A stretch of 36,475 nt of DNA, taken from positions 1 to 36,475 of the IMG/VR virus record IMGVR_UViG_3300025070_000106. The stretch is one strand, 5' to 3'. The translations under genes and the position numbers were made by a program. Positions 1 through 36,475 of the stretch are shown one piece after another (the stretch's first letter is position 1; every line of letters begins with the position of its first letter). Under the pieces are notes generated by a model. The model ran no database searches. It saw only the letters and a list, made by a program, of their open reading frames with translations, and was not told the origin of the DNA. The DNA comes from a virus.

Positions 1-93
1 GTTTGCAGGTACGGTGTACACATTCGTCTTGTTAGTATTACCTAACGCAACTACCTCTGTACGAAACTTAGAACCCGATTGTAATACTGGCAT
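1..93 (-). CDS. Partial gene, probable virion protein (N-terminal 31 codons)
   Basis: An open frame starts at an ATG on the minus strand (CAT at 91-93), inside the last codons of the upstream SET-domain gene, and runs off the window edge. It reads MPVLQSGSKFRTEVVALG and ends ...YTVPAN. The short overlap with the gene before it and the AGTAGAG just upstream of the ATG fit translational coupling in this minus-strand operon. The style (VVALGNTN, YTVPAN) recalls small marine phage structural proteins, but too little is visible to name a family. Confidence 0.55.
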   Translation of the reverse strand, partial: MPVLQSGSKFRTEVVALGNTNKTNVYTVPAN

Positions 94-442
94 CTCTACT
101 TTCCCAATACTGCTTTCCGTAATCGTGCAGTATTTCTTCGCCCTGTTTTATTTCTTTAAGTGCAAAAAATCTAACAAAGCGTTCGTCTTTGTCATCTATT
201 TCCCATTCTGCATTTGGGGGGTCGCCATGATTATACACCATGCCTAAACCTAGTACGACCATAAAGTCCGTGTCGCCTTCATACGCAGACTGAAACATGT
301 AGTTGTGAAGTATACATTCATCAGCTACCTCATCTTCAGAGACAAACAAATAAGGACACAACTCTATTGTATCGTCTTGAGCATAGTCCTTATCTGCGAA
401 AACTCCGTGACCGTGTAAATCTGAATCCTGTATGTAAGGCAT
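68..442 (-). CDS. SET-domain protein, putative lysine methyltransferase
   Basis: This 124-residue protein shows the ordered SET motifs. Residues 10-13 are HGHG in a HGHGVFADKDY context (cofactor-binding GxG strand), residues 70-77 are YNHGDPPN (the NHS-type motif), and residues 101-109 are GEEILHDYG, with Y108 at the usual catalytic tyrosine position. SET enzymes transfer methyl groups from S-adenosylmethionine to lysine side chains. The protein is close to a minimal SET core, with no visible pre- or post-SET zinc cysteines. Its ATG overlaps the stop of the upstream Lys-rich gene (TAATG) and its 3' end overlaps the next gene, so it sits in a coupled operon. The substrate is unknown. The lysine-rich peptide encoded immediately upstream is an obvious candidate, by inference only. 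Confidence 0.8.
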   Translation of the reverse strand: MPYIQDSDLHGHGVFADKDYAQDDTIELCPYLFVSEDEVADECILHNYMFQSAYEGDTDFMVVLGLGMVYNHGDPPNAEWEIDDKDERFVRFFALKEIKQGEEILHDYGKQYWESRDASITIGF

Positions 443-579
443 TACTTCTTCTTTTTAGCCATGCCCCCACGCATCATCTTCTTCTTCTTGGCCATCTTAG
501 CCATACCGCCACCACGCATCTTGGTCATTCCACCGCCACGCATTTTCTTCTTAGCCATTTTAGCTTTACCCATTGCCAT
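442..579 (-). CDS. Small Lys/Met/Gly/Arg repeat protein (KMRGGG motifs)
   Basis: A 45-residue protein built almost only from K, M, G, R and A. It contains three copies of a (K/M)MRGG(G)M unit separated by lysine runs such as AKKKMRGGGM and MAKKKK. It lies between two genes that overlap it by 14 nt upstream and 1 nt downstream (TAATG with the SET gene), which supports real translation. The same kind of motif appears in the protein at 1349-1702 and near the N-terminus of the 748-residue virion protein (MAKGGVVKMREGGF). Peptides like this are, from memory, common in marine phages and have no assigned function. The high positive charge would allow nucleic acid binding, and the lysines could be substrates of the neighbouring SET protein; both are inference. 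Confidence 0.7.
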   Translation of the reverse strand: MAMGKAKMAKKKMRGGGMTKMRGGGMAKMAKKKKMMRGGMAKKKK

Positions 580-1096
580 TGCGCAATCTCCTTCTGTCAA
601 GAACTAAGGCTTCATAAACATCATCTGGAAAGTGTTCGTAGTAATTGGACTTTTCCAGATACAAAGCTGCATCGTCCAGTTTGGATAACAACTGTACAAA
701 GACCATGCAGTAAGATAAGCTGTCATCTGTAACCCCGTCATCGACAAGGAAGTCAAGTCCAGCCTCTGTTGCATCGTAGTTGGGGTGAAACACCATCAGG
801 TGTAAATCAATACCAGCTACGGATGCTAACTCATTGATGCCATCACAGTAACCGTCTAGGTATTCTATGTCTGGCAAATTCTCTTCTGCCCACACTACAA
901 TCTCGTAGTCATGGTCGCTGAATGTACGGACTTGTTCCATAAGTCCATCCAGCCCTGTGTTTATGCTAAAGACCACCTTGTCATCAGCCCATGCCTTTCT
1001 GGCATAGGGGCAGGGCGGTAGACCATTCAGTTTCGCATTAGGTACTTCTAAGAAATCATTGGACCACTTGCGAATGTCCTGTTCAATCTTATGCAC
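566..1096 (-). CDS. Conserved hypothetical protein, weak DUF1415-like motifs
   Basis: An acidic protein of about 176 residues. Two stretches resemble the bacterial DUF1415 family: LNGLPPCPYARKAW near the N-terminus (family LNLCPFA-type motif) and MVFHPNYDATEAG in the middle (family FHPDY motif). No function is established for that family. I chose GTG at 1096 because it gives an 8-nt overlap with the preceding HNH-like gene and has GGA 6 nt upstream. A TTG at 1132 with AGG upstream would add 12 residues and overlap more. The C-terminus overlaps the start of the Lys-rich peptide gene. The family link is by eye and uncertain. Confidence 0.6.
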   Translation of the reverse strand: MHKIEQDIRKWSNDFLEVPNAKLNGLPPCPYARKAWADDKVVFSINTGLDGLMEQVRTFSDHDYEIVVWAEENLPDIEYLDGYCDGINELASVAGIDLHLMVFHPNYDATEAGLDFLVDDGVTDDSLSYCMVFVQLLSKLDDAALYLEKSNYYEHFPDDVYEALVLDRRRLRNGNG

Positions 1097-1349
1097 GTCT
1101 ATTCCGTTTACCTGCAGTCTTAGTTCTAGCAAAAGACCTATTCTGTGATGGCCGTTGCAGTGTTAGATTACCCCGCCTATTGTCACGAGGGTTCCCATTC
1201 TTGTGCGCTATATCCTTACCAGCAGTATTTACTCCAGCCTTCTTAACAGTTCTACGTGCTTGATTACGTGCAGCACGATTAACCTTCTGCTGTGGCTTGC
1301 TTTGGTAATTAGCGTATTCTTTTTTATAATTGCGGGGGCGGGGTGCCAT
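1089..1349 (-). CDS. Small basic HNH-like protein
   Basis: 86 residues, very rich in Arg, Lys and Asn. The segment KDIAHKNGNPRDNRRGNL (residues 45-62), followed by SQNRSFARTKTAGKR, resembles the core of small phage HNH proteins, where the usual pattern is D-H-x-D/N-G-N-P-x-D-N-R-x-x-N-L. Here the first acidic residue before the His is Ala (IAH48-49 instead of DH), so nuclease activity is uncertain. Similar basic proteins with an RNYKKEY start occur in marine T7-like phages, often near packaging or structural genes. Its ATG overlaps the stop of the upstream gene (TAATG). Confidence 0.6.
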   Translation of the reverse strand: MAPRPRNYKKEYANYQSKPQQKVNRAARNQARRTVKKAGVNTAGKDIAHKNGNPRDNRRGNLTLQRPSQNRSFARTKTAGKRNRRA

Positions 1350-1702
1350 TACTTACCTGTAATTTTATTGTAGGCTTGCATGCCCTTTGGCCCACTAGCT
1401 TTCAATGCTTTAAGGCCGGGGTTCTCAGTTACGCTACCACCAGCAGCATACATGTGCATTTTACCATTAGCCATACCACCGCGCATCATCTGTGCTTTCT
1501 TTGCCATGCCACCACGGGCCTTACTTTGTGGCTTTTTAGTTGCTTGCTTTTTAGTTTCAGAATCTGTAGATTCAAAACCACCAGTACGGTCACGTTCAGT
1601 AACTTCACTGTAGGCTTCCAAAATCTTGTTAGCTTTTTTAATTTCCGCTTTACTATAGTCATCGGGATTTCTAGTAATCTTGTATGCTTCTGCTGGGGTC
1701 AT
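1349..1702 (-). CDS. Hypothetical protein with KMRGGM-type motif
   Basis: 117 residues. The N-terminal half is charged and probably helical (SKAEIKKANKILEAYSEV). The middle is Lys/Gln-rich. The C-terminal third carries ARGGMAKKAQMMRGGMANGK followed by an Ala/Gly stretch and GPKGMQAYNKITGK. The RGGM repeat links it to the 45-residue peptide at 442-579 in the same operon. No family recognised. Start is the ATG at 1702; the stop shares bases with the next ATG. Confidence 0.65.
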   Translation of the reverse strand: MTPAEAYKITRNPDDYSKAEIKKANKILEAYSEVTERDRTGGFESTDSETKKQATKKPQSKARGGMAKKAQMMRGGMANGKMHMYAAGGSVTENPGLKALKASGPKGMQAYNKITGK

Positions 1703-1713
1703 TGTTTATTCCT

Positions 1714-2007
1714 CTACCATTTAACTTTATGAGACCAGTACTTCGCTGACAGCTTCGTGGTCGGTTTGCCTTGCGCATCATGCCGTGCATAGTACGACTT
1801 CTTACGTGCTTTGTCCTTTGCACTCTTGGGATTCTTACCTGCCCCTGATACGCCCTGCTGTCCAAAACGTATAAACTTGTATTTACCACCTTCCGATGCC
1901 ATCACACAGTGAGACTTCGTTGGATGCTTGGGTGTCCTCTTAGGCTTGTTCACGCCCTTGAGACCCTCTTCCTTCATCTTGTTCTTGACTCTCTCTGGAA
2001 TACTCAC
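1714..2007 (-). CDS. Conserved basic protein of unknown function (KHPTKSH...KYWSHKVKW)
   Basis: About 97 basic residues. It carries a recognisable pattern seen in a widespread small domain of unknown function (probably DUF6321 or DUF5872; I am not sure of the number): NKPKRTPKHPTKSHCVMA, KFIRFGQQGV, then KSYYARH and a C-terminal AKYWSHKVKW. I chose the GTG at 2007 because it overlaps the upstream stop as GTGA, the classic coupled arrangement. An upstream ATG at 2046 would overlap the secreted-protein gene by 43 nt. No enzymatic motif is visible. Confidence 0.7.
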   Translation of the reverse strand: MSIPERVKNKMKEEGLKGVNKPKRTPKHPTKSHCVMASEGGKYKFIRFGQQGVSGAGKNPKSAKDKARKKSYYARHDAQGKPTTKLSAKYWSHKVKW

Positions 2008-2216
2008 AGGGAAATACCTTTTTGTTTGATAGACTGCTCTACGCACTTGTACTGATACGTATGTGGCACAGGGAATGCCATACGCATCTGTGCTACCATC
2101 TCATGCGCCCTCATAACGCATTGACCCTCAGTCTCATACGGACCACGAATATCTTCTGCTTCAATGCATCTATCCGGTGCAGCCATAACACAAGCCAATA
2201 CTAATGCTGTAAACAT
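2004..2216 (-). CDS. Small exported cysteine-containing protein
   Basis: 70 residues beginning with a hydrophobic stretch (MFTALVLACVMAA) that looks like a signal peptide, followed by a short mature part with three cysteines (DRCIEAED, EGQCVMRA, YKCVEQS). Export and one disulfide are plausible. Small secreted proteins of this shape are common in marine phage accessory operons and have no known role; a link to lysis or host-surface modification is only a guess. The ATG follows the upstream stop directly (TAAATG), and its stop overlaps the next GTG. Confidence 0.65.
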   Translation of the reverse strand: MFTALVLACVMAAPDRCIEAEDIRGPYETEGQCVMRAHEMVAQMRMAFPVPHTYQYKCVEQSIKQKGISL

Positions 2217-2426
2217 TTATTTGTCCTCTGACCAGCCTTCAGCCCTCATGGCATCTTCTACGTGTTTCAATGTGAATGAACGCCCATAGTGTGCCTCAAC
2301 TGCAGTACGCACGTAGAAGACATCGCTGTGAGGGATATGGAGACGGTCTAGTGTATTTGTACGGATAGCATTGTAGAATGCATCAAGTACATTGTCTGTG
2401 TATAGTTTTACGGATTTCTTTGCCAT
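2217..2426 (-). CDS. Hypothetical protein, first gene of the leftward operon
   Basis: 69 residues, MAKKSVKLYTDNVLDAF... ending AMRAEGWSEDK. It looks like a small helical protein and may resemble a winged or DNA-binding fold in the segment VRTAVEAHYGRSFTLKHVEDAM, but I recognise no family. The start is the ATG at 2426; a TTG two codons upstream is less likely. It is the gene closest to the leftward consensus promoter at 2588-2616, so it is probably first in its transcript. About 150 nt of leader with TAAGTG repeats precede it. Confidence 0.65.
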   Translation of the reverse strand: MAKKSVKLYTDNVLDAFYNAIRTNTLDRLHIPHSDVFYVRTAVEAHYGRSFTLKHVEDAMRAEGWSEDK

Positions 2427-2456
2427 TGTCAAGCACTTTCTTAAATTTTACGGATA

Positions 2457-2568
2457 TATCACTTATGTGTACAGTTAAGTGTATTAACAAAAAAACTTTA
2501 AATCATTTAAGTGTTGTAGCTAAGTGTTTTTATAGATTTAACTAAGGACAGTTAAGTGTATCACTTAT
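2457..2568. repeat. Iteron-like TAAGTG repeat cluster
   Basis: Six copies of TAAGTG occur in 112 bp. Four are on the plus strand (TTAAGTGT at 2475, 2507 and 2552; CTAAGTGT at 2520). Two are inverted, inside TATCACTTAT at 2457-2466 and 2559-2568. The 14-mer ACAGTTAAGTGTAT is repeated exactly at 2471-2484 and 2548-2561, 77 bp apart. One further copy (CAGTTAAGTGT, 4070-4080) lies in the loop of a strong hairpin. They could be sites for a replication initiator or a transcription regulator; they lie downstream of the leftward promoter start. Confidence 0.65.
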
Positions 2569-2587
2569 ATGATTCTAGTTATACTTA

Positions 2588-2616
2588 ATTATATCAGAAT
2601 CTGTCAAGCCTGTCAA
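2588..2616 (-). promoter_or_regulatory. Perfect-consensus sigma70-type promoter, leftward
   Basis: On the minus strand the sequence reads TTGACA (2616-2611), a 17-bp spacer, then TATAAT (2593-2588). Both boxes match the bacterial consensus at all positions and the spacing is ideal. Transcription would start near 2580 and run into the leftward operon beginning at 2426. This is the best promoter I see in the window. The TAAGTG repeats sit just downstream and may act as operators. Confidence 0.75.
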
Positions 2617-3230
2617 TACACATTCTTTATCTGGCACCATAGTTTTTTAGTTTATGGGTCCAGTTACATATAGTTGCCTATTTTTTAAGCAGATTGCACA
2701 TTACTTATGCACATGAGATTGTCTGTTGCCTTTGTGGTTAACACTTCATTTTACTGATCTGTGTGTTTCTACATACACATATACGTATACCCCGGCCATG
2801 GCCCCTGCCCGCCCGTGCATGTGCAACCAGTAAGGCCCGATATAGCGCAATTCTGCCAGAAATAAGGTGATTCACATTGCATGCCTTTGTTTTTGCAGCA
2901 TTTTTTATGAAATGGTAACAGATCACCTATCTATTGACGTTCAAATGTGTGGCAAAAATACAATGTTGTGATATTTCTGCAACAAATCAAAAGACGATGC
3001 ACAAAAATACAGGAACAAACACAGAACAAACAAACGATACTTTATATATATAAAAGAAAAATACCCTATCCCCTTGAAAACATTACATATTCAAAAAAAG
3101 TGCAATCAATCTGCATTTTTATTTGTCAATGAAATCAATGGGTTAATCAGTAAGTCATTGAAAACATTAACAATCTTTTTTGTTGTGTTTCAAATCCGTT
3201 TCCTGTCTAATCAAATCATCGAAGGACAAC

Positions 3231-4171
3231 CCGACCAGCCAACAGGCTCAACAGTGGCCCTAAGATAAACGCTAGATAACCCTTGACTGCTAAGGCGACA
3301 TAGGGCTAGGCTTACCAGACTAGAAGAACCCAAGCCTGTCAGGCTTAGCGCGTGCCTTTAGGGGATAACACGTTACCCGGTCGGTGGAAATCCAAGGGGC
3401 TAGGCAGAGAGCATGTAGGCGCAGCGCAGTGAGGGTTCAAACTAGGCCAACCGATAGGCCAATAGAATTCGGTGTAGCTTGCAAGGCTAGGGTTTGCCCA
3501 TATAGCAAGCGAAGATAAAAAAACCCTTGACTAACGAATTAGACTAGACTAGAGTAAAAGAACAGTCGGGAAGGCGAATTGATCCGACTATAAAGTGGCC
3601 AAGACGAAAGACGGTTTAGGTGAGCAGACGCAACAGCAAGCCTCAATTAGACAACATAGGTTAACCGTCTATAAAGAAACGAACTCTCACTGTGACGTGG
3701 ACAGGGCGTAGGCTACCAGAGTCTGTCAAGGCTAGGAAACTACCTTGAAACAGCACCGGCTACCAAGGCGGCAGGTGTATGACAAGACAAGACCAAGCGT
3801 AAATCTCTGGGGTGGTCAATGTGAAAAGGGCGTAAAAGAGCAACAATGCACAAGGCATGGCTGGTATATCTTGACCTTGTGCAACCTAGCATCGGGGGCA
3901 TGTTAGGTTTCTAAATATACCAACTCAATCGACATTCTATGTTTAGCTGATACCCTAGCAACCCTTGGGTTTGCCGTTGACGCAACACATGTAAAAACTG
4001 ACGATAGCAAGTCAGGTGAAAATTGAGATATGACAAGATACCGGCGACGATGCGCTAGTCCTTTGTGGGCAGTTAAGTGTTGTCGCCGGTAAATCTCTTG
4101 ACAGGTATGATTAGGGGGTGTAATGTCACACCCATAACCAGTCAGGTGGTGAGGAAAGTAAGCCACTTGAC
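3231..4171 (+). ncRNA. Candidate large structured non-coding RNA
   Basis: Complementary segments can be paired by hand almost without a break over 940 nt. Examples: 3231-3236/3379-3384 enclosing 3257-3262/3301-3306, 3332-3337/3341-3346 and 3350-3354/3369-3373; 3477-3482/3505-3510 with a nested GGG/CCC; 3564-3570/3583-3589; 3609-3616/3663-3670 (8 bp); 3726-3731/3743-3748; 3847-3855/3875-3883 (9 bp); 3884-3892/3900-3908; 3924-3929/4022-4027 enclosing 3998-4002/4011-4015; 4040-4048/4082-4090 (9 bp perfect); 4116-4121/4128-4133; 4141-4149/4163-4171 (9 bp with one G-U). Length and position near a phage tRNA recall the giant ornate RNAs GOLLD and ROOL, but I cannot confirm any family. Strand is inferred from the rightward genes that follow. 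A long 5' leader is the alternative. Confidence 0.6.
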
Positions 4172-4198
4172 ACCCTAACCAACCACGAGGTGATTATT
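4116..4198 (+). promoter_or_regulatory. Leader hairpins and RBS of first rightward gene
   Basis: Two hairpins (GGGTGT/ACACCC at 4116-4133 and GTCAGGTGG/CCACTTGAC at 4141-4171) are followed by CCCTAACC, a short A/C-rich stretch, and a GAGGTGATTATT ribosome site directly before ATG 4199. The next leader, before 4667, has the same order of parts: hairpin, CCCCTAACC, A/C-rich stretch, GGGTGATTACT, ATG. The repeat suggests a shared post-transcriptional control element. Confidence 0.45.
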
Positions 4199-4597
4199 AT
4201 GTCTAAGCAAGCTATCAATGTAAATGTTAATGTTGGCTATTGGTTCCAAGGTTCTGGCCTGACTGGTCAGAATTTGTCTGAACATAACGAGAATAAGTTT
4301 CAGCGGGTGGCTACCAAGTACAAGCGCAAGACTGGCAACAAGTTGTCCAAGATGCGTTGTTACCGTGCCAGCAGGGTGGGTGCGCGTAAACTCAAGGATG
4401 AGTTTGGCACACGTATTCTGTCCAATTCCATCACAACATTCGAGATGCTTTTGACGGGTATCGACAAGACGTTGGATCGCAAGAACCACAATGTCGATCT
4501 TGGTGAGTTCAATGTTGCTGACATTGCCGATCTGGCATGTGCGCCAACAGGTGCATCAGCACATAAGACTGACCGCAAGCGCGTCATTATGTTTTGA
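4199..4597 (+). CDS. Hypothetical protein, first gene of the rightward early operon
   Basis: 132 residues, basic in the first half (ATKYKRKTGNKLSKMRCYRASRVGARKL) and more acidic near the end. I do not recognise a family. The start is ATG 4199, with GAGGTG 7 nt upstream; an in-frame GTG at 4190 overlaps that ribosome site and is unlikely. Being first after the control region, it would be among the earliest genes expressed, where phages often place host-takeover proteins. Confidence 0.65.
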   Translation: MSKQAINVNVNVGYWFQGSGLTGQNLSEHNENKFQRVATKYKRKTGNKLSKMRCYRASRVGARKLKDEFGTRILSNSITTFEMLLTGIDKTLDRKNHNVDLGEFNVADIADLACAPTGASAHKTDRKRVIMF

Positions 4598-4603
4598 CTT
4601 CGT

Positions 4604-4639
4604 GGGGGTAATGCTCTATCCGTAGGGCATTGCTCCCCC
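4604..4639 (+). promoter_or_regulatory. Strong intergenic hairpin
   Basis: GGGGG (4604-4608) pairs with CCCCC (4635-4639), and AATGCTC (4610-4616) with GGGCATT (4625-4631), giving 12 bp with a small internal loop. No T-run follows, so a processing or attenuation element is more likely than a simple terminator. Confidence 0.5.
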
Positions 4640-4666
4640 TAACCATACCAACCAAGGGTGATTACT

Positions 4667-4858
4667 ATGGATAAGATGGAATTTTTGGGACTAATGTTTA
4701 TGCTGACCGTTGCTCCGATTGCTAGTGTGTTCTCTGCAATTATGATTGCACAGACGGGTGGCTATTGGGTGTGGATTGTGGCACTCCTTGGTGCTACAGC
4801 TTCATTCATGGGTGGCTGGATTGTCCTTGCCATTGAGTTTATTAGATCAGAGGTGTAA
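4667..4858 (+). CDS. Small membrane protein with two transmembrane segments
   Basis: 63 residues. Two hydrophobic helices are evident: about residues 6-27 (LGLMFMLTVAPIASVFSAIM) and 34-57 (VWIVALLGATASFMGGWIVL), with charged ends. No family recognised. The start is ATG 4667 behind GGGTG; an in-frame GTG at 4658 overlaps the ribosome site. A role at the host inner membrane, such as superinfection exclusion, is possible but unsupported. Confidence 0.65.
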   Translation: MDKMEFLGLMFMLTVAPIASVFSAIMIAQTGGYWVWIVALLGATASFMGGWIVLAIEFIRSEV

Positions 4859-4859
4859 T

Positions 4860-5459
4860 ATGTACGCGACAGACAACAAAAAGATTGCTAGGTTTGCACT
4901 CAAGAACCCCGACAATCTTGTTCGCATGGCTACCTTTGTATTGACAACGATACAGGCAAGTCTACACTCCACCCACAATCAGATGCTAGACATTGACGTG
5001 AATGGCGCGTCTAGCAAGTACCTATGGGGCAACAAACGTGATGGCTATCTGTACCTACAGGAACACAAGGAGGTGTTGTTTGCTGCCATGAAAGCGGCTG
5101 TCAAGGCTAATGATGTGGTAGGTGCTATTGATGTGCTGACCAACGTGCCTAATCTAGGCATTGTCAAGGCGGCATTTGTGGCACAGATGCTAGGTTTCAA
5201 TGTGGCCTGTATTGATAGCCATAATTGCGACAGACTAGGATTGTCACGGTCTGCACTCAAGTTTTCCAAGGGTATCAAGCATGACTTGAAACTCAAGAAG
5301 ATTGCAGACTATGTGCAATTGACTATTGACACAGGTGGATCACAATACTGGTGGGACACATGGTGTGCCTATGTGGCAGGTAATCGTGCAAACAAAGCAC
5401 TTGACACGGCCCAAAAAGTAAGCAAGTATCATGTCACTGCTATCATGCAGATGGCATAA
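4860..5459 (+). CDS. Helix-hairpin-helix protein, DNA glycosylase-like
   Basis: 199 residues. Residues 93-112 (LTNVPNLGIVKAAFVAQMLG) look like the helix-hairpin-helix of the endonuclease III/MutY superfamily, and they are followed by CIDSHN (117-122). That is where those enzymes have the catalytic Asp in a VDTH-type motif (D119 here). No iron-sulfur cysteine cluster is visible at the C-terminus. A repair or base-excision role is inferred from these motifs alone. The start is ATG 4860, with GAGGTG upstream; the frame stays open upstream only as overlap with the previous gene. Confidence 0.6.
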   Translation: MYATDNKKIARFALKNPDNLVRMATFVLTTIQASLHSTHNQMLDIDVNGASSKYLWGNKRDGYLYLQEHKEVLFAAMKAAVKANDVVGAIDVLTNVPNLGIVKAAFVAQMLGFNVACIDSHNCDRLGLSRSALKFSKGIKHDLKLKKIADYVQLTIDTGGSQYWWDTWCAYVAGNRANKALDTAQKVSKYHVTAIMQMA

Positions 5460-5477
5460 CACAAGTGAGGTGACAAT

Positions 5478-5717
5478 ATGACTGACAGAGAGATGAATAT
5501 GTACGGATGCACCGTTGCTGAAATCAAAGAAGCTATGAAGGACAGCCATAAACCATTCATGGGTGGCGAGGAAATGCTGGCAATGTCATGGCTGTCTGAT
5601 GCACAAGAATTGATAGCAATGGGTGCCAGTGACAGAGCGAGACAGAATATCAACCGCGCTAAGTATATATTGTCTGAACGTATCCGCATCATTGATGCAC
5701 TTAGACAAACAGGTTAA
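5478..5717 (+). CDS. Hypothetical protein
   Basis: 79 residues, MTDREMNMYGCTV..., probably all helical (MSWLSDAQELIAM, RARQNINRAKYILSERIRII). Preceded by GAGGTG 5-6 nt before the ATG. No family recognised. It is the last gene before the structured region carrying the tRNA. Confidence 0.65.
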   Translation: MTDREMNMYGCTVAEIKEAMKDSHKPFMGGEEMLAMSWLSDAQELIAMGASDRARQNINRAKYILSERIRIIDALRQTG

Positions 5718-5855
5718 GTAATTCGTGAAGTACCTATGCGAAGCGATAGGCGTTGTCAGACATGCCATGACATAGGTGTAGGCCCGTACTGTTCAAGGGG
5801 TGCGACGGTATGGGTTGAAGAAAAAGCACCCCGCCTTATTTGTTATTGAATTTAT
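5718..5855 (+). other. Hairpin-rich stretch upstream of the tRNA
   Basis: Hairpins: CCTAT/ATAGG (5733-5750), TGTCA/TGACA (5754-5772) and GGGGTGC/GCACCCC (5797-5832). The last ends GCACCCCGCC, oddly like the 3' end of the tRNA that follows (GCACCCCTGCCA). It could be a terminator-like or processing element, or part of an attachment site. A 37-codon frame with Cys-x-x-Cys (CQTCHDIGVGPYC, 5736-5849) also fits here but has a weak ribosome site. Confidence 0.4.
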
Positions 5856-5929
5856 AGGGGTGAAGTGTTACGGAAGCACAAGTGGTTCCAACCCACTAGG
5901 ACAGGGTTCAATTCCTTGCACCCCTGCCA
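5856..5929 (+). tRNA. tRNA-Trp (anticodon CCA)
   Basis: A complete cloverleaf can be drawn. Acceptor AGGGGTG pairs with CACCCCT; D arm GTGT/GCAC with GG in its loop; anticodon arm AGTGG-TTCCAAC-CCACT with anticodon CCA at 5888-5890; T arm CAGGG-TTCAATT-CCTTG. Discriminator G and a genomically encoded CCA end follow. Acceptor and discriminator match bacterial tRNA-Trp. One oddity is A instead of the near-universal U at position 8. It may help translation of the phage genes, or mark an integration-related sequence, as a tyrosine recombinase lies 3.8 kb downstream. Confidence 0.9.
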
Positions 5930-5931
5930 AT

Positions 5932-6018
5932 CGGTGTGTGAGTAGGTCTGAAGAAGAACAAAAGCACACTGTTAGTGGGGCGGTGGTTGTTGCTGATGGA
6001 AGCGGCTCCCCGCCCCGC
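5932..6018 (+). promoter_or_regulatory. Two hairpins between the tRNA and the next gene
   Basis: CGGTGTG (5932-5938) pairs with CACACTG (5965-5971), and GTGGGGCGG (5975-5983) with CCGCCCCGC (6010-6018, one G-T pair). The second is very GC-rich and ends 10 nt before the GAGG ribosome site of the gene at 6040. No T-run follows. Processing of the tRNA transcript or control of the next gene are possible roles. Confidence 0.45.
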
Positions 6019-6039
6019 GCTTATATATGAGGTAATGAT

Positions 6040-6219
6040 ATGACACAACAAGACTTTGCTAGGCTAGAACGCTATCCAAACGGTGACGTTATAGACCTAT
6101 ACAATATCCATAATCTGTTGACAGAGAAACAGATAGACCGTCTGTCAGACGATGACTGGTCTAGGGTACAGGAATATCAAGATGAACTCCGAATGATGAT
6201 ATATGAATTGGGGGGTTGA
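6040..6219 (+). CDS. Small hypothetical protein
   Basis: 59 residues, acidic, starting MTQQDFARLERYPNGDV and ending MMIYELGG. GAGG lies 8 nt upstream of the ATG. The C-terminal half (LTEKQIDRLSDDDWSRV) looks helical. No family recognised. The next ATG follows after two bases, as expected in a compact early operon. Confidence 0.6.
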   Translation: MTQQDFARLERYPNGDVIDLYNIHNLLTEKQIDRLSDDDWSRVQEYQDELRMMIYELGG

Positions 6220-6221
6220 CA

Positions 6222-6392
6222 ATGCGTGATCGCATCAATAGAGTAAATCCTGTGGCCAAAGCAATGATGCAGGGTCGCAGACGCACACAGGTTGTGCCAG
6301 ACAAGACAAAGTACAACAGAAAGAAGGACAAAGATGCGAGTGAACACAAACAAATTCCGCACCAAGCGGACAAACAAACGCCGGATGACTGA
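6222..6392 (+). CDS. Small basic hypothetical protein
   Basis: 56 residues, very basic in the middle (MMQGRRRTQVVPDKTKYNRK). The ATG at 6222 has GGGGGG upstream. Its 3' end overlaps the next gene by 59 nt in another frame. That large overlap lowers confidence, although the ribosome site is good. Nucleic acid binding is possible from charge alone. Confidence 0.45.
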   Translation: MRDRINRVNPVAKAMMQGRRRTQVVPDKTKYNRKKDKDASEHKQIPHQADKQTPDD

Positions 6393-6513
6393 CGAACAGG
6401 TGCGACGTATCAATGCCAAGCGTGTCAAGTATACGCTGCTAGACTATTGGTTTGACCGCGAAGAACCAGACCAGCAGAGTGTCGCACACCATCTGAACAG
6501 GAGATACCCGTAA
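6334..6513 (+). CDS. Small basic hypothetical protein
   Basis: 59 residues starting MRVNTNKFRTKRTNKRRM, strongly basic at the N-terminus, then RVKYTLLDYWFDREEPDQ. AAGGA lies 5-6 nt before the ATG, and the stop overlaps the next ATG (TAATG), supporting this frame. No family recognised. The basic N-terminus may bind nucleic acid. Confidence 0.55.
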   Translation: MRVNTNKFRTKRTNKRRMTDEQVRRINAKRVKYTLLDYWFDREEPDQQSVAHHLNRRYP

Positions 6514-6794
6514 TGCGTAACACATGGAAACTAATCATGGACTGGCGGTACAATCCGCTGGTCCATATCCCTGACAACAACACACGGCACATGGTGATGC
6601 AGGTGCTGGCTTGGATGTGGTGCATTATCTTTGCCATGTCTGTAGGCTCTATCACTGTATTCGGTATCAGTGCCATAGCACATGCCCTGCTGATTGCTGG
6701 TGTGTTTATCACGGCAGGTGTGTTTGAAACAGCCAAGCGTAAGCCACAGTATTTCGGTGGACTTGGCAGAGGTAATGGGGGTGAGCATGAATAG
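6513..6794 (+). CDS. Membrane protein with two transmembrane segments
   Basis: 93 residues. A hydrophilic N-terminus is followed by two hydrophobic stretches: about 28-50 (VMQVLAWMWCIIFAMSVGSI) and 52-70 (FGISAIAHALLIAGVFITAG), then a basic, Gly-rich tail. No family recognised. Coupled to the upstream gene by TAATG and overlapping the next by 8 nt. Confidence 0.6.
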   Translation: MRNTWKLIMDWRYNPLVHIPDNNTRHMVMQVLAWMWCIIFAMSVGSITVFGISAIAHALLIAGVFITAGVFETAKRKPQYFGGLGRGNGGEHE

Positions 6795-7290
6795 GTTTCT
6801 AATTGAGCATCACCCCGATGCTATCGCTAAGTCATTGTGTGACAAGCACATTGTCAAGATGCCATTGGAGGAAGCGCAGATGCTATGTACTACACTGTGG
6901 CATCATGCACCGGAGTATGCAGAAGAACGTGGGCTATACAAGCCTGTGCATCAGAAGCATCCCTGTACCCTGTGGGCTATGGAGAACCGTGCCAATTACC
7001 GCTGGGCTTACAGCCTGTACACATCCATGCTGTGTGAGTATCATCACAGATATGGCAAGTGGCATGGTGCTGGCAAGCACAGCATTGCATTGTACGAGGG
7101 GCGGCATCTGTTACCAGACGGTGACGTAACGCCTCACCCGCAATGCTTCAGCGGACATGATGACCTGAAGACAGATGAGGACTGGCCTATTGAGGCGTAC
7201 CGTGCCTTCTACAAAGTAGACAAGGCTGCCTTTGCCCGATGGGACAAAGGTGGCAGAGAGATGCCACACTGGATGGGAGAGACAGCATGA
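6787..7290 (+). CDS. Conserved phage protein (CDKH family), possible DNA repair glycosylase
   Basis: 167 residues with a pattern I know from many tailed phages: LCDKHIVKMPLEEAQMLCT near the N-terminus, then YKPVHQKHPCTLWAMENRAN, YHHRYGKWH, and a C-terminal AYRAFYKVDKAAFARW. Some annotations call such proteins pyrimidine dimer DNA glycosylases, but sequence similarity to T4 endonuclease V is not evident to me, so the activity is uncertain. The start is ATG 6787, with GGGGGTGA upstream. The position among small early genes would fit repair or modification of DNA. Confidence 0.6.
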   Translation: MNRFLIEHHPDAIAKSLCDKHIVKMPLEEAQMLCTTLWHHAPEYAEERGLYKPVHQKHPCTLWAMENRANYRWAYSLYTSMLCEYHHRYGKWHGAGKHSIALYEGRHLLPDGDVTPHPQCFSGHDDLKTDEDWPIEAYRAFYKVDKAAFARWDKGGREMPHWMGETA

Positions 7291-7469
7291 AGACCGTGAC
7301 AGTTGAATTGAAACACCAAGAACATGACATCCTTGCACAGAAGGTGGAGGATTACTTCGGTGGCTGGCATCCGTTTGCATACGGCACTAGACTTGTGCGG
7401 CCAGCGTACTACGATGAAGACCAGCAGTGTTGGGTGGCTGTGATATCCCGACAAACATCTTGTGATTAG
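7287..7469 (+). CDS. Small hypothetical protein
   Basis: 60 residues, MKTVTVELKHQEHDIL..., with an aromatic-rich centre (DYFGGWHPFAYGTRLV). The ATG overlaps the previous stop as ATGA. No family recognised; the compact fold seems to be strand-rich at the end (CWVAVISR). Confidence 0.55.
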   Translation: MKTVTVELKHQEHDILAQKVEDYFGGWHPFAYGTRLVRPAYYDEDQQCWVAVISRQTSCD

Positions 7470-7479
7470 GAGGATAGAC

Positions 7480-7710
7480 ATGAACATTGCACATGACGAC
7501 AGACTTGCTTTACTGAAAGCACACAACGACTTGAAGAATGTCCTGCAGACTATCTGGGATTGTCAGGATATCTGGATGTCTGATGTGGGCAAGTTGGAGA
7601 GCCTATACTGTGACCTGCACCGCATCCTCAAGTTCGTACCCAAAGAGGATGACGACGGCCATCGTATGACCTACGCAGATTGGGTGCTGGCAGAAGAGGA
7701 CGAAGACTGA
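7480..7710 (+). CDS. Small acidic hypothetical protein
   Basis: 76 residues, mainly helical and acidic, ending WVLAEEDED. A textbook AGGAGG (7468-7473) sits 6 nt before ATG 7480, the strongest ribosome site in this region; the upstream in-frame GTG at 7462 is therefore rejected. No family recognised. The stop overlaps the endolysin start (TGATG). Confidence 0.65.
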   Translation: MNIAHDDRLALLKAHNDLKNVLQTIWDCQDIWMSDVGKLESLYCDLHRILKFVPKEDDDGHRMTYADWVLAEEDED

Positions 7711-8129
7711 TGTTTGCAGAAGCACTTGTATGCTTGGCACTGAACATCTACCATGAGGCCCGTGACCAGCCCTTCATTGGGCAGGTTGCGGTCGCCCAAG
7801 TGGTGATGAACAGAGTGTATGATGACAGGTATCCTGACAGTGTATGTGATGTGGTTAAGCAAGGCCCGACATACTCATGGAAGCAGGACTTCCCTGTACG
7901 CCATCGCTGTCAGTTTAGCTGGTACTGCGACGGTAAGTCAGACAAGACCCCTGACCAGACGGCATGGCAGCAAGCTATGTTGATTGCACAGGGTGTACAC
8001 ACAGGCAACCTTGATGACTTCGTTGAGGGTGCGACACACTACCATGCAACCTATGTTCTGCCTGAGTGGGCAGAAAGCAAGACACCTGTCGTACAGATAG
8101 GTGACCACGTATTCTATCGCTGGGATTAG
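7710..8129 (+). CDS. SleB-type cell wall hydrolase (endolysin)
   Basis: 139 residues matching the Hydrolase_2/SleB family over nearly its whole length. LALNIYHEARDQ (residues 9-20) contains E16, the likely catalytic acid. It is followed by GQVAVAQVVMNRV, YPDSVCDVV and CQFSWYCDGK (67-76). These enzymes cleave the glycan chain of peptidoglycan. There is no clear cleavable signal peptide, so release by a holin is expected; a candidate (29953-30153) lies in the late region. Sitting in the early strand, away from that holin, is a little unusual. The start is ATG 7710 rather than the upstream in-frame start at 7680, which overlaps the previous gene. Confidence 0.85.
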   Translation: MFAEALVCLALNIYHEARDQPFIGQVAVAQVVMNRVYDDRYPDSVCDVVKQGPTYSWKQDFPVRHRCQFSWYCDGKSDKTPDQTAWQQAMLIAQGVHTGNLDDFVEGATHYHATYVLPEWAESKTPVVQIGDHVFYRWD

Positions 8130-8132
8130 TGC

Positions 8133-8161
8133 TTGACTGTGCGCAGTCTTTGTGATACAAC
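8133..8161 (+). promoter_or_regulatory. Possible promoter with extended -10
   Basis: TTGACT (8133-8138), 17-bp spacer, TACAAC (8156-8161) preceded by TGA, which gives an extended -10. The first box matches 5 of 6 and the second 4 of 6. A short hairpin GACTG/CAGTC (8135-8148) overlaps the -35 box and spacer. It lies in the 68-nt gap after the endolysin gene. Confidence 0.4.
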
Positions 8162-8197
8162 GTAACTCTCAGTTGCCAATGGAAGGAGTGAATTATC

Positions 8198-8365
8198 ATG
8201 GGAAGATGGGGATATTTCAAGACGACTAAACACTTAGGAAAAGGAGCCGCATGGAGTGGCGGTGACGGTAACAAGCAAAGACATCAGATGCACGTAAGGC
8301 GTTTGAAATTTGCCAAGATGAAGGAAGCTATTGAAGCACGAAAGGAGAAGCAATCATGCCGTTAG
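8198..8365 (+). CDS. Small basic hypothetical protein
   Basis: 55 residues, MGRWGYFKTTKHLGKGAAW..., then a basic helix (RRLKFAKMKEAIEARKEK). GGAAGGAG lies about 9 nt before the ATG. It overlaps the DUF932 gene start by 10 nt. No family recognised. Confidence 0.6.
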   Translation: MGRWGYFKTTKHLGKGAAWSGGDGNKQRHQMHVRRLKFAKMKEAIEARKEKQSCR

Positions 8366-9213
8366 ACACACATATGTTTACAGCAGAGGAACTGCTGCCA
8401 GAGAACCTCAACTTTCCTGTTGAGTACGAACCTACTAAAGTAGATGACAAGAAGTATGTCATCAACGGTAACACAGGTGAATATCTTGCTGTGGTTGGTA
8501 GTAGCTTTAACACTGCTAATCATGGTACATTCTTCACCGATGTACACAACGCCATCACAGAGAACTTGGGGCCAGAAGAATGCGAGAGCATGAATATCCG
8601 CTGGAAGTCTGCGCACAACAATGCGTGGGCTATGATGGACATGTCACTGCCAGAGGTGACTGCGCGTATTGAGTCCGACAAGCACAGCACCACGATTGCA
8701 CAGCGTATCATTGCCCTGCGTGGGGTGGATGGTACTGCTTCCAATCAGGTGTACTTCGGTGCTATCGACTTCTTCTGCACTAACGGTATGATTACCGGAG
8801 AGTATGACGACATCAAGCGCAGAAACACTAGCGGCTTCAACATGCCAGCCTTTATCAGTGACCTGAAGGGTTCTACACAATCGTTCTACGCACAGTCTGA
8901 ACGTCTTCAGCGGTTCGCAAACAAGACATTGTATGTCGGAGATGTGAAAGCCATGCTGGAATCTCTGTTCAAATCAGACCGGACGGCAGAGAAGATGCTT
9001 ACTCTATACAATCAAGAGGCTGCTACCCGTGGGCAGAATGCTTGGGCATTATACAGTGCCTTCACGAACTACTCAAGCTGGGCAGATGAGCGTAACGGGT
9101 TCAGTGTCAAGAACACTGGCAAGGATACCAACGCTGTCACTATGTTCCGTCGTGAGAATCAGGCTGCACAGTGGGTGAACAGCACAGAGTTCAAGGAGTT
9201 ACTGGCAGCATGA
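8356..9213 (+). CDS. DUF932 family protein
   Basis: 285 residues resembling the phage/plasmid-like DUF932 family: a strand-rich N-terminal half (EYLAVVGSSFNTANHGTFF), a middle IDFFCTNGMITGEY, and helices near the C-terminus (AWALYSAFTNYSSWADER). The family is widespread on phages and plasmids. Its role is not established, though it is often found near recombination genes. GGAG lies 8 nt before the ATG. Confidence 0.7.
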   Translation: MPLDTHMFTAEELLPENLNFPVEYEPTKVDDKKYVINGNTGEYLAVVGSSFNTANHGTFFTDVHNAITENLGPEECESMNIRWKSAHNNAWAMMDMSLPEVTARIESDKHSTTIAQRIIALRGVDGTASNQVYFGAIDFFCTNGMITGEYDDIKRRNTSGFNMPAFISDLKGSTQSFYAQSERLQRFANKTLYVGDVKAMLESLFKSDRTAEKMLTLYNQEAATRGQNAWALYSAFTNYSSWADERNGFSVKNTGKDTNAVTMFRRENQAAQWVNSTEFKELLAA

Positions 9214-9674
9214 GTAATACAGATGACAGGGAATACCCTACGTTGTGGTCTTGCATTTGGTACAAAGAAGGCAGTGCGTTTTTTTCCAGATGGGAAGTCA
9301 TTGAGAATATAGAGCAACACCTTGACAATCATCACCCAGACTCAAAGTTCAGGTGGTGGTTCTTCTGGCTGTATCTCGATATTAGGGACTTCTTTATACA
9401 CCTTGACTTGATTAATACTGGCAAGGGGCCGTACAAAAGCCTACATTCAGACGTAAGATGGGGGTATTGGGAATACGTATTTGTGTTTGGGATACGGAAT
9501 CCCATCATACGTATATGCTGGTCTGTGCTTGATTTCATCAAGTATAAAGTGTTGCGTATGCAATACATAGACCCCCACCTTGGTTGCTATAGCTACCCAA
9601 ATTGTGACGAGTCCCCTATGGGCTGTCGTCATGTGATGGGTGACGATGCTGAACCATATGGCCACAGAGACTAG
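9210..9674 (+). CDS. Hypothetical aromatic-rich protein
   Basis: 154 residues, very rich in Trp, Tyr and Phe (RWWFFWLYLDIRDFFIHLD; RICWSVLDFIKYKV), with four cysteines in the C-terminal half. Aromatic amphipathic stretches may associate with membranes. No family recognised. ATG 9210 overlaps the previous stop (ATGA). Confidence 0.55.
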   Translation: MSNTDDREYPTLWSCIWYKEGSAFFSRWEVIENIEQHLDNHHPDSKFRWWFFWLYLDIRDFFIHLDLINTGKGPYKSLHSDVRWGYWEYVFVFGIRNPIIRICWSVLDFIKYKVLRMQYIDPHLGCYSYPNCDESPMGCRHVMGDDAEPYGHRD

Positions 9675-9683
9675 GAGAATCAC

Positions 9684-10562
9684 ATGAAGACAGTTGAAGA
9701 CTTAGTATTGACATACTATTCTTCCAACGATTTCAGTATGTTGAGGGACAAGTCTAAGAAGGACTATCAATACTTCCTCAACATATTGGTCGGTGAGTTT
9801 GGGTCTGTTGCGTATGACAAGTTGTCGAGCAAGCAAGCCAAACACGCATACGAAGAATGGGTGAAGCGTGGCATCACGTTTGCCAATCATGTATGCACTG
9901 TGTCGTCGTTGCTGTATCGCTACGCCATCGACATGGAGTATGCTATGGTGAATCCATTTGCCAACATCAAACGTAAGACTGCACCACAACGTAAGGTAGT
10001 GTGGTCAGAAGACAACGTGCGTCAATTCCTTGACACTGCCTATGGTCAGTTTGAGTGGCGCAGCCTTGGCCTGATTATTCACATGGCATACGAGTGGTGC
10101 CAGCGACTGGGTGACATGCGTCTACTGCAGTGGGACAACCTCGACATGGTTGAACGCAAGCTGTACCTTGAGCAGAGCAAGCGCAGGGCAGAGGTGTGCC
10201 TTCCAATCGAAGATGACCTGTACGAGATGCTTGTTCAGCAGCAGGAAGACTTTGGCTTTCAAGCCTATGTGGCACCCCGTGTGTTGCCTGTTGGTGGTAA
10301 GTATCATCCATACAGCTTAGAGCGTCTCAGCAAGGCTGGACGGGCTGTTATGAGGCAAGCTAATCTGCCAGAGGAGTTGCGTCTGATGGACTTACGTAGG
10401 ACAGGCACGACACAGATGGTCGAGGCTGGTGTCCCTATGGGACAAATCATGTCTGTGACTGGACACAGTAACCCGCAGTCGGTGAAACCTTACATGAGAA
10501 ATACATATGCCAGTGCAAATAGTGCATTGACAGCACGAAAATCGCATGGTAAAAGCACCTAA
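9684..10562 (+). CDS. int: Tyrosine recombinase (integrase)
   Basis: 292 residues with the two-domain layout of tyrosine recombinases. The N-terminal SAM-like part (about 1-95) binds core sites. The catalytic part has R141 (WCQRLGDMR), R238 in DLRRTG, H261 in TGHSN and the nucleophile Y270 (VKPYMRNT). The His three residues before R238 in many members is Met here, a change I have seen in other phage integrases. It would catalyse site-specific strand exchange, either integration or dimer resolution. TAGGAG lies 8 nt before the ATG. It sits directly before the replication genes in the same direction, an odd place for a lysogeny gene. No repressor or attP is evident. Confidence 0.85.
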   Translation: MKTVEDLVLTYYSSNDFSMLRDKSKKDYQYFLNILVGEFGSVAYDKLSSKQAKHAYEEWVKRGITFANHVCTVSSLLYRYAIDMEYAMVNPFANIKRKTAPQRKVVWSEDNVRQFLDTAYGQFEWRSLGLIIHMAYEWCQRLGDMRLLQWDNLDMVERKLYLEQSKRRAEVCLPIEDDLYEMLVQQQEDFGFQAYVAPRVLPVGGKYHPYSLERLSKAGRAVMRQANLPEELRLMDLRRTGTTQMVEAGVPMGQIMSVTGHSNPQSVKPYMRNTYASANSALTARKSHGKST

Positions 10563-10588
10563 CTGCCGCAAAGGAAAGTGATATATAC

Positions 10589-11356
10589 ATGGATAATATA
10601 TATAACATTGTAAGTGATATGGACGTACCCGTAGGTATGACCAAGCGTGTTGCTTGTCCTAACTGTGGAGAGAAAACCTTCACGGTGACAAACAACATGG
10701 GTTCGCTTGTATGGAATTGCTATCGTGCATCTTGTGGTGTGAAGGGTGGGACACGTGTTCGTATGAGTGCCGATGATATTCGTGCTGGCTTTGCCGGTGC
10801 CGATGACTTCGCCAAGCAGGACACGTTCAAGCTGCCTGACTACATCGTGCCGCATGACTGGAACGTGGCAGAGATTGCATGGGAGTTATATGAGTTGGAT
10901 GCAGAGCAGCTTGGCCTTATGTATGACGTGAAGGAACACCGCATGGTATTCCCCATCGTACATGACGGCAAGATTGTGGATGCTACCGGACGCTCATTGG
11001 GTAAGCGATTACCTAAATGGAAACGATATGGAAAAAGCGGCTTGCCATACACATCAGGGTGTGGTAAAGTCGCCGTAGTTGTTGAGGACTGCTTGAGTGC
11101 AGCCGTTGTTGGTTACGGCACCTTTGTCGGGGTTGCGCTTCTAGGCACGTCATTGCAAGAGACGCATAAAGGGTATCTCTCGCAGTTCTCAACAGCAATC
11201 ATTGCGCTAGACCCCGATGCGCTGCCGAAGACTTTGATTATGGCAAAGGAATTACGAGGGCATGTCAACGATGTTCGTGTCCTCAGACTAACCGACGACT
11301 TGAAATATCGTAACCCGACAGATATGGAGAACCTTCATGGAATTATCAATAATTAG
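10589..11356 (+). CDS. DNA primase (zinc finger and TOPRIM)
   Basis: 255 residues resembling the primase half of T7 gp4. A zinc ribbon uses C23, C26, C44 and C49 (CPNC...CYRASC). The TOPRIM core follows: E166 in VVVEDCLSA and the DPD motif (D208, D210 in ALDPDALPK). It would make RNA primers for lagging-strand synthesis. The helicase is a separate gene overlapping its 3' end by 20 nt, whereas T7 fuses the two. AAGGAAAG precedes the ATG. Confidence 0.85.
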   Translation: MDNIYNIVSDMDVPVGMTKRVACPNCGEKTFTVTNNMGSLVWNCYRASCGVKGGTRVRMSADDIRAGFAGADDFAKQDTFKLPDYIVPHDWNVAEIAWELYELDAEQLGLMYDVKEHRMVFPIVHDGKIVDATGRSLGKRLPKWKRYGKSGLPYTSGCGKVAVVVEDCLSAAVVGYGTFVGVALLGTSLQETHKGYLSQFSTAIIALDPDALPKTLIMAKELRGHVNDVRVLRLTDDLKYRNPTDMENLHGIINN

Positions 11357-12560
11357 GAGCCTGATGGACAAGTCATTCTATGATGACCATCGTGGCTCTA
11401 AGTGTCCGCAGCGTTTGTTCAGTAAGGACGTGCGGAAAATCAAGCAGTCGATTGACGCTGCTATGGACAGGTACGAGCGTAGTGTTACGCCAGATGAGAT
11501 AGAAGCCCTGTTCATGTCAGACAACCCGACACTAACTACTGCGCAGAAGCAGGGGTATTCATCACTCTTCTCGCAGATTAAACGTGAAGACCCTATGGGC
11601 AGTGACGTAGCACAAGAGGTGTTGTCCAAGCTGTTCCAACAGGTAGTGGGTGAGGACGTAGCTAACATTGGCTTTGATATGGTCAATGGTGATGCGGCCA
11701 GCCTTGAGTCTCTGCGTAACTTACTTGAGCGTTACGGGGATGACTTCATTCCTAATCTCAACATTGAGTGGGATGACATCACCATTGAGACACTCATGGC
11801 TAAAGCTGAACTGGAAGCACGTTGGACATTCAACATACCAAGTGTGACACGTAAGGTAGAGGGTGTGTCTGGTGGCCAGCTTATCGAAGTTGGCGCACGG
11901 CCTAACACTGGCAAGACATCCTTCCATGCCAGCTTGATTGCTGCACCGGGCGGGTTCGCACATCAGGGTGCCAAGTGCATCATCCTGTGTAACGAGGAGC
12001 CGACACACCGTGTTGGTGCCAGATACTTGACTGCTGCCGCTGGCATGACAGCCCGTGAAGTACGGGACAATATGTCAAAGGCACAGGCACTGTATCAGCC
12101 GGTGATGAATAACATCAAGATTAAGGAAGCGGGTGGTCGTGACATGGCATGGGTTGAGTCCGTATGCAAGTCTTATAAGCCTGATGTCCTTGTGCTTGAC
12201 ATGGGTGATAAGTTTGGCGTGCAGGGTTCCTTTGCACGACAGGACGAAGCACTCAAGGCATGTGCTATCTATGCACGGCAGATTGCCAAGACCTATGACT
12301 GTGCTGTGTTCTACATGTCTCAGCTATCGGCAGAGGCAGAAGGCCGCGCGCAGTTGAACCAGAGCATGATGGAAGGTAGCCGGACAGGTAAGGCTGCGGA
12401 AGCTGACCTGATGATACTGATTGGTAAGTCACCAACAGTCGAGGGTCAGGAAGAAGACAGTCCACTGCGGCACATCAACATTGTAAAGAACAAGTTGAAT
12501 GGCTGGCATGGTATGGTAAACTGTGAACTCAACTATCAGACAGCGAGGTACGAAGGATGA
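11337..12560 (+). CDS. Replicative DNA helicase (DnaB/RecA fold)
   Basis: 407 residues. The RecA-like motor has Walker A GARPNTGKT (186-194, K193), Walker B VLVLDMGD (284-291, D288), and the later VKNKLNGW segment typical of DnaB-like helicases. The N-terminal 150 residues would handle oligomerisation or primase contact. An alternative start, ATG 11364 with TAGGAG upstream, would remove 9 residues and avoid the overlap with the primase; I kept 11337, which has GGAG 8 nt upstream. It works with the primase and polymerase at the fork. Its stop overlaps the polymerase ATG. Confidence 0.85.
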   Translation: MELSIIRSLMDKSFYDDHRGSKCPQRLFSKDVRKIKQSIDAAMDRYERSVTPDEIEALFMSDNPTLTTAQKQGYSSLFSQIKREDPMGSDVAQEVLSKLFQQVVGEDVANIGFDMVNGDAASLESLRNLLERYGDDFIPNLNIEWDDITIETLMAKAELEARWTFNIPSVTRKVEGVSGGQLIEVGARPNTGKTSFHASLIAAPGGFAHQGAKCIILCNEEPTHRVGARYLTAAAGMTAREVRDNMSKAQALYQPVMNNIKIKEAGGRDMAWVESVCKSYKPDVLVLDMGDKFGVQGSFARQDEALKACAIYARQIAKTYDCAVFYMSQLSAEAEGRAQLNQSMMEGSRTGKAAEADLMILIGKSPTVEGQEEDSPLRHINIVKNKLNGWHGMVNCELNYQTARYEG

Positions 12561-14599
12561 AGCTAACACTTGATGTAGAGAATACTGTCACCAAGCGTGA
12601 TGGTAAGACACACCTTGACCCGTTTGAGCCTGACAACTCACTGACTATGGTGGGAATGCTGAGTGACATGGGTGAAGAGTGTATCGCCACCTTTGACCAC
12701 AGTGATGTACCAGCAGATGCTTATGGACATACTATGGTGCAGGAATACCTAGACAAAGCTACCATACTCATCATGCACAACGCAGCACACGACTTGTTGT
12801 GGCTGTGGGAATCAGGCTTCAAGTATGATGGCCCTGTGTTTGATACGATGCTGGCAGAGTACGTCATGCAGCGTGGACAGAAGGAGCCACTGTCTCTTGA
12901 AGCATGTGCAGAGCGTTACGAGTTGGACACTAAGAAGCAGGACACACTTAAGGAGTACTTCGCCAAGGGATATAGCACACGTGACATACCTTGGGAAGAA
13001 TTGACTATGTACCTATCGGCTGACTTACACGCTACGCAGCAACTATCTGACAAGCTAATGCTTCGCCTTAATAGTAAGGAAGACAGCGGCTTGCGTGGTA
13101 CTGTTGACCTGACTAATGAAGTTGCTGTGTGCCTCTCACGTATCTATCAGCGTGGCTTCAGTGTGGATATAGCCAAGCTAGATGAGGTGCGTCAAGAGTT
13201 TGAACAGGAGAAGCGTCAACTTATTGACAGTCTACAGAAGCATGTTCGTACTCTGATGGGTGACACACCTATCAACCTGAACAGCCCAGAGCAATTGTCA
13301 TGGGTTGTGTATGGACGCAAGGTATTGGACAAGCAGTACTGGGGCAACGCTATTGACCCATACATGTCTGAGCCTGACTTCCGCAGTCTCATTGCTGGTG
13401 GTACAGAGCGTCTGTATAAGACCAAAGCAACACAGTGCCGTGAGTGCAATGGCTCCGGCCAAGTAAGAAAGGTAAAGAAAGATGGAACACCATTTGCCCG
13501 TACTAATAAATGTACATCATGTGGTGGGGCTGGTTATCATCTTGTGGCTGGTAAAGAATTGGCTGGACTGAAGTTCAAGCCACCCTCTGCCAAGTGGGCA
13601 AGTGCTAACGGCTTCAGTACAAGCAAGCAGAACCTTGAGACACTTGAGGGTGCCGCACGAGCCAAGGGTATGGACGATGCAGTAGACTTCTTGTCCAAGG
13701 TACGTAGGCTATCTGCTGTGGATACCTACCTGTCATCCTTTGTTGATGGCATTCGTATGCACACCAAGCAAGACGGCAAGCTGCATGTCCGTCTTACACA
13801 GCACATGACCGCTACCGGAAGGTTCAGTGGTCGTGACCCTAACATGCAGAACATGCCACGTGGTGGCACCTTCCCCGTGAAGAAGGTATTTGTGTCACGG
13901 TTTAACGGCGGTAAGATTATGGAAGCTGACTTTGCACAGCTTGAGTTTCGTGCCGCTGCATACTTATCACAGGATGGAGTTGCAATTGAGGAAGTGTCTA
14001 CTGGATTTGATGTACACTCATACACCGCTGAAGTTATTACCGATGCTGGTCAGCCTACGGACAGACAGACTGCGAAAGCGCATACATTCGCGCCGTTATA
14101 TGGAGCGACTGGCTTTGGAAGAACACCAGCGGAAGCTGAATACTACACACACTTCACGCAGAAATACCAAGGCGTGGCCGATTGGCACTCCCGACTGGCT
14201 AAAGAAGCTATAGCCACGGGCAAGATTACTACACCATCTGGCCGTGAGTTTGCCTTCCCTGATGTACGACGCAACAGTCGTGGCAGGGTCAGCAACTTCA
14301 CACAGATAAAGAACTACCCTGTGCAGTCGTTTGCTACCGCAGACATTGTGCCTTTGGCCCTGCTGCACATTGATAAACTACTTGACGGCATGCAATCATG
14401 TGTGGTAAACACTGTGCATGACTCAATCGTCATCGACATTCATCCAGACGAAGAAAGGAGAGTTATCAACATAATAGAAGAGACTAACAGAGTATTGCCT
14501 GACTTGATTACCTTACGTTGGGGGTTGGTATTCAATGTTCCTCTGGAACTAGAGGCAAAAATTGGCCCCAACTGGCTTGACACATACGATGTGTCGTGA
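12557..14599 (+). CDS. Family A DNA polymerase with inserted DnaJ-type zinc finger
   Basis: 680 residues. The N-terminus has a 3'-5' exonuclease (LDVENT with the DxE pair; HNAAHDLLW; FDTMLAEYV). Residues 294-326 are two CxxCxGxG repeats (CRECNGSG and CTSCGGAG; C294, C297, C319, C322), the DnaJ central-domain signature. The polymerase domain follows: TGRFSGRDPNMQNMPRG, motif A DFAQLEFR (D458), motif B RQTAKAHTFAPLYG, and motif C VHDSIVID (H621, D622). The zinc finger between exonuclease and polymerase was, as I recall, first noted in HMO-2011. Here it sits about where T7 polymerase has fingers-proximal insertions, and might bind DNA or a processivity partner. It starts with the ATG overlapping the helicase stop. 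Confidence 0.93.
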   Translation: MKLTLDVENTVTKRDGKTHLDPFEPDNSLTMVGMLSDMGEECIATFDHSDVPADAYGHTMVQEYLDKATILIMHNAAHDLLWLWESGFKYDGPVFDTMLAEYVMQRGQKEPLSLEACAERYELDTKKQDTLKEYFAKGYSTRDIPWEELTMYLSADLHATQQLSDKLMLRLNSKEDSGLRGTVDLTNEVAVCLSRIYQRGFSVDIAKLDEVRQEFEQEKRQLIDSLQKHVRTLMGDTPINLNSPEQLSWVVYGRKVLDKQYWGNAIDPYMSEPDFRSLIAGGTERLYKTKATQCRECNGSGQVRKVKKDGTPFARTNKCTSCGGAGYHLVAGKELAGLKFKPPSAKWASANGFSTSKQNLETLEGAARAKGMDDAVDFLSKVRRLSAVDTYLSSFVDGIRMHTKQDGKLHVRLTQHMTATGRFSGRDPNMQNMPRGGTFPVKKVFVSRFNGGKIMEADFAQLEFRAAAYLSQDGVAIEEVSTGFDVHSYTAEVITDAGQPTDRQTAKAHTFAPLYGATGFGRTPAEAEYYTHFTQKYQGVADWHSRLAKEAIATGKITTPSGREFAFPDVRRNSRGRVSNFTQIKNYPVQSFATADIVPLALLHIDKLLDGMQSCVVNTVHDSIVIDIHPDEERRVINIIEETNRVLPDLITLRWGLVFNVPLELEAKIGPNWLDTYDVS

Positions 14600-14641
14600 T
14601 ATAACTATGGATTCTAACTCGAAAGAAGGAGTATAAAACAC

Positions 14642-15535
14642 ATGGAACTAACAACCATTGACACTAACAATTACGCCGCAATGGCAAAGGCAATGGGCAT
14701 TGCCAACGAGACATCTAGTGAGCGTAAGCAAGCTAGTACTCTTGCCCGACTACGCATCAATCACTCACCTGTCATGGGTGAGGCAGAAGTAAATGGCAAG
14801 AACGTGAACATGGAAGTGGTCAGCGGTGGTACGTACAAGCTGGAAGTACCAGACGGACCTACATATTACGCAGAGTCGGTGAAGATTCGTCCGTATCTGC
14901 AACGCTTTATGTACAAGCGTTTTGTCCGTGGCATGGGTGATAGCCCTAACCGCTATGTCAAGACTGTCATGGCTGACAACCTGAACATTGACCTCAAGGA
15001 CAATGATGGTGGGTTCAACTGTGGTAAACCTGCTGGCTACATCCAAGACTTCAAGGCTCTGCCTGAGAAAACACAGGAACTCATCAAGCAGATTAAGCGT
15101 GTTCGTGTTGTGCTTGGCACTGTCGAACTGGTCAATGCCACAGACGCATCAGGCAATCCTGTGGACGTAGATGAGACTGCATTCATCTGGGAAGTAGAGA
15201 ACCGTGATGCGTTCAAGAACGTGGGTGGTGCCTTTACTCAACTCGCTAAGATGAAGCGACTGCCTGTGCAGCACATGATTACTGCGAATACAGAGGAGCG
15301 TAAGATTCCTACTGGTGCAGTCTTCTACCTGCCAATCGTGTCTCTTGACGTAACCAAGACCCTTGACCTTACAGACAAAGAACAGGGCATGTTTGGTGAC
15401 TTCATGCAGTGGGTCAACAACTACAACGAGTACATCATCAATGCATGGGCAGAGAAAGCTAACTCCCATGATGACGAGGATGATGAGGTTATCGTTGACG
15501 GCATCGTTGACATCGAAGTTGAAGAGGTAGCGTAA
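14642..15535 (+). CDS. Putative ssDNA-binding protein (acidic C-terminal tail)
   Basis: 297 residues, no named family. Two observations suggest a single-strand DNA-binding role like T7 gp2.5: the gene lies between polymerase and exonuclease, and the last 25 residues are highly acidic (SHDDEDDEVIVDGIVDIEVE), as in SSB tails that recruit partner proteins. The middle is strand-rich (VVLGTVELVNA, AVFYLPIVSLDV), compatible with an OB fold. AAGAAGGAG precedes ATG 14642. The next gene's ATG overlaps its stop. Confidence 0.55.
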   Translation: MELTTIDTNNYAAMAKAMGIANETSSERKQASTLARLRINHSPVMGEAEVNGKNVNMEVVSGGTYKLEVPDGPTYYAESVKIRPYLQRFMYKRFVRGMGDSPNRYVKTVMADNLNIDLKDNDGGFNCGKPAGYIQDFKALPEKTQELIKQIKRVRVVLGTVELVNATDASGNPVDVDETAFIWEVENRDAFKNVGGAFTQLAKMKRLPVQHMITANTEERKIPTGAVFYLPIVSLDVTKTLDLTDKEQGMFGDFMQWVNNYNEYIINAWAEKANSHDDEDDEVIVDGIVDIEVEEVA

Positions 15536-16425
15536 TGAACCACCCTGCTGAACTGGCTGTGCATCAATACATGGAGAACGCTGTTAAGGGTAAGTCCTCA
15601 ATGTCAGAGGATACCATTAAACAAGTAGGCCAAGATGTAATGAACGCACTTCAACGCCAGTTTGGTGGGGGTAACAAGCGAGATAAGTTTGGTCTACGTA
15701 TGTCAAACGTGGGTAGACCAACTTGTCAGCTTTGGTTTGAGAAGAACGAACCGGAGAAAGCGTTACCCTTTCCAACAACATTCGTAATGAACATGATGCT
15801 TGGAGATATCGTAGAGGCAGTCTTCAAGGGTCTTCTCAAAGAAGCAGGAGTACAGTATGAAGACGATGAAAAGGTTACTCTACAGCTTGATGACGATACA
15901 TCCATCACTGGCACCTATGATATTGTTATTGACGGTGCTGTTGATGATATTAAGTCAGCATCTAATTGGTCGTACACTAACAAGTTTGAATCCTTTGACA
16001 CTCTTAGACAGGGTGATGCTTTCGGGTATGTAGCACAGCTTGCTGGTTACGCCAAAGCATCAGGCAAACGTGCTGGTGGATGGTGGGTAGTTAACAAGGC
16101 AAACGGCGACTTCAAATATGTACCGGCTACAGGTATTGACGTTGATGCAGAAGTTGGCAAGATTAAAGACACAGCCGATACTATTGAAGAGAACAGGTTC
16201 GAGCGTTGCTTTGAGGCAGTTCCTGAGACATTCCGTGGTAAGCCTACAGGCAACACCGTGTTGGGTACTGAGTGTGGCTTCTGTCGTTACAAGTTCACAT
16301 GCTGGCCCGGACTGCAGGAACTACCTGCCGTTGCATCACAAGCCAAGCAACCTAAGACTGTCTCATACGTGTCACTTGCTGACGAGTATAAGGACAAGGA
16401 CTTCTTCAAGGGACGGGCAATGTAA
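15535..16425 (+). CDS. PD-(D/E)XK exonuclease with iron-sulfur-type cysteines (Cas4/RecB-like)
   Basis: 296 residues. Nuclease motifs: GDIVEAVFKG (motif I Glu), GTYDIVIDG (D129) and DDIKSAS (D138, K140), then QLAGYAKASG (the conserved Q...Y). Cysteines C64, C247, C250 and C256 follow the one-plus-three pattern that binds a 4Fe-4S cluster in Cas4 and AddB. Position between the SSB candidate and endonuclease I is that of the T7 gp6 exonuclease, so a role in recombination and host DNA breakdown is inferred. Starts at ATG 15535, overlapping the previous stop. Confidence 0.8.
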   Translation: MNHPAELAVHQYMENAVKGKSSMSEDTIKQVGQDVMNALQRQFGGGNKRDKFGLRMSNVGRPTCQLWFEKNEPEKALPFPTTFVMNMMLGDIVEAVFKGLLKEAGVQYEDDEKVTLQLDDDTSITGTYDIVIDGAVDDIKSASNWSYTNKFESFDTLRQGDAFGYVAQLAGYAKASGKRAGGWWVVNKANGDFKYVPATGIDVDAEVGKIKDTADTIEENRFERCFEAVPETFRGKPTGNTVLGTECGFCRYKFTCWPGLQELPAVASQAKQPKTVSYVSLADEYKDKDFFKGRAM

Positions 16426-16880
16426 TGCCTAACGCAAAGCAATTCCGTGCCGCACGGAAGTATGGATATAGGAGTGGCCTGGAACACAAGGTATCTATCT
16501 ATCTTGACGAACTAAAGATAAAGTATGAGTATGAAAAGTACAAGATTGAATGGGAAGACCTTGCATACCGCACCTATACTCCAGACTTCGTGCTGGATAA
16601 CGGTATCATCATTGAGACAAAGGGTATGTTTACAGCAGCAGATAGACGCAAGCATCTTGCAATCAAGAAGCAGCATCCTAAGTTAGATATACGGTTTGTG
16701 TTTGAGAACAGCAGACGAAAGCTACGTAAGGGTGCCAAGTCTACCTACGCTGAGTGGTGCATCAAGTATGGGTTCAGATACTATGACCGCATCATACCAG
16801 AGGATTGGCTGAAGGAGAAGGGCAAGAACAAGCATCCTAAGTTTATCAAGTTTAGTGGAACCAAAGTGAAAAGGAGATAG
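16425..16880 (+). CDS. Endonuclease I, Holliday junction resolvase (T7 gp3-like)
   Basis: 151 residues, nearly the size of T7 endonuclease I (149). The active-site set is present in order and almost at T7 numbering: E20 (SGLEHK), D54 (YTPDFVL), E64 and K66 (IIIETKG). The rest also fits the family (RKHLAIKKQHP, DIRFVFENS, IPEDWLKEKG). It cleaves branched DNA such as four-way junctions, clearing replication intermediates before packaging. Starts at an ATG one base into the previous stop. Confidence 0.92.
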   Translation: MPNAKQFRAARKYGYRSGLEHKVSIYLDELKIKYEYEKYKIEWEDLAYRTYTPDFVLDNGIIIETKGMFTAADRRKHLAIKKQHPKLDIRFVFENSRRKLRKGAKSTYAEWCIKYGFRYYDRIIPEDWLKEKGKNKHPKFIKFSGTKVKRR

Positions 16881-16882
16881 AT

Positions 16883-17242
16883 ATGTCAGAACACATGAGT
16901 TTAGAAGATGAAGACTTCATCATCCGTATCAGACCAAGTGTAAAGGAAGATGGTGAATGGACAGGAGAGATTGACATCTCCATTATTTCACAGCCTGACA
17001 ATCCACTTGACGACGAAGGGTATGGGCAGGTGATGCACTTCTGTAAGATGATGTGCGCCACTGTGCCTATCATGGAACAAGATGAGACTGTACGTAATTT
17101 AGTTCACACATATGTGATGGAAGTTGTTGACAACGAGATGGACATTGATGTAGAACTAGAGGAAGAGATGGGCGTGGAAAAGACATACGATGGTAATGTG
17201 GTTCATCTTAACTTCAACAGTAAGACAGGGGGCAATGCCTGA
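16883..17242 (+). CDS. Conserved hypothetical acidic protein
   Basis: 119 residues, strongly acidic, starting MSEHMSLEDEDFIIRI and containing EWTGEIDISIISQPDN. An all-alpha/beta small protein of the type often found beside DUF3310 genes in phages. No function known. AAGGAGATAG lies upstream of the ATG and the stop overlaps the next ATG (TGATG). Confidence 0.6.
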   Translation: MSEHMSLEDEDFIIRIRPSVKEDGEWTGEIDISIISQPDNPLDDEGYGQVMHFCKMMCATVPIMEQDETVRNLVHTYVMEVVDNEMDIDVELEEEMGVEKTYDGNVVHLNFNSKTGGNA

Positions 17243-17559
17243 TGAGGCATGAGCAGTACATGAGAAACAGACTAGCTGAAGATGAGGAGAAACTGATGGA
17301 TGAGTATTACACAAAGCAAATGAAAGACGCAAAGACTGACATGGTGAACAGTCCTTCACATTACAATCAGTCAGGCATTGAGTGTATCGCAGCTATTCAG
17401 GCTGCACTGGGGCCAAACTTCAAGTACTATTTACAGGGTAATGTTATGAAGTACATGTGGCGTTTCGACTACAAGGGAAAGCCTATTGAAGATTTACAGA
17501 AAGCACAGTGGTATCTCAATACGCTTATAGAAGACGTGGTGGCGAGTGATGAGAGTTAA
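17242..17559 (+). CDS. DUF3310 family protein
   Basis: 105 residues. The family signature covers residues 37-95: SPSHYNQSGIECIAAI, LQGNVMKYMWR, and KPIEDLQKAQWYLNTLI. DUF3310 proteins are common in phages and are sometimes labelled nucleotide kinases, but that activity is not demonstrated and no P-loop is visible here. Neighbours (RNR, MazG) suggest a nucleotide metabolism context. Confidence 0.8.
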   Translation: MRHEQYMRNRLAEDEEKLMDEYYTKQMKDAKTDMVNSPSHYNQSGIECIAAIQAALGPNFKYYLQGNVMKYMWRFDYKGKPIEDLQKAQWYLNTLIEDVVASDES

Positions 17560-17707
17560 AGTCTACATCACAATTGATATTGACCCCGAAGAATATCCAA
17601 TCCCTGCAGATGAAGATGTTGGTGCAGAGATTGAGGACGGCATCCGCGAGTACTTCTACGACGTGGATGGAGCAGACATCAAACATATGAAAACATTAAC
17701 GGAGTGA
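17549..17707 (+). CDS. Small acidic hypothetical protein
   Basis: 52 residues: MRVKVYITIDIDPEEYPIP followed by an acidic helix and EYFYDVDGADIKHMK. The strand-helix-strand pattern looks like a compact domain. ATG 17549 overlaps the DUF3310 gene end by 11 nt, and the stop is 3 nt before the RNR ATG. Too short for most gene callers, but codon pattern and spacing support it. Confidence 0.6.
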   Translation: MRVKVYITIDIDPEEYPIPADEDVGAEIEDGIREYFYDVDGADIKHMKTLTE

Positions 17708-17710
17708 GAG

Positions 17711-19651
17711 ATGAGTAACTATTTACCAACAGACTACCAGAACTTTATCGCTCTTTCACGGTATGCCCGATGGAAAGAGGATGAGCAGCGTCGTGAGACA
17801 TGGGGTGAGACAGTCGCACGATACTTTGATTACATGACACAGCATCTCAAGAGCAAGCACAAGTATGTCCTGTCGGATGAACTACGTGGTGAACTTGAGC
17901 AAGCTGTGTTAAACCAAGACATCATGCCAAGCATGAGAGCATTGATGACCGCTGGACCTGCGCTTGACCGTTGTCATGTAGGTGGTTACAACTGCTCTTA
18001 CGTGCCTGTAGATAACCCTCGTGCCTTTGACGAGACTATGTACATCCTTATGTGCGGCACTGGTGTAGGCTTCTCAGTAGAACGTCACAACATTGAGAAG
18101 CTGCCTGTCGTCAACGAAGACATGCATCTTAGTGATACAGTCATCAAGGTTGGCGACTCCCGTCCGGGCTGGGCCAAATCCCTGCGTGAACTTGTCTTTC
18201 TGTTGTTCTCCGGTCAAGTTCCAAAATGGGATACGTCAGAGGTTCGTCCTGCTGGCGCACGTCTCAAGACTTTTGGTGGTAGAGCAAGTGGCCCAGCCCC
18301 ACTGGAGGAACTGTTTGAGTTCCTTGTGGAGAAGTTCAAGGGTGCAGCAGGTCGTCGCCTGTTCCCCATTGAATGCCACGACATCATGTGTAAGATTGGT
18401 GAGGTTGTAGTCGTAGGCGGTGTACGTCGTAGCGCACTCATCAGCCTGTCCAACTTGAATGATGACCAGATGGCACATGCCAAGTCAGGTATGTGGTGGG
18501 AGAACGAAGGGCAACGTGCGCTGGCTAACAACAGCGTAGCCTACAAGGGCAAGCCAGAGATGGGTACATTCATGCGTGAGTGGGTATCCCTGTATGAAAG
18601 CAAGTCTGGTGAACGTGGTATCTTCAATCGTAAGTCAGCACAGGTACAGGCAGCTAAGAATGGTCGCCGTGAGGTAGAACATGATTTCGGATGCAACCCT
18701 TGCAGTGAAATTATCTTGCGTCCGTACCAGTTCTGTAATCTGTCAGAGGTTGTTGTACGTGCATCAGACACACAGCAGACACTGACTGAAAAGGTTCGCC
18801 TTGCCACTATCTTGGGTACGTTCCAGTCTACACTGACTGACTTCAAATACCTGCGTAATGTATGGAAGAAGAACACAGAAGAGGAACGCTTGCTTGGTGT
18901 ATCATTGACAGGTATCATGGACAATGACATGATGTCAGGTAAGTCAACGCATCTAGGCAAGAACATTGGGGCTACACTCAATGCACTCAAGGAACAGGCA
19001 ATCGAAACTAATGCAGCTATGGCGCAGCAGCTTGGCATACCACAGTCAGCAGCCATCACCTGTGTTAAGCCTAGTGGTACAGTGTCACAGCTTGTAGACA
19101 GTGCGTCAGGTATCCATGCTCGTCACAACCCATACTACATTCGCACGGTAAGGGGCGACAACAAAGACCCTATCACGCAGTTCCTTGTGTCAGAGGGTAT
19201 ACCCGCAGAGCCTGATGTAATGAAGCCTGACAGCACGACAGTGTTCAGCTTCCCAATGAAGTCACCCAACAGTGCAGTATGCCGCACAGAGATGGATGCC
19301 ATTGAGCAGCTTGAGTTGTGGTTGCAGTATCAGCGTCACTGGTGTGAGCATAAGCCGTCTGTCACTATCTCTGTCAAAGAGAATGAGTGGATGGCTGTAG
19401 GTTCATGGGTGTATGAACACTTTGATGAGGTGTCAGGCATCAGCTTCCTGCCATTCAGTGAGCATACCTACAAGCAAGCACCCTATCAGGATATTGACGA
19501 GGATACGTACAGAGAACTCTTGACACAGATGCCTAAGAGTGTTAATTGGAATATGCTACAAGAGTTTGAGAAGGAAGACACTACATCCGGTGGACGTGAG
19601 TTGGCCTGTACGGCTGGTGTCTGTGAGGTAGTGGACTTGAATGCAGCCTGA
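17711..19651 (+). CDS. Adenosylcobalamin-dependent ribonucleotide reductase (class II)
   Basis: 646 residues, typical of monomeric class II enzymes, which reduce ribonucleotides using vitamin B12. Visible signatures are RALMTAGPALDRCHVGGYNC (substrate-site Cys region), the NPCSEIIL active-site loop with Cys and Glu, SLTGIMDN, TCVKPSGTVSQL (phosphate-binding loop), and a C-terminal redox tail ELACTAGVCEVV with the two cysteines five residues apart. It would supply deoxynucleotides for phage replication. No B-subunit gene is needed or seen. GAGTGAGAG precedes the ATG. Confidence 0.92.
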   Translation: MSNYLPTDYQNFIALSRYARWKEDEQRRETWGETVARYFDYMTQHLKSKHKYVLSDELRGELEQAVLNQDIMPSMRALMTAGPALDRCHVGGYNCSYVPVDNPRAFDETMYILMCGTGVGFSVERHNIEKLPVVNEDMHLSDTVIKVGDSRPGWAKSLRELVFLLFSGQVPKWDTSEVRPAGARLKTFGGRASGPAPLEELFEFLVEKFKGAAGRRLFPIECHDIMCKIGEVVVVGGVRRSALISLSNLNDDQMAHAKSGMWWENEGQRALANNSVAYKGKPEMGTFMREWVSLYESKSGERGIFNRKSAQVQAAKNGRREVEHDFGCNPCSEIILRPYQFCNLSEVVVRASDTQQTLTEKVRLATILGTFQSTLTDFKYLRNVWKKNTEEERLLGVSLTGIMDNDMMSGKSTHLGKNIGATLNALKEQAIETNAAMAQQLGIPQSAAITCVKPSGTVSQLVDSASGIHARHNPYYIRTVRGDNKDPITQFLVSEGIPAEPDVMKPDSTTVFSFPMKSPNSAVCRTEMDAIEQLELWLQYQRHWCEHKPSVTISVKENEWMAVGSWVYEHFDEVSGISFLPFSEHTYKQAPYQDIDEDTYRELLTQMPKSVNWNMLQEFEKEDTTSGGRELACTAGVCEVVDLNAA

Positions 19652-19800
19652 TGGACAAAATAGCAGACATCCTACAATGGATAATCAGTCGTTTTGTAAA
19701 GCAAAGAGAGCCACCTAAATACCTAACAGGTAAAGGAAAGGAGTTGACAGATGAGAGATGCAATGATACAAGCATTAAAGCTACACGCAAAAGCAGGTAG
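19651..19800 (+). CDS. Possible small basic protein
   Basis: 49 residues starting MDKIADILQWIISRFVKQRE, with an amphipathic N-terminal helix and a Lys/Arg-rich tail. Its ATG overlaps the RNR stop (TGATG), which favours coupling, but it overlaps the next gene by 50 nt in another frame. No family recognised. Confidence 0.4.
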   Translation: MDKIADILQWIISRFVKQREPPKYLTGKGKELTDERCNDTSIKATRKSR

Positions 19801-19954
19801 TCAGTTGCATATGATGAACATTGAAGTGTATCTTAAAAACCCAGCAGGTATAGGGGAGCATTCAGATATAATGGAAGCTATACAGGCTGAGTTAGATAAG
19901 ATGGCTATGCACGAAGATAGGCTTGACATCTTGGACAATTACTTCAATGAGTAA
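19751..19954 (+). CDS. Small hypothetical protein
   Basis: 67 residues, helical and acidic, MRDAMIQALKLHAKAGSQLH..., ending RLDILDNYFNE. AAAGGAAAGGAG lies about 9 nt upstream. No family recognised; helix-turn-helix-like spacing (IQALKLHAKAG) is too weak to claim. Confidence 0.6.
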   Translation: MRDAMIQALKLHAKAGSQLHMMNIEVYLKNPAGIGEHSDIMEAIQAELDKMAMHEDRLDILDNYFNE

Positions 19955-20087
19955 GAAGGAAGAGAAACTAGCGTGGAAACGAGAAGAGGGGTGGGTGCAA
20001 TTCAACCCACCTCCTAAACATCCTCAGTACGAAGAGTGGATGAAACGGAAGGAGAGAGAAGATGCAAAATCTGGAGCCGCAGACTAA
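19947..20087 (+). CDS. Small charged hypothetical protein
   Basis: 46 residues, MSKKEEKLAWKREEGWVQF, then NPPPKHPQYEEWMKRKERE. It overlaps the gene before it by 8 nt and the nuclease gene after it by 26 nt. The Trp and Pro pattern (WVQFNPPPKHPQYEEW) looks like a real short protein. No family recognised. Confidence 0.5.
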   Translation: MSKKEEKLAWKREEGWVQFNPPPKHPQYEEWMKRKEREDAKSGAAD

Positions 20088-20499
20088 GGACCGTAAGAAG
20101 TTTGACATTGACCTTGAGTATGGCAAAGTACGTGAGCAGATGGTTGCTGACATGCTTCAAGACAAGAAGATTGAGGTCAAGTCAGAGCGTGGCATGTGGA
20201 TGCGTACAGGTAACATTGCCATTGAGTATGAATGTTATGGCAAGCCCAGCGGCATTGCTGCCACAGAGTCAGACTACTGGTTTCATAACCTGTGTATTGA
20301 TGATGAAGTGTTTGCTACACTTGTATTCGATACCAACAGTCTCAAGCGTATCATCGACAACCTAGATTACAAGAAGAGTGTGTCCGGTGGCGACAACAAG
20401 GCAGCACGTATGTACTTGCTGAACCTACAGAAGCTGTTCTCTTCTGACGTAATCAAAGCCTTTAAGGAGAAAAAGGACAATGAACAACAAGCTGGATGA
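20062..20499 (+). CDS. PD-(D/E)XK nuclease-like protein
   Basis: 145 residues. The order YGKVREQMVADML, IEVKSERG (E-x-K), GNIAIEYECYGKPSGI, ESDYWFHN resembles small phage PD-(D/E)XK proteins related to restriction- or resolvase-type nucleases; the EVK triad lies near residue 38. Catalysis is likely on DNA, but the substrate is unknown. A second junction-cutting enzyme besides endonuclease I would be redundant, so a role in host DNA degradation is possible. GGAGAGAGAAG precedes the ATG. Confidence 0.65.
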   Translation: MQNLEPQTKDRKKFDIDLEYGKVREQMVADMLQDKKIEVKSERGMWMRTGNIAIEYECYGKPSGIAATESDYWFHNLCIDDEVFATLVFDTNSLKRIIDNLDYKKSVSGGDNKAARMYLLNLQKLFSSDVIKAFKEKKDNEQQAG

Positions 20500-20704
20500 G
20501 CATTTTATCGCTGGCTACGAAGCCTTCAGTCAAGTAAGTGAAAGGAGAAACAAACAGCATGGGGTTTGCTATCATCAACTAGCCAACCCGCTGAAGCCTA
20601 ATGGTAAGTACACACATACATCTCACCGTGAGTGGCAGCGTGGGTGGAACACTGCGTACTTTAAGAACTTGGAGAAACTAAATGGACCTAGAACTAGAAG
20701 CTAA
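20480..20704 (+). CDS. Rmf/CrpP-like small protein
   Basis: 74 residues. FIAGYEAF, CYHQLANPL and HREWQRGWNTAYF follow the pattern of ribosome modulation factor (G-Y-x-A, a central N-P or C-P, then W-x-x-G-W-x-x-A), here with a longer centre. In bacteria Rmf dimerises ribosomes in stationary phase. Whether a phage copy acts on ribosomes is unknown. AAAAGGA precedes the ATG, and it overlaps the MazG gene. Confidence 0.5.
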   Translation: MNNKLDEHFIAGYEAFSQVSERRNKQHGVCYHQLANPLKPNGKYTHTSHREWQRGWNTAYFKNLEKLNGPRTRS

Positions 20705-21065
20705 ACAGTGGATAAAGGAGAAACGTGTGAGTGATATTTCCGCAACATTGTACCAAGAGAAAGCATGTGAGACTGCCATCTTCCCTAAGAACAAGGCTAT
20801 GGAGTATCTTACTCTTGGCCTTACGGGAGAGGCAGGTGAGATTGCTAACAAGGTAAAGAAGTTTATCCGTGACGGGGCAGCACAAGATGAGTACCTTGCC
20901 AAGCGTATTGAGATTGGTTATGAGATTGGGGATGTGCTATGGTACTGTGCCGTACTAGCTAAAGAAATGGAGATGGACCTTGGTCACATCATGGAGAACA
21001 ACCTACAGAAACTGGCTGACCGCAAGAAACGTGGTACGCTATCTGGTAGTGGAGATAATAGATAA
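20682..21065 (+). CDS. MazG-like nucleotide pyrophosphohydrolase
   Basis: 127 residues. The metal-binding E-x-x-E and E-x-x-D pairs of the all-alpha NTP pyrophosphatase fold are visible: GEAGEIANKVKK (E50, E53) and EIGDVLWY (E81, D84). MazG-type enzymes hydrolyse NTPs or dNTPs to monophosphates; in marine phages they are thought to tune nucleotide or alarmone pools. It is the last gene of the early operon, directly before the terminator. Confidence 0.85.
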   Translation: MDLELEAKQWIKEKRVSDISATLYQEKACETAIFPKNKAMEYLTLGLTGEAGEIANKVKKFIRDGAAQDEYLAKRIEIGYEIGDVLWYCAVLAKEMEMDLGHIMENNLQKLADRKKRGTLSGSGDNR

Positions 21066-21070
21066 AAGAG

Positions 21071-21094
21071 AGGGGGCTTTGCGGCCCCCTTTTT
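21071..21094. terminator. Probable bidirectional intrinsic terminator
   Basis: AGGGGGC (21071-21077) pairs with GCCCCCT (21084-21090) around the loop TTTGCG, followed by TTTTT on the plus strand. On the minus strand the same stem is followed by CTCTTTTAT, a weaker T-run. It lies between the convergent MazG gene and the 1441-residue virion gene. Confidence 0.9.
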
Positions 21095-21100
21095 ACTGGT

Positions 21101-24100
21101 CTATTTAAATGGTGACCTCTTTTTTATATCCGCAGCTATCTCTGCTAAGATGTTCATGTCGTTAGCCATCCCGCCATTGGGTTTTCTACCCTCTCTCAAT
21201 ACAAATTCAGTAATAGCTTCCTTGCGGACGAAGGATGGCATCCTGCGGAATTTGAGCATAGGCACGATGTATTGAGGTGCGTCCGCTAAAATGCCCTTGT
21301 CCTCGTTTGTAATGTTCGCTTTTGCTTCAGCGATATCACGACGGATTACAGTAGTAACTCTGTCTGTAATATATTCAACTTCTGTATAGTGTTTTTGTAG
21401 AGCCGGAGAACCCCTATAGTCAGTAATGGCATCTACTTCAGTGCGTTTGGCTATCTCTATAATCGCAGGTATTGCATCGCGTAGGATAGAGTTTTCAAAC
21501 CTACGGATGCTAGGCACAGAAGACTTACTCGACAGTTCGTATTCAGTAATACCAAGCCTCTTTATATATTCCCCGGCTTCATTATCCTTGCTCCTAAAGG
21601 TAAGACCACCCAGCACTTTAGCTGTAGGGTACATTCTTTCTTTAGCGTCTTGGAATAGAAACTCTCTGTTAGGCAGTGCGGCTTCTTCTTCTCCTGTCAG
21701 GAAGAACCCGCGACTTCTTAGGCCACGCATGTATTCACTTACGAAGGTAGCTTTTGCATCTAATGTTGGGTCTTCAGCAGCGTCTTTAAACACAAGCCCA
21801 CGAGAGCCATCTGCTCTTTCTGCTTCAATGATTTGAGAAAATGGCACGAACCAAGAACCTGTATATTGACCAAGCGCACGTCCTGCTATTTTTGCTGCCC
21901 TTTCAGTGGACACCATATCTGTCCCGTCAAATGCATTGACAACCGATTCAACAGCACCCTGTCCAACACCAGTTCTAACACCACTTCCTACAAAGGTCTC
22001 CATAAAATCCTTATGGTCATACCAGTTATCAAATGTGCCATTATTAAGACGCTTTGTTGCCTCTGCCATCCATAGCAACTGCCTCACAGGATAGATAGCG
22101 GTGGTATCTAGTTCACCACCTGCAAGATTAATCATCTTATAGTCACCCGGCGCATCAGGGCTGGTGCGATACTGATACAATCCAGCCCATGCTGCCATCT
22201 CAACCAGTTCTTTTGTGAAATAACTAGCTGTCTCTCTGACTGCCTTTCCTACTACGCCTTCTTCCTCCTCTTTATCTGGCTCATCGTCAAAGAAGGTGGA
22301 TATAGCAAGAGGAACTGTTGGTCCTGCAACACCCATAGCAACAAGGTTGCGCGAGATGCGCTGCCTGTCTTTCGTTGTGAGTGGACCACGGGCTTTAGGC
22401 ACAGCAACACTCATAAGTTTACGAGTCAAAGGAATGGAACTACCTGCTGCATACTGACCCATTAATTCCATACCATTAAACATGAAGCGAGGGAATGGTA
22501 TAAAGGCTGTAAGACCGTTACGCACGATAAAGTTAGACACCTCACGTAAAGGCTGGATGTCTGGCTGCTTGGCATAGGTAAAGTCCATAGCCCTGTTAGT
22601 GGCCTCCTCCATTATTTCAATGAAAGAACGTGACCCCTCTGGTCGAACAGTTGTAGAGTCGTTTATTAGGTCACGGATTTTACCCTGCTTTAGCGTCTGA
22701 ACAAAGTCAATGCCATACTCTCTACCAGTAAGACGTTGTAATTCAGCGAAAGCAACAGCCCTACGCTGCAAAAACTCTTGCCAGCGGTTTGCGGTGTTAA
22801 GTACCTCGACTGCATCTTCAGCAGTCGTCATTACCAAGTTAAACTTACCCGCCGCACGGAACTTTTCTATGGCCGCTTTACGCAAAGCAGGGTCAGTAAT
22901 ATTTTCAATCTGCCTAGCCACTGTTTGTACCGTAGTATCTAGGTCAATTCTGTCTGTAGGCACACCCTTATAATCAAGGATTAACTCATCTACTCGCCCT
23001 AGATTGCGGCGAATCTCATTGATAGAGCCGTACATAATGTCTGCTTGCTTTGTAAATTCAGGCTGCTCGTAGATAAAATCTAACACATCCCGAACTTCAC
23101 CCTTTACATCACCGCTAAATATGTACTTCATGTGACGGAAGCTGTCACTCCAATTCTGAGGGTCTAGCAAAGACGTAGCACCTTTTATAGTGCCATAATG
23201 ACTAGCATTATATAGTGCCGTGTCGATTACGTTACCCATGCCTTCCATTGGACCCCGGACATAGCCTGACTGAAGGTTACGCGCTGCTGTTGCAAGCTGC
23301 GACACAAGACCACCACGCCTAACGCCTTCAATCCGCATGATAGCAGACCTAATGCTGTCTTGCACTTCTAAGGTCTTTGCTTCTTGCAAAGCAATCATTT
23401 CGTTTGTAGGTCTTGACCTCTTAATCTGAGACAGCTTTTGTAGGATTTGACCAGCACGTGAACCTGAACCTACCACAGTGAGAATGTAATCCTCAAAAGA
23501 AATGTCATATTTGTTTAACAATGTGACAAGTTCATCACCGGGCATGGCCTCTTTGGTCACTGTCAGTTCAAACAGGTGGTCAATTACAGTATAGTCTGTA
23601 CCGTTTTCCCATTTCTTAGGCTTAAATAAGTCGGGCTTTGCCTCTTTTAACTCTGCTATACTAGCAACAAGACCATCAAATTTCTCAGGTCGCAGCAGCG
23701 GCTGTGTAATTTCATCACCCTGACCGAACACACGGGCAGCAGTCAAATCAATAGGTGCCGTACCTGTAAGCAAGTCACGTACAGTTTTCTGGTCAGCGTT
23801 GGCTACGTCTTCTGCCATTTCTACACCAGCTTTACGCGCTAAGTCTGGGTCTAGTTTCTTTACACCATCCTTCTCGACAGACACTACCTTGCCTGTCTTT
23901 TGCTCAAACGCCGTAATCAAGTCTTGTGCAATCTCAGGGTTAGCACTAGCTGATGCACTAGCGTTCTGCCTTTTAATTGCACGTTCTTCTCTAGTGGCTG
24001 AACGCATTACGTTTGCGTCCAGTTTGTTATTCCATTCTTTTTCTGCTGCCAGCATCTTCTGCGTTGCTTCACGTGCCGAAGTAGCTTTAAGTACATCCAT

Positions 24101-25426
24101 CTCCAAGCTGACAGCGTTCTCAAACTTATCATTCAGCTTTTCTACTTTGTTAGTAAGCCTAGCTACGGTAGCTTCATCTGTGGCACGAGACAGTTGTCCT
24201 GTAGTCTTACGAATTTCAGCAGCAATTTTGGACGACTTAGCTGATGCCTTGGCAGCAACATTAGATGGCGCAAAAGCAGCAGAACCAAAGCCCGGAAGTA
24301 TAGCATCTACAGTTTCAAGCATACCTGCTGTATTATACATAGCACTATCTGCTAGTTCAGCAGGTGAGGGCAGGTTTGCTGCCGCATACAAATCAGGAGA
24401 TGCCTCTTGTAATTCTTCTGCCATGAATTGGATGCTGTCACCATAGGCGTTGCCCAAGAAAGCCATGCCATTGCCAACATTCAAAAACGATTCAAAGGCA
24501 GCAGGTCCAGCCAGTTTAAAGAACTTACGCATGTTCTCGTCTTCAAACGAGTCAATCATATACTCTAGTGCTTCTGTTCTTTTTAGGTCATCTATTACAT
24601 CTTCTCTGGTGGGTTTATCAATCACACCTATTTTCTGTGCAAACATATAGGCCATGCTTGCTACGGGTGAATGTAAGCCTTGGATGTAACCAGACTCCTG
24701 TTCATCCATCATACCTTGTATTTCATCATCTGTGATTTCGTAGCCGTCTATAAAACCTTCAGCAATCATGTCACCGACGTTATTAATAGTTTCTTCCGTT
24801 GCTGTTGCGTCAATACGGCCAACAGCAATCCTGCTTTTGCCTTCTCTTTCAGCAATAGCTGCGTACTCACTGGCGTTTTCTGGCACCCTAGACGGGCTAT
24901 CAAATAACAAGTCAGTCTCGCCAAGACTGCCGTGAGGAATTACGTAGGCATCTTGGTCGCCCAGAATTGGCACAGAGGGAGACGTAGGACGGGTGGTTTC
25001 AGAGAAGTGTACGCCCCCTTTATCATCAAGCGCACGACGACCAGACGGAGATATAATACCTGCAAATTTAGCTTCGTCTATGTCTATGATGCTACCCTCG
25101 TTATCAAACAAGTGAGGATACTTCTGGCGATACAATTCATATAGACCTGCTTGGTCTAGGTCATTGTGATTTGTATCTTCAATAGACTCTGATACATTCA
25201 GGTCAGACACAGGTGCTGTATTAGGTGTGGGGAGGGCGGTAGTATTACCAGAAGATGTGGGAGAAATCTGACCACTGAGCATCTGCTCTTCAATGTCAGC
25301 AGCGGACATAGGCTCTACATCTAATGTAGTGTCTGTAGCAAAAGGAATAGGGGCGGGTGTAGACACTGTGCCTACTGCCCCGCCCATCACTTGTTGTTCT
25401 ATTTCTTGTGCAGTTAAACCTGCCAT
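21101..25426 (-). CDS. Very large virion protein, putative internal/ejection protein
   Basis: 1441 residues, the largest product in the window and the last gene of the leftward unit. It begins MAGLTAQEIEQQVMGG and has long helical, charged parts (around 390-500), plus hydrophobic patches in the C-terminal half (FIPFPRFMFNGMELMGQYAA; GVAGPTVPLAISTFF). Length, composition and position after other virion genes recall internal core proteins such as T7 gp15 and gp16, which are ejected with the DNA. No lytic transglycosylase motif is evident to me. Function is inferred from context. Confidence 0.65.
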   Translation of the reverse strand: MAGLTAQEIEQQVMGGAVGTVSTPAPIPFATDTTLDVEPMSAADIEEQMLSGQISPTSSGNTTALPTPNTAPVSDLNVSESIEDTNHNDLDQAGLYELYRQKYPHLFDNEGSIIDIDEAKFAGIISPSGRRALDDKGGVHFSETTRPTSPSVPILGDQDAYVIPHGSLGETDLLFDSPSRVPENASEYAAIAEREGKSRIAVGRIDATATEETINNVGDMIAEGFIDGYEITDDEIQGMMDEQESGYIQGLHSPVASMAYMFAQKIGVIDKPTREDVIDDLKRTEALEYMIDSFEDENMRKFFKLAGPAAFESFLNVGNGMAFLGNAYGDSIQFMAEELQEASPDLYAAANLPSPAELADSAMYNTAGMLETVDAILPGFGSAAFAPSNVAAKASAKSSKIAAEIRKTTGQLSRATDEATVARLTNKVEKLNDKFENAVSLEMDVLKATSAREATQKMLAAEKEWNNKLDANVMRSATREERAIKRQNASASASANPEIAQDLITAFEQKTGKVVSVEKDGVKKLDPDLARKAGVEMAEDVANADQKTVRDLLTGTAPIDLTAARVFGQGDEITQPLLRPEKFDGLVASIAELKEAKPDLFKPKKWENGTDYTVIDHLFELTVTKEAMPGDELVTLLNKYDISFEDYILTVVGSGSRAGQILQKLSQIKRSRPTNEMIALQEAKTLEVQDSIRSAIMRIEGVRRGGLVSQLATAARNLQSGYVRGPMEGMGNVIDTALYNASHYGTIKGATSLLDPQNWSDSFRHMKYIFSGDVKGEVRDVLDFIYEQPEFTKQADIMYGSINEIRRNLGRVDELILDYKGVPTDRIDLDTTVQTVARQIENITDPALRKAAIEKFRAAGKFNLVMTTAEDAVEVLNTANRWQEFLQRRAVAFAELQRLTGREYGIDFVQTLKQGKIRDLINDSTTVRPEGSRSFIEIMEEATNRAMDFTYAKQPDIQPLREVSNFIVRNGLTAFIPFPRFMFNGMELMGQYAAGSSIPLTRKLMSVAVPKARGPLTTKDRQRISRNLVAMGVAGPTVPLAISTFFDDEPDKEEEEGVVGKAVRETASYFTKELVEMAAWAGLYQYRTSPDAPGDYKMINLAGGELDTTAIYPVRQLLWMAEATKRLNNGTFDNWYDHKDFMETFVGSGVRTGVGQGAVESVVNAFDGTDMVSTERAAKIAGRALGQYTGSWFVPFSQIIEAERADGSRGLVFKDAAEDPTLDAKATFVSEYMRGLRSRGFFLTGEEEAALPNREFLFQDAKERMYPTAKVLGGLTFRSKDNEAGEYIKRLGITEYELSSKSSVPSIRRFENSILRDAIPAIIEIAKRTEVDAITDYRGSPALQKHYTEVEYITDRVTTVIRRDIAEAKANITNEDKGILADAPQYIVPMLKFRRMPSFVRKEAITEFVLREGRKPNGGMANDMNILAEIAADIKKRSPFK

Positions 25427-26991
25427 TACAACTTAAACTCTGTTCCGGTCCAGACCATAAGTACTGGGCTATTATTTACATTCATGTACACTACATCGCC
25501 AATTGCATATTCACCATTCTTAGCATTTGCATCAGCGGTTGACCCATTAGGAGCAACGTGAAATTTCTTTATATCTACTTGTTGTTCAGCAGGTAATTGT
25601 GAGTTAGTCAGATACCGATTAAACTTTTGGTTCATGTAAGCAGCTAGTCCATTTTTAGCTGTTGTTTCACGTGCTTCTAGCGCACGATTCATAACCTTAT
25701 CTCCTACATCTCCATAGGTATATCGAACTTCACCTACGGCTTGTAAGACACCTAGATAATACTTGCCTTCATTACCTTCAAGTGCAGTTTCAAGCCTACC
25801 ATCAATGCCGTATTTAAATCCTTTGGGTGAGTTAATACGCGATTCAGCATTGTTAATAACACCATTAATAGTTTCTTCGTTAAAGATGGTGTAGTCTTCG
25901 GGCTTACCGCCTTCTGCATCAGCCAATGCTTTTTTGTCAGCAACCATTTGTTTAAATACTTGGTCACGTTGGTTCTTCAATTCCGTTATTTTGGCAGGGT
26001 CTGTTTCAAATCGCAGGTCATTGTCTATTTGCGCCAGAATAGCATTGTGAGAAGCGGGTACACTATCTGAACCGGGCTTGGCTGTATCTGTTTTGATGCG
26101 TTGAGATACACCTGTCCAAACTTTTAAAGCCGCATCCAGACTTGTTATCTTGTCTGAATCTCTTTCACCCTCTGGTTTAGCCTGTTCTTCTGCTAACTGA
26201 GAGCCAATTGTGTCTATATTATTTGAAATAAGGTTGCCTTTATCTTGACCCGTTGTCTTCTTGGCATCATCCAAAGCCTTATAGGCAGTTAAACTGCCGG
26301 TAAGATTAGCTATTGTTTCCGCGTCTTGTTCAGCCTCTGGTTTATTTTGTTCAGCCAAAAGGAGTTGCTGAGTGCCGACTACGGCAGCTTCTGTGGATGT
26401 ATACAATTTTGTTTTATCAGGGTCGTCTGCCAAACCACTAGCATCAATCTGAAGCTGTGCTGGCCTGAAGTTTTGTTCAACCGCATTGTCGATAGAGTTA
26501 AAGTCTAATGCGTCAAGTTTTGCTGCCAGAACAGCCTTTGGGTCAGAACCAAAGATAGTGCGAGACTCACCAAGAACACTTGTATCTATAGTGGGAACAG
26601 ACACTCTCTTGGCAATCTGACCTGCCCAATCTGTAGAATTGAACTCCTCTGTACCGGGAGTTGGTGCCGTAACATTATAGATTGTGCCAAAGTCTAGTCC
26701 CTTTTCCACAGCTTTTCCATACTGGTCAAGGGCATGACTTACCGACGTGGAACCACCGGCAGCAATAGAAGCGCGTGTTTCTAAGTCAAGGCCAGTAACA
26801 CCTAGCGCATTAATAAGTTCCTCTGCCATCTGAACATTCTTTTCATTGGCTTTATCTGCTTCCATTTTACGTTGCGTATGCAAATCAAGATAGCGATTAG
26901 TAAGAAGGTCTACGCGCTTTTCTTCTTCCTCTACACGCTCTGCAATTTTGCTTGCCATACCGCTTAGTACTGCACCAAATTGAAGTCCCAT
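25426..26991 (-). CDS. Virion-associated protein, putative internal protein
   Basis: 521 residues. The N-terminal segment is a likely coiled coil (KIAERVEEEEKRVDLLTNRY) and the middle contains regular acidic/helical stretches (TEAAVVGTQQLLLAEQ). The C-terminus is more strand-like (NNSPVLMVWTGTEFKL). It overlaps the genes on both sides by a TAATG arrangement. No family recognised; placement between other large virion genes suggests a core or tail-tube part. Confidence 0.6.
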   Translation of the reverse strand: MGLQFGAVLSGMASKIAERVEEEEKRVDLLTNRYLDLHTQRKMEADKANEKNVQMAEELINALGVTGLDLETRASIAAGGSTSVSHALDQYGKAVEKGLDFGTIYNVTAPTPGTEEFNSTDWAGQIAKRVSVPTIDTSVLGESRTIFGSDPKAVLAAKLDALDFNSIDNAVEQNFRPAQLQIDASGLADDPDKTKLYTSTEAAVVGTQQLLLAEQNKPEAEQDAETIANLTGSLTAYKALDDAKKTTGQDKGNLISNNIDTIGSQLAEEQAKPEGERDSDKITSLDAALKVWTGVSQRIKTDTAKPGSDSVPASHNAILAQIDNDLRFETDPAKITELKNQRDQVFKQMVADKKALADAEGGKPEDYTIFNEETINGVINNAESRINSPKGFKYGIDGRLETALEGNEGKYYLGVLQAVGEVRYTYGDVGDKVMNRALEARETTAKNGLAAYMNQKFNRYLTNSQLPAEQQVDIKKFHVAPNGSTADANAKNGEYAIGDVVYMNVNNSPVLMVWTGTEFKL

Positions 26992-27500
26992 TATTGTCTC
27001 CTCGCCATCAATCCAGTTTGTTCAGGTTTATCTTGGGGCATCACCGCTTCTTCTTCTACTTCTGGCGGCTCTTCCATTGTGTTAATCTTTTCTTTTGCAC
27101 GTTTAATAGCCACTGCAATGGCAGTTTCTTTTGGTTTATCTAGTTCAGGCGGCTTTTCCATGCCGGTGCTATACGAGATACCTGCATCATCACCAATATA
27201 TGCCATCATTTCAATAAGCACAGGCAAGACAAGAACTCCCACATCCACAGTGTGGTATCCCTGCATTACACCACCAAGCTGCATTGCATTAGCAATGGTG
27301 GTTAAAGGAACACCTGTTTCCATTGTATTTATTAAGTCGCCTACAAACTCAGGCTCAACTAATCGTGGAATATAAAACTCCAGTGCCTCTTCTACAGTAG
27401 TATACTGAGGAGGATTTTGCCACGGTCTATTGCCCAGTTCCGCAGTCAGGCTCTGACCGGGAATAGGACCATCAAGAAAGTTTTCCAGATTATTCGCCAT
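26991..27500 (-). CDS. Hypothetical virion-operon protein
   Basis: 169 residues. The central part (TIANAMQLGGVMQGYHTVDVGVLVLPVLIEM) is hydrophobic, and the C-terminal third is Lys/Glu/Pro-rich, ending TGLMARRQ. No family recognised. Its ATG overlaps the upstream stop and its stop overlaps the next ATG. Confidence 0.6.
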   Translation of the reverse strand: MANNLENFLDGPIPGQSLTAELGNRPWQNPPQYTTVEEALEFYIPRLVEPEFVGDLINTMETGVPLTTIANAMQLGGVMQGYHTVDVGVLVLPVLIEMMAYIGDDAGISYSTGMEKPPELDKPKETAIAVAIKRAKEKINTMEEPPEVEEEAVMPQDKPEQTGLMARRQ

Positions 27501-27699
27501 TAAACTTTATCGCCTCTCGTCTACTACGAATGTTAGCAACATATCGTGCAACACGGTCTACCTCTGTCTTAGGTTTGCTAGGCTGTGTCATAGCATTTTC
27601 ACTACGAGAAAGTAGACCTTGTTTTGCTTTTGGTTCTTTTGTCTTATCCGCTTCTATCTGCGGAAGATTATTATATGCATTATACGCTGTTTGAAACAT
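27490..27699 (-). CDS. Small basic virion-operon protein
   Basis: 69 residues, MFQTAYNAYNNLPQIEADK..., basic and apparently unstructured in the middle (KEPKAKQGLLSRSENA). Overlaps the next gene by 11 nt. No family recognised. Confidence 0.6.
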   Translation of the reverse strand: MFQTAYNAYNNLPQIEADKTKEPKAKQGLLSRSENAMTQPSKPKTEVDRVARYVANIRSRREAIKFNGE

Positions 27700-27704
27700 T
27701 TATG

Positions 27705-29951
27705 CTACCCCCCTAAACCAAGCAGTCCACCTACAACACTGCTGCTACCTGCAGTGAGGAACGTACCAATAAGCTGACCAAAACCTAAAGACGAATTGTA
27801 ATCATTCATCATACTTTGAACATTAGCACTGCTATCTGCACGAAGCTGTTCAATAGCTAGATTAACGACACGACTACGTTCATTCTCTGCAGATGTCCAT
27901 GCCCACTCCATGCTGTCACCGTAATACTGCCACATGTTGTTGTAGGCTTGGTTTGATATACCTAACAAAGCATTGGCATTAAGTTCGTTAGCACGGTTGA
28001 TAGCAGCAGTATCTGCTGTAGCCACCTGTCTGCGCCACTGAGCATTGCTCTGGTCAATGACAAGGCGGTTCTGTGCATTGAACTGGTCACGCTGGTTATT
28101 CAACTCTGCGTTAAATCGTTCTACTGTATTACGCTGCCCTGCATTATATTGTGCCTGTGCATTAGCCTGTGTACTATTATACTGAGATACATTGTTAGCC
28201 AAGTCAGCAAAGAACTGGTCAACTTGATTCTGTGAACTTGCATTAAACTGACGTGATGCATTTTCTGCAGCTTGGTCAGTAAAAAGTGATTGAATACGTT
28301 GCTGCGCTTTGAAGATATCTGTCTGCTGCTGGTTAGACAGGTTAGCCATATCCATCTGCATGAAGTTCTGAGCATTCATTGCAGCAGCTTGCTGTCTGTT
28401 TCCTAAGTTAGCCATGTCAAGATTAGACAATGCTGCAGCCTCTGCCATCACAAGAGCCTGATTGTTGCTGAGATTGGCAAGGTTCATGCTGTTAGCAATA
28501 CGGCTGTTTTCCAAAGCAACCTGTTGTTCAGCAGTAAAGTTCATATTGGCAATGTCACCAATACGAGCAGCGTTGGCTACACGGGCTTGGAAGGTTTGGT
28601 CAAACTCCTGACCCATAAACTGCGCACGTTGTTGTGCTGCAAGCATAGTACGCTGCTGTCTATTGGACAAGTTCTGCTGTTCAAACTGTGCAAAGATACT
28701 AGCGTCTGCTTGTGCAACAGGTAGTGCAGACTCCATAGCAGCCTGTACAATGGCCTGACCGGCAATGCTGGAGGCACCTAGCCCACGTGCAGACATAGCC
28801 TGTGTAGCGGCTCTCATGGCCCCTGCAGCCCATGCTGGTGTTTCACCACCCTCAAACTGCTGCATCAAGCCATCAAGCTGCCCTTGCACTGTAGCTTGCT
28901 TAGAAGGTGTGGCTTCTGCTGCTTGTACCTGCTCTGTAAACTGCGCTGCAGTCTGTGCATTAGCAGCACCAGATACAAGTTCTCCATCCTGTATCTGTCT
29001 TTGCACAGGATTATTTATGAGGACCGCATTACCCTGCGCTGCATTTACGTCACCTACAGAAGAGGCAGTCTGCTGTGCTGCTAATACCTGTGCTTCAGGG
29101 CTTACTGCACCCTGTGCTGCTTGCGTGGCATTGATAGCTGTATTTACAGCAGGTGCAGCCTGTGCTGCTTGCATCACGTTAGCTTCAGACTCCTGCGGTG
29201 CCTGTGCATATGAGGTAGTAGCCATAGCTGTAGGAACAGCGACATTGCCTGTTACCTGACCACTGTAGGGGCTAACCATCTGACGTGGGTCTATCGTAGT
29301 GCCTTGCGCAGTTACTGCAGCACCTGTTGGTAGTCCGGGTGTTTGCATCATCTGTGCTGATACATCAGCGACAGTCGGAGCAACCTCCTCCGTAATCACG
29401 GTGCCTTGGTCATCAGTGATAGGCTTCATGTAATTAGGGTTAGCTGTTTCACCATCAGAAAGAAACTCGTTAGTGTCCAGCTTTGGCTTAGTTACTTTTT
29501 TAAACTCTTGTGTAGGCACATAAGCCTGACGCAATGCCGGATTAGGGACAGCAGGTGCGGGACTATAACTAGCTTGAGATGCTATAGTCTCACCGCTGGG
29601 ACGTGGTGTAACTTGTGGTATGCCACTAAAACCGGGTGCTGCTTGCAACTGCATCTGGTTCTGTGCTTGTGCCAGCGTACCGGGGGCAAACTGGCTCTGC
29701 TGGAAAGGTGCTCCCATTTTAGTTACAGCACCGGGAAGAACCTGTGCAGGGCTAGAAAAACCCCCCTCACGCATCTTCACCACACCACCCTTTGCCATCT
29801 GCACAGCAGCATTAGTGAACTGCTGCATACGTGCTTGACGTGCAGGGTCTTGCTCAATGTAGTTCTGAAACTCGCCCATGTTGCCAGTATAGCCCATGCT
29901 CTTGGCGATTTTGTTCATCGCTTCTGGTTTGAATGCCTTGAATACAGCCAT
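27705..29951 (-). CDS. Large Gln/Asn/Ala-rich virion protein
   Basis: 748 residues. Residues about 45-60 carry QMAKGGVVKMREGGF, related to the RGG peptides of the left operon. A Pro/Gln/Ala-rich first half is followed at about 465-640 by imperfect repeats built on ANLSNxQQ (SMNLANLSNNQALVM; DMANLGNRQQAAAMNAQ; DMANLSNQQQTDIF), with very high Asn and Gln. The C-terminal end is glycine-rich and hydrophobic (IGTFLTAGSSSVVGGLLGLGG), like a membrane-active segment. A tail or ejection role, for example a channel across the envelope, is inferred. No enzyme motif seen. Confidence 0.65.
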   Translation of the reverse strand: MAVFKAFKPEAMNKIAKSMGYTGNMGEFQNYIEQDPARQARMQQFTNAAVQMAKGGVVKMREGGFSSPAQVLPGAVTKMGAPFQQSQFAPGTLAQAQNQMQLQAAPGFSGIPQVTPRPSGETIASQASYSPAPAVPNPALRQAYVPTQEFKKVTKPKLDTNEFLSDGETANPNYMKPITDDQGTVITEEVAPTVADVSAQMMQTPGLPTGAAVTAQGTTIDPRQMVSPYSGQVTGNVAVPTAMATTSYAQAPQESEANVMQAAQAAPAVNTAINATQAAQGAVSPEAQVLAAQQTASSVGDVNAAQGNAVLINNPVQRQIQDGELVSGAANAQTAAQFTEQVQAAEATPSKQATVQGQLDGLMQQFEGGETPAWAAGAMRAATQAMSARGLGASSIAGQAIVQAAMESALPVAQADASIFAQFEQQNLSNRQQRTMLAAQQRAQFMGQEFDQTFQARVANAARIGDIANMNFTAEQQVALENSRIANSMNLANLSNNQALVMAEAAALSNLDMANLGNRQQAAAMNAQNFMQMDMANLSNQQQTDIFKAQQRIQSLFTDQAAENASRQFNASSQNQVDQFFADLANNVSQYNSTQANAQAQYNAGQRNTVERFNAELNNQRDQFNAQNRLVIDQSNAQWRRQVATADTAAINRANELNANALLGISNQAYNNMWQYYGDSMEWAWTSAENERSRVVNLAIEQLRADSSANVQSMMNDYNSSLGFGQLIGTFLTAGSSSVVGGLLGLGG

Positions 29952-29952
29952 A

Positions 29953-30153
29953 CTAATTCATTCCCATAAATACTGTAACTACCATAGCAACTACCATAAT
30001 CGTACTGCCCATAATCATTGCTTCCAGCCGCCACATGCGCTTGTCTAAACTCTCTAGCTTCTCTTGCACAGAGGCATACCGGATGGCGCACTCTTTCTCG
30101 TGTACCTCCAGTTCCATCTGTGTTTTGAGTACGGGTTCCATCGCCAGTTTCAT
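29953..30153 (-). CDS. Holin-like protein (XhlA type: coiled coil plus one membrane segment)
   Basis: 66 residues. A helical, charged N-terminal part (ECAIRYASVQEKLESLDKRM) is followed by a single C-terminal hydrophobic segment (MIMGSTIMVVAMVVTVFMGM). This architecture matches XhlA-like haemolysin/holin proteins, which sit in the inner membrane and help release the endolysin. The endolysin is encoded separately in the early region (7710-8129). A spanin or anchoring role is the alternative. Its start overlaps the upstream stop. Confidence 0.55.
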   Translation of the reverse strand: MKLAMEPVLKTQMELEVHEKECAIRYASVQEKLESLDKRMWRLEAMIMGSTIMVVAMVVTVFMGMN

Positions 30154-30341
30154 CAGTCGGCGTCAGCTATGGTCAAGTCACCGGCTGCGACCTGTCGTTG
30201 GATTTCTGCGCTTTCTTTATTGGCAGCATCATTGATAGGCACATACATCTCCACACCGTCAATGGTAGCTTTGATGCTAGAGTTGGTGCCATCAATAGGA
30301 TGTGCAATGTATTGTGCATTGGTAATATTCATCTCATCCAT
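30153..30341 (-). CDS. Small conserved tail-associated protein
   Basis: 62 residues, MDEMNITNAQYIAHPIDG, then SSIKATIDGVEMYVPIND and a helical end (AEIQRQVAAGDLTIADAD). This pattern occurs next to tail-fibre genes in many marine phages and may be an assembly helper. Function not known. Confidence 0.6.
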   Translation of the reverse strand: MDEMNITNAQYIAHPIDGTNSSIKATIDGVEMYVPINDAANKESAEIQRQVAAGDLTIADAD

Positions 30342-30343
30342 GT

Positions 30344-31390
30344 CTATAACTCCGCACTAATATCAAGCGCACCATTGTGAAGGTACTGAACATCGTTGGC
30401 ATTTCGACTTGTTGCACTAGCCATAAAAAAGTTCATTGTCGTAAAGTCACTAAATGTTGGTGTGCCGGTATAACCTGAACCGCTGCTAAATGCAGTGCTT
30501 ATAGAAACACTGGGAGCCGCCCTCATTATTACAGGTATGTTATACTGTGTGAGAGGCGTACCTCCATCGTGATGCCATCTACCAGCCAAATGGTATGAGA
30601 ACGGTTCAGTCCGAATAAAGTACCTCTGGCACCTAGTCATCTCATCGCCAAACGACCGATGCTCAAACGGCGTGGCCTGTTCGCCGATTTCCATTTGAAT
30701 GCCAGAGATGAAAAAGTTATTAGCTGCGTCATCTCCGATATTTACTTGACCTACTGCCCTGTTAGCAGATGTTGTTGACTCCCAAGATGTTGCCAGCGTT
30801 CCTGATGTGTATGTGGAACCCGCTTGAAGCCACCAAGTTAGTCTAAAACTTTCTCCGTTATCATTATTCAATGCTCCAGAGGTGTCACCGTCAAATGTTA
30901 CTTCTTTGTATTCAAAAGTATTAGCAGAGGAAACTGTGTACGCTTTTGATATGCTTCTGGTATTGTCTCTATCTTGTATTTCTAGGATGTGTGTTCCTGT
31001 TTTTGGAGAACGGACGTAAAAAGATATCGTTACTTTTTTTGCGCCAGACGTACCTTTTTGTAGCTGCTGCAAATCTTGGCCTTCAATCCTATAGTGTAAT
31101 TGAGTAAAATCCCCTGCACTAAGTGATGCGTCAGCGGTAGTACAATCTAGTTTTAAACTGTTAGCAAAACCATCAGGGGCTGTAGTGTCTTGGCTGGCTG
31201 TATAAACAGTGGAAGTTCCGTTCATAGAAAACGCAAACCTATCCGCAACAAGGTAGCCCTCGCTTGATGTGCTAAACGTAGCTGACGTACCCCGCTGTGC
31301 CACCTGCATCGCACCGTTGATAATCATGTTCCTGTTCGACAACGCCGTCTGCGAACCAATCAGTGCGGCGAGTTCTGCTGCCTTACTCAT
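30344..31390 (-). CDS. Tail-fibre or receptor-binding protein
   Basis: 348 residues. The N-terminal block NRNMIINGAMQVAQRGT and the later EQATPFEHRSFGDEMTRCQRYF are typical of phage tail proteins with a jelly-roll, carbohydrate-binding-like central domain (ITISFYVRSPKTGTH region). The C-terminus is Ser/Thr/Asn-rich. It would contact the host surface. Its ATG is preceded by GGAGACCTCGC, the conserved cassette junction. Confidence 0.7.
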   Translation of the reverse strand: MSKAAELAALIGSQTALSNRNMIINGAMQVAQRGTSATFSTSSEGYLVADRFAFSMNGTSTVYTASQDTTAPDGFANSLKLDCTTADASLSAGDFTQLHYRIEGQDLQQLQKGTSGAKKVTISFYVRSPKTGTHILEIQDRDNTRSISKAYTVSSANTFEYKEVTFDGDTSGALNNDNGESFRLTWWLQAGSTYTSGTLATSWESTTSANRAVGQVNIGDDAANNFFISGIQMEIGEQATPFEHRSFGDEMTRCQRYFIRTEPFSYHLAGRWHHDGGTPLTQYNIPVIMRAAPSVSISTAFSSGSGYTGTPTFSDFTTMNFFMASATSRNANDVQYLHNGALDISAEL

Positions 31391-31788
31391 GCGAGGTCTC
31401 CGTGTACAGTAACACTGCCAGTTGTTTCAATGTCATAGGCAGTAAAATGGGCAGTGCTACCCGCTGTGTATCCTGCGTCAACTTCCACACTGCTTGTTGT
31501 TTTACTTTCAACCACTAGATGCCGTGTATTATTGTTAGCAGCATGATTGAAATTGATGGTGGATGTCACTGAATAAGTGGCACTGTTCATTGCGCTACTA
31601 TAGTTAAGTCCGTATTCTCCCGTGCCATCATCATCAATACTCGACAAATTGAAACTGTCGGGCAGAGATGCTCCACCTGCTGCAAGATGGCCCCACGCCT
31701 TCGCACTACCCCCTGCAACAAAGCTGGTGGCAATGCTGTTGTTCCCAGAGGCATCCTTTAGGGTGTTTACTCTCAGTTCACTAGCCAT
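31387..31788 (-). CDS. GDLA-cassette tail protein, paralog 1
   Basis: 133 residues. Shares the layout of its paralogs: N-terminal ASELRVNTLKDASGN, then GSAKAWGHL, the core DSFNLSSIDDDGTGEYG with SSAMNSATYSV, and the C-terminal VHGDLA. Sequence between conserved blocks differs widely, as expected for receptor-facing surfaces. Probably a trimeric fibre or tip component; no known enzyme fold. Confidence 0.65.
   Translation of the reverse strand: MASELRVNTLKDASGNNSIATSFVAGGSAKAWGHLAAGGASLPDSFNLSSIDDDGTGEYGLNYSSAMNSATYSVTSTINFNHAANNNTRHLVVESKTTSSVEVDAGYTAGSTAHFTAYDIETTGSVTVHGDLA
31389..31401 (-). repeat. Cassette junction repeat, copy 1
   Basis: GGAGACCTCGCAT on the minus strand. It encodes the GDLA end of paralog 1 and supplies GGAG plus the first two bases of the ATG of the fibre gene ending at 30344. 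Confidence 0.8.
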
Positions 31789-32189
31789 TATGCGAGGTCT
31801 CCTGCTGCCATTGCGTATACTTGGTCACGGTCAAGGTTACTGCCGCCTTGTGGGTAGTAAGCACTACACCTGAGAACAGATGTAGTTTGAGAACCCCCTG
31901 TTATAGAACCAAACACATCATTAGAACCCGTATTAGCAACAGCAGAATAATTAGCATTGCCCATTGCATTTGTTAAATTTCCAGAATAATCACCTGTTCC
32001 GTTATCTGTGAAAGATGCAACATTAAAACTATCTAGGCCGCCAATAGTGCCGCTGCCATCTAGCTTAAACCATACCTTAACCAGCCCCTGCTGCAAATTC
32101 GTTGTGGTTGAGTTGCCCTCGCCTGTCACCGCAATAGAGCCAGCCGTGGCTACCCCTGTGATTGTATCTACTTTGAGTATGCTTGCCAT
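31788..32189 (-). CDS. GDLA-cassette tail protein, paralog 2
   Basis: 133 residues from ATG 32189, beginning MASILKVDTITGVATAG. It carries KVWFKLDG in place of KAW, the core DSFNVASFTDNGTGDYS with NAMGNANYSA, and ends AAGDLA. The LKVDTI start is common in marine phage tail proteins. An upstream in-frame start would lie inside the junction repeat and is rejected. Confidence 0.65.
   Translation of the reverse strand: MASILKVDTITGVATAGSIAVTGEGNSTTTNLQQGLVKVWFKLDGSGTIGGLDSFNVASFTDNGTGDYSGNLTNAMGNANYSAVANTGSNDVFGSITGGSQTTSVLRCSAYYPQGGSNLDRDQVYAMAAGDLA
31790..31802 (-). repeat. Cassette junction repeat, copy 2
   Basis: Same 13 bases, read as GDLA of paralog 2, followed by TAATG, the start of paralog 1. 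Confidence 0.8.
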
Positions 32190-32551
32190 TATGCGAGGTC
32201 TCCATGAATTGTAACGCAATGACTTGTATCATCGTTGGACCCCGCATCAGAAAGTTCTACGGCAATAGTAGAAGCGGAATACCTTGCAGTGTTTTGTGTG
32301 AGATTCCGTCGTTGGTCAGTGCTGGATGCCATGCCTGACTGTGAGTAATCATTATTAACCATAGCATTAGTAAAACTGTAACTATAATCACCTGTTCCGT
32401 GGTCGGTTCCACTGCCAACATTAAAAGAATCAGTTGTTCCCGCTGTAGTAGTGCCATACAGCCACGCCTTCCCCGCATGTTGCTTCGTCAGCCCTACCGG
32501 CCCCGTACCCGCCTTGTCAGCAATCGTGTCTACATTCAATACGCTGGTCAT
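32189..32551 (-). CDS. GDLA-cassette tail protein, paralog 3
   Basis: 120 residues from ATG 32551 (GGAG upstream), MTSVLNVDTIADKAG, then HAGKAWLYG, the core DSFNVGSGTDHGTGDYS with NAMVNNDYS, and IHGDLA at the end. Its 3' 167 nt are almost identical to the partial gene at 36307. The ATG overlaps the upstream stop as ATGA. Confidence 0.7.
   Translation of the reverse strand: MTSVLNVDTIADKAGTGPVGLTKQHAGKAWLYGTTTAGTTDSFNVGSGTDHGTGDYSYSFTNAMVNNDYSQSGMASSTDQRRNLTQNTARYSASTIAVELSDAGSNDDTSHCVTIHGDLA
32191..32203 (-). repeat. Cassette junction repeat, copy 3
   Basis: Same 13 bases at the end of paralog 3, followed by TAATG of paralog 2. Confidence 0.8.
32191..32357 (-). repeat. Near-identical duplication (with 36309-36475)
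   Basis: 167 nt match 36309-36475 with four differences, while the other paralogs share only short motifs. This points to a recent duplication or gene conversion between cassettes 4.1 kb apart. The second copy may extend beyond the window. Confidence 0.85.
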
Positions 32552-33006
32552 ACGATGCTCCAATATCCGTTGACAGTGACGGTGGCACTCTGCGTAATCG
32601 GCCCTGCCGACACACCGTTCTCGTCGCTGTCAATCGTGATGTCTGCGCTGATGGTCTGACCGTTCAAGCGGATGATGCTGTTGTTGCCCTTGAATGGGTA
32701 GCGTGTGTCAGCCTCAGTCTTTGTGTAGGCATTGTTCACAGAGAACACATCGTACACGACCATCTCAACTGTATCATTCAGGCTGGCCCCAGTTACCAAC
32801 ACAACCGTCGTGCCTGTTGTGGCTGTGTAGTCCGTGCCGGGTACGAGAAGCACACCGTTCTGGTACACATCCATGTACAGGCTGTCTGAGTAGTTCAGGA
32901 CACCACTGCTGGCATCACTGCCGCTGAATGATGTCTGACCGGCAGTGGCCTGATACTGGTAGCGGTTACGAACACCGGCTGATGGGGATTTACCTATGTA
33001 TGGCAT
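32548..33006 (-). CDS. Tail-fibre connector-like structural protein
   Basis: 152 residues. MPYIGKSPSAGVRNRYQYQATAGQT and the following VDVYQNGVLL-type block are widespread in marine phages as the N-terminal part of fibre proteins (here VYQNGVLLVPGTDYTATTG). The end (DITIDSDENGVSAGPI) is strand-rich. Likely attaches a fibre to the tail or forms its shaft. Confidence 0.65.
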   Translation of the reverse strand: MPYIGKSPSAGVRNRYQYQATAGQTSFSGSDASSGVLNYSDSLYMDVYQNGVLLVPGTDYTATTGTTVVLVTGASLNDTVEMVVYDVFSVNNAYTKTEADTRYPFKGNNSIIRLNGQTISADITIDSDENGVSAGPITQSATVTVNGYWSIV

Positions 33007-33015
33007 GGTTGTTCC

Positions 33016-33297
33016 TTATGGTGTCTCTTGTGCATCCATTGCAGTCTGGTATGCAGTCTTTACAGCGTCGGACCACACGGCATTGCAGATAGCTTGCACC
33101 TCAGTGCTTTCGCTAGAGATATCAGTATCGCCCCAAGTGTCGCCTGACTTGGTGCTGCATTGCAGCACATGACGATGAAAGCTGCGGCTAATCTCAACGC
33201 CATCACGCTTGATAACTGTAGCGGTGCGTACTTGTACGGCTTTGTAGTCGCCTACTACTTCAATCTTGTCTTCTACTGTTTCTTCTGTCAGTGCCAT
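33016..33297 (-). CDS. Conserved phage protein of unknown function
   Basis: 93 residues, MALTEETVEDKIEVVGDYK, then QVRTATVIKRDGVEISRSF. This start pattern is common in tail regions of cyanophages and related viruses. Function unknown, possibly minor tail or assembly. Preceded on the minus strand by TAGGAG. Confidence 0.65.
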   Translation of the reverse strand: MALTEETVEDKIEVVGDYKAVQVRTATVIKRDGVEISRSFHRHVLQCSTKSGDTWGDTDISSESTEVQAICNAVWSDAVKTAYQTAMDAQETP

Positions 33298-33310
33298 TTT
33301 TATCTCCTAT

Positions 33311-33327
33311 GGTTGGACTGTCCGACC
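33311..33327. other. Intergenic hairpin
   Basis: GGTTGGA and TCCGACC (one G-T pair) enclose the 3-nt loop CTG in the 46-nt gap between two tail genes. No T-run follows on either strand, so a terminator role is doubtful; mRNA processing or pausing is possible. Confidence 0.35.
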
Positions 33328-33343
33328 CTCACCTCTAGTGGGG

Positions 33344-34096
33344 TTAAGCTGTAAGATAAGTCAAACTGAAACCTACGTCGGATGACCCGCTTTTCAGATG
33401 ACTCAGGCTGAGACTGTTTGAAGCAGTGTTGTCGAAGTCTAATGTAAACTGCAATTTATCACCACTGTTTGCGAATGTTGTTGGATGAACAGTCACACCT
33501 GTAATAGTTCCCGTCGTATTCCAATTATTTAGGTGAACACAACCAAAAGGCGCACTCCCCGCCACTTTATCAAAAGGCAATCCACCTACGAATACATCAC
33601 CCGAACCAGCCGACGATTCTGTTATGTTGTTGAGCATAACTTGTAAGGTAACAGTGCGTCCTATCTTGGTATAGTTTGCATACGGTGAGTTTCCACTTGT
33701 GGTGTAAGTGTAAGTTCCCGCAGTGGATGAGCCAAAAAATGTCGGCGTCCAAGTACCCTCCTCGTAATCGCTGAGAGCATTGGCACTGCCGGTGCCGCCG
33801 ATGTACAAGTTGCCGCCAAGATATAGGTCTTTGAAGCGGTTGTTAGATGCGCCTAAATCACTAGCGTTGTCACTGTCGCTTCCGTTTTCTCTTGGTGTGA
33901 TTGCGCCGTTGGCAAAGCGTATACCTTCGTGACCGCTTTCACCGTCAATGTAAAAGCCGCTAGACTGTGACCCTAATGCACCAAATCGTGTGCCGTCTTT
34001 CTGTACCTCAACTATATCGCCGTGACTTGTTGCACGGTTAACCGTCAGGCTGTCAATGGCACCAACGCCTTCACCAGTGATTTTTGTCAGTGCCAT
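33344..34096 (-). CDS. Tail-fibre or structural protein (DYEEGTWTPT)
   Basis: 250 residues. The N-terminal block MALTKITGEGVGAIDSLTVN, the repeat-like FKDLYLGGNLYIGG and the motif DYEEGTWTPTFFGSS are frequent in marine phage fibre proteins. The C-terminal half is a strand-rich domain, perhaps a sandwich fold. Probably virion surface; no enzyme motif. Confidence 0.7.
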   Translation of the reverse strand: MALTKITGEGVGAIDSLTVNRATSHGDIVEVQKDGTRFGALGSQSSGFYIDGESGHEGIRFANGAITPRENGSDSDNASDLGASNNRFKDLYLGGNLYIGGTGSANALSDYEEGTWTPTFFGSSTAGTYTYTTSGNSPYANYTKIGRTVTLQVMLNNITESSAGSGDVFVGGLPFDKVAGSAPFGCVHLNNWNTTGTITGVTVHPTTFANSGDKLQFTLDFDNTASNSLSLSHLKSGSSDVGFSLTYLTA

Positions 34097-34108
34097 TGCC
34101 TATGCTCC

Positions 34109-34480
34109 TTATGCGTATGGGCTGTCGCCAAGTACGCTTGTATCCCAAGCTGCCTTGAGTTTAGCGATTGTGTCTGCGTTAGTGATTGCAGATGCAGCAG
34201 GTGCATCACGCAGTGCAGCCTTCTTGGTCACTGATGCTGCCTTTGCGTCGGCATCGTCAGCCTCAAGTGCCTTCATGTACACTACGTCCTCTGCCTCAAG
34301 CAGTGGCGCACGTACCTCACGGATTTTGTCCTTGAAGATTGCTTTGGCTGCTGTCATGTCCTCAGAGATAACGCTGCCACTCAATGACCATGCACCACGA
34401 AAGTGACGGTCAGAAGGAACGGTAGCCGATGAGGCATCAATCTGATTCCCGTCCTTGTCTACGATGTATGTTGTTGCCAT
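34109..34480 (-). CDS. Tail-associated conserved protein
   Basis: 123 residues: FRGAWSLSGSVISEDMTAA followed by a long helical, Lys/Asp/Ala-rich region (FKDKIREVRAPLLEAEDVVY). This arrangement is common in proteins beside phage fibres and is often called tail-fibre assembly, without firm evidence. Confidence 0.6.
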   Translation of the reverse strand: MATTYIVDKDGNQIDASSATVPSDRHFRGAWSLSGSVISEDMTAAKAIFKDKIREVRAPLLEAEDVVYMKALEADDADAKAASVTKKAALRDAPAASAITNADTIAKLKAAWDTSVLGDSPYA

Positions 34481-34494
34481 TAGGTTTCTCCCTC

Positions 34495-34971
34495 TTAGGC
34501 TGCTAAATCAGTGACGCTAAGTTCTTCAGTAATCTTCCAAGCATTGCGCCACTCTCGTGTGCCGGGAAGCTGTTCCTTGTGGCAGATAACCATCTTTGGT
34601 TTGTTGCCTTCATTCCAAGACCGCCATACAGACTGTGGGCAGTCCTTCATAATCAGGTACTCAATCGCCTGTTCTTCTGTCATTGCATCAACAGGCTTGG
34701 TGTTGTGCAGCAGAAAGCCACGAGTGTGCTTCTTGAAGTCAGGCTTTGCTTCGTCTTTGGCTAGTTCCCAGTAGACTTCGACAGGTGGCAGGATACCGCC
34801 CTGTAGCGCACACGCCATCCAGTTAGGGTCAGGCACCAGTATCTTAGCGCATTCGTCCACGCTGTCCTCGTACACAACACGATAGTCAGACTGATGCGGC
34901 TCTAGGGTTTCTTTGGCCCAGCAGAGCCTATCCCATAGATGTGTGCCTTGAAACTCTGGTGTCACTGTCAT
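34495..34971 (-). CDS. Hypothetical tail-region protein
   Basis: 158 residues, rich in Trp and charged residues (MTVTPEFQGTHLWDRLCW; MKDCPQSVWRSWNEGNKPK). I do not recognise a family, though similar proteins occur among tail genes of cyanophages. It lies next to a GDLA cassette and its ATG follows the junction repeat. An adaptor or chaperone for fibres is possible. Confidence 0.6.
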   Translation of the reverse strand: MTVTPEFQGTHLWDRLCWAKETLEPHQSDYRVVYEDSVDECAKILVPDPNWMACALQGGILPPVEVYWELAKDEAKPDFKKHTRGFLLHNTKPVDAMTEEQAIEYLIMKDCPQSVWRSWNEGNKPKMVICHKEQLPGTREWRNAWKITEELSVTDLAA

Positions 34972-35330
34972 GCGAGGTCTCCGTGATTACAAGTGCAATT
35001 TTGCGTAGCATCTGCATCGTTAAATGACGCATCTCGTGACCTACACTTTCCTTGTGTGCTTGTAACTGCGCCATTTATCATTGCAACAGCAGCGGTAGAC
35101 GTGAAGGGCATAGACCAGTTTGCATTACTCATTGCATTACTCATGGTATAAGAAAATCTACCAGCCGCATCGTCTGACACAGAACTTACGTTGTAGCTTC
35201 CATCTATGCTGTTAGAAGTTTGATTATAATCTAACCACGCCTTCGCACTACCGTTGACAACGTAATTCGTAGCCAGCGAACCCGCAGTCGAGTGCGTCAG
35301 GGTATCTGCTTTAAGTGTACCGAATGCCAT
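34968..35330 (-). CDS. GDLA-cassette tail protein, paralog 4
   Basis: 120 residues, MAFGTLKADTLTHSTAG, then NGSAKAWLDYN, the core SYNVSSVSDDAAGRFS with NAMSNANWSM, and NHGDLA at the end. More diverged than paralogs 1-3 (three Cys near the end: GKCRSRD, NCTCNHG). Its stop overlaps the next ATG inside the junction repeat. Confidence 0.65.
   Translation of the reverse strand: MAFGTLKADTLTHSTAGSLATNYVVNGSAKAWLDYNQTSNSIDGSYNVSSVSDDAAGRFSYTMSNAMSNANWSMPFTSTAAVAMINGAVTSTQGKCRSRDASFNDADATQNCTCNHGDLA
34970..34982 (-). repeat. Cassette junction repeat, copy 4
   Basis: Same 13 bases at the end of paralog 4; the stop overlaps the start of the 158-residue protein gene as ATGA. Confidence 0.8.
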
Positions 35331-35341
35331 CTATGCTACTC

Positions 35342-36310
35342 CTAACACGCCATCAATACGCATGGCACAAGATACGTGCCATCATCGTAAGTATGTGACT
35401 TAGTGGTCGATGTGACCTTCGCAATCGTCTTACTGCGAACAATGTCATCGTCCTGCGGCTTGGCAGTGCCGTCACCGGCAGACATCAGCAAGTCTCCTCT
35501 AGCTACTGTCGTGCCGCTGGCAATGCGGATGACCATATCGCCAGTCATTGCAATGTTCATGTCGGCGGTGTAGTCCTCGTCATCATCATCCCAATTAACA
35601 AAGACACCGGCCACGTTTGCGTCACCCTCGACTGACGACACGGCCATACAGTTTAGCTGCTCGTTGTCTTCTGTCACACCATCTTTCGTCCACACCGCCA
35701 TCTGGTCGAGGTTGGTCATCACGGTGCCTTTGACAATGCTTGTGTCTTTTGTGCCGTCTGTAAGCTGTGACCAGCGAGATATATGCCCCCCAACATATGA
35801 TACCGTTGTTCCGCTTACAGATATGCCGCCTTCAAGTGTGCCAGCTTGAGTGAAGTTAATTAAACCGCCATCATCCCCGTTACGGTTTACATTCATAGGC
35901 GTACCGTTGCTGGCACTAAAATTGGATGCAGCACTTCCGGTAAGTCTTACGCCATCTGTTCCAAAATCAGTGGCAGTCTTACCTATTAGCACGTCAGTAC
36001 CGGAAATACGCATACGTTCAGAGCCGCCAGAAAACATCACCAAATCGTTTGTTAATGCACCAACTCTTACGGAACCATCATTGGATGTATTTGCATCTGA
36101 GAAAGTAGCAAAAGCATATGCTCCGGCTGTATGAGTTATGCTTGCAACCCTATTCCCACTGCCATCAATTGTTAGTGTTCTTGCGGGAGAATTTGTGCCG
36201 ATGCCCACATTACCCGACGCAACTAGAACATCGCCCGTGCCATCAGGGTCGAGGGTGATGTCGTTGTTACTCGCAAGGCTGGTGATTTTGTTTGTCTTTA
36301 CTTCACTCAT
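35342..36310 (-). CDS. Tail-fibre protein with conserved C-terminal domain
   Basis: 322 residues. N-terminal MSEVKTNKITSLASNNDI and NVGIGTNSPARTLTI repeats form a typical phage fibre start. From about residue 175 a well-conserved marine domain appears: GHISRWSQLTDGT, EDNEQLNCMAVSS, NWDDDDEDY, ARGDLLMSAGDGTAKPQ, DDIVRSKTIAKV, and the final VPCVLMAC. This end may act as an intramolecular folding or trimerisation domain; whether it is cleaved off is not visible. Host binding is inferred. Confidence 0.7.
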   Translation of the reverse strand: MSEVKTNKITSLASNNDITLDPDGTGDVLVASGNVGIGTNSPARTLTIDGSGNRVASITHTAGAYAFATFSDANTSNDGSVRVGALTNDLVMFSGGSERMRISGTDVLIGKTATDFGTDGVRLTGSAASNFSASNGTPMNVNRNGDDGGLINFTQAGTLEGGISVSGTTVSYVGGHISRWSQLTDGTKDTSIVKGTVMTNLDQMAVWTKDGVTEDNEQLNCMAVSSVEGDANVAGVFVNWDDDDEDYTADMNIAMTGDMVIRIASGTTVARGDLLMSAGDGTAKPQDDDIVRSKTIAKVTSTTKSHTYDDGTYLVPCVLMAC

Positions 36311-36475
36311 GCGAGGTCTCCATGAATTGTAACGCAGTGACTTGTATCATCGGCGGACCCCGCATCAGAAAGTTCTACGGCAATAGTAGAAGCGGAATAC
36401 CTTGCAGTGTTTTGTGTGAGATTCCGTCGTTGGTCAGTGCTGGATGCCATGCCTGACTGTGAGTAATCATCATTA
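36307..36475 (-). CDS. GDLA-cassette tail protein, paralog 5 (partial)
   Basis: The 3' part of another cassette gene; the start lies beyond the window. The visible 167 nt differ from the end of paralog 3 at only four positions, two of them changing an amino acid (N to A and N to D). It ends IHGDLA, and its TGA overlaps the ATG of the next gene. Confidence 0.7.
   Translation of the reverse strand, partial: NDDYSQSGMASSTDQRRNLTQNTARYSASTIAVELSDAGSADDTSHCVTIHGDLA
36309..36321 (-). repeat. Cassette junction repeat, copy 5
   Basis: Same 13 bases at the end of paralog 5; the stop overlaps the start of the 322-residue fibre gene as ATGA. Confidence 0.8.

Follow-up and report, generated by a model that had tools for sequence, protein, structure and literature searches.

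A predicted SET-domain methyltransferase gene overlapping a lysine-rich repeat peptide gene in an HMO-2011-like marine phage fragment

At one end of the window (the whole analysed stretch of 36,475 nucleotides, IMG/VR record IMGVR_UViG_3300025070_000106) a SET-domain gene begins inside the stop codon of another gene, whose product is a short, lysine-rich repeat peptide. Does the enzyme methylate the peptide whose gene it overlaps, or do the two stand together for another reason? The preliminary description took the pair for a writer with its own substrate. The reading tentatively preferred here, to which a probability of roughly 45% is given, is that the methyltransferase came from the host and has a host-type target; the peptide as substrate is the leading rival.

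The locus and its two overlapping genes

Positions 8001–16000 of the window, which span the integrase, primase, helicase and polymerase genes, were compared with HMO-2011 (73.3% DNA identity, 89% covered); the replication genes are of the HMO-2011 type, and by its sequence the window represents part of the genome of an HMO-2011-like marine phage (HMO-2011-type podovirus). HMO-2011 infects Puniceispirillum marinum (SAR116), and a SAR116 bacterium would be the host of the window phage as well.

The features are collected in Table 1. Along the minus strand the F188 gene comes first, followed by the K/M/R/G peptide gene, the SET gene and the 118/119-aa protein gene, and all four overlap with their neighbours. 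The peptide/SET junction is AAGTAATGCC; the start of the SET gene within the peptide stop codon was confirmed, its ATG using the last A of the TAA, and of 116 distinct SET genes 89 have the same TAATG at their start. The overlap is likely to couple translation of the two genes. The AGGAG sits 8 nt 5' of the peptide ATG. The F188 gene product is 76% identical to gp66 of HMO-2011, and its true start may lie downstream of the TTG given for it. The 118/119-aa gene product at the window edge begins MPVLQSGSKFRTEVV; for a relative of this family a phrog_1276 match was obtained (E 2.3e-5). In CRP-345 the same strand runs on into spanin, endolysin and terminase genes, and for this reason expression of the peptide/SET cassette is probably late.

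Table 1. Features of the SET locus in the window (positions from 1; all on the minus strand).
Feature	Positions	Strand	Basis or remark
Start of next gene, 118/119-aa family, PHROG_1276-like	1..93	-	leaves window; overlaps SET end
Predicted SET-domain protein-lysine methyltransferase gene, 124 aa	68..442	-	Pfam, fold model, motifs
TAATG stop/start overlap, peptide/SET	440..444	-	sequence
K/M/R/G repeat peptide gene, 45 aa, pI about 12	442..579	-	ORF and homologues
F188 upstream gene, phrog_28122	566..1132	-	phrog_28122, E 3.8e-73
AGGAG, ribosome-binding-like site, within end of F188 gene	588..592	-	motif match by reading
117-aa protein with RGGMAKK / MMRGGMANGK stretch	1349..1702	-	ORF, composition scan

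The peptide is composed of 15 K, 11 M, 9 G, 6 A, 3 R and 1 T, with zero acidic residues. Its run of K, M, R and G takes up 22 of 25 residues and lies beyond chance, since 200 mononucleotide shuffles of the 2.4 kb scanned gave at most 16; the reading frame is preserved in relatives across many in-frame repeat gains and losses, and the repeat peptide of the preliminary description is borne out. No known family was found for it in Pfam, PHROGs or NCBIfam, and tblastn of the peptide against phages gave no match, for which the low-complexity filter is probably the cause. Homologues stand behind the F188 gene in HMO-2011 (L098, about 4500–4650, between gp66 and gp65, MKGKTKMASKKMMRGG...MAKKKK) and in CRP-345 (gp77). 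Neither phage has SET at this place: in HMO-2011 a virion structural protein gene comes next, in CRP-345 other small genes. A core peptide gene of these phages is thus unannotated in the type phage HMO-2011. In loci L040, L044, L076, L067, L074, L079, L117, L317 and L324 the repeat peptide has varied non-repeat N-terminal extensions of about 20–90 residues, and the repeat looks like a tail on different small domains.

Related RGG motifs had also been pointed out in the 117-residue protein and in a large virion protein. The former holds (17 of 25 residues K/M/R/G); to judge from its sequence, this protein is a possible further SET substrate, and it is not tied to SET, because its homologue occurs in 53 of 69 SET-bearing and 44 of 66 SET-less loci with enough upstream DNA. 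The latter part of the remark is weak, because the protein at 27705–29951 (minus strand) has MAKGGVVKMREGG as its sole related stretch, below the composition threshold, and no significant Pfam or PHROG match.

The SET protein matched Pfam PF00856 over residues 11–109 (E 3.3e-12; 47.2 bits, cut-off 22.4) and covered the profile whole (positions 1–105 of 105). With a 12-sequence family profile the best solved relative was vSET of PBCV-1 (1n3j, E 3e-21). The AlphaFold model (56 related sequences) had pLDDT 87.7 and pTM 0.79; Foldseek gave TM 0.74/0.86 against vSET 3kma, and solely SET enzymes were found among the matches listed (50). Among 116 distinct SET genes, residues G13, N71, H72, P76, N77, Y108 and G109 were invariant and G11 was kept in 114; they comprise the GxG and NHxxxPN motifs of the SET SAM site and the catalytic tyrosine. 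By its median dN/dS of 0.13 (NG86; 348 pairs past filters, of 2500 drawn) the gene is under long-term purifying selection, and from motifs and fold model the protein is very probably an active methyltransferase.

The pI of the SET protein is 4.2, that of the peptide about 12. Charge complementarity was considered as evidence for the pair and was dropped: the acidity is no adaptation to the peptide, because the SETs of SAR116 bacteria have the same pI (4.24). Comparison of the specificity positions between phage and SAR116 SETs came down to position 43 alone and was uninformative. With tblastn in 50,697 phage records two matches only were obtained, identical-length uncultured phage assemblies at 33%. 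The SET protein encoded at L101 2501–2833 (LR756501, a 735-kb uncultured phage assembly, jumbo-phage-sized) is 33% identical to that of the window.

Joint and separate occurrence of the two genes

Relatives were sampled as the best 80 of 160, 260, 359, 278 and 295, and pattern-scan matches are those among the matches listed; because of this sampling the fractions below describe relatives close to the window and HMO-2011 and not nature at large. The SET-seeded set of 263 loci, many of them overlapping, was reduced to 146 unique SET genes; 21 of these with less than 400 nt upstream were left out, and 125 with at least 400 nt were counted. A peptide gene was found ahead of SET within 60 nt in 99, at 61–700 nt in 7 and not at all in 19; SET usually has the peptide with it (106 of 125), contrary to the outcome that the preliminary description had named as refuting, and the gene pair is conserved in its phage group. 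F188 lies upstream of all 106 peptide-linked SETs and of none of the 19 others, and in each of the 106 SET genes adjoining F188 the SET stands behind the peptide. In 7 SET-bearing loci another gene lies between peptide and SET, and SET is still retained. The arrangement is genuine, and many members of this phage group share it.

An earlier count had pointed to near-absolute pairing (96 of 104 within 60 nt, 7 further away, 1 without) and is ruled out by the 19 peptide-free SETs; the SET-seeded count was preferred because the earlier set mixed loci found via the peptide or a neighbour. The 19 belong to two other phage clades. Five of the peptide-free loci were read, and in all of them SET has helicase or DNA polymerase genes nearby. 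In L520 and L521 it is flanked by helicase and polymerase genes resembling the window's own (by-eye comparison); in L508, L515 and L519 its neighbours are helicase, primase or polymerase-like genes from other phages. The HMO-2011-like L520 and L521 (by SET sequence also L522–L524 and L533) appear to have a separately acquired SET, flanked by the genes for the replicative helicase and DNA polymerase; L508, L515, L519 and their relatives (L503–L518) belong to other types of phage and have a SAR116-like SET, replication-gene neighbours and no adjoining K/M/R/G peptide.

For the F188-seeded set, counted in the same way, a minimum of 1300 nt downstream was required, which removed 22 of 219 loci; the 197 unique loci left gave peptide and SET in 94, peptide alone in 100 and no detected peptide in 3. 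A stricter first peptide test had missed 12 loci, all with peptide-like ORFs by eye, and the relaxed test gave 194 of 197; of the remaining loci, L449 is apparently disrupted, and a shorter KRGG version is present in each of L290 and L302 (by eye, uncounted). The peptide is near-universal behind F188 and SET is accessory, because 194 of 197 loci have the peptide and 100 of them lack SET. When 30 SET-less records (some of 54–59 kb) were searched whole, SET was found elsewhere in none, with a model that recovers SET in 10 of 10 SET-bearing records; ten records of unlinked-SET or related phages had exactly one SET apiece. The KMRGGG motif was absent in 10 of 13 SET-bearing records of other phage groups, these records being fragmentary. 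The slot behind the peptide in SET-less loci is filled by the 118-aa family (49 of 91), a Rieske-type oxygenase (12 of 91) and others, and the window looks like the layout of peptide followed by 118-aa gene with SET inserted between.

A dedicated writer and substrate should come with no substrate gene lacking its writer and no writer lacking an adjoining substrate gene. Both were found, the first in 100 of 194 peptide loci and the second in 19 of 125 phage SETs and in the SAR116 SETs, so that neither gene needs the other adjoining. What stands of the pair as first described is a SET gene, catalytically intact-looking, that overlaps a lysine-rich peptide gene in an order kept wherever SET adjoins F188; what does not stand is its dedication. 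The enzyme may still have the peptide as its own substrate.

The type of peptide follows SET. The motif MMGGGM was found in 63 of 85 SET-bearing rows vs 0 of 96 SET-less rows and GKAKMAK in 70 of 85 vs 0 of 96, both motifs having been picked from the same data as were counted. The F188 tree requires SET to have been gained or lost 10 times, with no fewer than 5 of these changes on well-supported branches; over about 5 independent pairs MMGGGM agreed with SET in 4.6 and went against it in 0.0 on average, with p 0.0625, which cannot go lower with five independent pairs only. In two records (L520 in G122 and L523 in G125) SET lies in the replication module and a distant late locus has an MMGGGM peptide with no SET behind it; their F188 proteins fall near SET-bearing lineages and SET is distant, so that the peptide type is explicable by descent and not by linkage. 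The SET-bearing record G127 has a KMRGGG peptide also. L317 and L324 combine SET with the peptide type of SET-less loci, and the peptide of L117 is a mosaic, with the front of the SET-less type and the end of the SET-bearing type, which suggests exchange within the repeats. Relatedness together with linkage could lie behind the association of peptide type and SET.

Cellular relatives and the proposed target

The 12 best genome matches of the SET protein were SAR116/alphaproteobacterial MAGs and single cells (50–57% identity; next matches at most 42%), the unnamed Alphaproteobacteria among them being placed with SAR116; the closest cellular relatives of the phage SETs lie in the host group of the phages. 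These SETs are sister to the phage SETs and equal to them in length and motifs; they differ in being encoded by a solitary chromosomal gene with metabolic-gene neighbours, in two chromosomal contexts. One copy was found in 48 of 121 genomes of the SAR116 order, the peptide DNA motif in 0 of the 121, and no K/M/R/G peptide stands beside the chromosomal SETs. The chromosomal context gives no hint of the SET target.

The 30 rows of late-locus phage SETs cluster together in the SET tree (91/91), two further phage groups are separate (100/99 and 100/97), and phage and SAR116 rows are joined apart from other bacteria (91/98); at the root fork the branching order of the phage and SAR116 groups is not given by the tree. 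Judged from the tree alone, transfer would have run from host to phage, and SET was probably captured by SAR116 phages more than once. About three captures in different gene surroundings point to the host, and not the peptide, as what they have in common.

The preferred reading is built on these relatives. Phages of SAR116 bacteria would take the small SET gene from their hosts, probably repeatedly; in HMO-2011-type phages it would have been inserted in the late cluster (virion, lysis, packaging), behind the gene for the cationic repeat peptide, itself near-universal, and ahead of the next structural-like gene, and would be read via its stop/start overlap with the peptide gene. During infection the enzyme would go on methylating the type of protein that the chromosomal SAR116 enzyme modifies, either one of the host or one that host and phage share, and the fixed spot behind the peptide would come from insertion and exchange there, aided by the repetitive peptide DNA. 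Two results disfavour a host-type target: in all 106 F188-bearing SET loci SET follows the peptide despite the 10 changes on the F188 tree, a spot more fixed than pure chance placement would predict, and the peptide type tracks SET.

The same two results speak for the leading rival, according to which SET methylates lysines of the K/M/R/G peptide, perhaps also of other small basic late proteins, and methylation tunes the binding of the protamine-like peptide to a polyanion such as DNA, be it during assembly or packaging or within the virion. The TAATG overlap in most SET genes would match the levels of synthesis of enzyme and substrate; the retention of MMGGGM in the two records with distant SET, and of KMRGGG in G127, also favours it. 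We hold this to be somewhat doubtful, since more than half of the peptide loci are SET-less and the 30 such records searched are free of SET throughout, the chromosomal SAR116 SETs have no such peptide, most SET records of other groups lack KMRGGG (weak, the records being fragments), and L317 and L324 pair SET with the other peptide type; moreover, for the unlinked cases common descent may suffice, and the motifs were chosen on the data in which they were counted. A more far-reaching form, in which SAR116 phages methylate the KMRGGG repeats of their own protamine-like peptide and so tune late condensation of DNA/RNA, with peptide and enzyme co-evolving, is rated as unlikely; here a host-derived SET would be translationally coupled to the peptide, and phages with a moved or re-acquired SET would retain the matching peptide type.

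It is improbable that SET is a cargo functionally unconnected to the peptide and possibly of little benefit, placed by recombination in the peptide repeats and by selection for gene overlap. Many different genes do fill the slot behind the peptide in SET-less phages, and with exchange as in the chimeric L117 peptide SET and the linked half of the peptide would travel jointly; against this stand the long-term purifying selection with intact motifs, the repeated independent capture, the retention of SET in the 7 loci with a gene in between, and a peptide type that tracks SET also in two phages with SET elsewhere. That SET is catalytically dead and serves as a binding module or counter-defence protein is a general possibility only, and very improbable with SAM-site and catalytic residues kept in practically all 116 genes and a predicted fold matching active enzymes.

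Known systems and further observations

The bacteria that the window phage infects have no histones. The vSET of PBCV-1 (A612L, 1n3j/3kma; 119 aa) is likewise a short single-domain viral SET protein and has NHS..PNA and YG..YW.SR in common with the phage SET; it differs in sequence (about 30% identity) and in being a chlorovirus H3K27 methyltransferase, which acts on a histone of its eukaryotic host according to the title of Manzur et al. 2003, as cited in PMC4023394. The nearest published precedent for an enzyme with a small DNA-associated substrate in prokaryotes is, in the accessible part of PMC3980110, Go1-SET of Methanosarcina mazei, which methylates the DNA-binding protein MC1-alpha in vitro; that system is archaeal, its substrate is a folded DNA-binding protein and not a repeat peptide, and no coupled gene pair is claimed in that part of the source. 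Methylation of archaeal DNA-binding proteins, with a role unknown, is mentioned in the accessible part of PMC4023394. SET proteins of uncultured Caudovirales (e.g. A0A6J5L8Y2) are of similar size and fold and are already database entries; they differ in sequence (at most 33% identity), and no functional study or peptide partner was found for them.

A literature search gave no study of a phage SET methyltransferase, a search for HMO-2011 with "SET domain" gave no papers, and the words methyltransferase and lysine are absent from the main text of PMC9038755 on HMO-2011-type phages. The enzyme is of a known kind; its setting was not found described in the searchable literature, where phage protein-lysine methylation is nearly a blank. 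An abundant marine phage group now offers a large natural set with and without SET at one locus, a candidate substrate and a host homologue, so that target and purpose of phage protein methylation are directly testable.

Further small basic proteins are encoded in the late cluster, at window positions 1089–1349 and 1714–2046 and at L055 4467–4712 and 5642–5878; they match phrog_4590, 7595, 17747 and 14910 and are further candidate substrates. At the other end of the window, positions 36307–36474 encode a near-identical copy of part of the tail-like module ORF at 32189–32563 (SGMASSTDQRRNLTQNTARY...), the duplicated stretch being either a repeat or an assembly-end effect.

Follow-up and report, generated by a model that had tools for sequence, protein, structure and literature searches.

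The segment at positions 3562-4090 of an HMO-2011-type phage sequence most plausibly specifies a structured, stand-alone non-coding RNA belonging to a new family, situated in the divergent control region of these phages, which would be transcribed early by the host polymerase and act in trans, probably together with a protein; this reading is given a probability of roughly 60%. The sequence analysed, referred to here as the window, is virus record IMGVR_UViG_3300025070_000106 (36,475 bases), and the closest named relatives of the virus are Puniceispirillum phage HMO-2011 and Roseobacter phages. Comparison with related contigs demonstrates, at the level of sequence, a folded RNA on the + strand that has its own promoter signal and is under selection. 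The structure is well supported by these comparisons; transcription and function we infer. The RNA probably represents a new family of large phage RNAs, transcribed by the host polymerase and acting in trans, with the adjoining protein as its possible partner. To our knowledge, very few large structured RNAs have been described from bacteria and phages, and what those few do is still unsolved. The RNA described here is unrelated to the known giants and is carried by HMO-2011-type phages of the ocean. It is short enough for synthesis and probing, both its start and its end can be predicted, and the co-occurrence of an adjoining protein makes both the RNA fold and the partner directly testable.

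Locus, promoters and boundaries

Positions 2433-4198 form a non-coding gap flanked by a leftward gene (2217-2432, 71 aa) at the end of the leftward operon and by the gene for P0001 (4199-4594), which starts the rightward operon. As the initial annotation had stated for about 940 nt of it, the gap lacks coding capacity: it holds no credible gene, and no open reading frame is consistent across relatives. Every complete relative with the rightward gene has a gap of 1.3-1.77 kb, and in relatives the 900 nt adjoining P0001 are higher in GC than the sequence further upstream. The + strand of 3216-4195 folds better than its dinucleotide shuffles (z -3.09, equalled by 0 of 20), and the - strand has no excess (z -0.01, from 20 shuffles only). 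The AT-rich part of the gap contains a CAGTTAAGTGTA-type repeat three times (2472-2568), which is operator- or iteron-like. An AT-rich palindrome, TATATATATA (3042-3055), adjoins the cumulative GC-skew minimum, and two exact copies of TTGAAAACATTA (3074-3085 and 3158-3169) lie near this minimum and form, with the palindrome, a candidate replication origin. Elsewhere in the window, 442-600 and 1349-1702 on the - strand encode small proteins with Lys/Met/Gly-rich repeats (MAKK, MRGGM).

Homologues of P0001 led to 45 IMG/VR contigs, whose loci (L numbers) include three groups: g1 (the window, L003-L013, L028, L030-L032 and L063), g2 (L034-L038, L040, L044, L046, L067, L070 and L081) and the AT-rich g3 (L045 and L047-L059; loci of 31-37% GC). 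The features recognised in the window are as follows.

3206-3211, + strand: weak -10-like element TCTAAT, from sequence, upstream of the 5' module
3217-3520, + strand: variable 5' structured module (RNA-1); relatives conserve its ATCG start and exchange its cassettes
3450-3473, + strand: hairpin H0 (ACCGA...TCGGT) of the 5' module, from covariation
3527-3555, + strand: sigma70-type core promoter TTGACT-N17-TAGAGT, conserved in relatives
3562-4090, + strand: core structured RNA (RNA-2), from the promoter before it, the terminal hairpin after it, covariation and fold z
3564-3600, + strand: 5' hairpin H1 (3564-3569/3584-3589) with a pseudoknot (3573-3575/3598-3600), from covariation
3609-3670, + strand: hairpin H2 (AGACGGTT...AACCGTCT), then AUAAAG; stem rewritten in relatives, as judged by reading and not by a pair-by-pair count
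3685-3826, + strand: long-range helix P1, closing the core (UCAC 3687-3690/GUGA 3821-3824), from shuffles and a tree-aware test
3695-3727, + strand: core pseudoknot, Pb (3695-3698/3706-3709) with its loop pairing to 3723-3727 (Pa), from shuffles and reading
3753-3778, + strand: hairpin Pc with a conserved ACCAAGG loop, from the alignment
3809-3820, + strand: most conserved motif, GGGGUGGUCAAU, from comparison of relatives
3848-3882, + strand: hairpin GCACAAGG...CCUUGUGC, GGCUAG-UUUUGU...UUGU-CUAGCC in most relatives
3924-4027, + strand: conserved penultimate domain; closing helix CUCAAU/AUUGAG here and CCCGA/UCGGG in relatives
3998-4015, + strand: hairpin CUGAC/GUCAG inside the penultimate domain, CUGCC/GGCAG in relatives
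4040-4090, + strand: terminal hairpin whose internal loop, GCGCUAG...CAGUUAAG, is conserved, from compensatory changes
4098-4126, + strand: next-gene promoter TTGACA-N17-TAATGT, directly after the terminal hairpin
4199-4594, + strand: conserved protein P0001, candidate partner, from co-occurrence with the RNA

RNA-2 is 529 nt long in the window and 488-538 nt in relatives. From 5' to 3' it consists of hairpin H1 with its pseudoknot, a pseudoknotted core that P1 closes, a variable 3' half rich in hairpins, and the large terminal hairpin. Its fold z is -2.1 on the + strand and 0.1 on the - strand; the z-scores of its relatives are modest, and the + strand is not always the better one. The core promoter, from which the RNA start in the window is predicted near 3562, lies in the RNAs tabulated 8-20 nt 5' of a small hairpin and mostly 215-260 nt 5' of the core motif. 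At this site TTGACn-N16..18-TAnnnT is found in 23 of 27 distinct relatives, the remaining four keeping the -35 with a different -10. In all 27 tabulated RNAs a -10-like hexamer stands 17 or 18 nt after a TTGAC-type -35, and a 28th, L047, was left unresolved by the pattern. The chance expectation for a match is 0.03 in shuffled 60-nt windows, a figure that should fairly be several-fold higher, yet far below one, since the windows were placed by a search of about 240 nt. The promoter keeps its position in relatives whose upstream sequence differs, and L067 and L081 are near-identical from it onward and unlike before it, so that it is also a module boundary.

On the 3' side, 4091-4171 comprises the next gene's promoter and leader. 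Of 43 relatives, 39 have a promoter-like match before P0001, which reads TTGACA-N17-TATAAT in the AT-rich group. A T-run follows the terminal hairpin in L067 and in few relatives overall, most having none. Because the core promoter lies before it, the terminal hairpin at its other end is directly followed by the P0001 promoter, and other genes lie downstream in L063, L067 and L081, 3562-4090 is taken as the RNA, which would be a discrete transcript with its 3' end at or near the terminal hairpin. The single RNA of about 940 nt envisaged by the initial annotation was abandoned on account of the internal promoter (3527-3555), the cassette boundary at this point (L067 versus L081), the assignment of 4091-4171 to a downstream gene with its own promoter, and the confinement of the fold excess to 3562-4090.

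The 5' module (3217-3520) has no fold excess (z +0.4). In relatives it has one to three tandem promoters, an ATCG-like start after each, and swapped cassettes; clearer TTGACx-N17-TAGTCT promoters, often in tandem, precede it in L012, L031, L032 and L081, and L112, L139 and L140 contain it without the core. RNA-1 may be a separate transcript or a 5' extension of the core RNA, and its variable cassettes would add to the exchangeable units of this locus. Insertions upstream of the core promoter occur in the window (3338-3448) and in L003, L061 and L135; these three have a different, GTCACTGG-type cassette in common, which suggests that structured modules are swapped between phages. In L139 and L060 the usual terminal hairpin is replaced by a different one with TGCCATGCAC, just 5' of the promoter of the next rightward gene, perhaps another family of RNA modules.

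Covariation and the fold of the core RNA

Relatives keep the fold while its letters change, which indicates that the fold matters. Helix counts were made domain-wise from anchors, with shuffles and slid arms as controls, and the helices counted pair by pair comprise, when pooled, 313 Watson-Crick, 35 G-U, 0 A-C and 6 other cells. The presence of G-U pairs together with the absence of A-C mismatches identifies the + strand RNA as the selected strand, and the strength of the comparative case lies in this asymmetry and in the many independent rewrites of stems.

Since the shuffle tests were run on related sequences, the following shuffle counts overstate significance: H1 with its loop pseudoknot is 100% paired in 6 distinct rows, with two-sided change in 6 of 9 pairs and a covariation score reached by 0 of 500 shuffles (slid controls are only 22-43% paired); P1, whose arms lie about 140 nt apart, has 19 distinct arm pairs and 87 paired cells out of 114, where shuffles give 74.8 and 1 of 10,000 reaches the observed count; Pb occurs in 12 distinct versions with 46 of 48 cells paired (0 of 10,000); and H0 of the 5' module is 100% paired in 7 distinct gap-free rows, with two-sided change in 3 of 5 pairs (0 of 500). 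The H1 pseudoknot covaries among GGC/GCC, GCC/GGC and GCU/AGC, and for Pa the Pb loop is complementary, by reading, to the downstream strand in each group. All 48 cells are paired in the 8 distinct stems of the UUUUGU hairpin (3848-3882), and a further hairpin in g2 has two-sided change in 3 of 5 pairs. The terminal hairpin, examined in two groups, is 96% paired over 9 distinct rows in one, with 6 two-sided changes, and 100% paired over 6 distinct rows in the other, with 8. A home-made, R-scape-like tree-aware test on 29 core rows is more cautious, in that only two pairs reached E<0.05, one in P1 (E=0.033) and one in the UUUUGU hairpin (E=0.035). RNAalifold over all three groups jointly yielded no more than 3 pairs, since the core exists in two alternative versions that MAFFT is unable to align.

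The proposal of a large ornate phage RNA in the control region, for which the initial annotation had named covariation as a check, thus holds up, with compensatory changes in H1, the terminal hairpin, P1, Pb, the UUUUGU hairpin, the g2 hairpin and H0. Among the enclosing helices it had singled out, 3924-4027 and 4040-4090 are conserved, the latter with abundant compensatory changes, and the pairing of 3231-3384 is not kept. This last helix was discarded, its 3' arm lying inside an insertion (about 3338-3448) found only in near-identical copies.

Distribution, the adjoining protein and competing explanations

HMO-2011-type phages are described as a dominant and widespread group of the ocean, and their isolates infect SAR11, SAR116 and Roseobacter; the paper describing them makes no mention of non-coding RNA (PMC9038755), and a literature search found no description of RNA-2. 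A strict pattern for the core motif matches in 25 viral contigs and in none of 84,980 bacterial and archaeal genomes. The RNA was found by blastn with g1, g2 and g3 queries in no phage isolate; HMO-2011, CRP-1 and CRP-207 have no recognisable core by blastn or eye, at the sensitivity of blastn and motif searches only. It is absent from most contigs with the same leftward gene. Roseobacter phage CRP-207 (53416-54895; L180 917-2396), an isolate, has an unannotated gap of 1.48 kb at the same position, with an ATCG-containing stretch and, near the gap end, a 9-bp stem (GATGCATCA/TGATGCATC), perhaps a distant analogue within a phage that can be cultured.

P0001 is a largely helical protein of 132 aa with the motif STGLTGQNL. 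It has no Pfam, PHROG or PDB-fold match, a fold search with its structure model (mean pLDDT 81) gave no credible match, and its remote relative is HMO-2011 gp03. Among 52 leftward-gene loci with enough sequence, 11 have both the RNA and P0001, 2 the RNA alone, 2 P0001 alone and 37 neither (Fisher p 9e-8, not corrected for the relatedness of the loci; 4 loci were scored RNA-positive from blastn rather than a profile). L039, L041 and L132 have P0001 and no recognised RNA, and L063 has the RNA and lacks P0001 in its 8.8-kb locus. The co-occurrence suggests a ribonucleoprotein with P0001, an association that is suggestive only; the RNA probably works with a protein, for which P0001 would be the best candidate.

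The sigma70-type promoter points to transcription by the host RNA polymerase early in infection, and the independence of the RNA from the identity of the downstream gene points to action in trans, with a scaffold or decoy as the preferred, weakly supported guess. In a broader and more tentative picture, which may well prove wrong, the locus would define a new modular class of phage RNA, in which swappable structured cassettes, each behind a host-type promoter, stand between divergent operons and a pseudoknotted core of about 530 nt forms a ribonucleoprotein with P0001 as the infection of abundant ocean bacteria begins.

Most loci have the RNA directly upstream of P0001 with a large hairpin after it, as would befit a 5' leader that acts in cis, like a riboswitch, attenuator or antiterminator, and controls the early rightward operon from P0001; such a role is nevertheless unlikely, given the promoter that separates the RNA from P0001 in nearly all relatives, the different next gene in L063, L067 and L081, and a size far above that of known leaders. 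An origin-associated RNA like ColE1 RNA II, priming or regulating replication from the adjoining AT-rich region, is similarly doubtful. The cumulative GC-skew minimum at about 2-4 kb, the AT-rich palindrome at 3042-3055, the repeats at 2472-2568 and 3074/3158 and the length of the RNA II precursor, which resembles that of the window RNA, would agree with it, but divergent genes alone would also give a skew minimum, and the RNA is missing in most phages with the same flanking gene and is thus not essential for replication in the group.

That the RNA is a GOLLD or ROOL member which has diverged strongly is very improbable. The size class, phage origin, pseudoknots and a GOLLD-like layout with conserved 3' and variable 5' parts (PMC12286853) would suit such a member, but the covariance models of GOLLD and ROOL, like those of HEARO and OLE, have no match at E<=10 in 2433-4700 of the window or at E<=1 in four relatives, and a systematic tRNA neighbourhood is lacking. 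Least probable is a DNA-level element (cruciforms, or a packaging or integration site) or an artefact of assembly or composition: the region is non-coding and repeat-rich and the phage has an integrase gene, but frequent G-U pairs without A-C are unexpected for a DNA stem and largely refute this reading, and independent contigs from many samples agree.

Comparison with known large RNAs

At Rfam gathering scores, cmscan found no structured-RNA family matching the core in the window or in ten relatives; matches to eukaryotic snoRNAs and miRNAs in L005 and L180 were below these scores and were judged to be chance. ARAGORN and cmscan, applied to tRNA and tmRNA, group I/II introns and other Rfam RNAs, gave a single match, the tRNA-Trp (CCA) gene at 5856-5929, which few relatives retain. 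The initial annotation had put forward GOLLD and ROOL as candidates and pointed to the nearby tRNA. The covariance-model results do not bear out the former, and the tRNA proximity is incidental, an ARAGORN tRNA lying near the RNA in 4 of 27 related loci and always being the same tRNA-Trp. Its alternative of a new class agrees with the results in that the region belongs to no listed family.

GOLLD and ROOL RNAs are encoded by phages or prophages, often near tRNA islands, and form homo-oligomeric RNA nanocages. Like the present RNA, GOLLD is large, phage- or prophage-encoded and pseudoknotted, with an unsolved function, and its conserved 3' and variable 5' regions (PMC12286853) have a counterpart in the kept 3' core and exchanged 5' cassettes of this locus; this likeness is general and does not imply homology. 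GOLLD differs in that there is no match in sequence or structure, the locus has no tRNA-island neighbourhood, and many GOLLD members exceed 800 nt, against a core of about 530 nt here. ROOL is likewise a large phage or prophage RNA with several pseudoknots and has no known protein partner (PMC12286853), whereas here a protein gene co-occurs with the RNA, and both the match and the tRNA neighbourhood are lacking. OLE, another ornate large RNA, works with proteins; it gave no match, and its hosts are Gram-positive extremophiles and anaerobes (PMC9723947). HEARO, the omega RNA of IscB, is also a large structured RNA of mobile elements, but it gave no match and no IscB-like nuclease gene was noted beside the RNA: among the selected neighbouring proteins that were annotated, none is nuclease-like, and an HNH-like frame at 1089-1349 (86 aa) is far too short and is located on the far side of the other divergent operon. 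ColE1 RNA II offers an analogy, with no homology claimed, as a structured transcript of similar size near an origin-like region. The RNA at most works like an ornate phage RNA, and nothing in these comparisons places it in a named family.

Follow-up and report, generated by a model that had tools for sequence, protein, structure and literature searches.

In an array of small tail-fibre genes, the moving unit is a C-terminal body of about 90 residues, which is exchanged as a whole between a 5' box and a 13-mer junction, across slots and across genomes. The identity of each slot is set by an N-terminal cap, and the caps stay in fixed order. The array lies in the window analysed here, the 36,475 nt of IMG/VR virus record IMGVR_UViG_3300025070_000106 (positions 1 to 36,475), a fragment whose end falls inside a repeat. 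Most likely it is a multi-slot set of small tail-fibre proteins, which would serve in receptor binding, of an HMO-2011-type marine phage. The top isolate match of the window is Puniceispirillum phage HMO-2011 (GU557055), and the window carries a DNA polymerase A with a DnaJ CXXCXGXG insert, a tyrosine integrase and an endonuclease I in the same module order, an assignment based on Pfam matches and the HMO-2011 annotation, in which the DnaJ match (25.9 bits) lies below the curated cut-off (32.7). HMO-2011 shares its genome plan and slot order with the window; its five GDLA cassettes carry the variants CTA, CTC, CTT and TTA at the junction, and their bodies are unlike those of the window. Its tail genes are annotated merely as putative tail fibre or tail-related. 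The comparison set comprised 664 related genes from about 198 HMO-2011-like phage loci; HMO-2011 is the only isolate among the array carriers and all others are metagenome contigs, so the events described below represent natural variation and not recombination that was observed directly.

The dual-use junction and the cassette genes

The 13-mer GGAGACCTCGCAT occurs in five exact copies in the window, all on the minus strand (Table 1). With up to two mismatches there were six hits against 0.58 expected, and six were reached by 0 of 100 dinucleotide shuffles, on which a chance repeat was rejected; the reversed 13-mer, taken as a control, had zero matches. A sequence-only reading had placed every copy at a gene boundary with a role in both neighbours, and this holds: at all five copies a small tail-fibre paralog ends in the four codons GGA GAC CTC GCA (GDLA), and GGAG lies 7-10 nt 5' of the ATG of the downstream gene. 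The fifth copy also ends a cassette gene, but that gene is itself cut by the record end. The cassette stop, TAA or TGA, is completed by the downstream gene and overlaps the ATG of that gene (GCATAATG or GCATGA). The common GDLA codons double as the next ribosome site, and the last bases of the stop (T+AA or T+GA) come from the downstream gene, so that every body can occupy every slot with both frames and the next start intact.

The junction codons were compared with the same codons elsewhere in 262 genes from 13-mer-blind loci. GGA was used in 258/262 (22.5% elsewhere in the same genes), GAC in 239/262 (91% vs 36%), CTC in 124/262 (47% vs 6%), and GCA in 244/262 (38.5% elsewhere); in the TAA class, where the start overlap imposes no need for it, GCA still reached 89%. 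Base entropy is about 1.8 bits ahead of the box and drops to about 0 at most positions within it. Variation is lowest at GGAG and GCAT, the parts that act directly in translation; the leucine codon is variable, and the exact 13-mer, present in 114 of the 262 genes, is no more than the most frequent form of the junction. Across the 664 related genes, the last four codons are fixed at the DNA level far beyond protein requirement.

The four complete cassette genes match the PHROG 11355 tail fiber protein profile (E 6.7e-14 to 3.3e-16); Pfam gave zero matches to the cassette proteins tested, and one cassette protein used as a query against bacterial and archaeal genome contigs brought up no relatives. 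The single N-terminal block (LKVDTI) that had been proposed for the paralogs gave way to several recurrent slot-specific caps. At the boundary between cap and body lies a second box, GSAKAW/GLAKAW, with the core GCGAAGGCKTGG. In the AF2 model the cap corresponds to residues 1-27 and the body to residues 28-120, a predicted single beta-sandwich with K30-A-W32 within its first strand. The nearest solved structures include tailspike C-terminal domains, AP22 gp53, R-pyocin fibres and H-type lectins (Z 5-8), and the matches are moderate: Z 8.0 (7eea, 70 residues, 1.9 A), 7.2 (5jsd), 6.4 (4mtm), 5.5 (2cgy) and 5.4 (6ct8). Foldseek against the PDB found nothing with E below 0.15, and a PDB sequence search with the family profile gave a single meaningless hit, a nanobody (E 0.27).

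Table 1. Features of the window that bear on the tail-fibre array and on recombination.
Feature	Position	Strand	Details
Candidate single-stranded-DNA-binding/annealing protein, acidic tail	14642..15535	+	AF2 pLDDT 64; Z 6.3 to RB69 gp32 core, 169 residues
Cas4-domain exonuclease	15535..16425	+	PHROG 1990 E 1.2e-36
T7-type endonuclease I (Holliday-junction resolvase family)	16425..16880	+	PF05367 E 3.7e-49
SKAAEL tail-fibre gene	30344..31390	-	Fixed neighbour downstream of array; PHROG 4492 tail fiber E 3.7e-66
SELR-slot cassette gene	31387..31788	-	Cap MASELRVNTLKDASGNNS + body; PHROG 11355 E 2.9e-14
13-mer junction 1 (3' box)	31389..31401	-	SELR-slot gene end, SKAAEL gene start; exact match; ...GGAGACCTCGCATGAGTAAG
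Variable body, SELR slot	31402..31692	-	Between two boxes; 87% to L131 SELR-slot body
5' box, SELR slot	31693..31710	-	GGTAGTGCGAAGGCGTGG (GSAKAW); kept among relatives
SILK-slot cassette gene	31788..32189	-	Cap MASILKVDTITGVATAGS + body; PHROG 11355 E 1.5e-14
13-mer junction 2	31790..31802	-	SILK-slot gene end, SELR-slot gene start; exact match; GCATAATGGCTAGT
Variable body, SILK slot	31803..32069	-	Between two boxes
5' box, SILK slot	32070..32087	-	GGGCTGGTTAAGGTATGG (GLVKVW)
TSVL-slot cassette gene	32189..32551	-	Cap MTSVLNVDTIADKAGTGP + body; PHROG 11355 E 3.3e-16
13-mer junction 3	32191..32203	-	TSVL-slot gene end, SILK-slot gene start; exact match; GCATAATGGCAAGC
Variable body, TSVL slot	32204..32461	-	98-99% across slots: near-identical in STLK slot of L129, L130, L131
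5' box, TSVL slot	32462..32479	-	HAGKAW; sequence and translation
YIGKSP tail gene	32548..33006	-	Fixed neighbour; PHROG 18345; position constant
TPEF gene	34495..34971	-	Fixed neighbour, 158 aa; AGKI/FGTLK -> TPEF in 91/92 loci
FGTLK-slot cassette gene	34968..35330	-	Cap MAFGTLKADTLTHSTAGS + body; PHROG 11355 E 6.7e-14; AF2 pLDDT 86.5
13-mer junction 4	34970..34982	-	FGTLK-slot gene end, TPEF gene start; exact match; GCATGACAGTG
Variable body, FGTLK slot	34983..35234	-	100% in L130 (same slot); 91% in L123 (SELR slot)
5' box, FGTLK slot	35235..35252	-	GGTAGTGCGAAGGCGTGG (GSAKAW), 18 nt identical to SELR-slot box; L123 breakpoint here
SEVKTNK gene	35342..36310	-	322 aa virion-like protein, second slot; PHROG 19195; same place in L067, L098, L128
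Cut cassette gene	36308..36475	-	Truncated by record end; STLK slot by comparison with L129-L131; body duplicates TSVL slot
13-mer junction 5	36309..36321	-	Cut (STLK-slot) gene end, SEVKTNK gene start; exact match; GCATGAGTGAAG

Exchange of bodies among slots and genomes

The cut gene (36309-36475) is identical to 32191-32357 at 163 of 167 positions, with the identity stopping exactly at the 13-mer, and its body is 99-100% identical to the STLK-slot body of L129, L130 and L131. No within-contig body duplicates above 60% identity were found among complete genes, and this cut copy is the sole case seen. The FGTLK-slot body of the window sits on another cap in L123.

Among the loci, slot order is near constant: TSVL is followed by SILK in 92/96, SILK by SELR in 84/89, AGKI by TPEF in 58/58, FGTLK by TPEF in 33/34, and SELR by SKAAEL in 64/79. 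When the same slot was compared between loci, nucleotide identity was 0.68-0.88 for caps and 0.62-0.91 for the downstream part, and 0.55-0.56 for bodies, against 0.53-0.54 for shuffled sequence. Pairs of body tails at least 88% identical had a different downstream gene in 40/57 cases (24/34 clusters), compared with 95/512 pairs for other genes of the same loci. The fraction found in the same slot declines as bodies diverge (0.48, 0.32, 0.33, 0.19 and 0.17, with a random expectation of 0.167), and in 20 of 24 cross-slot pairs the bodies were more identical than the marker genes.

The edges of the exchanged segments coincide with the two conserved boxes that flank them. In 1109 replacement gaps with both flanks of at least 100 nt, which are not independent of one another, 84% of the 5' edges fell within -20..+15 nt of the 5' box, and 89% of the 3' edges fell within 8 nt of the GDLA codons, a position that is partly forced by the conservation of these codons everywhere. 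In the cleanest case, one body is replaced between the loci L035 and L070, which share 99.8% identity over 5991 nt and 99.3% over 822 nt in the sequence around it; its edges map to the KAF box and to the first base of GDLA. The L035 body is identical (245/245) to the body in a different slot, SILK, of L039, which is the same strain as L070 (99.8% over 6.1 kb); this identity starts inside the box and ends 10 nt beyond the 13-mer. L035 also differs from L070 in the final stretch of the cap and in the opening bases of the cap that follows, which is why the swap was probably derived from a third phage by same-slot recombination.

The sequence-only reading had located recombination at the junction itself. 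Identity between otherwise different genes does start or stop at the 13-mer, and 3' edges among relatives lie there, but the moving unit is the body, which needs the second box, and the other edges lie at that 5' box.

Proposed mechanism and alternatives

We propose, and consider likely as a whole, a system of fixed slot caps and interchangeable receptor-binding bodies that are swapped between the 5' box and the 13-mer. Each cap, remaining in its place and order, would probably set the joining site on the tail, and would carry one interchangeable body that is replaced as a unit. The caps may thereby give each protein its place in the virion, and the bodies are most likely the receptor-binding tips. 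Exchange would proceed by annealing-type homologous recombination between co-infecting phages through the short homology of the boxes, and same-slot swaps would additionally use the homology of the cap and the downstream sequence. A recombination enzyme would presumably carry out the exchange; the low-confidence model of the 14642-15535 product weakly suggests a resemblance to gp32 and may be taken as a lead only. Whether the boxes are kept at the DNA level for recombination, giving a shared pool of adhesin bodies open to any slot of any member and combinatorial multi-slot recognition without a dedicated recombinase, is a tentative extension that we regard as possible but doubtful.

It is rather unlikely that the 13-mer is kept by translation and protein function alone, with random recombination and selection that spares edges at domain boundaries. 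Such edges are the expected residue of selection on function, the translational positions of the junction are the least variable, and modular tail-fibre exchange is common (Smug 2023, PMC10684548); nevertheless, GAC and TAA-class GCA are fixed as DNA without obvious translational reason, CTC likewise exceeds its usage within the genes, and the 5' box, which has no ribosome-site role, is also conserved at the DNA level (GGTAGTGCGAAGGCKTGG in 59/85 GSAKAW genes). The original proposal, in which recombination between 13-mer copies adds, removes or rearranges entire tail genes, would have been contradicted by constant cassette order among relatives, and the near-constant order over more than 70 loci largely refutes it. 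Slots are lost in L125 and L131 and added in L146/L147/L172, but these are few loci, in L125, the deletion with the best resolution, the FGTLK cap is joined to a TSVL-slot body at the 5' box and not at the 13-mer, and one body is found on differing caps, so we consider whole-gene rearrangement very unlikely as the source of the variation.

Assembly chimeras of metagenome contigs are, if anything, less probable still. Short-read contigs make up most of the loci and the window ends within a repeat, but joints of 12-24 nt, the length of the shared boxes, are short for chimera formation, a chimera presupposes a body already present in two contexts, the L035 cap bases are found in neither L070 nor L039, and cross-slot sharing spans the whole divergence range and is far rarer in control genes of the same loci. 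The least probable explanation is a dedicated system, which the localised hypervariability of adhesin-like proteins adjoining short repeats might suggest. PF00078 (reverse transcriptase) was unmatched in the window record (a fragment) and in HMO-2011 and CRP-345 (both complete), and bodies differ by wholesale replacement rather than point changes; a diversity-generating retroelement was rejected on the absence of a linked reverse transcriptase from these three. A shufflon or other invertible adhesin system based on a site-specific invertase was rejected since inverted copies of the crossover site are absent, the five 13-mers having one orientation, and the 5' and 3' boxes are unlike in sequence.

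Relation to known systems and significance

Motif-mediated adhesin exchange is already known in principle. In T-even-type adhesins, as outlined in the passages concerned (ref. 66 in PMC12529663), host-recognition segments are swapped between short conserved motifs flanking hypervariable segments; those motifs lie inside one adhesin locus, whereas several fixed-slot caps share one body pool in our array, and its 3' motif, unlike theirs, serves in addition as stop and as ribosome site for the gene that follows. Domain shuffling of receptor-binding proteins (Smug et al. 2023, PMC10684548) likewise combines a conserved N-terminal attachment part with a variable C-terminal domain in many combinations, but the section on it describes no fixed nucleotide boxes, cross-slot multi-slot array or shared gene-junction element. 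Metaviromic islands of marine phages (Mizuno et al. 2014, PMC3909814) also vary most in host-recognition genes, with the N-terminus conserved and the C-terminus variable; the passages concerned describe under-recruitment and do not give an exchange unit, boundary or mechanism. The start-associated sequence (SAS) of cluster K mycobacteriophages (Pope et al. 2011, PMC3203893) is a 13-bp asymmetric repeat that includes a ribosome site just 5' of many starts. It belongs to non-structural genes, typically 3-7 bp ahead of the start, with a proposed role in translation initiation, and a breakpoint role is not reported in the passages concerned; its consensus GGGATAGGAGCCC and location differ, and the 13-mer was rejected as a member. 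What seems to be new is an array of several slots that share a universal dual-use junction.

HMO-2011-type phages are very common among the bacterial viruses of the ocean. If the proposed mechanism is true, their host range could change through a ready-made domain acquired from a shared pool instead of slow mutation, and the phages could sample several receptors simultaneously. Body, slot and box are precise testable units, and the junction is an example of gene design in which any incoming module leaves both neighbours translatable. Body exchange also offers a reason for the hypervariable look of the tail genes of these phages in metagenomes.

The junction in the window and in related phages

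Each small tail-fibre gene (cassette) at this locus joins a slot-specific N-terminal cap to a variable C-terminal body of about 90 aa. The 13-mer GGAGACCTCGCAT closing these genes occurs in the window in five exact copies, all at gene boundaries as the sequence-only reading had claimed, each ending a small gene with the codons GGA GAC CTC GCA (GDLA) and then TAA or TGA; with up to two mismatches allowed there are 6 matches, where 0.58 would be expected, and no shuffle out of 100 yields that many. The claimed union of GDLA end, ribosome site and next start in one junction was likewise found at all five copies, where the stop is overlapped by the ATG of the next gene (GCATAATG or GCATGA) and GGAG lies 7-10 nt upstream of that ATG. 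All four complete genes ending in the 13-mer match PHROG 11355 ("tail fiber protein"). The fifth is interrupted by the record end; the 167 bases of it that are present match the end of one of the other genes (Table) at 98% identity, and the match ceases exactly at the 13-mer; thus, the window itself holds one copied gene end bounded by the junction. The record terminus falls within this duplicated body, and a break of the assembly at the repeat is the probable reason.

Coordinates of features in the window (nt)
Feature	Position	Remark
13-mer copy	start 31389	- strand
13-mer copy	start 31790	- strand
13-mer copy	start 32191	- strand
13-mer copy	start 34970	- strand
13-mer copy	start 36309	- strand
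Gene whose end is duplicated in the fifth gene	32189-32551	
Duplicated body with record terminus	36308-36475	
Cassette gene of the modelled protein	34968-35330	
Example of a body in the G+C comparison	31402-31692	
SEVKTNK gene	35342-36310	322 aa
Conserved protein with acidic tail	14642-15535	
Identity to related locus L130	36475 to 34109	97-100%
Identity to related locus L128	34480 to 31402	about 100%

A search of IMG/VR with GGAGACCTCGCATRATG matched at least 120 stretches, and the fetched loci hold 224 exact 13-mers. Each of them precedes a TAA or TGA stop and an ATG that overlaps or adjoins it; judged by eye among the matches listed, nearly all lie in the cassette family, with one clear chance match (L106). 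A second retrieval, which used a profile with patterns in the protein body and was blind to the 13-mer, raised the number of distinct genes to 664. The GDLA terminus is present in 727 of 780 family ORFs. In the blind loci, the last codons are GGA in 258, GAC in 239, CTC in 124 and GCA in 244 of 262 genes, against a background use in the same genes of 22.5%, 36%, 6% and 38.5%. The exact 12 nt occur in 114 of these 262 (44%), the main variants differing only in the leucine codon, and base entropy drops from about 1.8 bits directly ahead of the box to near zero at most box positions.

The record, a linear virus contig in IMG/VR, is of HMO-2011 type, with Puniceispirillum phage HMO-2011 as the best isolate match (82% over 924 bases). 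The window encodes an integrase, a T7-type endonuclease I, a Cas4-type exonuclease and a DNA polymerase with a DnaJ-like insert (weak match). Its strongly conserved protein with an acidic tail, "hypothetical" in HMO-2011, has at least 80 close relatives in IMG/VR and gave a weak model that weakly resembles the T4/RB69 gp32 core. The window record, HMO-2011 and CRP-345 showed no match to a reverse transcriptase. The two long identities to other loci (Table) look as if the window were a recombinant of two close relatives, or two overlapping variants.

Gene order and movement of bodies

The caps are few, recurring and slot-specific, and the bodies are extremely variable: between contigs, same-slot caps are 68-88% identical and the first 60 nt of the next gene 62-91%, and same-slot bodies are 55-56% identical, with shuffled sequence at 53-54%. 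Named by cap, the slots run STLK, STILV or SEIK (or the SEVKTNK gene), AGKI or FGTLK and the TPEF gene, then other genes, the YIGKSP gene, TSVL, SILK, SELR and the SKAAEL gene. SILK comes next after TSVL in 92 of 96 loci, SELR after SILK in 84 of 89, and TPEF after AGKI or FGTLK in 91 of 92. The proposal that recombination reorders whole tail genes is therefore not supported, since their succession is nearly constant and it is the bodies that are reordered; of the proposed junction-based diversification, the identity edges at the 13-mer stand, but the moving unit is the body. The SEVKTNK gene replaces the second cassette slot in the window and likewise in L067, L098 and L128, and a minority arrangement (L146, L147, L172) has a SELR-type cap ahead of the YIGKSP gene, with extra cassettes. 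G+C is 0.41 in bodies of all slots, 0.49 in caps and 0.48 in downstream starts, as if there were a body pool with its own base composition.

The exchanged stretch has two edges. At the 3' edge, the 13-mer, pairs from different contexts are 0.83-1.00 identical up to the first stop base, and past base 3 identity is mostly 0.2-0.5. The 5' edge is a (G/A)(S/L/A)AK(A/S)W box where cap meets body, kept at the DNA level as GGTAGTGCGAAGGCKTGG in 59 of 85 GSAKAW genes. We also scored 1109 replacement gaps, which are not independent of one another and have at least 100 nt of flank on either side. In 84% of them the 5' edge is located between -20 and +15 nt from the box end. On the 3' side, 57% of edges coincide with the first GDLA base and 89% are no more than 8 nt away from it, percentages that conservation of the GDLA codons in part dictates. 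For the edges, the cross-slot pairs carry more weight as evidence.

Among body-end pairs (at least 88% identity over 120 nt), the downstream gene differs in 40 of 57 (24 of 34 clusters), whereas the remaining genes of these loci give 95 of 512 (15 of 61 clusters). For instance, L123 carries the window's FGTLK-slot body (91%) under a SELR cap, and L129-L131 carry the window's TSVL-slot body (98-99%) under an STLK cap. The same-slot fraction of body pairs falls from 0.48 (at least 95% aa identity) through 0.32, 0.33 and 0.19 to 0.17 (40-55%), the random value being 0.167, which indicates that slots are randomised with time. Body identity exceeds marker-gene identity in 20 of 24 cross-slot pairs having marker genes, a likeness that speaks for horizontal movement.

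The clearest case is a pair of loci, L035 and L070, which share 99.8% identity across 5991 nt on one side and 99.3% across 822 nt on the other side of a single replaced body (246 vs 258 nt) whose edges map to the box and GDLA. This STILV-slot body of L035 equals the SILK-slot body of L039 (245/245), and the L039 contig as such matches L070 at 99.8% over 6.1 kb; the identity between the two bodies starts inside the box, before which the caps differ, and stops 10 nt past the 13-mer. The same body occurs in the ALT slot of L176 at 96.7% identity. Because a few cap bases of L035 are unlike both relatives, the exchange probably drew in a third phage. L160 and L161 provide a second single-body replacement. 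A rarer alternative to body replacement is the join with deletion in L125, where an FGTLK cap meets a TSVL-slot body at the 5' box, with about 2 kb lost; over 578 nt, that body matches the one in L113 at 98.6%. Near position 2562 (oriented) of L125, the SKAAELA start of the large fibre gene is fused at GSAKVW to a cassette body.

The folded unit and a proposed exchange mechanism

One cassette protein was modelled with AlphaFold2 from a 111-sequence alignment (mean pLDDT 86.5). In the model, residues 1-27 form a loose cap and residues 28-120 a single beta-sandwich, whose first strand contains the KAW box and which closes with GDLA; the exchange unit is thus a whole folded domain. Cyanophage tail fibres are among the predicted viral relatives. 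Among solved structures, the best second-look alignments included two tailspike C-terminal domains, from Pam1 (Z 8.0) and phiAB6 (7.2), as well as AP22 gp53 (6.4) and, both at 5.3-5.5, R-pyocin fibres and Helix agglutinins; these scores are moderate, and unrelated beta proteins reach the same range. Given these likenesses, the bodies may bind receptors.

Beyond the directly supported boxes, unit, edges, movement and slot order, we infer that homologous recombination at the short boxes between co-infecting phages would exchange the bodies. Same-slot swaps could also use the longer homology of cap and downstream gene; cross-slot swaps alone would rely solely on the boxes. Phage recombinases tolerate short, diverged homology (De Paepe 2014, PMC3945230). 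Researchers have found that T-even phages swap adhesin specificity by recombination between conserved motifs (Tetart 1998, as cited in PMC12529663). Receptor-binding proteins are known to shuffle their domains (PMC10684548), and C-termini that vary have been described for marine phages (PMC3909814). The 13-bp start-associated repeat of cluster K mycobacteriophages (PMC3203893) is unlike the 13-mer in sequence, place and role. The papers searched, an incomplete set, do not describe a multi-slot array whose bodies are interchangeable and whose genes share a dual-use junction. The sequence-only reading was right in its observation and partly right in its interpretation.
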